From Vanrija pseudolonga (Eukaryota > Basidiomycota > Tremellomycetes > Trichosporonales > Trichosporonaceae), in NCBI RefSeq assembly GCF_020906515.1, contig NC_085853.1, positions 1,426,001-1,490,000 of the forward strand: 64,000 bases of DNA. Reading direction: 5' to 3'. Below, piece after piece: positions 1-64,000 of this stretch; within the stretch, counting starts at the first letter, position 1, and every line of letters begins with the position of its first letter. Under the pieces are notes generated by a model. That model was given only the letters and a program-made list of their open reading frames with translations, was not told the origin of the DNA and searched no databases. The translations under genes and the position numbers were made by a program.

Positions 1-3000
1 AGGCTGCCATCAAGGCCGAGGAGGAACGGTGGGCGCGACGCGCCGCCGCCGAGATTGCCGGCCTCAAGAATGAGGGCGACGCCGAGCGCGAGGCGAGAAA
101 AAAGCGCCAGAGGGAGGAGAGAGAAAGAAATCTCGTCCTCAGCGTCTGGCCTGACTTCAAGCAGGGCGTCCCGCTCAAGATGAGCGAGGTGTTCTACGAT
201 ACGCCAGCCGCGCGCTCGGCTTTCTCAGCAGCCGCCCTCAAGAAGAAGCGGCGGTTGCTGACTGGCCTGCCTCATGAAGAGTGTAGGTTTCAAGTAATTT
301 GTTGTGCTGAGCGCTGACATTGCAGTCGCCATCGCTGTTGCCAAGGACAAGACGGCGCCTCCAGAAACAACCTTCCTCTTACCAAGCCTTCCACCACTGC
401 CCTCGAGCGATCCCAGGCAGCCAAACTACCTCACCCCCATCGGCTCCTATTTTGACCCCCAGTGGGTCAAGGACGGTCGCGAGTTGCGACGAGAGGAGAT
501 GACGCGGCCACCGAAGCCCGCCGTCCGGTTCGAGGAGCCAGCGGTCAACGGCAGCAGGCGGGGATCAGAGGAGGAGGTCGGGCGGATGCTGGATCTCGCC
601 GACTGGGAAAACGACATCATCCTGTTCTCTGGTGACTACACCCCGGCAAACACGCACGACCCGCTACAGCTGCGCAACGACGCACTGGAAAGCGGCGACT
701 GGCAGAATGAAGTCATCTGGGATGCGCGGCGTGCGACGGCGGATTTGGTCGAGGACCACGAAGACGAAGAGGCCTCGGCCGAGGTCGCAGAGGACGACAG
801 CACGCTGGATGACAAGCCTGCGCCTCTCCCCAAGCTCGACCCGTTCAACATCTCCAACGACCACTTCTACGAGCACACTCGTGCGTCAAGATTCCGAATC
901 CGTCAGACATTCGGTGCCATCGAGGTGTTCCACTCCACGCCTGCCAAGGTCCTTCAGATGCCATTCGTGAGTGGAATAGTACGATTGGATCTAACTCTGC
1001 AGTACAAGACTACGCTCGGCAAGAACGAGGCGCGTTCCTGGCACCGACCAGTGCTGTCGTTCCCGTCAAACGTCTGGTTGTCATTCTCGAAGCTCAAGTC
1101 GAACCCGTCGTCTTCTTCTCGGAAGAACAAGACGATGACGGACCCGTCCGAGCGTTTCAAGACGACAAAGGACCTGAGTCTGACGGAAAAGGGCCCATTC
1201 GTACTTCTCGAGTTCTCGGTGAGTACCCACACCATCAGTAAGCCTGGACTATGGCTAAACAAGCATATAGGAAGAGTACCCTCCCATCATGAGTGGTTAC
1301 GGCATGGGTACTACCATCGTCAACTACTACCGCAAGAAGGACGACAAGGACGAGCATGTGCCCAAGCTTGACCTTGGACAGCCTTCAATCTTGAACGTTG
1401 GAGATGCCGAACCATTCTTGCTGGGCTATGTGGATGCGGGCAAGGTCACCCAAGTGATTCACAACAACCTCCTCCGCGCACCAATCTTCCAACACAAGCC
1501 CGAAACAACCGACTTTTTGATCATCCGGCAGACAATCAACGGTCATGTGCAGTATCATGTCCGTGAGATCAAGGATATCTTCACTGTCGGCCAGACGGTG
1601 CCGAACGAGTCCGAAGTGCCGGGTCCACACGCACGCAAGAACACCAACACTGCAAAGCTTCGTTTGATGATCGTCGCTTGGATCCTTATCAAGAAGAACA
1701 AGGAGCTAGCCAAGCAGCGTGTCAAGCTGGCCAGACTGATCAAGTACTTCCCTGATCAGACAGAGCTGCAGATGCGCCAGCGTCTCAAAATCAAAGGAAA
1801 TGTGGGTGTTGCGGACCTTCGTACTCGTCACCCAGCTGACTCTTCAGGAATTCCTCGAGTACGACAAGGACGCCGGCTTCCACTCGGGTTACTGGAAGCT
1901 CAACCAGACCTACGACTTCCCGACCGAACGCAAGGACGTCGAGGCGCTGGTGACCCCCGAAATGGCTTCGCTCTATGAGGCCATGCAGGTCGGCGCGCAG
2001 CACTTGCGTGACGCAGGCTACACGAAGACTGCTGAAGGCAAGGACGAGGACGAGTTTGGCGAGGACGGCACCGGCCTCGACATCGAGCAGCAGCTCGCCG
2101 TGTGGGCAACCACCTTAAACTACAAGCGTGCTGAGGCACAGAAGGCATGGCTTTTAGTGCACGGCGACGGAGAGCCCACTGGCCGTGGCGAAGGCTTTAG
2201 CTTCCTCAAGACCAACATGAAGAACTACTTCTTGCGAAAGGGCGAGACGGAAGAAGGCCGTCGACTAGAAGCCGAAGCCAAGGCTGGCGGTGGCCCCGTC
2301 AAGATTTCCAACGCCGAGCAGAACAGAATCTACGAAGAGGAGAAGCGCAAGGTCTGGGATCTACAGTGGAAGGCGCTCAGCAACCCGACCCCGCCAGACC
2401 TCACAGCCGCGGATGACGCTGGTGTTGCTGTCACTCAGACGGCCGCCATGGGCCCGCGCTTCGGCAAGCCTGAGCCCCGTCACTTTTCACGTGCCGGATC
2501 GCTGGCGTTCGACAGCCCTATGGAGGAAGCTCGCTCACCGTCAGCCTTCTCATTCGACGGCGAATCCCAAGTGACGGGCAATGACCGAGGGCAGCAAAAG
2601 GTGCTCCGCATCAACCGCGTCGTCAAGGGAAAGCAAACTGTTGAGATTGTGCGCGACCCGGCCGTCATCCAGTCTTACCTGCGCCGCGTGGAGGAGCGGA
2701 AGCTGGCCCAATTCACCGAGGAGCTGGAGAACCTCAAACCGACAGGCAACATGGACGAAGACGAGCTCAAGATTCAGGCCCTGCGTGCCGAAGTCATTCG
2801 ACTCAAGAAGAACCAGCAGAGGCGACAACAGCGAAAGAAGTACAACGGCAAGGGCGAACTCCCCGACGTCGGCGAGGGAGAGGGCAAGCGCAAGTGCGGT
2901 GCTTGTGGAGCTTACGGTCACACCAAGGCGAACCGCAACTGCCCCAAGTTTGCGCAAAGCAACATGGCGCCAAGCCCGAGCACGACGCCAGCAGCCGGCC

Positions 3001-3116
3001 CAACACCATACGGCTACGGCTCGATGTCGCTCGACGGGCCGCTTGCCAGCCCGGCAGGCGAAGCGCCACCTGCCGCGCCGATGAAGATCAAGCTCGCCCT
3101 GGGAGGCAACCGGTAG
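1..3116 (+). CDS. TAF1: TFIID subunit TAF1 (5'-truncated by window edge)
   Basis: Largest subunit of general transcription factor TFIID, acting in the nucleus at RNA polymerase II promoters. About 980 C-terminal residues are visible in five exons: 1-282, 326-966, 1003-1218, 1271-1801 and 1848-3116. The introns are 36-52 nt and each junction keeps the frame. The conserved TAF1 core (DUF3591) is clear: EEYPPIMSGYGMGTTIVNYY, then an acidic-loop and winged-helix-like part with NVGDAEPFLLGYV, and EFLEYDKDAGFHSGYWKL. A C-terminal zinc knuckle, C-x2-C-x4-H-x6-C (CGACGAYGHTKANRNC), lies near 2900-2950 and is typical of TAF1. No bromodomain is present, as expected for fungal TAF1. The N-terminal TBP-inhibitory part lies outside the window. 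Transcription converges on the kinase gene to the right. Identity is secure; exon ends are read by eye. Confidence 0.95.
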
Positions 3117-4116
3117 TGGCGCCACTTCTTGTCACCCACACGCGCCACACATCAGTCACATTGTATCATTGTATCAACAACCCCATAGCAAACACACTTT
3201 CCATACCCAGCATAACGAGAGTACCCCACCTTCTCAGCCCTGATCTCACTCAGCGTCCCTGCCGTAACTGTGACGCTCCCATCCGATGCAGACGGCTCTG
3301 AAGTGCCTGTGGCGACCGTCGGACGTCGGCTCTAAAGCCAATGTTTGGACAGGGGTGGGGTTTGACCAGGCTCCAAGGTATCCAGTTCCAAGGAGCCTTC
3401 CCGGTCTCTACAGACAGACGCTGTGGGAAGACGAGGAACATTCGTTCCTGCCTCGGGCGAGGCATTGTTCCTTGTTCTTTTTCCACAGACGGGGCTCGCC
3501 ATATCGGATCGGCTCCTCCGTCCCGATAAGGAACGGGGGCGACGGGGTGGCGGTGAATACTTCCCAATAGCGCGTCTTGTCGAATAGAGGCATGAGTACA
3601 AGCGGCATGAGTGCGTAGTCACATGAACACGAGCCGCGGCATGTGTCAGGTGGCAGGCAGGTATGGCGGCAACCTTGACTTGGGAGACAGACGACGGCCG
3701 CGGTGAGTCGCTCCGTTGTGGCCGTGCCATTCATTCCGTTGCGCGAACAAATGCATGCTGCGCTACTATGACTTTGATGCCGATGAATCTCGCCGCTGCC
3801 GATGTATATGGCCGCGGACGGACGGAATGCTTGGTCGAGATGATTGCACGGGGGATGGGGGGGAGGTGGCGCGTTCACGAGGTCCTAATGACCTCGCGCG
3901 CGCCAGATGAACTACTACAATGCGAGGGACGCTACAGCTAAAAGCACAACAGGAGGGCTAGTGCGGGGATAGAGTGAGAGAGAGAGAGAGATGGATACGA
4001 GTGTGGTGGTGAGAGAGTGTTGCAAAGCCCGGAAGAGACGAAGAAAAGAGATAAAAGAAAAAGAGTCCGTATCAGCCACTCGGGCCACAAGACCCATGTA
4101 TTATTGTTTGTGGCGC
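3117..4116. other. convergent 3' intergenic region
   Basis: About 1 kb between the stop codons of TAF1 (plus) and the kinase gene (minus). It should hold both 3' UTRs. A short GA repeat (GAGAGAGAGAGAG) sits near 3975-3990. I see no gene, tRNA or convincing structured element. Confidence 0.5.
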
Positions 4117-7100
4117 CTAGGCAATGATACACTCAGACTTGGAGTCGCGCTCGCGGCGCTGCTTGCGGCGCACGGCGGGGCCGCCGCTGATGCCGCGGTC
4201 CTCGGGGCCGGGCTCCAGCACGCGCACGGTGGGGACATGCTGAATAGGAGGAGGGTAGGTGCGTGGGCCGACGCCGTTGGTCTGCGCCGGCACGTCCTCG
4301 TCGATCCGGATGAGCGACGTCGAGCGGTCGCGCGGGGCAGAGGCAGAGGTGGTGCCGTCCTCGTCGCTCGTCTGCGAGTGGCGCGAGCGCAGCGACCCGC
4401 TCACCGCCTTCTCGGGGACCGGGTGGTCGGTCGGGAACGGGTAAGGGCGGGCTGCGGTTGCGGCGCCAGCTGACAGGCGTGATGCGCGGCGCGCACCCGA
4501 GCTCGAGCCAGAGGCCGTCTCCTTCTCGGCGGCGGGTTGGTCGACCAGCGACGTTGTAGACGCAAGCAAGGACGACTTGGAACCCATGCCGCGCGAGAAA
4601 AGACGCGCGGGGAGCGACGTGAGAGGCGTCGTGCCGCCGCTCTGGTCCCAGGGATAAGGCGAGTTGTCGCGCGATGAAGGGGCGGATGGCGCCAAGTCCT
4701 GCTGACTGACGAGGAGAGCAAGCTGCTCGCGCACGTTGCAGCGCGGGTTGGCACGCGTCGCGCACTTGGAGTGCGTGATCAGGCCGCAGTTCTGGCACAG
4801 GTAGGCGGCCTTCTTGACGCCGTCAAGGCAGACGTGGCAAGTGATCGCTGGGCAGGGTTAGTCTCATGAGGGTCCGGATGGCACTCCAACTTACACTTTG
4901 CGAACCTCGTCTTGACCAGGGAGTGCGCCTTGGCGATGGAGCTGTCGAGGGCCGTGTTGCTCTGTGAGTAGTGCGAGTGAAGACTAACCATGCTGGCCTG
5001 GGCACGACGGGACGTCTCGGCGACGCCCTCAAGCTCACGCGTGGTCGCAGCTCCCGGAAGGTCGGTAAGAGACGCTGAGGCGGAGCGTGCCCCCGGCGTG
5101 TCAAAGATGCGCTGCGAGTCGACACGGGGCACGCCGTTGTCGCTCTTCTGCGCCATGCGGTGCACGAAGGGTAACGAGTCAAAGTGAAGTTTGGCCATGT
5201 CGGGTAGGCTGGAGCGCACCCAGTCGTGCTGGAACAGCATGGCGGCTGTCGGTCTCTGCTTCGGGTCCTTGGCGAAGCAGAGCTTGAGGAAGTCGAGAGC
5301 CTCGGGCGAAGCACCAACAGGGAGCGGGGGAAGCGCGTCCTCGACGATGCGGAACAGCACAGTCATGCTGTTGCCGACTCCCGAGTACGGTGGCTTGCCA
5401 GTCAGCAGCTCGATAACGGTGCAGCCCAGCGACCAGATATCGGACGCAGGCGACGCGCCAGCGAGCTTGATGATCTCTGGGGCCATCCAGTTTGGAGTGC
5501 CAGCAATCTCATTGACGCCCTTGGCCGAGTTGGCCCTGCCAACACTGGCGCGCTCAGCAAAGTTCTCGACGGCGCGCATGTTGAGGGACACGCCAAAGTC
5601 GGACAGCTTGATGTTGCCGTTCTTGGTCGAGAGGATGTTGGCCGACTTGAGATCGCAGTGGACGACACCCTGGGAGTGAAGGTAGTGCAGGCCCTCAAGA
5701 ATCTTCCCGACATACGACGAGACCAAACGCTCGTTGAACTTGCCGAAAGCCTTGAGGGTTTGTCCCAGGGAGCCGTTCTCCACAAACTCGAGAACAATGT
5801 TCAGGTACTGGTCGTCGCGCGACATGCCCTCGTACTTGACGATGCCAGGGTGCGAGAGGCGCTTGAGGAGCTCGACCTCGCGCATCACGTCGCGCACCTC
5901 CTTCTCCTTCATACCAGAGAGGCGAATGCGCTTGATGGCGACCATCTGTCCAGTGGTAAGGTTGAGCGAGCGGTAGACTGAGCCGAACTGGCCGCGCCCA
6001 ATGCAGTTGCCCAGCTGGAAGCGAACGGGGTCCTGGCCTGGCTCGGAGAACTCGAGAACTTGCAGCGAGGCGTGCACCATGCTGTCGCGCGAATGACCAC
6101 TGAGCGTCGACGTCCGGCGGCTGTGCGTCGACGGCAGGTTGATCATGGAGTGGTTCTTCATGTTCATGAGCCTGCCGTTGGCCGACTGGACGCCGTTGCG
6201 CACGTAGTCTTCCGAGCGCCTGCGCTCCTCCTTGGACATGCGGCCAAACTGGTCTGCCGAGCCCGAAACTGACTCGATGGTGATCGTAGGCGAGATCAGC
6301 GCACCGTGCATCGAGAGCGAGAGGTTTGGCGAGGCAGGAGACTGGGGGCGCTTAGGAACGACAATGCGGCCCGTGGTGCTCAGACGTCGAATGCGAGGTC
6401 GAGGAGGGAGGGAGCCGGTGGCAGTAGCAGCACCAGTGGTGTCCTCCTCGGACAACCGCTGCTGCTGCTGTTGCTGCAACTCGAGGCTCTGGCGAGCACC
6501 ACGAGAGATTGGGCGGAGGCGCGGACTGTCGGAAAGAAGCTTGCTCGATCCAAGCAACGGTGACCCTTCCAGAGCTGCGAGCGACTGCGACAGGGCAATT
6601 CCACGAGCATCGTCCTGGGAGCCACGATTCTGTAGCGACAGGTCCTCGGTGCTGGAAAGCAGTGTGCCGATAATCTTGCGCCGTGCCTCTTGCAGTGTCT
6701 GCTCACTCATCCTGCGGGGAGATGGAGGCCTGTTGGGAAGACTGCCTCCGAGGCCGCCCTGGGAAGGGGCGTCGACGAGACCATTGGTGGCGGCGCGCAT
6801 CTGGTCGTAGTCGTCCTCGACCTCCAGTGTACGGGTCGGGTCATCGCCCACGATCGTAGGGACAGAACCGTTCGAGATGCTAGACCGCGAGTAGGACGAG
6901 GCAACGTGCGAGTTGGTGCTAACGAGGCTCGGCGTCCGCTCACGTTCGTGAAGTGGCGCCAGGTGGTGAGCCGAGTGGATTGATGAGGCACTGCTGTTCC
7001 AGTCGTTGACCGATGTGCGGTGGTAGCCCGAGCTCGTGGTTGACGCGTCGCTAGGCCGCGCAAACGATATGTGTGATGACCTAATGCTTGGAGCTGACTG

Positions 7101-9545
7101 CACTGAAGGGGGACCGGTGCTTGTTGTTGTCATTGTCGACCCGGGTGGCAGGATGGTCGACGCGCGTAATGCTGGCCGTGCCGTGGGTGGCGTCCCCTGA
7201 GTTGATGGCGCTGAACGTGACATTGGCGTCATTGGCGTCGTCCCGCGAACTGGCGATTTGGTCGGCGGTGTCGGTGGCGCAGCTGCCTGTGACACGCGCT
7301 GGTTTGTACCTGCTCCTGCTTTTGTCACATGCACAGCAGCAGCAGCAGCCCCGGTGGACCCCGCCTCCAATTGTAGCCTAGCAAGTAGATCGCTCGAGCT
7401 ACTGCGCAAGGGCCGTTCCAGGACAGAGCGAGAGTTCATTGTCGCCGCTCCATAGACGCGTGTCGACCCGGGAGAGGCTCGCGGGGGGGGACTCTGTCCG
7501 GGAGACGACGGAGTGGGAGCGGTGGGTGTTGCAACTGCTGTAGCTTCGCCCGATGCTGGAGTCTGTGCCAGGCGCGATGCTGATGCGCGATGCTTGGGCC
7601 CCGAAGACGTCGAGGTTGTTGGGGAGGACACTGGGACGGCCATCTGAGCCAAGACGAGAATCGTCTTGGAGACCTTGGCGAGACCATGTGGCGAGTGCTC
7701 GTCGAGGTTGGCCAGTGTAAACAGCTCGCTCTCTGGCACGCCCATCTCGCGGCACGCTGCAAGGAAGCGGTCAAAGTTGGCTGCGATGCGAACCTCGTCC
7801 TTGGGGACCTTGACACGTTGAATGTGAGCCGGCTGTGATGGGAAGAGGCGGTTAAACAAGAAACAAAACAGGATCCCGTCTCGCAGGGCTGTCACAAACA
7901 CCTTGCGTTCGCGTGACTTTGCTGTTGCTGTGATGTTACAAGCTCTGAGTTTGGCCTCCCTGACCTCTGGCGTGACACCAGACGTGTTTCCGCTCATGAG
8001 GTCGTTGGCAGCCTCTGCCCAGGACCCACCCCAGGTGCGCTCCATCCGTGCGAGCATGCCGAGGCGATCCTCGGTAATATGCTTAATTTCCAGGTTGCGA
8101 TCCGACTTGGAGAACGTGGCGTTACGAAGCGCTGGAGTGATGAGCATGTTGATGTAGGTGGTCGCGAAGCGCAGGTGGTAGTGGTCCTTGGATAGAAGCT
8201 GATCACGAGGCTCGCTTGGGAGCAGCAATGACGTCTGTGACAGGCTCAAGCTGGTTCGCGACAGGTTGACCGACGACCCCAGTGGTGACATGTGTGACAG
8301 TGAGCTCGTGCTCGGCGGGCCAGTGGAGACGATGGTGCCGCGCGGTGTGCCAGTCGTGTATGAGGGAGCACGGGTCCGCGTTCGTAGTTGAGAGTGGGAG
8401 GATGGGCGCGCAAGCTGGGGGATTGCTGACGGTGGTTGCCGCAGCTGGCTAAGCGAAGGCGGTTGCCGAGCCGAGATGCGCAGATTGGGCGACGACGATG
8501 TCTCCAAGTTTGTCACACGGTGAGGTTGGCTCTCAAACGAAGGCTGCGAGAGTCTGGGTGGGCTGGAGAGAGACTTGGGCAACGTCTGGGGCTTGACGGG
8601 CGAGTCGAGCGAGATGGGCATGACGATTTGTTTGTCATCGATAGCCGCTTCGACCGGCGGCGGGGTGTGGGCGGCAACCACTGGCGCCGAGGCTACTCTG
8701 TGCTTTGGCTGGAAGAGGGCAGCGAGCGAATGCCGTCCGCTCTTGCGCTTGCGAACCTCGGCGTCATCGGCGGCTTTGGGCGGCGGCGGCAATGGGTCGG
8801 GAGTGGAGGAGCTGTTGGGGAAGAGGGCCAACGCGCTAGTCGAAAGGGAACCCTTCATGAGGTTTGGGGTAAGCCATCGGGAAGCCTTGTCGTCGGACTG
8901 CGGTTTCGAAAAGCTCCTCTTCTTCTTGACCTTGGATGGAGACGTCGAGGGCGAAGCGTCCTGGATTTCGATTTCCTCATGCAATCCAGTCGCAGTCGCG
9001 AGGTGGACGGCGGAACGGCTGGCAGGCGACGACGAGACGATGGCAGGGTCCACATTGTGCGACACGGTGCGGACATGAGGTTGCGGCGCGCTAGGCTTTG
9101 AGCTATCAGCGAGGATTCCCTTGAGCCTGGGCTTTTCGGGGGTTGCCGCCGATGCAGACGCTGGTGACGTTGCAGAGGATGAGGAGGATGGACGGACATT
9201 ATCGACAGGGGAAGTCGGTTTAGAGCGCTTGAGGAAGCCCTTCATTCGCCGGCTGCTGGGTCCTGGTCCTGATGGTGATGATGACGATGATTGAATGGGA
9301 TGTGGATGTGGTGAGGTCGCGAGCGACTCCTCTGCCACCACTGCGCCGTCAATCGTCGACATGTTCTTGTCTACGGGTAACGGCGGTGGTGGCGGCGGCT
9401 GTATTGGAGACGCCAAGGTTGACGAGCTGGGTGGGGGTGCGGGGGGTGGTTGAGCAGGATCGCGTTCTTGCTGCTGCTGGCCTTGTTGGCGTCTGCCGTC
9501 GGCCAAGAGGTGGGGTGGTCGAGGCTTAGCACTGGCTGCTAGCAT
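4117..9545 (-). CDS. Cdc7/Cdc15-type septation kinase with CH, C1 and CaaX
   Basis: Protein of about 1,790 residues. Low-complexity Ser/Pro-rich N-terminus; a calponin-homology-like domain at about 520-635 (around RKVFVTALRDGILFCFLFNR); long disordered linker; kinase domain at about 1170-1440 with glycine loop GRGQFGSV, VAIK lysine, HCDLKSAN catalytic loop (Cys replaces Arg of HRD), DFG and APE. It most resembles the STE11-like Cdc7/Cdc15/MAP3K-epsilon group of the septation or mitotic-exit network. A 47-nt intron (4848-4894) interrupts a perfect C1 signature, H-x12-C-x2-C-x10-C-x2-C-x4-H-x2-C-x7-C. The last residues are basic (RRKQRRER) and then SKSECIIA and stop, a canonical CaaX prenylation box. 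The first in-frame ATG is at 9545; open frame continues upstream to about 9635 without an ATG, so a further 5' exon is possible. Role in cytokinesis is inferred from the kinase group; membrane attachment from C1 and CaaX. Confidence 0.88.
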
Positions 9546-12500
9546 GGAAGGGGGACGTGTAGTGGGATGCGCGCTCGACACTGCATGGAACGAGGGATGC
9601 GCGATGGAGATGATGTTGGTGAGCCCAGTCGACACGAGCCTGCCAGGGTGGTGGTCCTGCGGCTGACTACTAGGGTCGGGCGACGCCTTGGCTTTTGCAG
9701 GAGGACGTGGGTGCGCCTCTGATCGCCAGCGCTCCTGGACGCGACGGCCGTGCGGGGGTCGAGATCGAGATGGCGACGGATGCGATGGGAGAGGTGGTGG
9801 AGACGCAGGTCGATGTGGTGTTGTCGCGCGCGTCGAGTCGGCCAGATTCCACGAGGATGATTATACTATGGTGGTGAAAGTGATGAGGAAGATAGAGTTG
9901 TGGAGAGAACGGGAACTTGCAGCAGGCTCAAGCAGCAGCATCTGAGATGCTTCCCACCCTGCAATCCAGTAGTAAAATGTCCTGACTTGGGCACGATGCT
10001 AATCGCAGGTTGGTCAGGAGACACGAGCACCAAGTGGGGGGAGGCGGAGGGCCGAGGAGAGGGCGGGGGAGGCGGAGGAGGGTGATGGAGGAGAGGGGAG
10101 GAGCGGTTGAGATGCGGGTACGGTGGCTGCAGTGGCTACAGCTGCCCTCGTTTTCCCGTGGTGCTGGTTTCGAGGTATCTTAGCCTATTGTTGCAGTAGT
10201 GTTGTGCGAGCGAGCGAGCGAGGTACGGGTACGGGGGGTTACGTTCGGCACTGCGTCTGGGTCCAGACTATGAGAACGACTGGAGCCGAGCGAGGCTGGC
10301 CGCCGTTGGGGTGTACCAGGATAGGAATACCAGGACAGGAATACCAGGACCTGGGAGGAGTCAGGCCCAGGTTGTCGGTGGGATTACTATGGAGAGGGAG
10401 ACGAACAGCAGTGCAGGAACGGGCTGGCTGGCAGTCGGCAGTCGGCAGCGGTCAGCTGTTAGGTGCTAGGTAGCACAGGTAGCAGCAGCGGCATCACAGA
10501 TTCGGGGTGCTGGGCCTCGTTGCGGGGTGGATGGCCTGGGTCGCCGTGCTCCAGGACCTGTCGTGTGTCCGAGAGTCGCCGTGTTGCCGCCTGACCTGAC
10601 TGACCCTTCGTCTCGTTGCCCTCGTCCCCTCCTCCTCCTCTCCCCCCTCGGCCCGTCCTCGTCGCCGACACAGGGGTCGACTCCTGCGTTTTTTTGCTCC
10701 CCATGTGCCTGACCGAATTGATTGACATGACATCAATCAGCCAGGTAAAAATCACTGCGGCGCCGCCCGCGGTGCGCCACGGCCAACTATACCGCCCCGT
10801 CGCCGTAAGCGCGCGACCATGCAGCGTGCTCAATGCACGACGAGCACGACGTTGGCGTCAGCTCGATCTGTGCATTTTGCAGGCAGCGGATTAGAACGGT
10901 GAGCCCGCATGAGTGTATGCGGGGAGACTGAACGCGCCACGCTGCCGGCAACCTGGCTAGGCCTCGTCCTCCCCTCCAGGACTCGTTGACAGGATTGTAA
11001 ACTTACCTAACAACGGATGCATCGAGCGAGACCGAGCCGGGAAAGCAAGCCGGCCAGCGTTGCCTGCCAGTGCAGGGACTTGCCAAACCTTGGTTACTAC
11101 AAGTAGCCGTAAGTGTTTGACGTGGGTAGAGAGCTAATCTGGCCCTGGGTCGCTTTGGCGGGCAGCAGGCGGCCAGAGGCACGCACAAGTTTCGGACAAA
11201 CGGCAAGGGTCAGGGGCAGCAGGTAGCAAGTTGTTTCGAACCATCTGTCGTCGCTGGCCCGGGGGCGGATGGGGATGGGATGCAAGGCCGCGCGGTGGCG
11301 CACACTTGTGTGCGCCGCGGCGCGCGCGCGTGCGCCTGGGCCCTCCCCGAGACTGGCTGATGCAGGCAAACGCCAGCGGCGCCGACGCCAGCGCGGGGCC
11401 ACGAGCCGCCTCTTACGCAGGTGGTTTGGCCGGAATGCGGGCGGATACATCGCGTCTCTGAGCGACATTGCATTGATTTCTTGCTCTAAAGAGCAGCATG
11501 AGCTGCGGAAGCCAGCGCCACCATCCATCGACCCCGCGTATGTGCGTGCGTACTCCCATCGCGGAGAGTTTTTTTCATGGCCAACTATGGGGACATGGAC
11601 AGCAAAGAGGGCATGCATGACGGCAGGTGACCAGGTGGGAGGTGGGAAACAACCTGTCTGCGTACCTGTCCTTTACGTTATTGAGGGGGGAAATTCTCCG
11701 CGCGATTGCTCGCTGCTCCTGCATCATCTCCTGGGTTTTCATGGCAAACCGACGACCGCTGGCCAATAGGCCGTTGTCTGCCCGCGTTCATGCTTGCTTC
11801 CCGTGGCAGACGTTTCCTGCACTAACAGGTCAGGCCAGACTTTTGGCTGCCTGCTCCTCGCTATCTCAACCTGCGCTAGCGTCGAGTGGCGCACCGCGTG
11901 CAGTGGGCTCTAAAGCCAAAAAGTAGGCACAAGGGATCTATCTCGACAGCGACGGGGCGGGCGACGGGTTGGCGGCGGCGGAGCGAGCAGCGAGCGAGCC
12001 AGCGGGCCAAAGAACGAGCCCCGCACATCGGTATGCGCGAGCGAGGCGGCGAGGCGACGAGGCGCTTGATCTCGTGCTCGTGCTCGTCGTCGTCGCGACG
12101 GGCGTGCGGCAGGCGGTCAGTCAGTCACTAGGAACATGCCGGGTGGGAGGCGGGCGCGGCAGGCCGGCCGGGGGGATACGAGAAATGGTAACTGGCCCTG
12201 GTGCTGGTGTGGGCATGAAACGGTTGCCCAGTGGCAGCCGGCGCGATGGACGGGGGTGGTGCCGTTTGCTCGGTGGCGTTGACTACGAGAACGCGGCGCG
12301 GGTGTAGCGTGGCAGCGGCGTCAATGGCGGCGATCTCATCAGCGACCCCTCTTTTGAGCATGGTATCATTCACCGCTGCTACTTTCATTAAGCGCCGCGA
12401 CGGCGTTCTCGGCAGCGCTCGGCGCCGACAAGCGGCGCAAGCCCCCGCTCGGCGGATTGAAAGAACGAAGGACAGCCGACTGACGACTGAAACTGACTGA

Positions 12501-15394
12501 ATCCTCCTAATCTACCACTACCATTCCGCTGCCAAACCTTGGCTCTTGGCTTGGGCGCGCCAGGCGCGGCCCGAGCCAACCTTGGAGGCGGCGGCGGCGC
12601 ACGCCAGTCAGCCAGTCAGCTGCACTTCGCGTTTCAATTGCGCGCGAACGCCGCGCCACGGCATGGCCATTGTGCGCCACCGCGGCGACTCGCGGCTCGG
12701 CACAACCATTTTAGCGGCGGCGACGCCGAACGAACGGACGCGCGTGGTGAATGCTCGGCGCAATGTCGTGTTCTTGTTGCAACCGCCGTGTCTGGCTGAA
12801 TTCTGAGCGAGCTCCGACACACGCTACCGTCTTCGACCGAGGCGCGACCCCCGCCCCGTGTCAGCTAGCTCTGGCAATTCGTACATATCTGACCGGGACG
12901 TCTGCCTGCGTGCTATGCGTGTTCGACCGTGCTTGCCGAGCAGCGGGACCTGGGAGCTGTGCCTTCTGCACCGAAGTCGAGGTCGAGCCCAACTGCACGC
13001 TTGCAACCCTTGGAAAGCCATGGTATTGGTTCGCTCGTATGTCTCACCCTGAAACCTACGCAAGTAAGTATACTTATTCACTTTGTTGGCTGTCCACGAT
13101 CGCTCCCTCGCTCGCTCGGCGCTCGTCATGCACCAAAGAAGCACGCACATTCTCAAACGCACAATGGCTCCAAATGACCACTTTATACCCCCCAAAAGCC
13201 TTCATACGATCGGCCCAGTCAGGTCACACCTTGGCGCAGTATCGAGATCCTGCGGTAATGAGTGCAAGGTGAAACCGGGGCCATCTGCCAGCCCGTGCCG
13301 GGCATGTGCGCGCGCTGGCGCCCTCGTCGCCTTCCTACCACACACCCGGCCTTACGGCAGAGCTTGAAACAGGTCCGCCGTGGCGACATCATCACCACAC
13401 CGTCGCCGCTCACTCTCACACAGCCATAAAGAACAGCATGTGACGTGCGCGCGCGGAGCCCATTCATTCCACGGAGCCAGCGCGGCCGTCGTCGCCTCCG
13501 CAGCGAGCTGACGACACGGGCCTGAGCAGCAGCTCAGATGACACACAATTAATTTTACGCGTATGTAATGTCTCACGATGGTCCGAGCGAGGGAGGGGAG
13601 AGGAAAGCGCGACATGCCGGGTGGAGCGGCCGAAAGAGGTACAGGTACGCTCGAGCCGACACGGACACTGCTCGCGTCGTTATGCTGCGTCCGGGCCAGC
13701 TGATGATGACACAAGAGTGGGTCACTGTGGCTGGTGTGAGCGCGAGAGCTGGCAGCGGGCCTTGCGAAGGGCATGCGGTCTCGGCGACGGGCAGCCGACT
13801 GTTGGGTGGGGCGGCGCGGAGCGGTCTCGGGAGCCAGCGCCGTCGCCACCGCCCGCCGTCGCAGTCTGCCCACACTTGTCGTCGCAGCCGGCGTACCTGC
13901 TCCACCCCTCGGCGCCGATTATCGCCCAGTCCAGCGAGGCACGCCGAACCTTGATATGGGGGGCTGCCACTACCACCACCACCAGCAGCAGCTGTCGACT
14001 TGATGAACGTGGCACTGCGCGGCGCCCGTCACAGACAGCTCACAGACTCGACTCGTCAGTATCGTGACGTGGCTACGACACGCAGCATGCCCTCCCGCAC
14101 GGCCAATCTTGGGAATCGATCACGCCGAGGGTGCATATGATTCCGAGTCCCGCGTGCAAGCAGGCGGTGGGCGAGATTGCCGCGGCAGAGAGAGAGGGTG
14201 GGGGTGAATACAAAACTCGTGGCCACGGTTCCGGCGGAGCCGCTGACGCTGACGCGAGGCTTTACGGCGTCGGTCGCGTATGTGCCCTGGGCGTCATTAC
14301 AGTGAGGATTTTGTCAAGGGCTGCGCACATGCGCACTCACGACGCACGCACGCATACGTCGTTGGTGGGAGGTCGATCTGGCAGGGCAGAGGACACGACG
14401 GACGACATGTGGCACGCCACTTGCGGGCGGTGTGGCGGACGACGAAGGGCGTCGACGAGATACTACGTCTCGACATTGGCACGCTGCGTCACGGTCACAC
14501 CATGTCTGTCAGTTAAACGCACCATATGAGAATGCCAGGACGCACACGCATCTGACGCCATCGACAAGACGCAGCCAGCGTCGCCTGCGGCGGCATTAGG
14601 CGGCGCCCTTCTCCTCTCTCCGCAGGTCCGAACCCCGTCGAAGCTGCCATTCCGGCGGAGCGACGCGCGCAGAAGTACGCGTCGGCCCGCACGCTAAATT
14701 TTCGTTGTTCCGCATGCTCTGGTGGGCGGAATTCGGTGTCGAGGCAGGCCGGCTCGCAGGTTCGCAGTGTCGCGGCGGACGTGGTGGCCATCGGCCGTCG
14801 CTCGGAACACTGGGTCGTGGCGGGCGGCGGCGGGTGGTAGCGGCACTCGACATCTCGTGGAGCTTGAGAATGGCGCCGAACAAACTGTCCTGCTTCAGGG
14901 GGACGGAGTATCGCATCAGGAAGGATTGACGGACAAACCGAGACAGTAGTAGTATCAAGGTTCACTTTCCGCTGCTATCGTCGGCGTTCCAGCGGATGTG
15001 GATTGCTTCCCCAACCAACTGGCGGGCCGGACACGGCGACCGAGGCCGAGGTTGCTGCGAGCACTGCGCGGATGAGGGCCATCCGCGTCCTCCTCCCTTG
15101 AGCGGACATGGGTGAGATGCACGGCCCGACCGCCGCCCGCCCGTCGGGATAGGACATGAGGCGGCCGCCGGGTCAACGGCTAGGAACGACGGGCAAGCTC
15201 GACGCGCAAGCAAGCCAGAGGAAACAAATCAGCCAAGTCAGGTAAGTAGACGCGCTCATTCGGCCACCTCGGAACCAGGACAGACGAATTACTATTCATA
15301 TAGGCGGCTAGTAAACAACAGTGTGAAGTCTAGGATGAGGAAACGGACCGCGGCGTGTGGGACGACCGGCAGTCATGCAAGCGCCCACACGAGC
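9546..15394. other. 5.8-kb gene-poor region
   Basis: Lies upstream of the kinase gene and downstream of the AIF2-like gene. Elsewhere in the window there is about one gene per 2 kb, so this gap stands out. I checked both strands for familiar protein motifs, chains of short exons with small introns, tRNA A and B boxes and rRNA, and found none I could support. It is GC-rich with many short GAGC- and CAGT-type simple repeats. The part nearest 9545 probably carries the kinase 5' UTR and promoter. The rest may hold an unrecognised fast-evolving gene or a long non-coding RNA, or be regulatory. Confidence 0.45.
10314..10350. repeat. short 14-bp tandem repeat
   Basis: Two full copies and a partial copy of the 14-mer TACCAGGAYAGGAA lie head to tail about 0.8 kb upstream of the kinase start. 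No function is evident. Confidence 0.7.
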
Positions 15395-16885
15395 TCACGC
15401 CGAGATCTTCTGGGCGCCCTGGAAGCGGGGGTAGAACGACTTGCCGGCGAAGAAGTCCTTGGTCTTCATGCCGATGACAAAGCCGGGGGCCGTCACGTTG
15501 CCGAAGATGGGGAGGGGGAGGTAGCCCGAGCCCTCCTTTGTGCCGAGGGAGACGACGAGGGGAGCGGCCGCGGGGGGCGAGTAGGCCTTGGGCTTCTTGC
15601 CCTTGATCTCGGCCTCGATGACACCAGCGAGGGCGGGCCCCTCGGCGGCGGCGGCAACAGCAGTCTTCCAGCCAGCGACGGCGGCGACATCGCCGATGGC
15701 GTAGTACTCGCCCGCGAGGACCGACGAGCTCGAGCCGGGCAGGACGCGGAAGTACGAGTTGACCTTGATGTAGTTGTTGTTGGTGAGCGCGGTGGGGTCG
15801 GCGGCCTTGACGAGGCCCGAGTTGGGCGTGTTGCCGATCGACACGAAGACGTAGTCGGCCTCGATCGACTTGCCCGACTGGAGACGGAGCCTGCGCACGC
15901 CGCCCTGGGGGCCCGAGGTGCCGTCCCAGTCCGAGCCGGACACGGGGCCCGAGGGGAAGACGACCTTGTCGTTGAGGACGACGTTGACCGAGCGCTGCTT
16001 GAGCGTCTTCTCGAGCGCGACCGACAGCTTGCGGTCGGTAGGGGGAGGCGAGTAGACCTCCTTGGCGGTCGAGGCGATGCCCGAGGGCTGGAGGAGGCCC
16101 TTGTCCGAGTGGACGATGGTGAGCTGCTTGTTGGGGTAGAGCTCGGAGATCTCCTGGAGGGGGTGTCAGCGGTGTACTCGCGTCCAATGTGGCGTGGCAA
16201 CAACTCACGCCAGCGACCTCGGTGCCGACGGTGCCGCCGCCGATAATGGCGATCGACTTGGCGGCCTTGAGGTGCTTCTGGATGCGAACGAGGTCGGTCT
16301 TGAAGCCCTCGAGCGTGGAGCCGGGGGTAGGACGCATAGGGAGGGGCTGCGAGGCACCCGTGGCGATGATGGCCTTCTGAAGAGGCGTCAGCGGAGGCGG
16401 TGGTGTGGGCGTCTCGTTGCACCGACTCACAACAAACGTGACCTCGTTCGAGCCCTCGAAGGGGTGCTCAAGCACGAGGCTGGTCTTCTTGAGCTCGACG
16501 ACCGAGTTGGGCGAGAGGACGCGGTGGCGCGAGCCGTTCTTGAAGATGGACGCCTGCGTCACCTCGGCCGTGAGGTTCTTGGACTCCCAGCCGGGAACAA
16601 CAAGCGCGCGGACCACGGCGGGGAGGTGCACGGTGAAGCCGTTACGCTCGACGAGGAGGATGCGGTGGTCGGCGGGGAGCTTGTCGGCGAGGGCGTTGAC
16701 GAACGAGTGGCCCGCGACGGATGCTGTGGACGGACGTGTTAGATATCGGATCCGGATCAGATAAGGAGGTGGACGGGTTGTGGCATTCATTCAGGCGGGC
16801 AAGGTGTGGGTAGGTAGGTAGCCGGGCGGGGAATGAACGACTTACCTCCGATCACGACGACGTTCTTCTGGATAGAGCCGGCCAT
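15395..16885 (-). CDS. AIF2/FSP1-like FAD-dependent NAD(P)H oxidoreductase
   Basis: Pyridine-nucleotide-disulfide oxidoreductase of the AIFM2/FSP1 (AMID) family, which passes electrons from NAD(P)H through FAD to quinone-type acceptors. Four exons. Exon 1 encodes MAGSIQKNVVVIG and is joined across an intron of about 120 nt to ASVAGHSF, giving the N-terminal dinucleotide-binding fold (VVVIGASVAGHS). Further introns lie at about 16377-16431 and 16154-16208. A second Rossmann motif, AIIGGGTVGTEVAG, marks the NAD(P)H-binding domain. The C-terminal FAD contact (YYAIGDVAAVAGW) is present. The start at 16885 is the only ATG that gives the N-terminal fold. There is no obvious mitochondrial presequence, so it is probably cytosolic or peripheral on a membrane. 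It is transcribed away from the PhzF genes across a 1.76-kb shared upstream region. Confidence 0.9.
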
Positions 16886-17113
16886 TGTGATGGTTGATGT
16901 GGCTAGGTGCTGTGGTGGTGCTAGTAAAGAAGGGGGAGTGGTGCTGAGGATGCCTTTGAGGACGTGTCGTCCTGCTGGTATTTATCTAAACATGGTATAG
17001 GCTGCATGACCCCGGCGGGAGGGTGGTGGTGGCCGTGGCGCGGTGCGGTGGCCGGTGGCCCAAAAAGTGCCATAGTACGCGTCATGGCTCATGGACATGG
17101 TTTGCTAAGTCGT

Positions 17114-17199
17114 CAAGTTCCGTCGGAAACTCTGACAAAGACGTGGTGCAACGAGCTAGGGAAGGGCCAAATTGCCACGTGGCTTTCCGACGGAACTTG
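17114..17199. promoter_or_regulatory. paired TTCCGNCGGAA palindromes as a 16-bp inverted repeat
   Basis: CAAGTTCCGTCGGAAA at 17114-17129 is exactly the reverse complement of TTTCCGACGGAACTTG at 17184-17199. Each arm contains an 11-bp palindrome, TTCCG-N-CGGAA, an everted CCG/CGG pair of the kind bound by Zn2Cys6 factors in fungi. A weaker nested inverted pair (ACGTGG / CCACGT) lies between the arms. The sites lie about 230-315 bp upstream of the AIF2-like start. Factor binding is inferred. Confidence 0.5.
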
Positions 17200-18555
17200 G
17201 AGCTGGACCACTCGGGCTGACTTGATTATCAAGAGTCGACCATCGTTGTGGCGGCAATGCAGCCAGGTTTTGCCAGGCAAGCGCACCGCCGGCAGGCGGG
17301 GTACGCTACATCCCATGCCGTGGGCTAGGCGATACGCGACGCAGCAGCAGTAGCCCTCAGTAAGCGCTATTCCTGGCCCAAAGGCGCCGAACGGGCGTTA
17401 CGTAACTGCGCACAGACGCCTGCTGAGCAAATCGTGACATTAAGGCCTGTGCGAGTGTTTGTGAGCACACGCCATGAGCACGACACCGACGGCCTCTGCG
17501 TGTCAGTCAGCGGACGCGTCCGTCGGCGAGTCGCGAGCCTCTGCAATGTGTGTACGATGCGCTAGGCTGTCACCGCTTGAATAAGCATCCCCAGGGCTGG
17601 CTGTGCGCGTCGTCGCGTCGTCGTTGTGGCCGGCGTGGGCGGGGCGGCGCCTCGGCACCGGAAGAGGATGAGTGACGTCCATGTTGGGAGCCCGCGATGG
17701 TTATGCTCTTGGGATCACACACACTTCGTCACTATCCTCTGACGCATACACATCGACGACGTGGTACTCAGCGTCCGGGGGCGCAGTGGACCGACGGCGA
17801 GGATACGCCGAGTTGTGGTCTGGTCGCCACTGGCGGACTTGCTAAGCGCTGTGATTGACGAGCAACACCTTTCAGTCAGTCAGCACAACTTTGTCGCCAC
17901 CGACGAGCTAGAGAAAAGTACCAGGTACACTTACGTTCAGTCTAGACATCAGCAAGTCACATCGTGCCGCCTTTCGACAACTGGCAAACTCGAGTCGCTC
18001 TTCACGATCCAATCCCCCAGTAGCCTCCTGCCTCGCCACACAGCGCCCAGGCGACCCATCGCGCGGCGACTCCGCGCGGTCCGTCGCAATCTCGCTCCTC
18101 CTCACTGTGCTCGGCGCCGATGCGCCCCCGAGATGTCCGCCATCCCGCGTTGCCGCTACACGTTGCTGGAGATGGCCGATAGGAAATGGGTGCGCTGAGA
18201 GCCAAGTCACCGGCCGGCCGAACGGCGGCAACACTGGCCACCGATTCGGGGGGCATGCACACTTCGGCAAGACACATGCCCGCGTGCACCAGATCTTAAC
18301 AACTGCGCATGTACAAGCGAGCCGAGTGGAGCGTGCTGAACGCCGTGGTGATGGTTCCAGTGCTCGTTGCCCTCGCAAAGGTGCAAAGTGGCATTTGTGC
18401 CAAAGATAAAGTGGGTCCGGGCCGGATCACGCCGGCGGGCGAGCGATGATGTGATGCGGCAATGACGACTCGAACACCCACCCACCTCGACCCACTCTCG
18501 ACTCGCACACTTCCACTTCGCTTATCGACCATCGGTCCCCGTCCGACTGACTAGG

Positions 18556-18561
18556 TATAAA
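18556..18561 (+). promoter_or_regulatory. TATA box of first PhzF gene
   Basis: TATAAA in GGTATAAAGC, about 82 bp upstream of the ATG at 18643, with no competing upstream ATG between. Confidence 0.55.
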
Positions 18562-18579
18562 GCGGCTCCTGCAGCACCA

Positions 18580-18580
<1 letters not shown>

Positions 18581-18612
<32 letters not shown>
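18581..18612. repeat. (CAAG)n microsatellite in 5' UTR
   Basis: About eight copies of CAAG run uninterrupted between the TATA box and the start codon of the first PhzF gene. Confidence 0.85.
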
Positions 18613-18613
<1 letters not shown>

Positions 18614-18642
18614 CCCCAGCACCACGCACAGCGCACCGCACC

Positions 18643-19761
18643 ATGACCACGCCCCTGCCCTACCACCTCATCAACGCGTTCGCGCCCACCCCGCACGCGG
18701 GCAACCAGGCGTCCGTCGTCATCTTCCCCTCTGCGTCCGACCCGCGCGCCAACAACGAGGAGTTTTACCTCAAGACTGCGGCAGACTTCAACTTGTCTGA
18801 GACGGCTTTCCTCGTGCCTGTTGATGCTGGCGCCGCGGAGCCGCGCTACGGTTTGCGGTGGTTCACGCCTGCGGCTGTGAGTTGCGCGAGGGCAGCGAGC
18901 GCAGGTGGAGGAAGGCACCTACCTACCCGCTCCTTTGTGCCCAACTTGCACCCACTGACACCCCCCAGGAGGTTCCCCTCTGCGGCCACGCGACCCTCGC
19001 CGCAGCGTACACGCTGTTCAACTACGCGCACCCGACCGCCAAGAAGCTCCACTTCGACACGCGCTGGCGCGGCTCCCTGTCGGCGACGCTCGAGTCGCCA
19101 GTGGGGCAGGGCGCGCAGATCGGCCTAGACTTTCCCGTGACGGACACCCCCGCGCTCGCCGAGCTGAACGCGACCGTCGGCGCAAAGGTCGCTGCTGCTG
19201 CTGGGCTGTCCGCCTCCGACGTGGTCGGCGTGGGCCAGTTTGACTTTGGCGTCGACGCGTTCGTTGTCGAGGTGAAGGAGGGCGTGGATGTCAAGGGGCT
19301 CAAGGTGGACTCTGCGGCGATTGTGAGTAGTAGCTGGGCATGAGAGTCAGAGTCGAGCTGATACCTCAGGCCGCCGCGGTCCCCCTTGCCGTGGTCACCC
19401 AGCTGGCGGGCAAGTCGGCCAACGGCGTAGCGATCAACTCGCGCGTGTTCGCCCCAGGCGTGGGCATCGACGAGGACCCAGTCGTGAGTCTACACCACAT
19501 CGCCCGCAGCTGACGCAACCCCAGACCGGCTCAGCCCACACCGCGCTCATCCACTACTTCCTCCGCACGCCCGACGCCTCGGCGCGCGTCGTGGCCGCCG
19601 CGGGCGTGCCGCAGTCCGACGTCGAGTCGGTCGTCATTGACGCCGCGCAGGTCAGCCCGCGCGGCGGGGAGATCCGCGCGCAGATTGTCGACGGGCGCGC
19701 GAGCCTCATTGGCAAGGGATGGAGGTGGGGCTATGGACAGTTGGAGGTGCTGCCGCAGTAG
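18643..19761 (+). CDS. PhzF-family isomerase-like protein, copy 1
   Basis: PhzF/diaminopimelate-epimerase-fold protein. Family members are cofactor-free isomerases or epimerases; the substrate here is unknown. Four exons with three small introns. Hallmarks in order: NAFAPTPHAGNQASVV at the N-terminus; NLSETAF with the catalytic glutamate; RWFTPAA joined across the first intron to EVPLCGHATLAAAY; GIDEDPV joined across the third intron to TGSAHTALIHYF (the DPxTGSAH motif); then SPRGGEIRAQI. All family motifs are intact. It heads a tandem pair with a diverged copy 330 bp downstream, which keeps splice sites at equivalent points. A TATA box and a CAAG repeat precede the start. Confidence 0.92.
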
Positions 19762-20092
19762 GCAGGCGCGAGTGCGAGCGCGCAGCGCGAGCACGAGGGC
19801 GTGGGCTGGTGTCGCCTGGTCCTCGGGGCACCATGCCTGTCTGTAGCCTCACAGGTGCTCTCTACATAAAAGTTATTCTGGATGCAGTTGTCATGTCTGT
19901 GGACGTGCTTGACAGACGACTGACTCGGCCACACCGCCGCGGCGCCCCACGGATAACTCCACTCGCGGCGCCCACTCGAGTCGACATCGAGTGGGTGCGC
20001 ATCGAGTCGGCTAACATCGGATGTCAGCAACGTACATAACGCGCGCTGTCGGCGCCTCGACAACCCGCAGCGGCTACCCACGCACGCACACC

Positions 20093-21068
20093 ATGCCCAC
20101 AGCCCCGCTGTACCACGTCAACGCGTTCACGTCCCCACGGGCGCGGGGCAACCCCGCCGGCGTCGTCCTCCTCGAGCACGAACCGGACGAAGAGTGGTAC
20201 GCAGCCACAGCGGCGGACCTCAACCTGCCCGCGACGGCGTTCCTCCGCCCCTTGGAGACGGGGTACGCGATCAGGTGGTTCACACCGACGCGGGTGCGTA
20301 CCGACTGACCGCCGACTATGCTGACGGCAGGAACTGCCGGTGTGCGGGCACGCCACGCTCGCAGCCGCGCGCGTGCTCTTCTCCCAAACGAGCGCTGGCA
20401 GCCTCGAGCTGCGGAGCACCACGGGCAGCCTGGCCGCCGAGCGTGTTTCAGACGCGCGCGTGGGGCTGCGCTTTCCGCTCACGCCGACGACTGTGTCTGC
20501 CGCAGCGTGCGCGCGCGTCGGCCCGCTGGCGGCGTCTGCGCTCGGGTGTGCCCTGGGCGCCGTGCTCGCCGTCGCCGAGTTCGACCGGGGCGCGGGGAAC
20601 GCCGGCGTCGTCGTCGAGCTCGACGGCGCGTTCGACCTCGCGGCCGCCGTGCTGGACCTGTCGCTGTTCAAGCGGCGGGACACGCACATGGCTGTCGTGA
20701 CCCAGGCCACGGGTGGCGGCGGGGGCGTGCTGGAGGTTACGAGCCGCGTGTTCGTGCCATTCGTCGGCGTGGACGAGGACCCCGTCGTGCGTACGCTGCG
20801 CGCCACACCACAATGAGGCAGCTGACGCACTCAACGCCAGACCGGGTCAGCGCACACCGCGTTGCTCGACTATTACCTGTGCCACGCCAGCGCACGACAC
20901 GCCGCCCTCGCTCGCGTGCCAGTGGACCAGCTGCCGGCAGTGACGCTGCGCGCGCGCCAGGCGTCCGCGCGCGGCGGGGAGATGGCGTGCTCTATCGTCG
21001 ATGGAAGGGCTCGGATCGTCGGACGCGCAGAGGTGTGGGGGCGTGGTGTGCTCGAGCTGGCGCTGTAG
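20093..21068 (+). CDS. PhzF-family protein, copy 2, catalytic Glu replaced by Ala
   Basis: Tandem paralogue of the preceding gene, with three exons. Motifs in order: YHVNAFTSPRARGNPAGVV; NLPATAF, where the family has the catalytic glutamate (SETAF in copy 1, here P-A-T-A-F from CCC GCG ACG GCG TTC); RWFTPTR joined to ELPVCGHATLAAAR; GVDEDPV joined to TGSAHTALLDYY; ASARGGEMACSI. The intron before the GHAT motif and the one splitting DPxTGSAH match copy 1; the middle intron of copy 1 is absent. The start at 20093 gives MPTAPLYHVNAF; an upstream in-frame triplet near 20021 is less likely. The frame is intact, so the gene is probably expressed, but the chemistry of the family is probably lost or changed. 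Confidence 0.88.
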
Positions 21069-21478
21069 GCGCGATGAACTGTCATCGGGAGAGTGCCGCG
21101 GTGGAGTACCTCCCCGCCACATTCTCACATGCCTCAGCCTTCTTTGTCTGGTCCCCGGCCGCCTGACTTACACAGCTGGCCAGCTGGGCAAGTCAGTAGT
21201 CTCGTCCACATGACCTGCTGCCATCTGATAAGCGAGACATGACACAGTGGCCGTTACCACATAGTACCCGACACTTGATCGCCGCACGCACGGCGACCGA
21301 GGCAGTCGTCGTCGTCATCATCGGACGCGTCCCGCACCACGAGACACTACAACTACTTGCATTCAGGCTACACTACGATCCTCTTTTGACAACGCGGCGC
21401 GCGTCGGCGCGCGGAGCGCGGATGCCACGGCCTCGGCTATCGCCTCGCCTCGGCCCCCGCAGCCCCCTCCTCGGGCAC

Positions 21479-22954
21479 TTACAACCGCGCGCGCTCGGCA
21501 AGCGCAGGCTCGACGTAGTCGGAGAACTTGCTCGCGCGGACCTTGTTGAGCTCGGTCTGCGTGACGCGGCGCACCTCGCGCGCGACGTCGTAACCCGCAC
21601 GCTGGGCAGACGTCGTGCCGGCGCGGTAGAAGGCCGGCTTGCGCAGGATGCTGATCACGCAGCTGCCGCCCAGGCCCAGGTTGTGCGCGAGCGCGTTGCG
21701 CACGTTGGGAACTTGGAGGTCGCCGGCCTCGCCGCGCACTTGGAGGGTCAGGTAGAAGATCATGCCGAGGCCCGTGGCGCCGAGGGGCTGGGGGTGTTAG
21801 TGGGGGGGTTGATGGCGACGGCACGCGCTCGCGCGCTTCGCGCGCTCGCGGCGACTTACATGACCCTTCGACTCGAGACCACCACTGGGGTTGACCACCC
21901 ACTTGCCGCCGTACGTGTTGTCGCCGGCGTCGACAAGCTTGTGCGCCTCGCCCGTCTTGCAGAGACCGAGCGCCTCGTACGTGATGAGCTCGTTGGGGGC
22001 AAAGCAGTCGTGCAGCTCAATAACCTGCACGTCGTTGGGGCCGATGCCGGCCTGCTTGTACGCCTTGGCGACGGCCTGGCGGGCCATGTCGGCGCCGGCG
22101 AGCTCGATACGCGAGTGGTCCTCGTAGAGGTGGACACTGTCGGTGGCCACGGCCTGGCCGACAACCTCGACAGCGCGGTCCTGGAGGTTGTGCTTCTTGA
22201 CAAAGTCCTCCGAGGCCACGACGGCCGCGGCGCCGCCGTCCGACGTGGGCGAGCACATGGGGAGCGTGAGCTCACGCGTGATCGGGCGGGCCTTGAGCAC
22301 CTCCTGCCACGTCGGTGCGAAGCGGAACTGCGAGTACGGGTTCTTGACCGAGTGCTGGTGGTTCTTGGCCGAGATCTTGGCCCAGTGCTCCTGGGTCGAG
22401 CCGTAGCGCTCGCCGTGCTCTTTGCCGGCGGCGGCGAAGATGCGGCCGGCGGAGGGGCCCTTCTCAGGCGTGGCATACGCCTTCTCGTCCTCAATCTGGA
22501 GCACCTGCATGTACGTGCCCTGGATGGGCGACGGGCGGTCGGTCCACGGCGACGAGAGCGAGCCGGGGGCCATGCGCTCAAAGCCGAGCGCGAGCGAGCA
22601 GTCGGCCTGGCCAGACTGCACGGCCTGCACGGCGCTGACGAACGCCGACGAGCCGGTTGAGCAGTTGTTGTTGACGTTGAGGATCGGGATGCCCGTCATG
22701 CCAATCGTGTACAGCACGCGCTGGCCACACGTCGAGTCGCCGTACACGTACCCGACGGTAGCCGACTCGACGGCATCGTACGTGATGCCGGCGTCAGTCA
22801 GCGCCTTGACGGTCGCCTCGATGCCGAGCGCGTCGTAGTCGCGCTCGCCGCGCGGCTTGTCAAACTTTGTCGAGCCGACGCCGATGACTGTGGGAGGGGT
22901 TAGAGCAGCGAGGGACAACGACATACCATAGGCTTTCTTGGGGGTGTAGACCAT
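21479..22954 (-). CDS. SCP2-type peroxisomal thiolase
   Basis: Thiolase of the SCPx/SCP2-thiolase group, which cleaves 3-oxoacyl-CoA, often of branched or sterol-type chains, in peroxisomes. Three exons: a short first exon MVYTPKKAY, a 39-nt intron, then VIGVGSTKFDKPRG; a second intron splits ESKGH from PLGATGLGM. Catalytic features: the nucleophilic Cys in NNNCSTGSSA, the ELHDCFAPNE motif, and GHPLGATG. It ends ERARL and stop; A-R-L fits the PTS1 peroxisomal signal. There is no C-terminal SCP2 domain, so this is thiolase-only. It is divergently transcribed from nitronate monooxygenase, which ends in the same ARL. A TATA-like sequence lies about 77 bp upstream of the start. Confidence 0.93.
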
Positions 22955-23614
22955 TGTGAGTGGTTGTAGTGGGGTGTGTGAGGAGGAACTGGTGGATGGC
23001 CAACTGCGCGTGCCGACGTGGGTCAGACTTATATAAGACGGCGAGCGTGAGCAGCGAGCAGTAGCAGCAGCAGCTAGCAAGCTAAACCGGCCAGCGGATT
23101 AGCGGGACATTGTTGTTCATACAAACTGGACTGACGGACAAGGCCGGCCGTCGCTGGCTGGCAGGTTGGCCAGCCAGATGCCCGGCTAGGAATGCCAGTA
23201 CTCAAGTTAGCCGAATAGCCAGCCAGCCAGCCCGTGTGGCATGCACTCGGCCATGTGACGACTTGCACCCCGCCGAGCCCCGCAGGCGCCGTATCCTCGG
23301 CCATGGAATCCCTGCGGCGACTTTAGCTTGGCACCGTGGATCTCTGCTGCTGCAACAACACTGCGAGACAACCATCACTAGTTCAACCTTTCGGCCGCCG
23401 TATCAAGAGATAAACTCCCCATAGTGCGGGGTTCGGAGTTGATCGTCGCGCGCGCTACGCCTACACCTCGAATCCACAACTACATAATACTTTGCGGTCA
23501 GCGCTCGGTTCATCGCACAGCCGGACGAGCCTTGTCATTGTCCGTAGTCCGTCCACCACAATAGCAAGCACAGCACCACCCAGCACCACCACCACTACCA
23601 CCACCACCACCGCC
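22955..23614. promoter_or_regulatory. shared divergent promoter of two peroxisomal genes
   Basis: 660 bp between the thiolase (minus) and nitronate monooxygenase (plus) starts. TTATATAA at 23029-23036 lies at a usual TATA distance from the thiolase start. CCTCGG at 23295-23300 equals the core bound by FarA/Ctf1-type fatty-acid regulators in filamentous ascomycetes; a single hexamer is weak evidence, and use of this code in basidiomycetes is not established. No gene is seen inside. Confidence 0.45.
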
Positions 23615-24904
23615 ATGTCGCAGCAGGTCCTCAACACGCAGCTCACTCAGCAGTGTACGTGCGCCCGCTGTCAGCGACGACACAGCTAACCCCCCACCGC
23701 AGTCGGCATCACCCACCCCATCCTCCTGGCGGGCATGTTCGTCGCCTCGGGTCCCAAGCTCGCGGCGGCCGTGTCCAACGCCGGCGGGCTGGGCGTGATC
23801 GGCGGGCTGACTATGACGCCCAAGCAGCTGCGTATGAACATCAAAGAGCTGAAGGGGTACCTCGTGAACAAGGACGCGCCGTTCGGCGTCGACCTCGCCA
23901 TCGTCAAGGTTGGCGGCGGCGCGCGCAAGACCAACCACGACTACACGCACGGCCACCTCGACGAGCTGGTCGACATCATCGTCGAGGAGAAGGTCCGCCT
24001 GTTTGTGTGCGCGATCGGCGTTGTCCCGCCGCAGGTCGCGGACAAGCTGCACAAGGGGGGTGTGGTGGTGGCTAATGTGAGTACGGATGCGCCGGTGCCC
24101 GAGACAGCGGGCATGCTAGTGCGCCATACGGTTCCGACGGTAGACACACACGGAGCCGAGCCGGAACATGCATGCCTTGCCGCGGTCAGCTGACACGCGC
24201 CCAGATGGTCGGCCACCCAAAGCACGTCCCCACCGCGATCCGCAACGGCGCGGACATTGTCATCGCGCAGGGCGGCGAGGGCGGAGGTCACACTGGCCCG
24301 ATCCCCTTCTCGGTGCTTATCCCGGCTTGTGTCGACGCGGCGCGCGGGCACGTGTCCAAGCTGTCCGGCAAGCCCGTGATGGTGCTGGCGGCAGGGGGCA
24401 TCTTTGACGGGCGCGGGCTCGCCGCGGCGCTGATGTACGGCGCGCAAGGCGTGTGGGTGGGCACAAGGTTTGTCGCCTCGGAAGAGGCGTCGGCACCCGA
24501 CGCGCACAAGAAGCAGGTCGTCTCGGCCGACTGGGGCCAGACGACCACGACGCTCATCTACTCTGGCCGCCCGATCCGCGTCAAGAAGACGCCGTACGTC
24601 GCCGAGTGGAACGACACGCGCGCCGACGAGATCAAGGAGTTGACCGGGCGCGGCATCGTGCCGTACATGCACGACCTGGAGAAGAACCCCCAGCGCAGTA
24701 TCGAGGCGAAGATGTGGGTGAGTAGTAGGCGTTGGGTGGGGGCAGAAGGGGCGCGGCTGACGGTGCAAGCTTATGGGAGACAACGCGGCCGTCATCAAGG
24801 AGGTGCTGCCGGCGCGCAAGATTGTCGAGGACATGGCGAATGACGCGGCCAAGGCGATTCTGGCCGGCAAGGCGGACCTGGCGGGCGCGCGCGCGAGGCT
24901 GTAG
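23615..24904 (+). CDS. nitronate monooxygenase, PTS1-bearing
   Basis: FMN enzyme that oxidises nitronates such as propionate-3-nitronate or nitroalkane anions (formerly 2-nitropropane dioxygenase). TIM-barrel family. Four exons: MSQQVLNTQLTQQ; then FGITHPILLAGMF through the N-terminal barrel; then MVGHPKHVPTAIRNGADIVI with the phosphate/flavin region AQGGEGGGHTG and VLAAGGIFDGRGLAAAL; and a last exon reading LMGDNAAVIKEV after a 52-nt intron (24721-24772). The C-terminus AGARARL and stop carries A-R-L, a PTS1-like signal, the same tripeptide as the divergent thiolase. Location in peroxisomes is inferred; family assignment is firm. Confidence 0.92.
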
Positions 24905-25588
24905 TGTCGTTGTGGGGGTTGGGACAGAAAGGCAAAGTCAGAAGGTTGTATGCAGATATGTATGGTTGCTCCGTGCACGTGGTGCTGGCGGTGCTGGGCA
25001 TGCTGGGGCACGGGACGCTGGGTACGTAGACAGTGATCGTAGGTGCAGAGTAGTTGGCGGCCGAGTGGCGGAGCCACCGGCAGGGGGATATGTGCCAGCG
25101 CCGCGCGCAGCAAGCACCAGCAGCGCGTGGAGCAGCGGTTTACACGCCGCCGGGAGTGGCTCCCCCACGCCTGCAGGTTGTAGGTTCGAGCCCGCTCGCT
25201 GAATCCGAACCGGTCCCAGGAGGAAGGGGACTGGCGGCCGGGGTTCGGGAGCGGGGGAGAGCTTTTTGTGTGCTGTGTATTGTGTGGGTGTGTGTTGCTG
25301 GTGCGAGGAGGTGGCGGATCGCCGCGGCGCTACGTACCTTGCTTCACTCACTTTTGGCCGCCTGGTTCGTGGAGACGGTCGGGGTTTGGCGCTGCTCCGC
25401 TCTGAACGCTGGATGTGCTGCTTCATATGCTGGTACGCGAAATAGTACTATCTGTACACAAGGAACTAGGCCTACGGCCTGGACTACAAGTGGGCGTACT
25501 CGCACCACCATCTTCTCCCTCAACCTTCATCCTGACCACGCCCCCTCATGCACACTTCCTGGCCGCAGTCACCCTTCCAAACCCCACC
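24905..25588. other. intergenic region with a B-box-like motif
   Basis: Lies between nitronate monooxygenase and the minus-strand basic protein gene. GTAGGTTCGAGCCCG near 25180-25194 resembles a tRNA T arm (B box), and GGTTTACACGCC upstream recalls a Val-type anticodon loop. The T-arm stem has at least two mismatches and no acceptor stem pairs, so I do not call a tRNA. No protein gene is seen. Confidence 0.35.
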
Positions 25589-27190
25589 CTACCCCCCAGC
25601 CCCGCTCACGGCCTTGTCGCGCAGGTTACCCTTGTGGCCCTTCTGCAGCGCGTTCCGCAGGGCGCCAACGGGCACCCCGACCTGGCGTCAGCGGTGTCCA
25701 TAGAGCCAACTCACCTCGCGGGACAGCTTGGCATAGTTGACCTGTGCGACGCCGAGGGTGACGACATGGTCCATCACCGCGCGCTTCTTGTCCGCCGTCC
25801 AACTGTTCGCGGTGCGCTTCTTGCTTGTCGGCGTCGGCGCTGGCACCTCGTCTCTCGGCTCTGACTTGATGCTCGCGGACGGCGCCAGCTCGTCCTCCTC
25901 CTCCTCAACCTCGACTGGCTTGCGCCCGCGCGGGCGCTTCAAGTCCTGCGCTGTGCGCGGGCGCTTGCGGGCCACCACCTCCTCCTCGTTGCTCTCGGTT
26001 CTTGCTGCGCGCTTCTTGGGCATCTTCGACGGCCCGGCCTCGGCGGCCGCGGCGGCGGCTGCTGGGGCCCGCTTGCGCCGGTACGTCACGAGCGGCTGCG
26101 GCTCGGGGTCGGGGAGCGGCGTCGTCGCTAAGCTCGATGTCGGGGCCATGGGTGCTAGCATTGCCTGTGGTGGTGCGGGCGTTGGAGAGCGCCTCGGGGG
26201 CTGGGGTGTTGGGGAACGCTTGGCCGGCACTTCTGTCGCGCTTGCCCCTGAACCCTGGTCGTTGCCCTCGTCCTCACCCTCCTCCTCTGACGCAGACCCT
26301 TCGCCGCCAGACGAGCTCCCACTCGGGCCGTTACTCACGCTACTGAGGTGGCTCGGCCCGTCGTCGGGGGCAACTGCGAGCAGCCGCGGGGAAGGCGGCG
26401 GACCCGCGTCGCTCGGCGCGTTCTTCGCGAGGTCGGCGATCCAGCGCTCAGTGCGCGCCTTGGACGAGTGCGGCGACGACGTCGTGTGCTGGCTGTGCTG
26501 GGCGGGGGAGGGTGCGTGGCCGTTGACGTTGACGTTACCAATGGGGTTTGGGTTTGGTGGTGGTGGTCCCTGATGATCGTCGTTATTGTCGCTCTCGGAG
26601 TGGAAGGATGGCGAGGCGGCGGCGGCAAGACGATGAGTAGTGGGTGGCTGCCTCTGTGGCCTTCCTTTCGGCGGCGCCTTGGTCGGTGTCGGTGCCTTCT
26701 TTTTGCTGCTGTCGCCAGTGGTGGCGGGAGCCGGAGCCTGATTGACGGGTGCAGCTGGTACAGCTGGTGGTGCAGAGGGGCGCACTGCGAGGCGTCCGCT
26801 GCGGCGTGTCGCTGGCGCAGTGGGGGTGCGCTGGGATGACGCGGGGCGCCCGCCCCGGCGGGCCGGTGCAGCAGTCTGACGGCTGGGCCCAGCCTCGTGT
26901 TGGTCGTGCTCGTCGTCGTCGACCTCAACTGTTCCTTGTTGCGCTGCAAAGCGCGCTACTTCCTCCGGTGTCATGGCGTGTGGGTCGATGTCGTCGTTGT
27001 CGTCGGCGTCGGGCGCTCCGGGCGGCGGCGCAGGCGCAGTGTCGTCGGCTGCGTCCTCTGCCGGGTTCTTGGGCTCGCTCTTCGTGCTCGCTTTGGGAGC
27101 CGCCTTCCGCTTGGTCGAAGCCTGGGGTGGAGCACTGGCCTTGGGCTGGGGCTTGGGTGGTACTCCACGGCTGCGCGTGTTGGGAGCCAT
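25589..27190 (-). CDS. large basic disordered protein with C-terminal NLRxKA domain
   Basis: Predicted protein of about 520 residues; no known family recognised. Almost all of it is disordered and rich in Pro, Ala, Ser, Lys and Glu, with acidic runs and basic clusters (KRPRGRKP recalls an AT-hook; PKKRAAR suits a nuclear signal). The only compact part is the last 60 residues: NSWTADKKRAVMDHVV, then NYAKLSRE, a 33-nt intron (about 25682-25714), then VGVPVGALRNALQKG and HKGNLRDKAV. The same domain, cut by an intron at the same residue, ends the genes at 27914-28288 and 29711-30137. WTxxxK plus two or three predicted helices resembles a Myb/SANT or other helix-turn-helix fold. Nuclear DNA or chromatin binding is inferred only. 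Confidence 0.75.
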
Positions 27191-27913
27191 GTTCAAGAGA
27201 AGAAGAGTATGGTTGAAAGACGAGCTTTGATGAGGTGTGCGTTGTGTGGTGTGGTAGGTGGTGTGGTAGTGGTATGGGCGGTGGATGGTGGTGGTGTGGG
27301 TGGGTTGAGTGTAGCGTAGGGTTGGGCGGTGCGCGGCGCATTCTCTCACGGTCGTGTCGTGACTCCTCCCACTCGAGTGAGGTCCGTGCAGACGACGCTG
27401 ACGCACAAGGTGACGACGGTGGAGGGCCGAGCGTCGGTGAAGGGGCGCCGGGCGCAAGGGGCGTGCGGCCGATCAATCTATGTAGGTGACGCCTTGACGA
27501 CGCCGTGACGACGCCGTGGCGGCCATGCATCGGCATGTCGTTACCAACCCCTCCAGTTTGTGCAAAGTTCAATGTAACTCGTTCAGGATGGTCAAGGTGT
27601 GTCGAGTTGCTTGCTTCATGATAACACGGCTGTAAACTCGCGAAAAAGGCGACATAATTGGCCGAAAAGGACGCTGACGCCACTCATCCGACGCCATCCG
27701 CCCAGCCAAGGGCAAGGGTGTCACCTCGTCACCTCACCGAGGTGCCAAATCGGTCTAGACAATGGGGTGCCAATCACCAAATGATTACATAGAAAGATGA
27801 TGGAGGCAGAGTGGATGAGGGCGCAGGCCACTGCTGGCCGCCGACAAGCACCCGCGGGATAACGTCACCAGTCGACTGCGCGCAGCCTCTCAAGCTCTCA
27901 ACCCCGCCGCGCC

Positions 27914-28288
27914 TCACTTTCCAGAGACGGCAACGACGGCCTTGTGGCGAAGGTTTCCCTTGCGGTTGGGCCCGAACGCGTTCTGCAGCTGCTTGGCGTT
28001 GAGTCCGAGCTGAGGTGTGGCGTCAGCGACTGCCCCTCCTCGTTCTCTATTACCACTCACCTCGGTGGCCATCTTGGTCATGTCGAGAGCCTTGTATCCC
28101 GCCGAAATGATAGCGTCCATCAGGAGCGCCTTCTTCTCGGGCGTGAGCTCGCCGCTAGGGGGCTTGGTGGCGGACTTGCTCGCCGTCTTGCGCTTCTTCG
28201 TCGCGGGGACGGCGTCCGAGGTGGGCGACGCCGGGGACGAGGGGGCCGGGGAGAGGACGCTCGGCGTGTCGTCGGGTTCGCGCTTCAT
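27914..28288 (-). CDS. small basic protein with NLRxKA domain (MKRE family)
   Basis: About 108 residues in two exons. N-terminus MKREPDDTPSVLSPAPSS, then a Lys/Ser-rich linker with nuclear-signal-like KKRK, then the shared domain: ELTPEKKALLMDAIISAGY, ALDMTKMATE, a 48-nt intron, LGLNAKQLQNAF, NRKGNLRHKAVVAV, SGK and stop. The intron falls at the same residue as in the two paralogues. The start is the first ATG and the initial MKRE is shared with the gene at 29711-30137. Family unknown. Probably nuclear; a DNA-binding role is conjecture. Confidence 0.78.
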   Translation of the reverse strand: MKREPDDTPSVLSPAPSSPASPTSDAVPATKKRKTASKSATKPPSGELTPEKKALLMDAIISAGYKALDMTKMATEVSGNRERGGAVADATPQLGLNAKQLQNAFGPNRKGNLRHKAVVAVSGK

Positions 28289-28599
28289 GTCTTTGTTTCG
28301 AGTCGGGTGAAGAGTGGAGAGGTGAGAGTGGGGATGGGGAGAGGTAAGAGGGCGCGCAGATGACGGGTCTATAAGGGCCCAAAGCTCCCATCCTGCTCTC
28401 TGGTTCCTCATGTCATCCTGTACTTGCGCCCCCCGCAACATGAATGGTGCGCCCTGCGCCTCGTTCTAGGCCCGACACGAGGCAGGCGAGGCGCATAGAT
28501 CAGTTTGGCTAGCAAGGGCACCGGTGACGAAATGCAAGTGCCCCCACCCTGCACCCAGTAGTCTACATACAGCCTATATACAAACACTCTCTCTCCATT

Positions 28600-29547
28600 T
28601 CACGATTCAGCGAACCGAGCCTCCAACGAGGGCTTGACACCGGGTGGGCGGTGGACCTTGATGAGTATAATAGTCTTATCACGCGGGTTGCGCGTGGCCG
28701 CCGCCTTCGGGTCGTCCCACTTGTCGCCTTCCCTCTCGGTGTATGTCCTGTCGACCTTGGCGGCCGTGTCCGTCTTGTCCTCGCTCATATCGTCGTCGTT
28801 ATCGCCCTTGTCGTCGGTGCCGTCCGTGTCGTTGTCGCCGTTGTTGATTGTCTTGGAGGCACCCGAGCCGCTCGCCTTGGAGTTGCTGGCCGTCGTTGAA
28901 GTGCCAGTGGCTGCACGCGCCTGGCCCCTCGTCACGCGCGGCTCGGTGGTTGACACCTTGGCGGGTACCGGGGCAGTAGCAGCCCGCCCCGCGCGCGTCG
29001 TACGCTCACTCCCGATGGGCTTGCTCAGAGCGGTCGCGGAGACCTTGTTCTTGTTCTTGAGCACTGCGGCCGTCGTCTTCTCCTTGCGCGAGGTCGACGC
29101 CACCACCTTCCCCGCGCCCTTCGTTGGAGGCTTGGCTACCGGCGGCGAGACGGCATTCGCCGTGCTGCGAGTCGTGCGCTTGTCGGCGGTGTCGGCCGTC
29201 TGGACAAGGGGTCTCAGAGGAAGCGAAGGTTTGGGCACTGCGGCACCGGGGGTCGCAGTCGAGCGGGTCTGGCGGCGCTGTGTGGTGGTCGGGGTTGGCA
29301 TCGTCACGCGGGACGAGGTGGGAGGCTTGGCCTTGATCTTGGCCTTTGAGATCGGCGGCCTAGTCTCGGGGGTGGAGGTGGAGCCGCGCCGCTTGGTCTT
29401 GTTTGTAGTCGTCTTGGAAGACGAGGGAAGGTGCGCCTGCGCCCGCTTTTGACCGCGCGGTGGGAGGAGCGGGGGTGAGGGCGAGACTGGTGGTGAGGGC
29501 GAGCGGGAGGGCGACGACGAGGCCGTAGCCCTCTGCGCCGAGGGCAT
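28600..29547 (-). CDS. basic Ser/Thr/Pro/Lys-rich protein, unknown
   Basis: Single uninterrupted frame of about 315 residues starting at the first ATG, MPSAQRATASSS. The N-terminal two thirds are very basic and low-complexity (Ser, Pro, Thr, Lys, Arg), like the gene at 25589-27190. Then comes an acidic stretch, DNDTDGTDDKGDNDDD, and a conserved-looking end, YTEREGDKWDDPKAAA and DKTIILIKVHRPPG, finishing LEARFAES. The NLRxKA domain of its neighbours is not visible. No known domain. The position between two paralogues and similar composition suggest a chromatin-type protein, which is inference. Confidence 0.65.
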   Translation of the reverse strand: MPSAQRATASSSPSRSPSPPVSPSPPLLPPRGQKRAQAHLPSSSKTTTNKTKRRGSTSTPETRPPISKAKIKAKPPTSSRVTMPTPTTTQRRQTRSTATPGAAVPKPSLPLRPLVQTADTADKRTTRSTANAVSPPVAKPPTKGAGKVVASTSRKEKTTAAVLKNKNKVSATALSKPIGSERTTRAGRAATAPVPAKVSTTEPRVTRGQARAATGTSTTASNSKASGSGASKTINNGDNDTDGTDDKGDNDDDMSEDKTDTAAKVDRTYTEREGDKWDDPKAAATRNPRDKTIILIKVHRPPGVKPSLEARFAES

Positions 29548-29710
29548 TGTGCTTGTCTTTGAGTGAGTGCGACCACTGCCAACAACTGACGAGATGTGCA
29601 AAGCCAAGTTGAGTGACGAGGATCATTTGCATGCAGCATGAGGACTGGGGCGTGGGAGGGCGCACTCCACTACGGGGTCCGTGCGCCATTTCGATCAACG
29701 CCGTGCTACT

Positions 29711-30137
29711 CTACTTTCCCCCACCGCGCACATGCTTGACAACCTGACTGCGCAGATTCGAGCGATTAGGCTTGAGCTGGTCGACGACCTGGGCGCGGGT
29801 GACGCCGAGCTGCGAAGTGTCAGCCTGCACTCGTCCCCATCCCCGACTTACCCTCGCCGCAATCTCGCCCAGGTCGACTTGCTTTGACTGGTCGAGCAGC
29901 GCGTCGAGCAAGTCGGCCTTCATGTCTGCTGTCCACGTCGACTTGGAGCCAGGTTCCGATGTCTTCGCGCTCTTGGCCTTGGGTGACGGCTCGGGCTTGA
30001 CCTTTGACTCGGGCTTGACCTTGGGCTCTGCCTTGACTTTCTTGGGCGTGTCTGCCGTCAGCTGGGGCAGGGCCGCCGCGCTCACTACTCTTCTCGCTGG
30101 GGTGGGATGCCTCGCTGGACTCGTGCTCGCGCTTCAT
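29711..30137 (-). CDS. small basic protein with NLRxKA domain (MKRE family)
   Basis: About 114 residues in three exons. Exon 1 MKREHESSEASHPSEK joins across a small intron (GTAGTG...GGCAG, about 37 nt) to NTPKKVKAEPKVKPE, a repeated Lys-Pro-Glu linker. The shared domain follows: STWTADMKADLLDALL, VDLGEIAAR, an intron, LGVTRAQVVDQLK, NRSNLRSQVV, and KHVRGGGK and stop. Starting MKRE, Lys/Pro linker, terminal domain and intron position all match the gene at 27914-28288, so these are tandem paralogues. The function is unknown. Confidence 0.75.
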
Positions 30138-30695
30138 TGTAGCTGGGTTAATGGGAAGTGTACAAAGTGAGCGCCGTGGATGAGCACATTCTGTGCTTCG
30201 GCGGCGGTACATACACAGAGCGTGTGCGCCTGCGCAGCGTTCACAGATGACGCCCGACGACGCCCAATGACCAGCAAGTGGCCAGGGGCGCCATCACCCA
30301 CCAAGCCATCCCGGCCCTTCTACCTCCAGTCGGCATCTTCAGAACCTGATGACATTTCTTGTCTCCATGTCTCTGTTACTCAGCACCAGCTCAACCTCCA
30401 CAGAACGGCCGTACGGCCGTACAATTCGGCACCGAACCATGAGCCACTCAGCCACACACCCCTTGTTCGCCACCGCTTCCGCACAGGCAGGCGGCTTGGA
30501 CTTCGCGGTCTCACCTCCCAACTCTTAGCGGCTTGGGCACAGGGGTATCGCGCGGAACCAGGAGCACTGCACTGCTGCGAGCTGAGCCCAGCGACAATGC
30601 CGAGTCGACGCCCACACACACGCCCCCCCAACACACACACACATCAGCCCCCGCCCGGCCCGGCAGGCACGCGACTGATTTCCTTCAGCCAAACA

Positions 30696-30767
30696 GCCTT
30701 TGTAGCTCAGTGGTAGAGCGCGCCTTTCGTAAGGGTGAGGTCGGCGGTTCAATCCCGTCCGGAGGCA
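30696..30767 (+). tRNA. tRNA-Thr(CGU)
   Basis: 72-nt cloverleaf without intron. Acceptor GCCTTTG pairs with CGGAGGC (with two G-U pairs), discriminator A. D arm GCTC...GAGC with the A-box TAGCTCAGTGG. Anticodon stem CGCCT/GGGTG around loop TTCGTAA, anticodon CGT. T arm GGCGG-TTCAATC-CCGTC provides the B box. Confidence 0.93.
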
Positions 30768-31075
30768 GGAGCGCGCGAGCGCTTCGTTTTTTGGGTTGGC
30801 GCGGCCTGGGCGGTGCGAGGTGGTGGTGCGAAGAGGTGAGGGTCGGGGCGGGGTCGGAAGCTGGTTGGTTGGTGGCGGTGGAGGGGGGTTGGGTGGCGTG
30901 CCCGGCGTCGGAGGTGGCCGAGATGTCCTGTTCCTGGCATTGACGGCAGCCGTGAGATGTGGTGCGTTCTTGTCTGTTGGGCTTCGGGTCAATGTCAGTG
31001 GCCAGTCAATGTGAATGCTACAAAGGACACCAGTACATCTAGTCTATCGGACCCCTTTCCTCCTCCTCCGCCTCC

Positions 31076-32417
31076 CTAGGCATCGGCCGTGGGCACGTCC
31101 TCAAACACCCCGTCGTCGCTCATCCGCGCACGCAGCTGCTCCCATGCACTTGCGAGCTGGTCGACCGGGATGATGAAGCCCGACGCGAACGGCCCGAGAC
31201 GCGCGACAAACGCCTTGTCCTTCTCGTTCTTCAGTCCCTCGGGCGTCATCTCGACCATCTTGCCCCACTTCTTCGTCCGCTTGTCATACTCGTTGTATGT
31301 GCGGAGCTTGAATCCGAAGCCTGGGACCAAGTGTTAGCGACTGACATATCCGCTCAACGGCACACTTACTCCTTCCCTCGATCGACGTCTGCAGGCAGTT
31401 GCAAATCACCTCCTTGCCCGCGTTGGTCTGCTTGACGTTGATGTTCAAGATGGCCAGGCCAGAGATGTCCTCGTACAGGCGTACCGAGAGCTGGTCCTTC
31501 TCAGCCTCCTCCGAGTTGGGCGCAGGTGCTGGTGGGTTCGCTGAGCTCGCCCGCTGGCTTTGCAGGCTGCGCGAGTGCTCGACCTCGGCGTCGTAGTCGC
31601 GCTGGAGGGTGGTCACTGCAAATGTTAGGCTGTCATCCTGAGTACGCGTCAGCCCACTCACTCTGCTCATCCTTCGCTTTGATCGTGTTGCGCAGCTTGA
31701 ACACCTCGTCACGGAGCTCCTTGACACCCTTGGAGTCGAGTTTTGCGTCTAAGACGGGAGGCGCCGAAGCCTGCGCTGCTCTTTCGGCCGCGCGCTCGGC
31801 AGCCACCTGGCTCGCAGCAAGGGCCTTCTCCAACTCGGCGACCTTGTTCGCCTGCTTCTCGTTCAACGCCGAGAGGCTTTCGATGAGGTCGGCCTGTGCT
31901 GAGCGGGTAAGCGATCGCCCCGGTCATTGTTACCCACCCTTGGCCTTGGCTGCCGCCCGCTCCTTGTACCTCTCAAACACGGCCTCGGATTCTGTCAACC
32001 GCAGGCGAGAGAGCTCCTCGAACTGCTTGGCGAATGTGTCGCGCTCGCGTCGTAGTCTGTCGGCGGATGTCTGCTGGGTCAGACTTTGGTCACACTTTTG
32101 AAACCCACCGAGTCGCTCTTGTTTACTGTTCCCGTAGCCTCTGCAGGCTCAGACGCTCCCCGCTCCTCCTCCTCTCCCGACGCATCCTGCTTGGCCACCT
32201 TGGCCGCCTTCGGTGGCCGCCCAACCTTGGGCTTTTCCTTGACCGGCTCGACGTCCATCGCTGGGGAGTTAGATCGCAACGGACCGTTCAACTCACCATC
32301 AAAGTCGTCGCCAGCTAACTCGTCGTCGTTCGCAGCCACCTTGGCGGCCTTGGACGCCTTGGACGGCGCGACGTTCTCCTTACCCCGCTTCGTGGTGGCC
32401 TTAGCGGCGGGCGGCAT
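31076..32417 (-). CDS. CSM1: monopolin complex subunit Csm1/Pcs1
   Basis: Kinetochore and nucleolar clamp protein that cross-links microtubule attachment sites or rDNA. Six exons with small introns. N-terminus MPPAAKATTKRGKENVAPS is basic and disordered with a second part, GRPPKAAKVAK. The middle is a coiled coil of about 120 residues running through DRLRRERDTFAKQFEEL, NEKQANKVAELEKAL and VKELRDEVFKLRNTIKA. The globular C-terminal domain is typical of Csm1: LSVRLYEDISGLAILNIN, VICNCLQTSIEGR, FGFKLRTYNEY, and then LGPFASGFIIPVDQLASAW. It shares a 360-bp divergent promoter with ERCC1. The assignment rests on the C-terminal domain pattern and the coiled-coil layout. Confidence 0.85.
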
Positions 32418-32775
32418 AGTGACAGCTCGTGTGACTGGGTACGGTTGTGTTCGTCGTTGGTGGCGAACGAACCTATACTGGTGTATGTGTCGCGGCTCCT
32501 CGATTCGCAAGGATGTGTGAGAGTGTCGTGTGACGCTGAGCGAGAGAGAGTGAGAAATGTCAAGTTAGCTCGAAGAGATCAGTCGCGTTGAAACGGGGTT
32601 TGTTTGTCAACAAAGGGTGTGGGTCGTATTTATGTGACCCACTTAACAACCACCCCACGGGGTACTACGTCAACCAGACTCAACCCGCTCATTTGTCGTG
32701 GTCATCCCAGCTACATCTTGCATCTTGGCATTCATCTCCTCCTCTGCATCACCACAACAACAAGCATCGCTCACG
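32418..32775. promoter_or_regulatory. divergent promoter CSM1 / ERCC1
   Basis: Short shared upstream region of two genome-maintenance genes. TTTGTTTGTCAACAAAG near 32600-32616 includes the reverse of a forkhead core (RYAAACA read as GACAAACAA) in a partly palindromic setting. Binding is inferred. Confidence 0.4.
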
Positions 32776-34283
32776 ATGGACACAGAAGCAGGACCATCAA
32801 CGTCAACACCAGGCCCAAGCGCGCCGGGCTTCCAGTCCGCCTCCGCACTCCCCCGCTCAACCCACGTTCCCTCGCTCTCGTCGAACCGGAACGCCTCGGG
32901 CGGGCTCCCAGCGCCACCGAGGCCCGTCGCCGAGTCGAGCACGGCAGCGCAAGATGCCTCTACTGCAGCGCCGTCCAAGCCAGTGAACCGGCCGTCACAG
33001 GGCAAGAATGCGATCGTGTACAACGCTGTCCAGGTGGGTAACACGCCCGTTGCGGACCTGACCCACCAGCGGAGGAACCCCGTCCTCGGGCTGATACGCA
33101 ATATGAACCTCGAGATCGGGGACATCGTGGCCGATTACCAGGTTGGCGCGCACAACGGTGTGCTGTTCTTGAGGTGGGCTGAACAATGAACGGCTTAGCT
33201 GACGCCCCAGCCTCAAGTACCACCGTCTGCACCCCGAGTATATCCATGGTCGGATCGAGAAGATGAAGAACGCGTACAGCATGCGCATTCTGCTGATTCT
33301 GTGTGACATTGTGAGTGATGAGCGAAGGTGATGCCGTGGCAGGAGACGGCGAGATTGCGTGGACCACGAGCCGCGGCCACTTGCCGGTCAGGTTGGTCAA
33401 TCCACCGTCTGGATGAGCCCTCCAAAAGCAGACCACCATCAACCACACCTCGTCATCTTCGTTGCCGCTTACACGCAGACGGAGCACCAGCAGTCGATAC
33501 GAGAGCTGTCCAAGCACGCCGTCATCAACGATCTCTCTGTCTTTGTTGCCTGGTCGTAGGTAAAGCCCGTCTCGAGATGCTGACCTGCCAGAAACGCCGA
33601 AGCCGCACAATACCTCGCTACATTCAAGGCCTACGAGCACAAGTCGGCCGACTCGCTCAAAGAGAAGGTCCACCAGACGTACCCCGCCCAGCTGGAGCAC
33701 GTGCTCACGAGCGGGCGGAAGGTGAACAAGTCGAATGCCGAGGCACTCGCGGCACAGTTTGGCGTGAGTGTAGAGCCTGGGACTGGTGTCACTCACACCG
33801 CAGGCCTTCGCAAACATCGTACAACAGACGAACCATACGCTCGGAGGTGTGAAGGGTCTCGGGCCCGTCAAAGTAGTGTCACTTCTCGACGCGTTCAACA
33901 AGCCGTTTGTTGCCGGGGGCCGGCGCAAGGCCGGAGCGGTTACTACTTCGGTATCGACTGCACCCCAGGCTTCAGCGCCGTCGGACATCGTCGAGACGGA
34001 GAAGCACGACGACGACGGCGAGGGCGGGTTCACGCCAGAACCCGATCTTCGCGTTGTGGGCGAGACCGCAGCCGAGGCTCAAGGCAGCCCCGACTGGCCG
34101 GACCAGCCGGAAGACCCACCAACACCGCCAACTCCCACACGGCCACGAGATACAGGCCCCAGCCGGTCCCCGTCTGTCGAGCCCGACCCGGAGCGGACAG
34201 CGACGGACACGGTGTGGGATGACCCGTTGGCAGGTGATAGTGATGAGGACGAGGGACCAGCGGCGAAGCGGCAGCGCGTGTAG
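32776..34283 (+). CDS. RAD10: ERCC1/Rad10 DNA repair endonuclease subunit
   Basis: Non-catalytic partner of XPF/Rad1 in the structure-specific nuclease of nucleotide-excision and crosslink repair. Five exons. A disordered N-terminus of about 80 residues is followed by the central domain: NAIVYNAVQVGNTPV, NPVLGLIRNMNLEIGDI, YQVGAHNGVLFL, SLKYHRLHPEYIHGRI and AYSMRILLILCDI; after an intron VGQSTVWMSPPKADHH, LKYH-type core, and LSVFVAWS; after another intron NAEAAQYLATFKAYEHK. The C-terminal helix-hairpin-helix pair (VLTSGRKVNKSNAEALAAQF and LGGVKGLGPVKVVSLLDAF), needed to bind XPF, is intact. A disordered acidic tail of about 115 residues ends AAKRQRV, a possible nuclear signal. It converges with the next gene with only 35 bp between stops. 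Confidence 0.93.
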
Positions 34284-34318
34284 ATACATGACATTTCGTA
34301 CATATGTACCGTATCAAC

Positions 34319-35673
34319 TCATCGACGTCCACACCTGTTGGGCAGCTGATAGTTGTCCTCCGCCATCAGCCGCAGCGACTCGTTAACGTCGTCGATAACA
34401 ATCTTCCTGTTAACCCGCGAACACACAGAACCTTCGGGGTCCTTCCAGATCGTGGCGCCCGACCACCACTTGCGTTGGAAGACGCCATCGGGCGCATCAA
34501 GCGACGCGAGGAAGGTGTGGCACCACTCCTTGGCTGTGCGTCGCGTTCAGCGAGTACAATAGACAACAACACACTCACACACGAGCACCTTCTCAAACCG
34601 GACACCAAGTTCCAACTCCACGTCTGCGGTCACGGCGCGCGCCTGTGCCCAGTCCCAAGGCCGCTCGCCCCACGTCACGCTGAGAAACCCACCCACGACG
34701 AAGAGTTCAACGTTGTAATGCACGTCATCCCGCCGCCAGCCGCTCGCGCTCGACTTCGGAGAGACTCCGTACAGGCAAGGTATGATGGTGCGCATGAGCT
34801 CGTGAAGTACTGTTACCACTGTGAGGGCTTGGGCGTGTGCTGAGGTGACGTTTGGGCCTAGGGAGGTATCACTCTGATACTCTTAGCGCTGGCTCTCTCG
34901 CAGTGAGTTGCGGCGTGGCCGACGTCAACATCAAGTGGTGCGACGACCACACACGTTATCGTCGACGGCGCCCCACAAGCTCTCGCCTGCCGCGGTCGCG
35001 AGACGGCTCCTCCATGAGGGTCAATACTCACACATGCAAACAAAAGAGGAGCCCACAGATGAATGGCCTCTGAATGTTGGAGGTCAACGTGACCAAATGC
35101 ACCTTGGTTCGCGACACCGCACTTGGGTCAGCCGAGTATGTATACAAGCCGGGCATACCTCAGTGTAATGCAGCACGATGGCAGGGAACTCGTCGCGCAC
35201 GAGCTCCTGGATCTCCTCCTGGGTCGGAAGGCTGCATCCTCGGCGCTCGATTTCCTCGAGGTCGAAGTGTCCGCGTAACGCGAGCAGGTACACTGCGTTG
35301 ATGCCCACGCTGCTGGGCTGGAGGAGGTGCCGGCGCACTCGCTGGATCTGGTGGATCGCTGGTGCGATAGCGGTCCTCGTGGTGTCGTCTATGGGCGACA
35401 AGCCTTGTACTTGCACGGTGTCAAGTTCGGCTTCAAGGGCTGGGGCGAGGCGAATGTCGAGGCTTGAAAGCGACGCTAGCTCGTCGTCCACCTTTTGTGT
35501 CAATCATCACTTTGTGAGTTTGTTAAACCATCCTCGATATTTCGCGATACTCTGCCTAGACCACCATCGCTAGCGCTTTACACCCGCATGGAAAGGCGGT
35601 GGGCCACACAACATACCGAGAGTGCACCAAGTGCTGCCTCGACGCTCCCGAGCTCGGCTGATCCAATCGCCAT
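34319..35673 (-). CDS. uncharacterised five-exon gene
   Basis: Reconstructed by consistent splice phases; no family recognised. Exon 1 MAIGSAELGSVEAALGALS; an intron of about 125 nt; VDDELASLSSLDIRLAPALEA through IQELVRDEFPAIVLHYTE; a 37-nt intron; CGVANQGAFGHVDLQHSEAI; an intron of about 165 nt; SHAQALTVVTVLHELMRTII through DVELELGVRFEKVLV; an intron of about 45 nt; SKEWCHTFLASLD through NYQLPNRCGRR and stop. Predicted length is about 320 residues, mixed alpha and beta, without signal peptide or membrane span. It is tightly convergent with ERCC1. The third intron might conceal another exon. Confidence 0.6.
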
Positions 35674-37031
35674 TGTGGGGCTTGAGTTTCGGCCGTGGTG
35701 GTGGCGAGTAGTTGCTACAACAACCAGCACAGTATGTGATGATTTGGTGGGCAAGATATTGCGGTTTGATGTAAATGAGCGAAATAGAGAGTCATCGACG
35801 CCGTCAACTCCTTTTATACTTGATCTGCAAGTGGGCGCGGCAGCCGCCACTCGATCATTCCAAGACATGCCCAGTGCGGCGGCACTTGCCACCGCCGGCA
35901 CCGCCGCACAGTGGCACCGGTCGGCCAAGGACGGGAGGCTGTGTGTACACCGAACCATTCCCCAGTGTGGGTTCGACTGCCCTGCAGAGGTCTACAACAA
36001 CATGCAAGAACACACCGTCTACCGCTCATGCTGCCATGGTTGGAATGCACACTTGCAGCCGTTGTGGCACTTTGCCACCCAAAGTGGCACTTGTCAGCCA
36101 CGGCGCCTGTGCAACCAAGCATGCACCGGCCGGGCCTGTTGGTTCTGGCCATCCATGTCTGCGCCTTTACGGTGAGGGCGAGAAGCAAGGGCACGATGAG
36201 GGCACAGACACCGGTGCGGACCGTCGCTCGGTCGCTCTGGCGCAAGCCTCGGCGCTGCGCTAGGTCGCCAGCGACGACGTGTATCCTTGTAGATGGCGGC
36301 GCCGGGTCTGTGCGCTTACCGCTCCGCCTACGCTCGCCAAGACTTGGCATCTAGTTGGGTCATCCCGACGAGGGTCGTCTTGCGCCAGAGCGAGATGAGA
36401 CGACGCCGAGCCTAGGCCCGAGCACGTCCAGCGGCCTGCGGTGAGCCCTTTGGCGGGCACGTCATTGCGAGTGAGCTTGTCGTGGGGCGCAGTGACTCGC
36501 CCCGCCCTGCCCGCCCTTTCCGCCCTTTCCTTGCTCGCCCGTTTGTATGACTAACAGTATGTATCCCTCGCACAGTTTACACCTTCTCTTTCTCAACATT
36601 GCCTCTTTGTTGTCTCTTGTTTCACACTGCGACGCCGACACGGACAAAACGGCCACACGCCCTCGCCCACACATACCCACACACTGCACTGCACACACAA
36701 CGACCTATTAGCCGACCGAGACAGACGCCGAGCCTACACAACACTGCCGCCGGCGTCCCACGGCCACTGCAGAGCCATTTAGCTGGTCTTTGACGTTGGC
36801 CGGTACGTTGGCCGCAAACCAAATCGCTATTCGTAGTATTGGCCCACTGGCCTTGGGCAACGGCCCCGACGAGGTCCTCGGCCTCGACCTCTGCCCCTCC
36901 ACTCGTCCCCCCTCTACTTAACTGTCTCTTGCTGCAGACAGCGACACCCCTCCCCCCTCTGCCGCGACACAGCTGCACGCCCACAGCGCTACGACACAGC
37001 CCACACCACTACCCACAGACCTACTCTCAAC
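35674..37031. promoter_or_regulatory. 1.36-kb divergent upstream region of forkhead gene
   Basis: Lies between the unknown minus-strand gene and the forkhead gene. GTGGCACTTTGCCAC (36064-36078) is a perfect 6-3-6 inverted repeat, and GTGGCAC recurs near 35910 and 36084. The last 200 bp before the ATG are pyrimidine-rich, as in a 5' UTR. No gene is called inside; the open frames here lack any recognisable motif. Confidence 0.4.
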
Positions 37032-40000
37032 ATGAACACGCGCTCGAGCACACCCCCCACACCCAGCCCGGCCCCGCGCTTCAAGGCCGACTCAGAGGGC
37101 TACCAGTACCTCGACAAGCGTCCCTCGCTCAACCGCCATGCGACGTTCACCAGCCATAACGGCCGCGCCGATGGCGACCAATACTACACACAGAGCCAAA
37201 ACCCCGACAGCCGCGAGCAGAGCGCTCCGCCCCTGAGCTCCTCGACTACGTCGAGCCTCACCGACTCGCCCGTCCTCGAGACGCCCACAACGACGAGCCA
37301 GGAGCTCGAAATCCACATGCACAGCCAGGAAGCCAAGGCCAGCGACGAGCACGAACAACAGCAGCAGCAGCGCTTCCCCAAGCTCCAGGTCCTAGACACA
37401 CTGTGAGTGCCTGTCTTTTCCCTCTTGGTTCTTCTGTTTGTGTTGTGTGCGCGTGGTGCCTATCGGCATGTGGTGCGAGAGCACTTGCTTTCCCCGAAGA
37501 TTGGACGAACCATGATGCTGTGGCGTGCATTCGTGTGCACGCCGCGTGTAGCAACCGCCGCCATGGAACACGCCTGCACGGCCTGCAGCCGTCGTGAAGA
37601 TGTGTGTGTGGCGGCGTGCGTGCACGAGGGCAAGCTTGCCTGCGTGTGCGCACGTTAATCGACGTGCGTGCAATGGTGTGCGACGTGCGTGCGCAGTGCG
37701 CGAGATTCTTGCTCGTCGCCGAAGCACCACCAAGTCGTTCCTGCCAATCTGGCTGGATCGCGGGTGGGGCTCGAGTGGAACCTCCAACGCCCGCGGGACA
37801 ATCCGCCGCTCGCCTCGTGTGAACCTCGAGGCGGGGCGCAGTGACTCCCTGGCGGACACGGGGCCAGTGGTGCAAGCTCGCAAGCACTAAATGGGCAAGG
37901 GGTAGTGGTGGAGGGCGTCGGAGTCATGGGAGTCGAGGTTTGGGGCGGTGAGCGCGGTGGGGCGGGCAGCGAGCAGCAAGTGGCGCGAGAGAGCAGTCAC
38001 TTGCTCGTCTCCGCTGTGCATCGCCTCGAGTGTCTCTACGGCTCCCGCGCTCTCGCACCCCGCATGACTGAACAAAAGAATCTACTCCTCGCCTGCCTCT
38101 GCCTTGTCCATAACCACGCTGACGCGCCGATCAGGTCGACGACAACGACTACGGCAGTCACGGGCGCATCGCTTCCTTCGCTCCAGCAGCTGCACACGGG
38201 GCACGGCCACGCAGGGCACCACCACCCTCACCTTGGGGGCATCAGCGGCGATACCGCCAACAATGAGCATGTCGCCACTGCTGCGGCCGCTACAGCTGCT
38301 GCTGGTGTCAGCAGCTTTGCCCGCCACCCCCAGCAGCAGCAGGCGTACCTAGGGAGCAGCACCAGCAGCAGCTTTGGCTCTGGCGGCGGCGGCAGCGCCT
38401 CGTCTGCGCCGCCCACTCTTTCCTTTCATCACACTCCGCCTCCTCTTCTCACTCCACCCTTCAACACAAAGCCCAAGCTTGTCCTCCGCACCCAACACAA
38501 TGGACTCGCGGCTGTACACACCCACACACAGCTCCTTCACCACACGGCCCTGTCCTCTTGGCCCTCGCTAGATTCGCACGGCCTCCAGCCACCGCCCCCC
38601 GGCGCTGCTCAGGCCGCTACCGCCGCCGCCGCCGCTGCCTCGCTCGACGCACACACGTACCACCGTCGTCCCCCGGCAATGGCTCAAGAACTTATTCATG
38701 ACCAGCAGCAGCCGGCGCCGTCCACTCCTACAGCTTTTACTGCTCCGCACCCCTACCAGCTGCGCACGCGCCCTACCACTACGACGACTACCAGCGACCT
38801 CCTCGGCTACCGCCCCACCGCGACCGGCCTCGTGGCTGATCCCAACAACCAGGCCTCGGCCTCCACGGTCCAGCACCTCGCCTCAGCCCCTGCGCCCGGC
38901 GGCACATCACCAACGGCGTTTGCCACCACTACCACTCCGCCTCCTCCCGAGATCAAGCCCTTGATCCGCGAAGCCATCGCCTTCCCGTCCGCTGCCACTG
39001 CCGCCACCCAGCACCACGGCGCATACGGTCTCGGCTCTCCGTACCAGCAGGCGCGCGTGTACCAGTACGGCGGGAGTCAATACACCAGCCAGCAGTTTGC
39101 CGACGACGCGGCGTCGTACGCCAGCTCGGCCGCCTCGCCGACCACCGCCACCCAGCAGCACGGTCAGGGCAGTTTCAACAACAGCAACGGCGGCGGCGGC
39201 GCTGTCCCCCAGTCCTCGCCGACGTTTGACCAGCAGCAGACGTACAGCCCCCAGGTTGGAGCGACGTGGTACCCCAACGACTACAGCACGCCGTACGCTC
39301 GCCAGTCGCATATGCAGGGAGCGCCAAAGCAGCCAGAGCCCATCCTCGCCCCCGGAGAGCAGCCTGCTCCTCGTCCGGCTCCCTCGTACGCGGCCCTCAT
39401 TGGCGAGGCTCTGCTCCTCTCGCCTCCGCCCCACCAGCTCTATGTATCGGAGATCTCGGAGAGCATCAAGAAGAGGTACCCTTGTGAGTGTTGTCCACCC
39501 CGGCACACTCGCAGGGCCACACTAACGACTCGTTTCAGACTACCGCCAGAACCCGTCCAAGATCTACAATGGTGTCCGCCACCAGACGTCGATGTGCAAG
39601 GCGTTTGTCAAGCTCCCGCGCCCGTTCGGCGACCAGTCGGGCGGCGCGCGCAAGTGGGCGATCCGCCAGGGGTGCCAGTCGTGGTTCTCGCCTAGCGGCT
39701 TCCACCCGCCCAGCCAGATGAACATGAGCACCAAGCAGAGAGGCGGGGGCAAGATCAAGACCGTGTCCAAGGGCGGCGGAGGCGGCAAGGAGCGCCGCGG
39801 GTCCTCGCCCATCTCGTACAGCGGCAACGTCGCCGGCCCGTCGTCCGGCAGCCCATGGGACCCGGCCCGCGAGCCCCACCCTTACCAGCCTGGTGCGGGC
39901 GGCCAGCTCCAGCAGGTCGTCATGCAGCCCATCCAGCAGCAGCAGGTGTCGTACTACACCCAGCCGACGGCGTACCACTACGCTCCGAACCACCCGCCCC

Positions 40001-40323
40001 AGCCGTACCCGCAACAGGTTTGGAGCGGCGCGTACGCCGCCAGCCACCAGAGCTACCCCCAGCAGCACCAGCAGACCGTCAGCCAGCAGCAGCAGCAGGA
40101 CTTCCAGCCGGTCGAGACGTGGCGCCAGCAGGCGGCCATGACCATGGCCCCTGGCACGGGCTACGAGACCCGCTCGCGCGCCGCCACCAACAACGACACC
40201 AGCGGCGGTGTCCACCAGTCGGCCCAGGGCCACTACAACCTCCAGCAGGGCCCCAACTACACCCAGGCAGAGAGCCACGACGTCGACGGCGAGTCGGACA
40301 CCGACGACGAGGGGCACGACTAG
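37032..40323 (+). CDS. forkhead transcription factor
   Basis: Winged-helix DNA-binding protein of about 840 residues. Exon 1 (37032-37402) encodes a disordered start ending LQVLDT. A 732-nt intron then joins in phase to STTTTTAVTGASLPS at about 38135, with TGACGCGCCGATCAG at its 3' end. Next is a Gln/Ala/Pro-rich region of about 430 residues. The forkhead domain reads APSYAALIGEALLLSPP, LYVSEISESIKKRYP, an intron of about 55 nt, YYRQNPSKIYNGVRHQTS and FVKLPRP, matching PYYRxN...IRHxLS...FVKxPR. After it come a basic Gly/Lys stretch and a long Gln-rich tail to DTDDEGHD. I cannot tell which forkhead subgroup it belongs to. Nuclear; Gln-rich parts suit activation. Confidence 0.88.
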
Positions 40324-40725
40324 GCAGGTCTGCACCGCACCCACCTCGGCAACACCTATTCCACCATGCAGTGACCCCCATTTATCCCACCTCCCATGCC
40401 TGCCCTACCCTTGCGCTGCCCTACCCGCCCTGCCTAGCTATAGACCCCGATCGACCATTACCGAGACGCAAGCTGTATCGAATCACATGCAAAAGGGTAA
40501 CAGGTCACCCCCGTAGTACCTAGGAAACACATAGAGAGAGATTGAGAGAGACAAGAACGAGCCCACGCGAATGGGCAGGCAGTTGGTACTGTGGATATGA
40601 AGAATGTATGTGTTATAATGGCATGCGAGTGGAATGAAAATGTCAATGGAATGCGAGTGGTTGCGTCGAGCGCGATGCGGAAGAGTCGGGCCGGAACACG
40701 AGGCTACGTCGAGACGGACGCGAGA
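40324..40725. other. convergent 3' region, forkhead gene and sterol acyltransferase
   Basis: Four hundred bp between two stop codons, AT-richer than the coding DNA, with a GAGAGA run near 40533-40550. Probably both 3' UTRs. No gene seen. Confidence 0.5.
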
Positions 40726-42824
40726 TCAGAACACAAGGTAGCAGATCTCGAGCATTGCTGCGGGGTCAGTGTGTGTTTGCAGAGCTTGGCGTGACTCACG
40801 GAAACCGAGCATCAGGCCGGCCCAGAACACAATGTTGCCCCATGTTCTGTTGCGCTTGATGGCGGGGATGCGGCTGATGGCGATGAGCGGAAGCTGGACC
40901 ATCTGCAGGGTTAGCTACGTGATGGCGGTAATAACCCACCTGAAGGAGGAACAAGTACGGGCGGATCTTCTTGGACACGACAGCCATGACTAGCTCGTGG
41001 CATAGTGCCGAGAGCAGGAACGTGAAGAGCGTGGCGCCCCAGCGCGACATGCCGAGACCTGCCATACTCGACTGGTAGACGTGGCGGAGGAGGAAGGTGT
41101 GCACAGGCTTGTTCCACTTGCGCGAGAACTGGTCCCATCCAGTCGAGTTCCACCAGTCCTGGTAGAACTCGCGGTCGGCAAAGTACGAGAGCTCGGCAAA
41201 GCCGGCGCAAACACACTCGAAGATGATGTAGAAGATGAGCAGGAAGTTGACCATCATCGGCAGGGCGAGCTGAGCAAAGGCGTGGAAGAGCGAGTCGCCA
41301 GGCTTGGGCGTGTAGGGCATGATGTAGTGCTCGGTGACCGTGTAGATGAGCGAGAAGGTACCGAATGTCGCGAGGACCTTCTCGAGAATGTAGAGCGGGC
41401 GCATCGTGTTGGTACGCGGGTACTCGAGCTCGTAGACGAGCGTGGGGAAGAACATGAACTCGACAAAGTGCTTGTAGGTGACGTTCTCGGGCCAAACAAG
41501 GCCCCTTTCACCGTTGGATCTGAGCTCGTCCTCCATCGCATCAATGTTGCGCGCGAGGAGAGCGACTCTTGGGTCGGGGCTCCATGCGAGGGGGTTGGGC
41601 TTGCGCTTGGCGTGGCGGGTACCGGGGTGGGCGGCGAGCTCTAATGATGTACCGAGGGGAAGGCCCTTCTGAGGGGCGGGGAGAGCATCGGTAGCGGGCT
41701 GCGATGAGATTTTGCGGCGGCGGACAGTGGCTTCGGGCTCGGCGACAAGACGGGCGTTCAGGATCGTAGCAGCCTTCTGCAGCGATTCGCTCTCGCTCTG
41801 AGGTGTCGTGCTGCGCTCCGGGGTAACGGGCACGCTGATCTCCGGGGCGAGAGCCTCAATCTCCTCGAGCTTCTCCTGGTGCTCCCTCGCTTCGGCGAGC
41901 ACGGCCTCCCGGCCGCCGGGCAGGGTGCCAAGGTAGTGCTCGAGCGCCTCCTTCTCCGACTTGAGTCGGAAATAGACCTCCGAGAGCATGCCGTTGTGCG
42001 ACATGTACGAGTGCATCTTCATGAGCGAGGACATTGCGTCTGGAGGGTATTAGCGGTGCGAGCCTGGACCAGGGGTAGCGCTCGCTCGACTCACGCAGGA
42101 CGAGGAAACCAGCCTGCACCCAGTACCAGTCCCTGGCATAGCCCCAGGCAATAGCAACGGCGAGGAAGATGGCCTGGAAGGTGTGCTGGATGATCAGGCC
42201 GGTCCAGGTGTAGCGGAAGTAGCCACGCTGGAGGCACTGAACAAAGGGGACGCAGAGCAACATGGACGTGACCATGATGCCGTCGGCGAAGGCCAGAACG
42301 AAGGCATCGCGCGTGATTAACCGGCCAAATGTGGGCGAGAGGAGCGTGCGGTTCTCCTCCCACGACTGTAGTGCCGTTCGGATGAAGACGAGGGCGAGGC
42401 CTGGGCAGTTAGTTGAGCACTGTTGATGGGGAGAAAGTGTAGCAGAGAGCGCGGCTCGGGAATTCCGGGCGGGCTCGAGGCCATCCGTGCCGACGTCGTC
42501 GTGGGGTCTGGGGCCACAACGACCACTGGCCACTGCCCACCGGCCGGCCACGGCAGCGTCCCACGTCGGCTGTTCGCACTCACCAATCCAGAACAATGTG
42601 AAGAAGCCGCGGAATTCGTCGCGCTGGCTCTTGACGTTTTCGCGGTCAAAGGACGAGTGCCTTGGTGCAAAGGTGAGGACGGCGCGGAACTCTGGTTTTC
42701 CGGCCGCGACAAAGGGCTTGATATGAATGCTGCCGTTCGGGGTAGTGATTACGGCCGTATCGATCGGCTCGTCGCCGATGCCGTGGTCGTGCGAAGGTGA
42801 CCGCTGTGTCGCGGTGAGTGCCAT
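40726..42824 (-). CDS. ARE2: sterol O-acyltransferase (Are1/Are2-like, MBOAT)
   Basis: ER membrane enzyme that esterifies sterols with fatty acyl-CoA for storage in lipid droplets. Five exons. N-terminal cytosolic part MALTATQRSPSHDHG to FFTLFWIG; an intron of about 170 nt; membrane spans from ALVFIRTALQSW; the ACAT signature MKMHSYMSHNG across an intron; a long cytosolic loop; then several spans. Catalytic motifs: FYQDWWNSTGW (the FYxDWWN acyl-CoA site) followed by VHTFLLRHVYQSSM, and the active-site histidine in LSALCHELVMAVV. The FLLRHVY element is close to yeast Are proteins rather than DGAT1. It ends EICYLVF. About 590 residues. The ARE1/ARE2 choice cannot be settled here. Confidence 0.92.
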
Positions 42825-43909
42825 GGTTGTTGTTGGTGGTTAGTGGGAGGGAGGAGACCAAGGGCGTGGTGATGGCGACGCGTGTGTGAGAGAGGGAGGG
42901 AAGGGGGCGATGATGGTCGCGAGGGCGATATATTTGGGGGGAGGGCGAGGGAGGGCGTTGGATGCGACTAGACGAAATGGGCGTGTGGCTGCTGGGGATA
43001 ACAATGGGGAGGAAGGGAGGTCGTTCCGCGCTGGGCGTTGGTGGCTGCGGGTCGGGCGTTGTGAGAGGGTCGGAAGGAATGTGAAGATGTTGTTGTAGGA
43101 GAAGTCGAAGCAAGATGCTGATGGAGGAAGGAGGGGGGGTTATGTAGGATTGCGTAGACGTCGTGGGTTGTCTTGCAGTAGTAGTGGAAACTACAGGGGA
43201 TTGCAACGACACGGGCGGCGCGCACTGCCCCGTCCGCCGGTCGTGAAGCGGGCTGCCGAGCGAAGCCGAGAATGAGAGTGAGGCCCGGCGGGGGTCGACG
43301 TCGACGTCGTCGTCGTCGTCGTGGGCGGCGTAATCACTGCCAGGTCATGAGCCAATTGTTTGTTGTTGCTTTGTGCCACCTCGTGATGCGCGGAGAAGAG
43401 TGGCCGAGTGAGCCGTGGCCGAGGTGTGGAAGCCTTATCGTCGACGTCGTCTTCGGCTTCGGTGTATGGCTACGGATGGTGGTGGTTGGTGCTGCTGGCT
43501 GGCTGCAAGTGACCCCGTGCGCGTCATTTCATTACAATGACAGGCTGGCAGAGTGGCTGTCAGCTGGCTGGTCCCTTGGTGGCAAATCAGGATTGTAATC
43601 TTGCACCCCAAAGTGTAGTAAGCCAAGCCATGCACCGCGTAGCCCCGTCGGAAGCTGGGAACCCAGAATCGCCTATTCACGCCTCCCACTTTACTCGGCA
43701 CTCCTCCAACTTCGGCCCCCGACGCGGCTCACACTCTCAACGACAACGGCGGCCACAGCGACGCTGCTCCGACAGACACTCCAACCACAACAACCCTTCA
43801 CCGTCATCGGCGCCATCATCACGGGCGAGACAACCACCGGCCCGAGCACCATCATCGCCATCACCGTCGCGTAACGCAGCTCCTGCTCCACCCACTTCCT
43901 CGCCACACC
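42825..43909. promoter_or_regulatory. divergent promoter region, sterol acyltransferase and NCE101
   Basis: About 1.1 kb between two divergent starts. A GTC/TCG trinucleotide run lies at 43293-43321. Otherwise simple purine-rich and pyrimidine-rich tracts; no gene seen. Confidence 0.45.
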
Positions 43910-44218
43910 ATGCCCCGCCCTGTCCTCCTGTCACGCACGCTCGACCCCGTCCTCGGCATCTTCACGGGCTTCCTCGCATACTACCTCCACGAGACGAACC
44001 CCCGCACCGCGCCACCACCAGGTCACACGCTCAAGGACCTCGTCGAATGGCAGTGGGGCGTGTCAGCTGCCAAGCGCGACCAGCGCGCGGCGGCCACCGA
44101 GGCGGCCGACGCGGCCGAGTTTGATGCCGTGCGCCGCGAGCTCGAGGCGGCTGCTGCTGCGCCGCCCGTGGAGGTGAAGAAGGTGGTCGTTGTTGAGACC
44201 AAGGACGCGGGCGTTTGA
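43910..44218 (+). CDS. NCE101: NCE101-like non-classical export protein
   Basis: 102 residues with no intron. The first 45 match the NCE101 pattern: a short hydrophobic segment LDPVLGIFTGFLAYYLHE followed by GHTLKDLVEWQW; the yeast protein has DPLLAIMVGCLSYYVYE and GHHLHELI at the same places. It is a one-span membrane protein linked in yeast to leaderless secretion. The extra C-terminal half here is Ala/Glu/Lys-rich and probably coiled or disordered, making the protein about twice the yeast length. The start is the first ATG and the gene converges with mS41. Confidence 0.85.
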   Translation: MPRPVLLSRTLDPVLGIFTGFLAYYLHETNPRTAPPPGHTLKDLVEWQWGVSAAKRDQRAAATEAADAAEFDAVRRELEAAAAAPPVEVKKVVVVETKDAGV

Positions 44219-44359
44219 AGGGGGAAGGTTGACGGAGGAAGGCAGGTGAGTGATGCCGAGTGGAGGTGATCGGCATGGTCGTTGGTCTCTGAATGGCCCC
44301 ACCTCCCTACTCCTTCATGCCGCAGCACTAACCCGCAATGCAGAGAACAATAGCATCAT

Positions 44360-45110
44360 CTAAAACTTCACGCGCACACCATGCTGGATCTTTGGGCCCC
44401 ATCTATGTATCATAATGTGGAGGACGACACGAAAAGGCCGGCAAGGGAAGGAAGGTCGAGGGGAGAAGGCAAGGCCGAGGAGGGAGCCGAGGTCGAAGAG
44501 GAGACGTCCAAGGGGAGAGGGCCGCGGCCAGCCGAACGGGATGACGAATAGAGAGAAGCAAGAGAGACGATCCGAGTGCAGATGCCATACCAAGTAACCG
44601 TAGACCATGATGAGAAGAAAGTAGCCGTCAGCGAAACATTCACCCCGGTCCGTCCGAGGCCACACCCACCCTCGGAACTTCTTAGGCGGCTTGGGCTTGT
44701 TGATAAACGTCGAGGGCGCCAGTCCCTCCGAGTAGCGCGAGAATGCCCAGAGTGCGTACCTGCAACGTTAGGCGTCGTCTCCGACCGGCAATCCCACCTC
44801 CGGTCCTTGATGCCCAGTCCGGCCTCCTCGAGCGCGGGTCCGCCCTTGACATAGAGCTCGGTGAGGGCCTCCCACGTCTCGGCCTTGTCCGCGAGCTTCT
44901 TGTCGGCGTTGCGGCCGATCTTGGCCAGCAGGTCGGCGGGGAGCGGCGTCTCGCCTGGGCGTCGTCGTGTGTCAGTTGACTCGAGGAGGAAGACTGCCGT
45001 CGCAACTCACGGTGTGCCCGCAGAGGCTGCTTGGCGAGCACGCGTGCCGAGGTCGACAGGGAGCGTGCTGTCGTCAGGCTTGACGTCGAGGCACGGAGAG
45101 CGGCGAACAT
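44360..45110 (-). CDS. FYV4: mitochondrial small ribosomal subunit protein mS41 (FYV4)
   Basis: IGR-motif protein of the mitoribosome small subunit, about 120 residues. Four exons: MFAALRASTSSLTTARSLST, a Ser/Arg-rich mitochondrial presequence; ETPLPADLLAKIGRNADKK and TWEALTELYVKGG through GLGIKDR; YALWAFSRYSEGL through KPKPPKKFRG; and, after an intron of about 270 nt, WGPKIQHGVRVKF and stop. The IGR signature (KIGR...W..L...L...GI..RRY.L.....Y) is complete across the second and third exons. Splice phases agree at each junction. The last intron is long for this genome, so its 3' site is the least certain part. Confidence 0.85.
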
Positions 45111-45433
45111 GTCTTTTGTTGTTGTTGTGGTCGTTTGACGTGTCTGACAGCCCAGTTTGCCGCAAAACCGAAATCTCGCGAGAGTAGGAAGTGGTGGTGG
45201 TGGGTGAAGGTGGGTGGTAAGTAGGGGTAGTGAGTAAGGAATGTGCACTGCTGGGCGGTTGTTGGGCCTGGTGCGTGCCTGGTAAGCGGTGATGATCGCT
45301 TGGGTCGCGGGCATGCCACTCGAAGCCCGCTCCTGGCTGTCCGCTGCCGCGGCGCGGCAATGGACAAAACGACGTCTGACGCTGTGCAGCGTGCGTGCTA
45401 CGGCTGCCAGCTGCCAGGCCAGGCTGCTCCGCG

Positions 45434-45434
<1 letters not shown>

Positions 45435-45486
<52 letters not shown>
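45435..45486. repeat. (CA)n microsatellite
   Basis: About 26 uninterrupted CA dinucleotides between mS41 and the F-BAR gene. Likely length-polymorphic. Confidence 0.97.
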
Positions 45487-45487
<1 letters not shown>

Positions 45488-45735
45488 ACACCCCCTTGTC
45501 CTCCTCATCCACTCGTCCCCCCCTTTGTTCTCTCCTCCTCCAACACACATCCATCACACACGCCTACACGGCGATACAGGCTGATCATCCACAGAGCAAG
45601 CATCCAACACGCTATCTTGCTCTGGAAATCCTCGCCTTGCCCTCTTACAATCAAAACATACATCGCCACTCGCGAGCCGAGTCCCGAGCCTCGAGCACTG
45701 TTTAGATCGCCATCGCCGCCGCCGCAGCAGCCGCA

Positions 45736-48700
45736 ATGGCAGACAACGCAGCCGGCCCGGCGCGCTCACAGTCGACCACCTCCCTCGCCCGCTTACACCA
45801 CGGCGGCCTCGCTAACGGCAGCGCACCGCCCGCCCCCGACGAGACCTCGGACCCCGCCCTCGACTTCTGCAATGCCTTCTGGGGCCCAGGTGACCGCGGC
45901 TATGAGGTCATCATGGCCAGGCTGCGTGGAGCATCGAGGACCATCGAGGAGCTGAGGCAGTTCTGGAAGGAGCGGTGAGTTGATACCAGGAGAGGGCGGA
46001 GGGAAGGGGCCGCGGGGACCGGCGCGGCAGGGCGTTGGGTTGGGCTCGAACTGCTGGCTGTTGTTTGTTAGGGAAGAGTGGGGGGTGGATCGCAGGGCTG
46101 GTGGCGCCGAGCCAACTCGGTGGGCTGGGAGCGATCCTCTTGGCTAGCGTCAGGCTGGTGACGGGGATGGTCCTCCTGCCAGCTCACTGGATTGCTCAGT
46201 GGATGTTTCCCAGAGGGACGTCGCCTTCCTCGAGACCGGCTCGCAGAAGACAAGGCGAGCCGACGTGCGGCCCAGTTCGCACGAGGCTCGGACGTCAACA
46301 TGGTTCTCTGCGCTCGTTCCCTCGGGCTCGAATGTTTATATTTGCGCATTGACACTAACCTTCGCAGCGCTGCCATCGAAGAGGAGTACGGCAAGCGCCT
46401 GCAGAAGCTCTCAAAGCTTCCCCTCGGCAGGGACGAGATCGGAGACCTCGCCGCCTCTCTCCAGTCTATCCAGGACGAGACAGCCGCCCAGGCGTCGTAC
46501 CATCTCAGCCTCAGCACCGACCTGCACCAGGTGGTCGAAGTTCCCACCACTGAGCTCGCAAACCGCTACGCCCATCTCAAGAAGGGTATCCAGGCCAGCG
46601 TTGAGAAGGCGTGGCGGAACAAGGGCTTACAGGAGGGACATGTGACCAAGGTGAGCCGATACTTTTTTGCGGACGGCGCCGCGCGCTGCGCGCTGCGGGC
46701 AACTGGAGCTAACGCCGACCCCCCAGGCCCGCGAGCGCTATGAGTCGGACTGCCTCAAGCTCAACTCGTACACGGCCAACACGCAGCTCGTGCAGGGTAA
46801 AGAACTGGAGAAGATCCATGGCAAGGTCGACCGCGTGCGGCAGACCATTGGCAGCAACGAGCAGGACTTCCGCAACTTTGTTAGTGTCCTCGAGGGCACG
46901 ACGCAAAAGTGGGAGAACGAGTGGAAGTCGTTCACCGATGTGAGTGGAGGGAGTGGGCGAGGGGGGTCAGGCGCTAATTCTGCCAGCAAGTCCAAGACCT
47001 CGAGGAGGACCGTCTGTCCCAGACCAAGGACATTGCATGGTCGTACGCCAACCAGGTGTCGCAGGTCTGCGTGGAGGACGACAGCGTAGGTGGCATGCGC
47101 TTCTTCAATTTGCTCACACCCAGTCATGCGAGCGCATCCGCGAGCGGCTCGAGCAGTTTGAGCCTGCCAACGACATGGTCAACTTTGTTCGCGGCTGGGG
47201 CACTGGTGACCAGATCCCCGACCCGCCGAGGTTTGTCAACTACTCTGTCGGCCAGAACCCCCCCACCCCGACTTTCCACACTGCCACGTTCAAGCGTGTT
47301 GCAGCGAAGGCACCCCTGAGGCCGGTATCGATTCCCAATGCCGATCAGGAGCCAGAACCTGTGGCTGAGCCTGCACAGCAGAGGACGGCGTCACCAGACA
47401 CCTACCAGCCCCCAGCGCCGCCGCCCGTGCCGAAGGAGGATCCATTCAGCCCGCCCCGCGAGGAGCCTTTCACGCCGCCCACTGACGGTGTTGAACGCTT
47501 GATTCTGCGCGACGACGGCCCGACACCCTCTGTCCCACCAGCTGCCTCGCGCTCGCCCAAGCCACCAGTCGGCGGCGTCGCCCTCCCTGGCCTCGCCGCT
47601 GGTGTTGTTGGAGCCGCAGCCGGTGCTGCTGGCATCGGAGCAGCCATTGGAGGATACAAGAACTCTCACCCACCGCCTGTGGCGACCGCATCGCCCCCTA
47701 CCCAGACCATTGACATGCCACCGCCACCTGTTCCGCAGGCGTACCAGGGACCTCCCAGCCCGAGCGCGCGTGACGTTCTGGACGAGGATGACCCGATGGC
47801 CCGCGCGCTTGCCGAGCTCCGTCGCGACCCTCCTGGGTCCAATGTCCGCAGACAGCGTTCGCAGAAGCGCCCCGGCTCGGTCTACTCGACGAGTGGCTCA
47901 ATCCGCAGCAACAACCTGGGGGCGGGCGGTGCCCCATCTGCGTCGCCGGCGCCTGGAGGCAATTACTACCCGGGCCAACAGCGCGTGTCGGTCGACAGCG
48001 GCCTTATCCCTCCTGCTGGCGGACACACCGCCGCTCAGCTTGCCAAGTCCAAGGCGGACTTTGACAGCGGACGCGGCAAGCAGAGCGTCAACTACTCCAG
48101 CTACGGTGACGACATTGTCGGCGGTCACCCGTCGCGGCCGTCTTCGCCTGCTGCCCGCTCTCCTTCTCCATCTGCAGCTATGATGCAGCCCCCAACTCAG
48201 CCTGCGACTCACCCCGCCGACGCTGTGCTTCAGCAGTACGGTCAGGCGTTCCCGGGTGAACGTAGCCGTTCGCGCCCTGCTTCCGTCTACTCGAACCACT
48301 CGCGTGCGCCGTCTATCAACGAGTCGGCCGTGACGTCGTCGGTTGCCCCCGAGCGGCCTCTTGAGGGCTTTGCCGGCATTGGCGCGGGTGGACGCAGCCC
48401 GTCGCCTGCGCCCAACAAGCAGTTCCGCTCGCCGTCGCCTGGCCCTGGTGGCCATGGCGTCCTCGGCCCGCAGAACCTCGGCATCTCACTCGACGCATCG
48501 GGAGGTGTCGCGCAGGACTCGATGGCCGAGGCCTACCGTCGGCAGTATGAGCAGCAGAAGCAGCAGTCTGGCCACGAGCGCCAGCCGTCGCTTCAGCAGC
48601 CTCCAGTCGACCCTCAGCGTCCGACGTCGCAGCACTCGTACCACGCGCCGAGCCAGCAGCAGCAGCAGCCGGCAGCGGGTGGCTATGTGCCCCCCGCACC

Positions 48701-49612
48701 GGCGCCTTTCTCACAGTATGCGCCGGCTCCTAGCCAGAGCAGCTACTACCCCAGCTCCACGAACCAGTACAACCCGGCTCAGCGACAGCCGTCCCAGCCG
48801 GCGCCTCAGCAGCAGCCGCCACAGTCACAATACCAGCCCCCTCAGCAGCAAGGATACCAGCCAGCGCAGCAGCAGCAGCCGCAGCAGCCACCGCAACAGC
48901 CACAGCAACAGCAGCAGCAGTACGACCAGTATGGCAGACCACTGCAGGGCCAGGCGCCGAGCGGCTACGCTCAGCACTCGCACCAGTCGTCGCAGTCATA
49001 CTCGGGTTACGGCCAGCCTCCACAGCAGCAGCAGCAGCAGCAGCAACCAGGCTACGGCGGCTACCAGCAGAACTCGTACTCGAAGCCGCCCGAGCCTCAG
49101 CCATACCGCGCACCATCGCCCCAGCCTGCAGCTCAGCAGTACCGGGCGCCGTCGCCTCAGCCTGCCGCCCAGCAGTACCGCGCGCCATCGCCTCAGCCCG
49201 CTGCGCAGCACTACCGTACGCCATCGCCCCAGCCGCAGCAGCCGGCGATCCACCAACAGGCGTCACAAGACTCGTACCTCACGCAAAACCAGTCGCAGTA
49301 CAACCGGTCGCCTAGCCCCCAGCCGGCCCTGCCACCGAACAACGCTCCGGCCACTGGCCAGTGGTCGAGCAATGGGCTCCCCATTTTATTCTGTGAGTGC
49401 ATTGTTTATGGACGCACAGCTGACATTCAGATGTTCAAGCACGATACGACTACCACGCTCAGTCTGCTGCCGAGTTCGACTTCCAGTCTGGCGACATTAT
49501 CGCCGTGACGTCTACACCAGAGGACGGATGGTGGTCTGGCGAGCTTCTCGATGAAGCGCGCCGCGTCGCCGGACGCACCGACTTCCCGTCCAACTTTGTC
49601 GAGCTGTTCTGA
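45736..49612 (+). CDS. F-BAR/SH3 cytokinesis scaffold (Cdc15/Imp2/Hof1-like)
   Basis: Membrane-bending scaffold of the contractile ring. Start MADNAAGPARSQ; F-BAR domain of about 250 residues over five exons: DFCNAFWGPGDRGYEVIMARL, then after an intron of about 394 nt RAAIEEEYGKRLQKLSKL, then ANRYAHLKKGIQ, ARERYESDCLKLN, and CERIRERLEQFEP with FVRGWGTGDQIPDPPRF. A disordered, Pro/Ser/Gln-rich middle of about 700 residues follows, including four copies of a 12-residue repeat. After a last intron the C-terminal SH3 domain reads YVQARYDYHAQSAAEFDF, GDIIAVTSTPEDGWWSGEL and FPSNFVELF, with the ALYDY, WW and PxNY-like surfaces recognisable. Domain order and terminal SH3 match Cdc15/Imp2/Hof1. It may act in the same pathway as the kinase at 4117-9545. 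Confidence 0.92.
49102..49245 (+). repeat. 36-bp coding tandem repeat
   Basis: Four near-identical units encode YRAPSPQPAAQQ (the last is YRTPSPQPQQP) within the disordered part of the F-BAR protein, about 250 bp before the SH3 exon. Confidence 0.85.
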
Positions 49613-50217
49613 GCGCTTACGAAGGATATGAGACACGAGAGAGAGGGGGGAGGGAGGGGGGGAGGGGGAGTGCCGTCGGAGAGGATGTCGGGGAGGAGGT
49701 CGGTCGGAGAGAATGTCGAGACATCTCTAGAGGATGCTAATGGCGATGCATGGATGAACGCGTCAGCGTCAGTGTTTGGCTAGTGAGCTGTGCAGACCGC
49801 CGGGTTGGAGCTGGGGTTGAGATTGGGTGCGTGTTATCGCGAGGATTGCCCGGCGCCGAGCGCGTAGCCGAGACGACTGAGCGAGTGATGCATGTGTTTC
49901 GAGGCCGACGGCCCAAAAGTTGAAATCCACCGAGCCGAGCTTTGCGCGTGTTTCACGGGCGAGGCAAGGCGGCGGGCGGCGCGTCTGTGCGTGCGTCACA
50001 GGCAGCAGGCAGGCATCAGAGCCAAAAGGCACTTCGGCCAAGGCCCCCTGGAAAATCATGTCACGTCACTGGGCGCCGTTTCTGGCGACACGCCGCGACG
50101 CAACGGTCTATATCAATATATCAAGAAGCCACTTGTCGGGCTCGCTGCAGTCTTCTTCTTCTCCTCCCACACTTCCTTCTATCCCATCCACAACCCCATC
50201 CCTCACACACCCACACC
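49613..50217. other. intergenic region, F-BAR gene 3' end and SDR promoter
   Basis: Six hundred bp. A purine-rich GAGAGAGGGGGGAGG tract follows the F-BAR stop. TATATCAATATATC at 50109-50122 lies about 100 bp upstream of the dehydrogenase start and may be its TATA element. No gene seen. Confidence 0.5.
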
Positions 50218-51632
50218 ATGTCCACCTGGTCCTGGATCTCATACTACGCCCAGGCGATCGCGCAGGCCGGTATCCCCATCATCCCGTTCTCCAAGTCGCC
50301 GCACTGGAGCCCCGAGGAGCTGGGCGATCAGCGTGGCAAGGTATGTGTCGTCGGGTCCGGATAGCGGCTGCTGCGCATGCGCATGCGCCTGCGCCGTTAT
50401 CATCATCGCCCGTGTCCCCCGTTTGCCCGCTCCCCCGCTCACGCCCCCAGGTCATCCTCATCACGGGCGGCAACAGCGGCACAGGGTACCAGACCGCACG
50501 CCAGTACTACGCGCACGGCGCCAAAGTCTACATTGGCTGCCGGAGCCCCGAGCGCGCAGCCGAGGCGATCGAGAACATCAAGAAGGGCGGCGACATCGAC
50601 CTGTATGGCGAGTGGAGCTTCACGCCCGTCGACGCGGCCAAGGCGGGCAGCGTCGAGTTCCTCCAGCTCGACCTTGCCGACCTCGAGAGCGTCGGCCGTG
50701 CGGCCAAGGAGTTTAACGCCAAGGAGCAGCGCCTGGATGTGCTCTTCGCCAACGCCGGTGTCATGGCCTCGCCGGTCGGCATGAGCACCGTCCAGGGCTA
50801 CGCGCTGCAGTTTGGGACTAATGTGAGTGGGCTCGGTGCGAGCGTCAGCGAGCGGGGGGTAGAGGGTGGCATGACCGCTGTAACCTCCTCGCCTCGCCCT
50901 TGCTCGTGAGATGACCTGGGACACACGCTAACCACTGCTCTCTCTCTCTCCTTCCCATCCCACCTCGCTCGCTCGCTCGCATGCTCGCCGCCACAGGTCC
51001 TCGGCCACCAGCGCTTCATCGCCGAGCTCCTCCCCCTCCTCAGCGCCACGTCCCGCGCCAACCCGTCCAACCCTGCGCGCCTCATCTCGCTCGCGTCCCT
51101 CGGACAAATGTTCGCGCCCAAGGGCGGTATCGACTACGACGCGCTCCGTGCCGGCGGCAAGCAGCTGGACAAGTGGGCCGAGTACGGCCTCAGCAAGTGG
51201 GGCAACGTCGCGCTGGCCAAGTACGTCGACACGCACTACGGCCCCGCGTCGGGCGTCGACGGCCCGATCATCGCCATCTCGGTGCACCCCGGTGTCGTGG
51301 CGACCAACCTCGCGCGCCATGTCGCCGACACGTCAAGCAAGGTGTACAACGCTGCTCTGGTGAGTAGACGGAGCCGGGGACGGGGGATTGGCAAGAGGAG
51401 ACAAGAGCAATCTGATGCTGACGACCCCGTCTAGCCCCTCTTCAACGTCCGCGCGTCAAAGGGTACCCTCAACCAGCTGTGGGCTGGCGGCGCCGACGTC
51501 GAAACCGCCCGCAAGCTCTCGGGTCACTACGTCGCGTGCTACCAGACCCAGTCGCCGTACCGTCCCGACATTGACAACGCGGGTGCCGTTGACAAGCTGT
51601 GGGACTACTGCACCGCGCAGTGGAGCAAGTAG
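50218..51632 (+). CDS. short-chain dehydrogenase/reductase
   Basis: NAD(P)-dependent SDR resembling retinol dehydrogenase or WW-domain-oxidoreductase types; the substrate is unknown. Four exons. N-terminal MSTWSWISYYAQAIAQAG is partly hydrophobic and may bind a membrane. Cofactor motif TGGNSGTG (TGxxxGxG) directly after intron 1; CRSPERA is the Arg-bearing beta2 end, suggesting NADP; LDLADLESV supplies the adenine-side acid; NAGV; active-site YGLSK (YxxxK) with catalytic Ser in SLASLG. HPGVVATN is the post-catalytic loop. It ends YCTAQWSK. About 325 residues, standard for the family. Start chosen at 50218 as the first ATG. Confidence 0.9.
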
Positions 51633-51891
51633 GCGGGGTGTGGTGTGGCGCGGCGGGGCGGGGTTGAGAGGCGAAATGCGTGCCCGCAGAGGCGAGAAGG
51701 AGAGGGCGCGCAGAGGCGAAAAGTGCTCTCGCATACATTATGAAGCTAGATTGTCCTTTGTTCTTGTTACGATTCTATGCAGTTGGTTGTTTGTTGGTTT
51801 CTATGAGTAAAGGTGAAGCCGCAGCAACAACAACGTGCTTGCTTGCTGCCAAGCCAGCCTCGCCGACGTACGCTACTGTGCCCACCGCGCA
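51633..51891. other. convergent spacer
   Basis: A 259-bp spacer between the dehydrogenase stop and the stop of the first membrane-cluster gene. Nothing recognisable. Confidence 0.5.
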
Positions 51892-52674
51892 CTACGTCAT
51901 CATCTGCGTATTGACACCCCAGTACTCGACCTTGCGGCTCTCAATGAGTCGCAGTGCGCGCCTGTGCTCGAGGTATGCGTGCTGGGTGGGGCGGGGTGTC
52001 AGCTTCCTCTCCCCCCCTCTGGGCCCACTCACCACCACCACCCCAGCCATGATGACAATCGGCACGCCCGCGCCGATCGGCGCAGCGATAGTACAGCTGT
52101 TAATCACCCTCTGTGCCGCCTGCCTGTCGGGCGCGTACAGGGCGGAGAAGAACGCCTCGGACATGTCGGGCGAGATGGTGCGCGTCGCCGTGATCGTCGC
52201 GACGGGGGCCGCGGCCACGGGCTTGGCGAGCAGCGGCGCCGTGGCGAGCGCCGCCGTCGCCGTCGCCATGGACGACATGGACGACTTGCGCACCCACGTG
52301 CGGTTGATGTCCTCCGGCGGCGCGTTGGCGAGCATGTCGCGCGTGGCGCGGCGATATGTCCTCACTTTGACGAGGACGAGGGGGAGGACGAAGAGGGATA
52401 GTAGGAGGCACGGGACGATGGCGGCCGCGAGCAGGCCGTGCTGGCGTGCCCTCAGCGCGTCGAGCGCGCGCAGCTCGCGGCGCTCGTAGGTCGCGCCGGA
52501 GATTAGCGCGAGGCGGGTCACTGTTGTTGTTGACCGCGGTGGTGCGGCGGTGACGGACGAGGCGCGGGTGGTGGTCGTCATTAGCGCGGGTGAGGTCGAC
52601 GCGGCGAGCTGCGGGGCGGCTTGCACCAGGACGATGACCGACGCCGCTGCTAGTGCGAGAATGGGGCTGCGCAT
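51892..52674 (-). CDS. KVEYWGVN-family membrane protein 1
   Basis: 243 residues. Exons 52033-52674 and 51892-51981, with a 51-nt phase-0 intron. Signal peptide MRSPILALAAASVIVLVQAA; short Ser/Thr-rich ectodomain; span HGLLAAAIVPCLLLSLFVLP; cytosolic loop RRATRDMLANAPPEDINRTW; Ala-rich hydrophobic segment around APLLAKPVAAAP; second Thr-rich outer loop ending SALYAPDRQAAQRVI; last span APIGAGVPIVIMAGVVVV; tail HAYLEHRRALRLIESR-KVEYWGVN with five extra residues, TQMMT. It is the only member on the minus strand, divergent from member 2. The family is unknown to me. Location in plasma membrane or secretory pathway is inferred from the signal peptide. Confidence 0.82.
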   Translation of the reverse strand: MRSPILALAAASVIVLVQAAPQLAASTSPALMTTTTRASSVTAAPPRSTTTVTRLALISGATYERRELRALDALRARQHGLLAAAIVPCLLLSLFVLPLVLVKVRTYRRATRDMLANAPPEDINRTWVRKSSMSSMATATAALATAPLLAKPVAAAPVATITATRTISPDMSEAFFSALYAPDRQAAQRVINSCTIAAPIGAGVPIVIMAGVVVVSGPRGGERKLTPRPTQHAYLEHRRALRLIESRKVEYWGVNTQMMT

Positions 52675-53425
52675 GGCATGTATGTCGGCGTGCAGCACCT
52701 CACACGACCGACGACATCGGGGGATAAGTACTGGCATCATGGCGCGGTAACGGGCGGCAGGCAGGTCAGAATCGGCGAGTCGCCAAGCCAAGTGCCACTC
52801 CACACACGTGCGATGCGATGCGGCCGACGTGACCGGGGCAGATGAGATACTCCGCGCGTGTCGATTCGGTACGGCGACTGCGACCGTATTAAGCATAATG
52901 CCTAGAGGCACTCAGGTGCAGAGAAGCGCGGGGCACAGCAATGTGCGGGTGGGGTTGGTGGAGTGGTGCATCGCCATTGTTGTTGAGTCGACTCGCCATC
53001 TGTTCTCCGACTCGCGCTCCCCTTCGCTATGCCCACCCAGCTGGCTGTATCGCACGTGCCGTGCTCGTGCTCGTGGCTGCATTGCTTGCTCGCTCGACAC
53101 GGCGGCCGCGGGTGAGCATCCGATACAGACTGCAGTGCAGTGCATCACCTCGCCGAGGTCTACACCACATCCGCAGCACACAGCACTGGATCGGTGCTGC
53201 ACGAAATAAGCCGACCACGTCGGAGTGAGCAGTGCCGCACTAGCAGAGTCTTGGCAAGCACGTTTCTGGCAACAAGATCACGGTCGCGAGTAACGTCCGG
53301 CGCGAGTGATGGCGACTTGGGCGAGCGACGACGATGCAGCAGCAGCAGCAGTAGTAGTATAAGTCTGCCGAGTCGTGTGAGGTGTTCTCCCAGGCACAAG
53401 CAACCACCCCCACACGCCATACACA
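52675..53425. promoter_or_regulatory. divergent promoter of membrane-cluster genes 1 and 2
   Basis: A 751-bp region between two divergent starts. TATAAG at 53358-53363 lies about 65 bp before the start of member 2. AGCAGC and AGTAGT runs precede it. No gene seen inside. Confidence 0.5.
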
Positions 53426-54273
53426 ATGCGCATCATCCACCCCGCGTCTGCCTTCGTCGCACTCGCCGCGCTCGCCGTGGCACGCGCCGAGCCCCAGCTC
53501 GCAACCACCACCCCCACGCGCAACGTCACCTTCCCCACAGCGCGCACGTCCACCTTCAGGTCGACCGACACGGTGCTGCCGACGACCACGCGCACGCTGA
53601 TCGAGACGCGCTTCGCAGAGGGCACGCGGGCGGCGGACATCTCGTACGCGGCCGAGAGGCGCACGAACGCCGCCGAAGCGCGCGCGCAGGGCCTGCTGGC
53701 CGCGGCGATCGCGCCGATCGTCGTGCTGTCTATCGTGTTCGGGCCGTGCGTGTATATCGCGCTGCTGCAGTACGAGCGGCACACGCGCAAGATCATCGCC
53801 GACGCGCGCGCGGCGGACGTTAACCGCCCGTGGGGGGACGACGTCGAGCTCGCGCCCAAGGAACCTGAGCAGCCAGAGCCCTACGTCACCCCGTACGCGT
53901 CCCCCGCACCCGTGCCGCGCGGCGCGCTCGTCGCCGTCTCCGTCCCGCTGCTGGCCACGCCCGCCGCTGCGGCGCCTGCAGCCGTGAGCACGACCGTCAC
54001 GACGGCGTTCCGCAGCGCCGAGTCGTTCTTCGCGGACAAGTACGCGCCCCAGCGTGAGGCAGCCGAGCGGACCATACGGAACTGTACCATCGCCGCGCCG
54101 ATCCTGGCCGTCGCGCCGTTCCTCATCAGCGCGGTCGCGTTTGGCGTAAGTGGACTCTGGCTGTCGCTGGACTGCACATGCTTACCCATGCCACCACCTA
54201 GATCCTGTACGTCCGAAGAAGACGCGCGCTCGCCTTCGCCAAGCCAAAGGTCGAGTACTGGGGTATCAACTAG
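53426..54273 (+). CDS. KVEYWGVN-family membrane protein 2
   Basis: 263 residues. Exons 53426-54145 and 54202-54273 (56-nt phase-0 intron). Signal peptide MRIIHPASAFVALAALAVARA; Thr-rich ectodomain with one N-linked sequon (NVT); span LLAAAIAPIVVLSIVFGPCVYIALL cut after about 21 residues; loop YERHTRKIIADARAADVNRPW then VELAP; hydrophobic ALVAVSVPLLATPAAAAP; second outer loop SFFADKYAPQREAAERTI; last span APILAVAPFLISAVAFG; exon 2 encodes exactly 23 residues, ILYVRRRRALAFAKP plus KVEYWGIN. Family unknown; topology is inferred from hydrophobicity and the positive-inside rule. Confidence 0.85.
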
Positions 54274-54530
54274 ACGGACAGTTGGGTTCCGCTGGAACCG
54301 GGCCTGCCGGGCCTGGCGGGCCTGGCAACACGGGCACTTTATATCTTGTGGCAGTGATGAAGCGGTGTAGTAGCAGTCTCCCACCGGCGACGATTGGACG
54401 TCATCGCCAAGATGTGTACCGGTAACGTATGACACTGTGCGAGCCGGTGTGTCGCCACTGCTTGAGTGACATGCAAAGTCTTGTATATCACGGCCGTCTT
54501 CCCGGCCAGCAGGCCGCCACACCGACCAAG
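54274..54530. promoter_or_regulatory. promoter of membrane-cluster gene 3, duplicated block
   Basis: Contains GACGATTGG (inverted CCAAT) near 54388, GAGCCGGTGTGTCGCCACT at 54441-54459, and GTATAT about 48 bp before the start. The same three elements in the same order precede gene 4. Confidence 0.6.
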
Positions 54531-55375
54531 ATGCGTCGCCACATCAGCATCCTCGCCCTCGTCGTCGCGGCCGCCACGCTCGTGGGGGTGCACGCGCAAC
54601 TCTCGACACCCACTCCGGCCACCACTACTACCACCGCCGCGACGCGCACATCGACAGCAAGCACCCGGCGCAACGGGAGCACGATCACCCGAGTGATAGT
54701 GACCAAGACAGCCTCGCACACGTGGACACGCACTCATGCCGCCCAGAGAACGGGGTATCGCGCGACGTGGGACGCGAACAAACGCCGCGCCAAAGCACTG
54801 GAGCGGCAGGCGCACGCAATGCTCGTCTCGACCCTCGTGCTGGGCCTCGGGCTGTTCCTCGTCGCGCTGCCAGTGTTCATCGTCTTCCTGCGGCGGTACG
54901 ATAGGCGCACGCGGGATATCCTCGCTGATGCTGTCCCCGATGACATCAACAAGCCGTGGAAGGGGTACGAGATGGCGCCGGCGCCCCCCGGGCGACCAAA
55001 GTCAGGCAAGGCCGCCGTGGCCGCCGCCGCCGCCGCCGCCGCGCCGCTGCTCCTCGCCAAGCCCGCAGCAGCAGCGCCGACGACGTACAGCCTCTCGACG
55101 ACGACACTGTGGCCCGACGTGACCCTCACGCTGGACGACGACGTGTACTACGACCTGTGGTACAAGCCTGACCGGGATGCGGCCACGCGCAAGATCCACG
55201 CGCTGACCATCGCGCTGCCGGTGGTGGTCGGCGTGCCGCTCCTCCTGATGGCAGGCCTGGCACTCGTGCGTATTTGCCCCTGGTGACGCCGCGCTGACTT
55301 CAGAATGCCTATCTCCGCCACCGCCGGGCCAAGATCGTCGCGCGGCCAAAGGTCGAGTACTGGGGCGTTAACTGA
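54531..55375 (+). CDS. KVEYWGVN-family membrane protein 3
   Basis: 268 residues. Exons 54531-55265 and 55304-55375 (38-nt phase-0 intron). Signal peptide MRRHISILALVVAAATLVGVHA; Thr-rich ectodomain with one sequon (NGS); first span about 96-118 (LVLGLGLFLVALPVFIVFL); loop RRYDRRTRDILADAVPDDIN then KPWKGYEMAP; Ala-run hydrophobic segment ending PLLLAKPAAAAP; second outer loop with DDDVYYDLWYKPDRDAATRK; last span ALPVVVGVPLLLMAGLAL; tail of 23 residues, NAYLRHRRAKIVARP plus KVEYWGVN. The best-conserved example of the family pattern. Promoter and upstream flank are duplicated in gene 4. Confidence 0.87.
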
Positions 55376-55651
55376 GTTTGATTGCTTGTTTGCTTGTAGA
55401 TGCGATGCGATGCAGTGGTAGGTTCCGCTGGATCCGGGCCTGGGAGGGACGGACCTGCTTGGCGAGGTTGTGCCTTGTGAGAGAGAGACATGAAGCAGTG
55501 CAGTGACTCCCACTGACGACGATTGGCCGTGCCAAGACGGGCACACCGGCAACTTGTGCCGCTCACGCGAGCCGGTGTGTCGCCACTTCTCGCAAGACGT
55601 CTGGGTATATGAAGCCGTAGAAGGCTCACGACCAGTGGGTCGCCACACAAG
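55376..55651. promoter_or_regulatory. promoter of membrane-cluster gene 4, duplicated block
   Basis: GACGATTGG near 55517, GAGCCGGTGTGTCGCCACT at 55569-55587 (identical 19 bp to that before gene 3) and TATATGAA at 55606-55613, about 40 bp before the start. Confidence 0.6.
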
Positions 55652-56545
55652 ATGCGCCGCCACACGATGCTCGCCGCCCTCCTGCTCGTTGTAGCCGTTT
55701 CGCTCGCCGACGCGCAACTCTCGCCCACAACAACCACCGCCACATCCGCCACCGCCACAAGCATCCCCACAGGCCAAGTCCTGACCGTCACCAGGGGCTA
55801 TGAGCACTCCTTCAACCCCGGCTGGCAGGAGCTCGAGCGGCGCGAACTGGCGCGCGTGAAGGCGTTGCAAAAACGCGTGGGGGCCATGCGAGCCGCCACG
55901 CTCGTCGTCGGCCCCGCCATGCTCATCCTCGTCGTGCCAGTCTGCTGTGTCACGCTTTGGGTGTTTATCAAGCCCCAGGCGCGGCGACCGACGCCGCACA
56001 AGCCCAAGCCCAAGCCCAAGCCAGAAGCAGTCGAGATGGCGCCGCGTAGCCCGTCGCCGGCGAAGGCGCAGCCCGTAATCGGCCCAACGGCTACTGAGCC
56101 GTACGCCTATCCCACCGGCACCGGCACCGGCTCGAAGGCCAGCGCGGCGACGCTGGCGGCAGCAGCGATTCCCCTCCTCGCCAAGTCTGCCGCCGCGTCC
56201 ACATACGTCTCCACCACGACTGTGGCACTGTGGCTCGACGACGCGGCGTACTACGACAACAAGTACAAGTATGACCGGCTGATCGCCGAGGAGGATTTCC
56301 GCCCGTGGATGATTGCGCTGGTGGCTATCATGGGCGTGTCGGTGCTGATCGTGGCGGGGTTCGCGCTGGTACGTGTGCCACGGCTGGCTGTGGGTAGCTA
56401 GCTGGACTGACTTGCCGGCCCACAGGGGTTGTATCTTCACTACCGCGAGCGCAGGGCGGTATTACGTCGCGACTTGGAGCTTCGCCAGCAGCTCGAGTTC
56501 GCGGGAGTCAAGTATGTAGACAGGCGTGCTGAGTATCGTGGCTAG
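55652..56545 (+). CDS. KVEYWGVN-family membrane protein 4, diverged tail
   Basis: 278 residues. Exons 55652-56368 and 56426-56545 (57-nt phase-0 intron). Signal peptide MRRHTMLAALLLVVAVSLADA, nearly that of gene 3; short Thr-rich ectodomain; span ATLVVGPAMLILVVPVCCVT; cytosolic loop has lost the DINKPW core and instead carries a Lys-Pro repeat (HKPKPKPKPE) before VEMAP; Ala-rich segment with IPLLAKSAAAS; outer loop AAYYDNKYKYDR; last span IALVAIMGVSVLIVAGFAL; the tail is 39 residues and ends AEYRG rather than EYWGVN, with FAGVKYVDRR before it. Recent duplicate of gene 3 by promoter, with an altered cytosolic face. Confidence 0.83.
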
Positions 56546-56792
56546 TCGCCTTGCACTGCACAGCTATGTCGTTGTATGAGCACGTTTATGGTGCATGTCC
56601 AACATTTGCTCCATTCCGTGAGTGGAGCCGAACGAGCAGTGCCAGCCAGCCACTAGCTCAGAGACGGACTTGCACATGATGGGTGGTGCTTGACCCACTA
56701 ACAACCCACCATGCCCATGCCTCCCGGCATATATGAACGGCGCTTGGCCAGCCCCAGCTCACACGATCATCAGTCGTAACAAAACAAGCAAC
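56546..56792. promoter_or_regulatory. promoter of membrane-cluster gene 5
   Basis: TATATGAA at 56731-56738 lies about 60 bp before the start, the same TATA variant as gene 4. The 19-bp block of genes 3 and 4 is absent. Confidence 0.5.
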
Positions 56793-57614
56793 ATGACCTC
56801 CCCCCTGCTCCTCGCTCTGGCCGCAAGCACCCTCCTCGCTGCCGCCGAGGCCCAGCTCACCAAGGCAAACAGCAGCGCGCCGACAGGAGCGCCGCTACCG
56901 CCACCGGGCACCAACAGCCTCGTCCTGACACGCAGCAGGACATGGACGGTGCCCGCCACCAACACGGGGTACAGCGAGGTGGATCACATCCAGTCGCTCC
57001 GCGTGCAGGCCTTGAAGGACCAGGAGCACAGACTGTTCATCGCGACCGTCACGCTCGGCGTGGTGATGTTCGTGGTCGTGCTCCCTGTCTTCTTGTTCCT
57101 CCTGCGCCGGTACAATGCCCACACTCGCCGTCTCCTCCAGCAGGCCCCGCCGCCCGAGGTATACAAGCCGTGGGTGGGGCTCGAGATGGTGCCGCCGACG
57201 GGCACGGGCACGGCGTTCCCGAGCAACAAGAAGGTTGGCACGGTCGCTTTCGCTGCCGCCGCCGTGCCGCTGCTCGCCAAGCCCGCCGCGGCGACGACGA
57301 CGGCGACATATTACGCCTCGACGGAGTTCGTGCACACAACGGTCACAATCGACGACCAAAAGTTCTACGACAACTGGTACAAGCCCCAGAGGGAGTACGC
57401 CACGCAACAGATCGCGACGCTGTCCATCTTGCTCCCCATCATTGTCATTGTGCCGCTGTTCCTGATGGCCGGCTTGTCACTGGTACGTGCGATACGTCAT
57501 GCTGACCTGTGTCGGTCGTCGAGCAGAGCTGACACGGCCCAGCACGCGTATCTCCGCCGCCGTCGGGCCAAGAGGACTACTGGCCGCAAGGTTGAATACT
57601 GGGGAGTCAACTAG
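56793..57614 (+). CDS. KVEYWGVN-family membrane protein 5
   Basis: 253 residues. Exons 56793-57482 and 57543-57614 (60-nt phase-0 intron). Signal peptide MTSPLLLALAASTLLAAAEA; Pro/Thr-rich ectodomain with one sequon (NSS); span FIATVTLGVVMFVVVLPVFL; loop RRYNAHTRRLLQQAPPPEVY then KPWVGLEMVP; hydrophobic AFAAAAVPLLAKPAAAT; outer loop DDQKFYDNWYKPQREYATQQ; last span SILLPIIVIVPLFLMAGLSL; 23-residue tail HAYLRRRRAKRTTGR plus KVEYWGVN. With gene 3 this sets the family consensus. Confidence 0.87.
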   Translation: MTSPLLLALAASTLLAAAEAQLTKANSSAPTGAPLPPPGTNSLVLTRSRTWTVPATNTGYSEVDHIQSLRVQALKDQEHRLFIATVTLGVVMFVVVLPVFLFLLRRYNAHTRRLLQQAPPPEVYKPWVGLEMVPPTGTGTAFPSNKKVGTVAFAAAAVPLLAKPAAATTTATYYASTEFVHTTVTIDDQKFYDNWYKPQREYATQQIATLSILLPIIVIVPLFLMAGLSLVRAIRHADLCRSSSRADTAQHAYLRRRRAKRTTGRKVEYWGVN

Positions 57615-58001
57615 TCGGAGAGAGTGGAGTCGATGCAGTGCTTGGAGTGGCGTCGGTGTGCCGGAATAGACCGACCCGCTTGGCTTGGTGCAGCGGCGGC
57701 TGGCTTGGCATTTCGAGCACGTTTGTGCCACCACTGCAGGACACCCAATGCACCCAACCCACCTGCCTAGAGTCGTAACAATTAACCCGCTAGTCCTGTG
57801 CATACCGCAAGCCGCGCTCGGGGCTGTGCGTGCATGCATCCCGCGGCCCGCCCGCTCGTGTCGGAGCAGGCGGGGTACATAGCGCGCGAGGATGCAGCAT
57901 GGCACTGACAGCCCAACAACAACAACGACAGCAGCAACAACAACAACCAACCGACCTCGGTTACACCCCACTCGCGCGACTGACGTCAACCACCTACAAC
58001 C
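57615..58001. other. intergenic region, membrane-cluster genes 5 and 6
   Basis: A 387-bp spacer with a CAACAACAACGACAGCAGCAACAAC tract (given here in short units of CAA/CAG) near 57910-57950, which would be in the 5' UTR of gene 6. No gene seen. Confidence 0.45.
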
Positions 58002-59428
58002 ATGCGGATACGCTCTGCGCTTTTCGTCCTGCTTCCTGTGGCGGCAGCCGCGCCGGCCCTCACCATCCCCGTGACGCTCGGCGTGCTCGTCACCACCGTC
58101 ACCATGGGTGACCCCGGCCCGACGGCGACAATAGCGACGACGCCCACCGCCGCCGCCGCCGGCGCGATCCAGACAGTCACTGTCCCCGGCACCACGGTCG
58201 TGGCGTACGGCTCGACGTACACTTTGCCCGGCACGACGATCTACTCGACGACCGCGCGGAGCGTGTACAACACGTTCGCGACGACGGTGGCCAACACGCC
58301 AACGACGGCCTTCACGGCCGGCGAGGGGCGCTTCGAGTCGACATACGACGTCGCCACTACGACCATCACGCTTGCCGGCGGCGAGCTCTCAACGAGTACG
58401 ATACGCACCACGACGGTGGTGTACCCGCCCCGGAACACGGCACAGTGGACATGGACCGCGGTCGAACTCCAGCGGCCCGAGCCTACCCCGGGCGCCATCT
58501 TCAACGAGCAGGTGTGGGCCGCGCAGAGCCGCGCGAGCTCGCTGCACGGCGCGATGGTCATCACTGTCATCGTGTCGACGCTGCTCATGGCCCTCGTCGG
58601 CTTCCCCGCGTGGCTGTGGTACCACTTCGTCACGGTCAAGCGCGAGATGACGGGCCGGCGGAACGTGCTGAGCGACAGCGGCGGCGGCAACGGCACCGTG
58701 CAAGACTGGGAGATGATGCGCCACGCCGGGACGGCAGAGCGCGCCGCCATCGACAGGCAACATGCGCGCGACGCGGCTGCCGAGGCGGACCCCGCGCCGG
58801 CGTACACCCCTCCCTCCGAGGGTGTGCTCCCGCAGTACGGGGCCGACGAAGAGCGCCAGCGGCTGCTGGTCTCCGGTGCGGCCGTCGCCACGGCGGCGGG
58901 GGCGGCGCTCGCCAACGTGCCTGTCGCGAGGGGAGCTCCCGTCGCCACCGCTGCGGCGCCGAGCGCTGCGGGCCCCGCAGCAGCCGCGCGCGCATGGGTC
59001 ACGACGGCGGTCGAGGCGTCGACCCGCGTGCCAGGCGTGCCGTATCCCTACTCCTACACGCCAGTGACCTTCAACACGACGATGCGCGTCCCGGACGCGA
59101 CGGTGACCTCGACGTCCTACTCGTACAAGGGCTGGTCGCCGTCCGGCGCGGCGCAGCTGGCCGCCGCGAATCGGCAGTACACTGCCGCGCAGGTCGGCAT
59201 CGCGCTGGGCATCATCATCCCGTGGGGGCTTATCGCGCTGTGTTTCTTGGTGCGTTTTGTTTGGATGGGCTGGTTGATTAGCCGCTGACGCTTCAGATAT
59301 CGTGGCGCAAGGTGCGCAGATGGCGCAAGGTCCAGAAGTACCTCGAGGGCGGGGACGTCGACTACTCCGCCGTGCGGGCTGCGCGGTGCGACGCTGCATC
59401 GCGTGAGATTGCAGCGGGGGCTCGGTGA
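58002..59428 (+). CDS. diverged membrane-cluster protein 6 with PY motif
   Basis: 459 residues, the longest member. Exons 58002-59249 and 59297-59428 (47-nt phase-0 intron). Signal peptide MRIRSALFVLLPVAAAAPA; an ectodomain of about 160 residues very rich in Thr (repeated TTT and TTxT), likely O-glycosylated; span MVITVIVSTLLMALVGFPAWLW; cytosolic loop KREMTGRRNVLSD with PAPAYTPPSEG, a PPxY-like element, and LPQYG; Ala-rich hydrophobic segment; second outer loop with NTTMRVPDATV; last span VGIALGIIIPWGLIALCFL; tail ISWRKVRRWRKVQKYLEGG and on. Same domain order and intron position as genes 1-5, but the KVEYWGVN end is absent. Closest to gene 7. Confidence 0.82.
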
Positions 59429-59806
59429 TGATGGCTGGATGGCGCTAGCGTGAGAGCGGGGTCTGTACTTTGCGTGCATAGAGGATTATGGACAATGACG
59501 CACCTGTTGTTGTTGTACGTACATGCTACATTACATTTAAAGGCACCCGGGGTTTCAAAGAGTCAGATGACGACGTCTGGATACCCGCTTTTGTAGAGTG
59601 CCTGTTGCTCTCTAGCTCATCCCGTCTGCGGCCAGACTACTGAATCATGTGCGGCGGTCATGTCACCAGGCCGGATGGTGGTGGGCTGCAGGCCGAAGTG
59701 TGGGCTTAATGCACGCTATCGTGCTGTGACAGCCAGTGCATGCACACCAGAGTGTCTGTCTCTTGACACTGCACACTCCACCACCACCACCACCACGACC
59801 ACCACC
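59429..59806. other. intergenic region, membrane-cluster genes 6 and 7
   Basis: A 378-bp spacer ending in an ACC/CCA trinucleotide run (59778-59806) directly before the start codon. ACATTTAAAGG near 59532-59542 is AT-rich but far from the start. No gene seen. Confidence 0.45.
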
Positions 59807-60774
59807 ATGCTGCCACTGCTACTCACCGCACTCCTAGCCACCCAGGCCAGCGCCCAGCGGGCAACGACGATCACAATCACCCAGCCGCAGACGACAGCTC
59901 CGGGGCACGAGCAGACGGCCATGACGACGATCGTCGCCAACCCGCACCTGACGTACACGCTCGGCGCCGACACGACGGCAGAGTACTTCACCACGACGAT
60001 CGTGAGCACCATCATGGGCAAGATCCAAGACACGCAGATCACGTCGGTGCCGTACCCGGCCGCGACGGCGCCGTTCGTCTGGACCGTCACGCAGTCGACC
60101 GACGACTGGTTCCGCGAAGACCGGAAAGCGGACAAGCTGTTCAATGCGTTCTTGGCCAGCATCATCACGAGCCTCTGCCTCGCGGGCTTTGTTGGCTTGA
60201 CGCTCGTACTGTGGTACCGCAGGAGGGTACGCCGCGAGATGGAGCGCGGAGACGGGGACGGGGACGAGGCGCCGCCGGCGTACTCCCCGCCACGGGGCCG
60301 CTCGGTGTACTCGGTGTACTCGGTCTCATCGGGCAAGGGCCTAGTCGGCACCGCAGCGGCAGCAATGGCGCTCCCCAAGGCGTTCGCCGCGCCCCTCCGC
60401 CGCGCGCTGGTCGCGACCACAATGACGCTGTCCACCGAGTCGCGCGACCAGCTGGGCCTGTACTCGCCCGCCGCGACAGGCGTGATCACGACCACTTTGC
60501 GCATCCCGGACAAGACGCAGACCGTCTTCCCGTACACCACGCAGGCGAGCTACATCAAGGCCGTGCATCGGCAACACGTGTACGCGGGGCTGATTGGCGT
60601 GAGCTGGGCTGTGCCGATGCTGGTTGTGGCGGCTTTCCTCTTGGTAAGTGGCACAGGGCGACGCCTTGCTGATACCAGCACTCGTTCCTCAAGTTGCGCC
60701 GCTGGCGCCAGCGACAGCGCGCCGCGCACAACGTGCCCCTCGGCATGCTCGGCGCGGCGCCGGGGACCAAGTAG
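59807..60774 (+). CDS. diverged membrane-cluster protein 7 with PPAY motif
   Basis: 310 residues. Exons 59807-60643 and 60679-60774 (35-nt phase-0 intron). Signal peptide MLPLLLTALLATQASA; Thr-rich ectodomain; span AFLASIITSLCLAGFVGLTL; loop RRRVRREMERGDGD with APPAYSPPRG (a PPxY motif); a repeated SVYSVYSVSS; Ala-rich segment GTAAAAMALPKAFAAP; second outer loop ITTTLRIPDKTQ, matching TTMRVPDAT of gene 6; last span GVSWAVPMLVVAAFLL; tail HSFLKLRRWRQRQRAA ending GAAPGTK. The intron sits directly after the last span as in all members. With gene 6 it forms a separate subgroup. Confidence 0.82.
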
Positions 60775-61405
60775 GACCTGGGCGGCGAGCAGTGGGCACA
60801 GCGAAGTGCCACACGGACACTGGTTGTAGGTATGCACTTGTGCAGTGTTGTGAACGGTGTGCGATCGCCAGCCCACAGCGCGCATGTATGCAAAAGAGGA
60901 TCCCTCGATCCCCCCGACCTGGGCTTGCAAGCACCCCTGTGACCGTCCTTCTTGCCCGTGTGCCGCAGCACCGGCGGCCAGCTTGCAAGCTGTGGCGCTT
61001 CAAGTCATTTGCGTCCCTCACAAATGACGCCACGCCAGGTCTGAGCTCGAACCCACGCAGGCTCGAACCCATGCCCGTTACGATAGGTACCGCTGCTTGA
61101 CGCGTAACTGGCCTCGTTAACCGCGACGATACCCCGGTGCACGGTGGGGTGGTGCGGGGGTCGTACTTGGGCTGGGGTGCCGGCGGTGCGAGCCGCGCGG
61201 GGTGCAGCCGCGGCCGGCCGGCCGGCTACACCGCGAGCATCGAACAGTGCCACACACACAACCCGCCTGCTCAGTTCAAAGCCGGGGCCGCGTACAGAAC
61301 AGTGCTGCATCTCTCTACCAACGTCGATCTAGCATATTACTTCTAGTGTATCGTACAGCTGCTTGTTACAAGTCATCTGCCGCGCCACTGCCGCCGCGCC
61401 GCCGT
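60775..61405. other. convergent region with B-box-like repeats
   Basis: Lies between gene 7 and the alpha-glucosidase. On the minus strand, GGGTTCGAGCC and GGGTTCGAGCT (about 61043-61076) look like two tRNA B boxes 20 bp apart, and TATCGTAACGGG recalls a Thr anticodon loop. Stems do not pair well, so this may be a tRNA relic or chance. No protein gene seen. Confidence 0.35.
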
Positions 61406-63189
<1,784 letters not shown>

Positions 63190-64000
63190 GGTTTATGCGT
63201 ATGTACCGTACGATGGGGGGAAGAGAGCAGCCCCACCCGCTCTGTTATAAGCGAAACCAGGCCAACCCAGAGCTGCTGGCCACCTCCCGCTCGCGGCGCA
63301 GTGTCGGTCCTCGGTCCGGGAGGACATATACTCGGGGCCCACCGAAAAGAGTCAGGGCTGTGGAGCCGACTGGCAGCTTGGCACGGCCGTTGTCTTCTTC
63401 TTCCCCTCCCTCCTCTGCCGCGACCGTGCAGCCTCCTTGTCCCCGTGCACACCCCGCAGCACAGGGGCATATGTAAACGTGTGGGGAAAACCAAATGCAC
63501 GCGGCTGTGCGCGGCTACTGGCAGCAAAGACGGGATATTGTTAACGGCCGAGAGCCGAGGATGCGGCGGGCGCCGAGGTTGCACCGAGCGGTGGCCATTG
63601 CTTTTTCTGGTACGCCATCGCCTAAGCCTCGGAGTAAAGTGACGCGCGTGAGCGAGGTGCGCGAGTGGAGGAGAGCAACGGCCGGGTCCGGGGAGTGGAC
63701 CTGTGCATGTGGAGGGACGTGGAGGAGATGACAGGACGCTGCTGGAACAGTCGGCTAGGCCGACCAGACGCCGTTGAGGGGGGGCAACAGCCGACCCAAT
63801 CGCGTCGACGCCGACCTCGCCGAGAGCACATGCATGCTTGATCAGAACGCACCGAGAACGGCCCCCTCGCACGCTATATCCCCCGCGCAATGTACCGAGT
63901 GTGTCGTGCTTGCTTGCTGGTTTAGGAATCGTCGATGGATGGCGAGAGATGTGCAGTGGACGAATATCGGCGTCTACCGATGTCGGTGGGCCGGACCGAG
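63190..64000. other. upstream region of alpha-glucosidase
   Basis: About 810 bp to the window edge. It must contain the glucosidase promoter. GTTATAAGCG near 63244-63253 lies about 55 bp upstream of the start and may be its TATA box. ACATATACTCGGGG at 63324-63337 holds a CGGGG core as used by Mig1-type glucose repressors, but this is weak. No gene recognised. Confidence 0.4.

Follow-up and report, generated by a model that had tools for sequence, protein, structure and literature searches.

The stretch of Vanrija pseudolonga chromosome analysed here (the window, 64,000 nucleotides) carries at positions 51892..60774 seven spliced genes, g1 on the minus strand and g2 to g7 on the plus strand. 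A preliminary description, made from the letters alone, had proposed a seven-gene cluster with a common plan, and this is borne out, with corrections. All seven models translate without internal stops after splicing. The plan comprises, from 5′ to 3′, a signal peptide, a Thr/Ser-rich ectodomain (A), a first span, a loop, an Ala-rich segment, a second ectodomain (B), a second span, and a basic tail, which in g1 to g7 forms a separate last exon behind a single phase-0 GT..AG intron of 35–60 nt placed immediately 3′ of the last-span codons. The models are g1 (51892..52674, minus strand; exons 52674–52033 and 51981–51892; 243 aa), which is identical to P0002 (LOC62_05G007250); g2 (53426..54273, plus; exons 53426–54145 and 54202–54273; 263 aa); g3 (54531..55375, plus; exons 54531–55265 and 55304–55375; 268 aa); g4 (55652..56545, plus; exons 55652–56368 and 56426–56545; 278 aa), with a divergent tail; g5 (56793..57614, plus; exons 56793–57482 and 57543–57614; 253 aa); and two members of a second subfamily, g6 (58002..59428, plus; exons 58002–59249 and 59297–59428; 459 aa), most of which is contained in P0001, and g7 (59807..60774, plus; exons 59807–60643 and 60679–60774; 310 aa), which has a homologue, P0003. 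In GenBank, LOC62_05G007252 (P0004) corresponds to the C-terminal 172 aa of g3, and LOC62_05G007255 merges g6 and g7 into 736 residues.

All seven genes described at the outset are present, but the cluster is larger, continuing with g8, g9 and g10 as far as about C5:1,495,180, roughly 5 kb beyond the edge of the window. Of these, g8 is intact, g9 has a broken frame and g10 is a remnant, which brings the number of intact genes to at least eight. In g8, too, a phase-0 intron, here 167 nt long, follows the last span and a basic last exon follows the intron, and the 3′ piece of g9 has the same intron and last-exon arrangement, with an intron of 52 nt.

Relationships, constraint and distribution of the family

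Genes g1 to g5 are homologues and g6 and g7 form a divergent subfamily. In BLAST comparisons g1, g2, g3 and g5 match one another with E 1e-18 to 6e-50; g4 matches g3, g5 and g2 with E 2e-6 to 4e-15 and g1 with only 0.011; and g6 and g7 match with E 5e-7 one way and 6e-4 the other. Direct BLAST matches of g1–g5 with g6 or g7 are weak (E 0.012 or worse), and profile comparison across the subfamilies, spans included, joins the A halves at E 1e-6 and the B halves at E 2e-6. The motifs that had been quoted as common to the cluster are not family-wide and are absent from g6 and g7: KVEYWG[VI]N occurs in four of the seven (g1, g2, g3 and g5); g1–g3 carry the D-[IV]-N motif, which g5 has in degenerate form; and YYDxWYKPxR is recognisable only in g1–g5. 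The suggestion of a constant cytosolic face with variable outer parts holds for the tail and ectodomain A of g1–g5, whose mean identities are 0.50, the most constant large part, and 0.26 (30% gaps), the least. It holds poorly for the loop, which at 0.36 (20% gaps) hardly exceeds ectodomain B at 0.34 (16% gaps), and for g7 and P0003, the sole comparison with another genome, where the loop (30/39) is less well kept than either inner ectodomain A (56/63) or ectodomain B (54/63) and strong variation is confined to outer ectodomain A (11/34). The sensor, adhesin or recognition roles proposed along with it are hypothetical.

Searches of Pfam with g1, g3, g5 to g8, P0001, P0003 and exon 1 of g2 and g4, the last two also whole, returned nothing at the curated cut-off, in keeping with the earlier view of the cluster as an unrecognised, tandemly grown membrane-protein family; the best E was 0.0036 in an NCBIfam search with g1–g7 and 0.018 in a PDB sequence search. 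Within the sensitivity of a word-based search of about 5.8 billion proteins, P0003 is the only relative outside this locus; in exon 1 it shares 78% identity with g7, whose frame it keeps. Searches of the V. pseudolonga genome itself, from which g1, g2 and g5 were left out as queries, gave off-cluster matches on C4 (E 0.013) and C6 (E 0.06) with g3 and on C2 (E 0.018) and C1 (E 0.54) with g8; the long Thr-containing frames around the C4 and C6 matches, which may differ from the frame matched, are by eye presumably lipase-like and elongation-factor-Ts-like. On these searches the family seems narrowly distributed, encompassing so far this genome and one relative, and papers naming V. pseudolonga hold nothing on the g1–g10 family in title or abstract start.

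Two accounts would place the cluster outside this picture. Mid2-type wall sensors have a Thr/Ser-rich ectodomain ahead of a span, and the UniRef label of P0001 reads 'Mid2 domain-containing'; however, the Mid2 profile (PF04478) finds five places in this genome, none of them in the cluster, no cluster match appears at E up to 1 in the Pfam searches, and the Vanrija family differs from such sensors in its second signal-like segment and second span, so membership was rejected. Psg1 (Ykl077w, PF14610) is of a similar kind, being, as described in PMC5607100, a signal-peptide-bearing protein with an O-mannosylated luminal part, Kex2 processing, one span near the C-terminus and a short cytosolic tail with basic retrieval motifs. 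Its profile matches g3 (E 2.7e-5) and g5 (E 2e-3), but the best match, at 24.5 bits, lies below the 30.1 cut-off and runs over profile positions 126–177 of 186, and matching stays within positions 126–184, the last third, which fall on the later part of ectodomain B and on the final span of a protein that, unlike Psg1, has more than one; in a genome search g3 scores 16.4 bits, whereas a place on C2 matches positions 29–184 above the cut-off, and 14 control genomes yielded one match, in an archaeon, below it. Membership of Psg1 was likewise rejected, the match being to the profile end only and sub-cut-off, and divergent descent from either of these fungal sensor and trafficking families is very improbable. 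About as improbable is that the genes are decaying or untranslated tandem duplicates without a protein product. The broken g9 and the remnant g10 would fit such decay, as would paralogue comparisons lacking a clear constraint signal (pN/pS 0.67–1.0 among g1–g5; pN 0.52 and pS 0.48 for g6–g7), although pS among g1–g5 is near-saturated at 0.51–0.60, which makes the paralogue selection analysis uninformative; against it stand eight intact spliced genes with a common intron position, the frame kept between g7 and P0003, and a public annotation that predicts proteins for g1, g3 and g6–g7.

The Ala-rich segment between the spans

The segment that the preliminary description had called Ala-rich and hydrophobic is present, but it falls short of the true spans in both length and hydrophobicity, and it is more like a signal peptide, a likeness on which that description is silent. 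It lies at aa 131–155 in g1 (52210..52284, minus strand) and, on the plus strand, at aa 165–184 in g2 (53918..53977), 158–182 in g3 (55002..55076), 161–182 in g4 (56132..56197), 146–166 in g5 (57228..57290), 285–311 in g6 (58854..58934) and 176–195 in g7 (60332..60391). Ten sequences (g1–g9 and P0003) were compared, with one span taken from each g9 piece and two from the P0003 chain, and with two automatic transmembrane picks excluded, both from g9: one was a polar stretch of the 5′ piece, the other a second pick of the internal segment. The uncharged run is 10–20 residues in nine of the ten internal segments (30 in g2), 10–18 in nine of the ten N-terminal signal peptides (32 in g6) and 22–26 in all 20 spans; by Mann-Whitney test the internal runs resemble those of the N-terminal signal peptides (P 0.91) and differ from those of the spans (P 4e-4). 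A crude membrane-insertion sum is positive for all ten internal segments, each being less favourable than every one of the 20 spans, a comparison that, like that of the runs, favours an internal signal by construction because the spans are best windows and the internal segments were picked by hand. On the same sums the internal segments also rank below the N-terminal signal peptides in hydrophobicity (P 0.002) and may therefore act as weak signals.

A signal-peptidase matrix score of at least 3.5 is reached somewhere in nine of the ten internal segments (g5 has the lowest, 1.9), and small residues at −1 and −3 (Val in g1) can be read by eye behind the core in all ten. By itself the matrix has no discriminating power, with scores of up to 8.1 in true spans, and A-x-A arises by chance in Ala-rich sequence; the top-scoring internal position of g3, like that of g5, precedes the KPAAA residues rather than following them. 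The order of segments is readable in all eight intact genes, and seven of them (not g2) pass a strict automatic test for a two-unit pattern, as does one of two background two-span ORFs, with cut positions often unlike those proposed. AlphaFold2 models are of low confidence (mean pLDDT 50 and 38), and that of g3 has no helix of 4 or more residues at the internal segment. Between g7 and P0003 the internal segment (10/18) and the N-terminal signal peptide (10/16) have changed faster than the spans (38/46), at no better than P 0.05 and P 0.16; among g1–g5 the internal segment is well conserved rather than fast-changing (0.43; 0.68 in its c-region, PLLAKPAAA), which counts against an internal signal.

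Five pairings of the A and B halves in hhalign gave E values between 1.2e-4 and 9e-3, against 8.8e-4 to 0.31 for reversed controls. The ectodomains alone gave a mean z of 0.46 between A and B (best of 100 pairs 3.1; same-gene pairs at most 0.9), a test with little power because positive controls across the subfamilies are equally low (A with A 0.33, B with B 0.99). Internal duplication is not established.

A putative two-unit precursor

Overall, the Ala-rich segment looks like a signal peptide placed inside the chain, and the layout reads as two successive units of signal, ectodomain, span and tail. The topology, cleavage, glycosylation and surface location that follow are what we infer from this layout. 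Translocation would begin at the N-terminal signal peptide and bring Thr-rich ectodomain A, presumably O-mannosylated, into the ER lumen; span 1 would halt transfer and leave the loop cytosolic; the Ala-rich segment would act as a second signal peptide, inserted from inside to outside, and carry ectodomain B into the lumen; and span 2 would halt transfer again, with the basic tail remaining cytosolic. Signal peptidase would then most likely cut behind the internal segment and release single-span A and B proteins, co-translated and in equal amounts. A cytosolic position of the very basic tail would require an inside-to-outside crossing. We consider it quite probable that the internal segment restarts translocation; that it is cleaved seems an evenly balanced proposition; and a surface or wall location of the products, as opposed to retention in the ER or Golgi, is somewhat favoured. 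That the members of this narrowly distributed tandem family are two-unit precursors, each giving rise to small mucin-like membrane proteins of type I, we regard as about an even prospect.

The topology first proposed for the cluster, one uncleaved three-span protein that keeps both Thr-rich loops on a single chain and whose Ala-rich segment serves as a normal span or signal anchor running from inside to outside, is the less probable but a serious contender. It predicts the same segment order, the c-region conservation of g1–g5 could be structural, matrix scores do not set the internal segment apart from spans, and the 30 uncharged residues of g2 are long enough to cross a membrane. Trypanosoma cruzi GP82, moreover, counts against cleavage at an internal signal: when its signal peptide was relocated internally it was neither recognised nor cut, according to PMC6513831. 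The short uncharged runs of the other nine segments, their poor insertion sums and the helix-free, low-confidence g3 model all argue the other way. That same model and the positive insertion sums would also suit an Ala-rich segment that is not inserted in the membrane, with two spans only and the second Thr-rich stretch cytosolic or mixed, and basic residues flank span 1 on both sides, including just before it on the presumed luminal side, so that the positive-inside rule is not cleanly satisfied. Such an arrangement is nonetheless improbable, as it would leave Thr-rich sequence in the cytosol and put a very basic tail of the YLRRRRAK type outside, contrary to that rule.

If the two-unit reading is correct, the family would be reminiscent of mammalian IGSF1 (immunoglobulin superfamily member 1), in which, as set out in PMC9162367, one chain becomes two proteins by co-translational signal peptidase cleavage at an internal signal sequence, with signal peptide peptidase; the authors of that paper stated in 2022 that they were aware of no other cellular protein processed via an internal signal peptide. 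In both systems each product would have an ectodomain, a single span and a short cytosolic tail. However, IGSF1 has Ig domains and clearly homologous halves, whereas the Vanrija proteins have short Thr-rich ectodomains and A/B homology that is not established; they also form a tandem gene family for which cleavage is predicted only. Bunyavirus glycoprotein precursors are a close system too, from which the Vanrija genes differ in being spliced, fungal and chromosomal and in encoding small proteins. Literature listings from an open library lacking most subscription papers gave, judged by title and abstract start, no account of a fungal protein cleaved at a signal peptide within its chain. With rather more doubt than confidence, we suggest that fungi may have independently evolved IGSF1-like cellular polyproteins, cut by signal peptidase into two co-stoichiometric mucin-like proteins, the first with a cytosolic PY-motif tail (g6–g8) and the second with a basic, YxxPhi-ended tail (g1, g2, g3 and g5). 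If the layout is that of IGSF1, at least eight fungal paralogues would provide an independent, tractable case in which to ask which features direct signal peptidase inside multi-span proteins and how such precursors arise; the cluster is also a narrowly distributed membrane-protein family suited to studies of tandem growth. The motifs concerned are (L/P)PxY in the loops of g6 (LPQY, aa 276, 58827..58838, plus strand), g7 (PPAY, aa 156, 60272..60283, plus strand; unchanged in P0003) and g8, and YWG[VI], of YxxPhi form, in the tails; both are consistent with a cytosolic loop and tail.

Gene models and extent of the cluster

The window covers positions 1,426,001-1,490,000 of contig C5 (2,724,646 bases) in a 24.87-Mb genome of nine contigs. 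Its seven family members comprise g1 on the minus strand (52674-51892) and, on the plus strand, g2 (53426-54273), g3 (54531-55375), g4 (55652-56545), g5 (56793-57614), g6 (58002-59428), and g7 (59807-60774). All seven models are open and have a GC3 of 0.81-0.90; each carries a single phase 0 GT..AG intron of 35-60 nt directly after the last span, placing the basic tail on a separate exon. Among the public models compared (g1, g3, g6, and g7), that of g1 is the same as ours, and GenBank LOC62_05G007250 (Vanrija pseudolonga) is a protein identical to g1. The public version of g3 (P0004, 172 aa) starts from an internal Met, and P0001 (LOC62_05G007255, 736 aa, window 58002-60774) joins g6 to g7 with the second span of g7 spliced away. 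Because this span is present in P0003, a database homologue of g7, the fusion is likely an annotation error.

Three further members follow on the minus strand of L020, the stretch beyond the window end: g8 (L020 1605-610; 258 aa, two introns, of which we called the first ourselves, with a GTGGGT donor); g9 (from 4272 to about 3300), in which a frame break parts the 5′ and 3′ pieces, so that the copy is a pseudogene or else wrongly assembled; and the C-terminal remnant g10 (about 5180-4700). Together, g9 and g10 are a sign of birth and death within the cluster or, for g9, of misassembly. An alpha-amylase-family gene (window 61406-63157, minus strand; Pfam E 3.9e-66) lies between g7 and these outlying members.

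Family structure, tandem growth, and relatives

By BLAST, g1, g2, g3, and g5 are closely related (E 1e-18 to 6e-50), with g4 further off (E 2e-6 to 4e-15 against g2, g3, and g5; 0.011 against g1), while g6 and g7 form a second group (best E 5e-7). BLAST links between the groups are at E 0.012 or worse; profile comparison, spans included, connects both the A halves (1e-6) and the B halves (2e-6), and this, with the common intron, is why we join them. The common plan that the preliminary description saw in seven genes is borne out by open models, BLAST and profile relatedness, and intron position; the motif set it quoted belongs to the first group and is missing from g6 and g7. Flanking g3, repeats of 24 nt (96% identical) and 22 nt (95%) recur at spacings of 1128 and 1136 nt, and these duplicated flanks point to tandem duplication of an ~1.13-kb unit around g3. 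The 24-nt repeat (window 54439-54462 and 55567-55590) precedes the start codons of g3 and g4 by some 60-90 nt and is either a copied promoter element or a trace of tandem duplication.

Among ~5.8 billion proteins, four sequences were retrieved: three belong to this locus, and the fourth, P0003, is a raw frame on a 19.7-kb contig that shares 78% identity with g7 across exon 1 and might, as a guess, stem from another Vanrija. The search depends on common five-residue words and one run scored only 8000 candidates, so the family may also occur in other Trichosporonales. Queries with g3, g4, g6, g7, and g8 against the genome itself gave, among the best candidates scored, no off-cluster match at E ≤0.01. 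In keeping with the earlier statement that the proteins match no family known, no Pfam family reached the cut-off for g1-g8, P0001, or P0003 (g2 and g4 by exon 1). The gene family is real and its layout unusual, and it has so far been found only at this locus and in P0003.

A proposed tandem precursor

The chain reads twice through the same series: signal peptide, Thr-rich ectodomain, span, and basic residues. Most likely, every gene encodes a tandem precursor whose second unit would enter the ER via the Ala-rich internal segment and would be released by signal peptidase. The main rival is a three-span protein without cleavage, the topology initially proposed. Compared side by side, the internal segments begin with basic residues, continue into a short apolar core, and close on a small-x-small pattern (g8, ARRGKIVTVASLLFARLPSAAAQA; g7, GKGLVGTAAAAMALPKAFA; P0003, SRKVLGIAGAMALPKASA). 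Their uncharged runs measure 10-20 residues in 9 of 10 (g2, 30); nine of the ten N-terminal signal peptides have runs of 10-18 (g6, 32), and all 20 spans have runs of 22-26; internal segments differ from spans (P 4e-4) and not from signal peptides (P 0.91), a comparison biased toward this outcome in that the segments were hand-picked and the spans were best windows. A von Heijne matrix scores at least 3.5 in 9 of 10 internal segments, with spans equally high, and in g3 and g5 its best position precedes the KPAAA residues rather than following them. In a pattern scan of 139 ORFs of at least 200 aa, the cluster among them, seven of the eight intact genes pass, often at a cut position unlike that proposed; specificity is not established, because one of the only two background two-span ORFs also passes.

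AlphaFold2 models of g3 and g7 are weak (pLDDT 50 and 38). At low confidence, a long helix is predicted through every span of both proteins and no helix of at least four residues in the Ala-rich stretch of g3; in g7, at very low confidence, a helix at 194-215 adjoins the proposed cut site. Bunyavirus precursors offer a viral precedent, and the GP82 signal peptide, when placed internally, is a counter-example, being neither recognized nor cut (PMC6513831).

For the tandem precursor, we make no claim that the halves arose by internal duplication. Across five pairings, profile comparison of A and B halves gave E values between 1.2e-4 and 9e-3, against 8.8e-4 to 0.31 for reversed controls; restricted to the first subfamily, the test equaled its control (9.5e-4 and 8.8e-4). 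Ectodomains alone stayed within noise (mean z 0.46 across 100 pairs, with no same-gene pair exceeding 0.9), in a test of little power that could not detect duplication because its positive controls were equally low (0.33 and 0.99).

Conservation, motifs, and neighbors

Mean identity among g1-g5 is 0.26 in ectodomain A, 0.31 in span 1, 0.36 in the loop, 0.43 and 0.68 in the core and c-region of the internal segment, 0.34 in ectodomain B, 0.38 in span 2, and 0.50 in the tail. Between g7 and P0003, identity is highest in inner ectodomain A (56/63) and in ectodomain B (54/63). It then falls from the two spans (20/24, 18/22) through the loop (30/39), the signal peptide at the N-terminus (10/16), and the internal segment (10/18) to outer ectodomain A (11/34); spans change more slowly than the internal segment (P 0.05) and the N-terminal signal (P 0.16). 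The suggested constant inside and variable outside is partly contradicted: tail against ectodomain A in g1-g5, and outer ectodomain A of g7, agree with it, but inner ectodomain A and ectodomain B exceed the loop in g7 and P0003. Thr-rich ectodomains and tandem growth would suit surface or wall proteins, for which the products are candidates.

Loop motifs of the form (L/P)PxY, which in other proteins are bound by Nedd4/Rsp5 ligases, occur in g6, g7, and g8, the PPAY of g7 being unchanged in P0003. Close to the tail end of g1, g2, g3, and g5 lies YWG[VI], which matches the YxxPhi sorting-signal form. Dibasic pairs just upstream of span 1 in g1-g4 could be Kex2 sites; with them, span 1 of these four genes has basic residues at either end, which conforms only imperfectly to the positive-inside rule.

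Elsewhere in the window, a 1693-aa frame (4779-9860, minus strand) includes a protein kinase domain (E 1.3e-70) and matches calponin homology less strongly (E 4.4e-8). Four long open frames without a Pfam match at E 1e-5 (46944-49508, 37845-39695, and 21200-22660, plus strand; 25688-27472, minus strand) may in some cases be chance frames in GC-rich DNA. A tRNA-Thr (CGT) gene occupies 30696-30767 on the plus strand.
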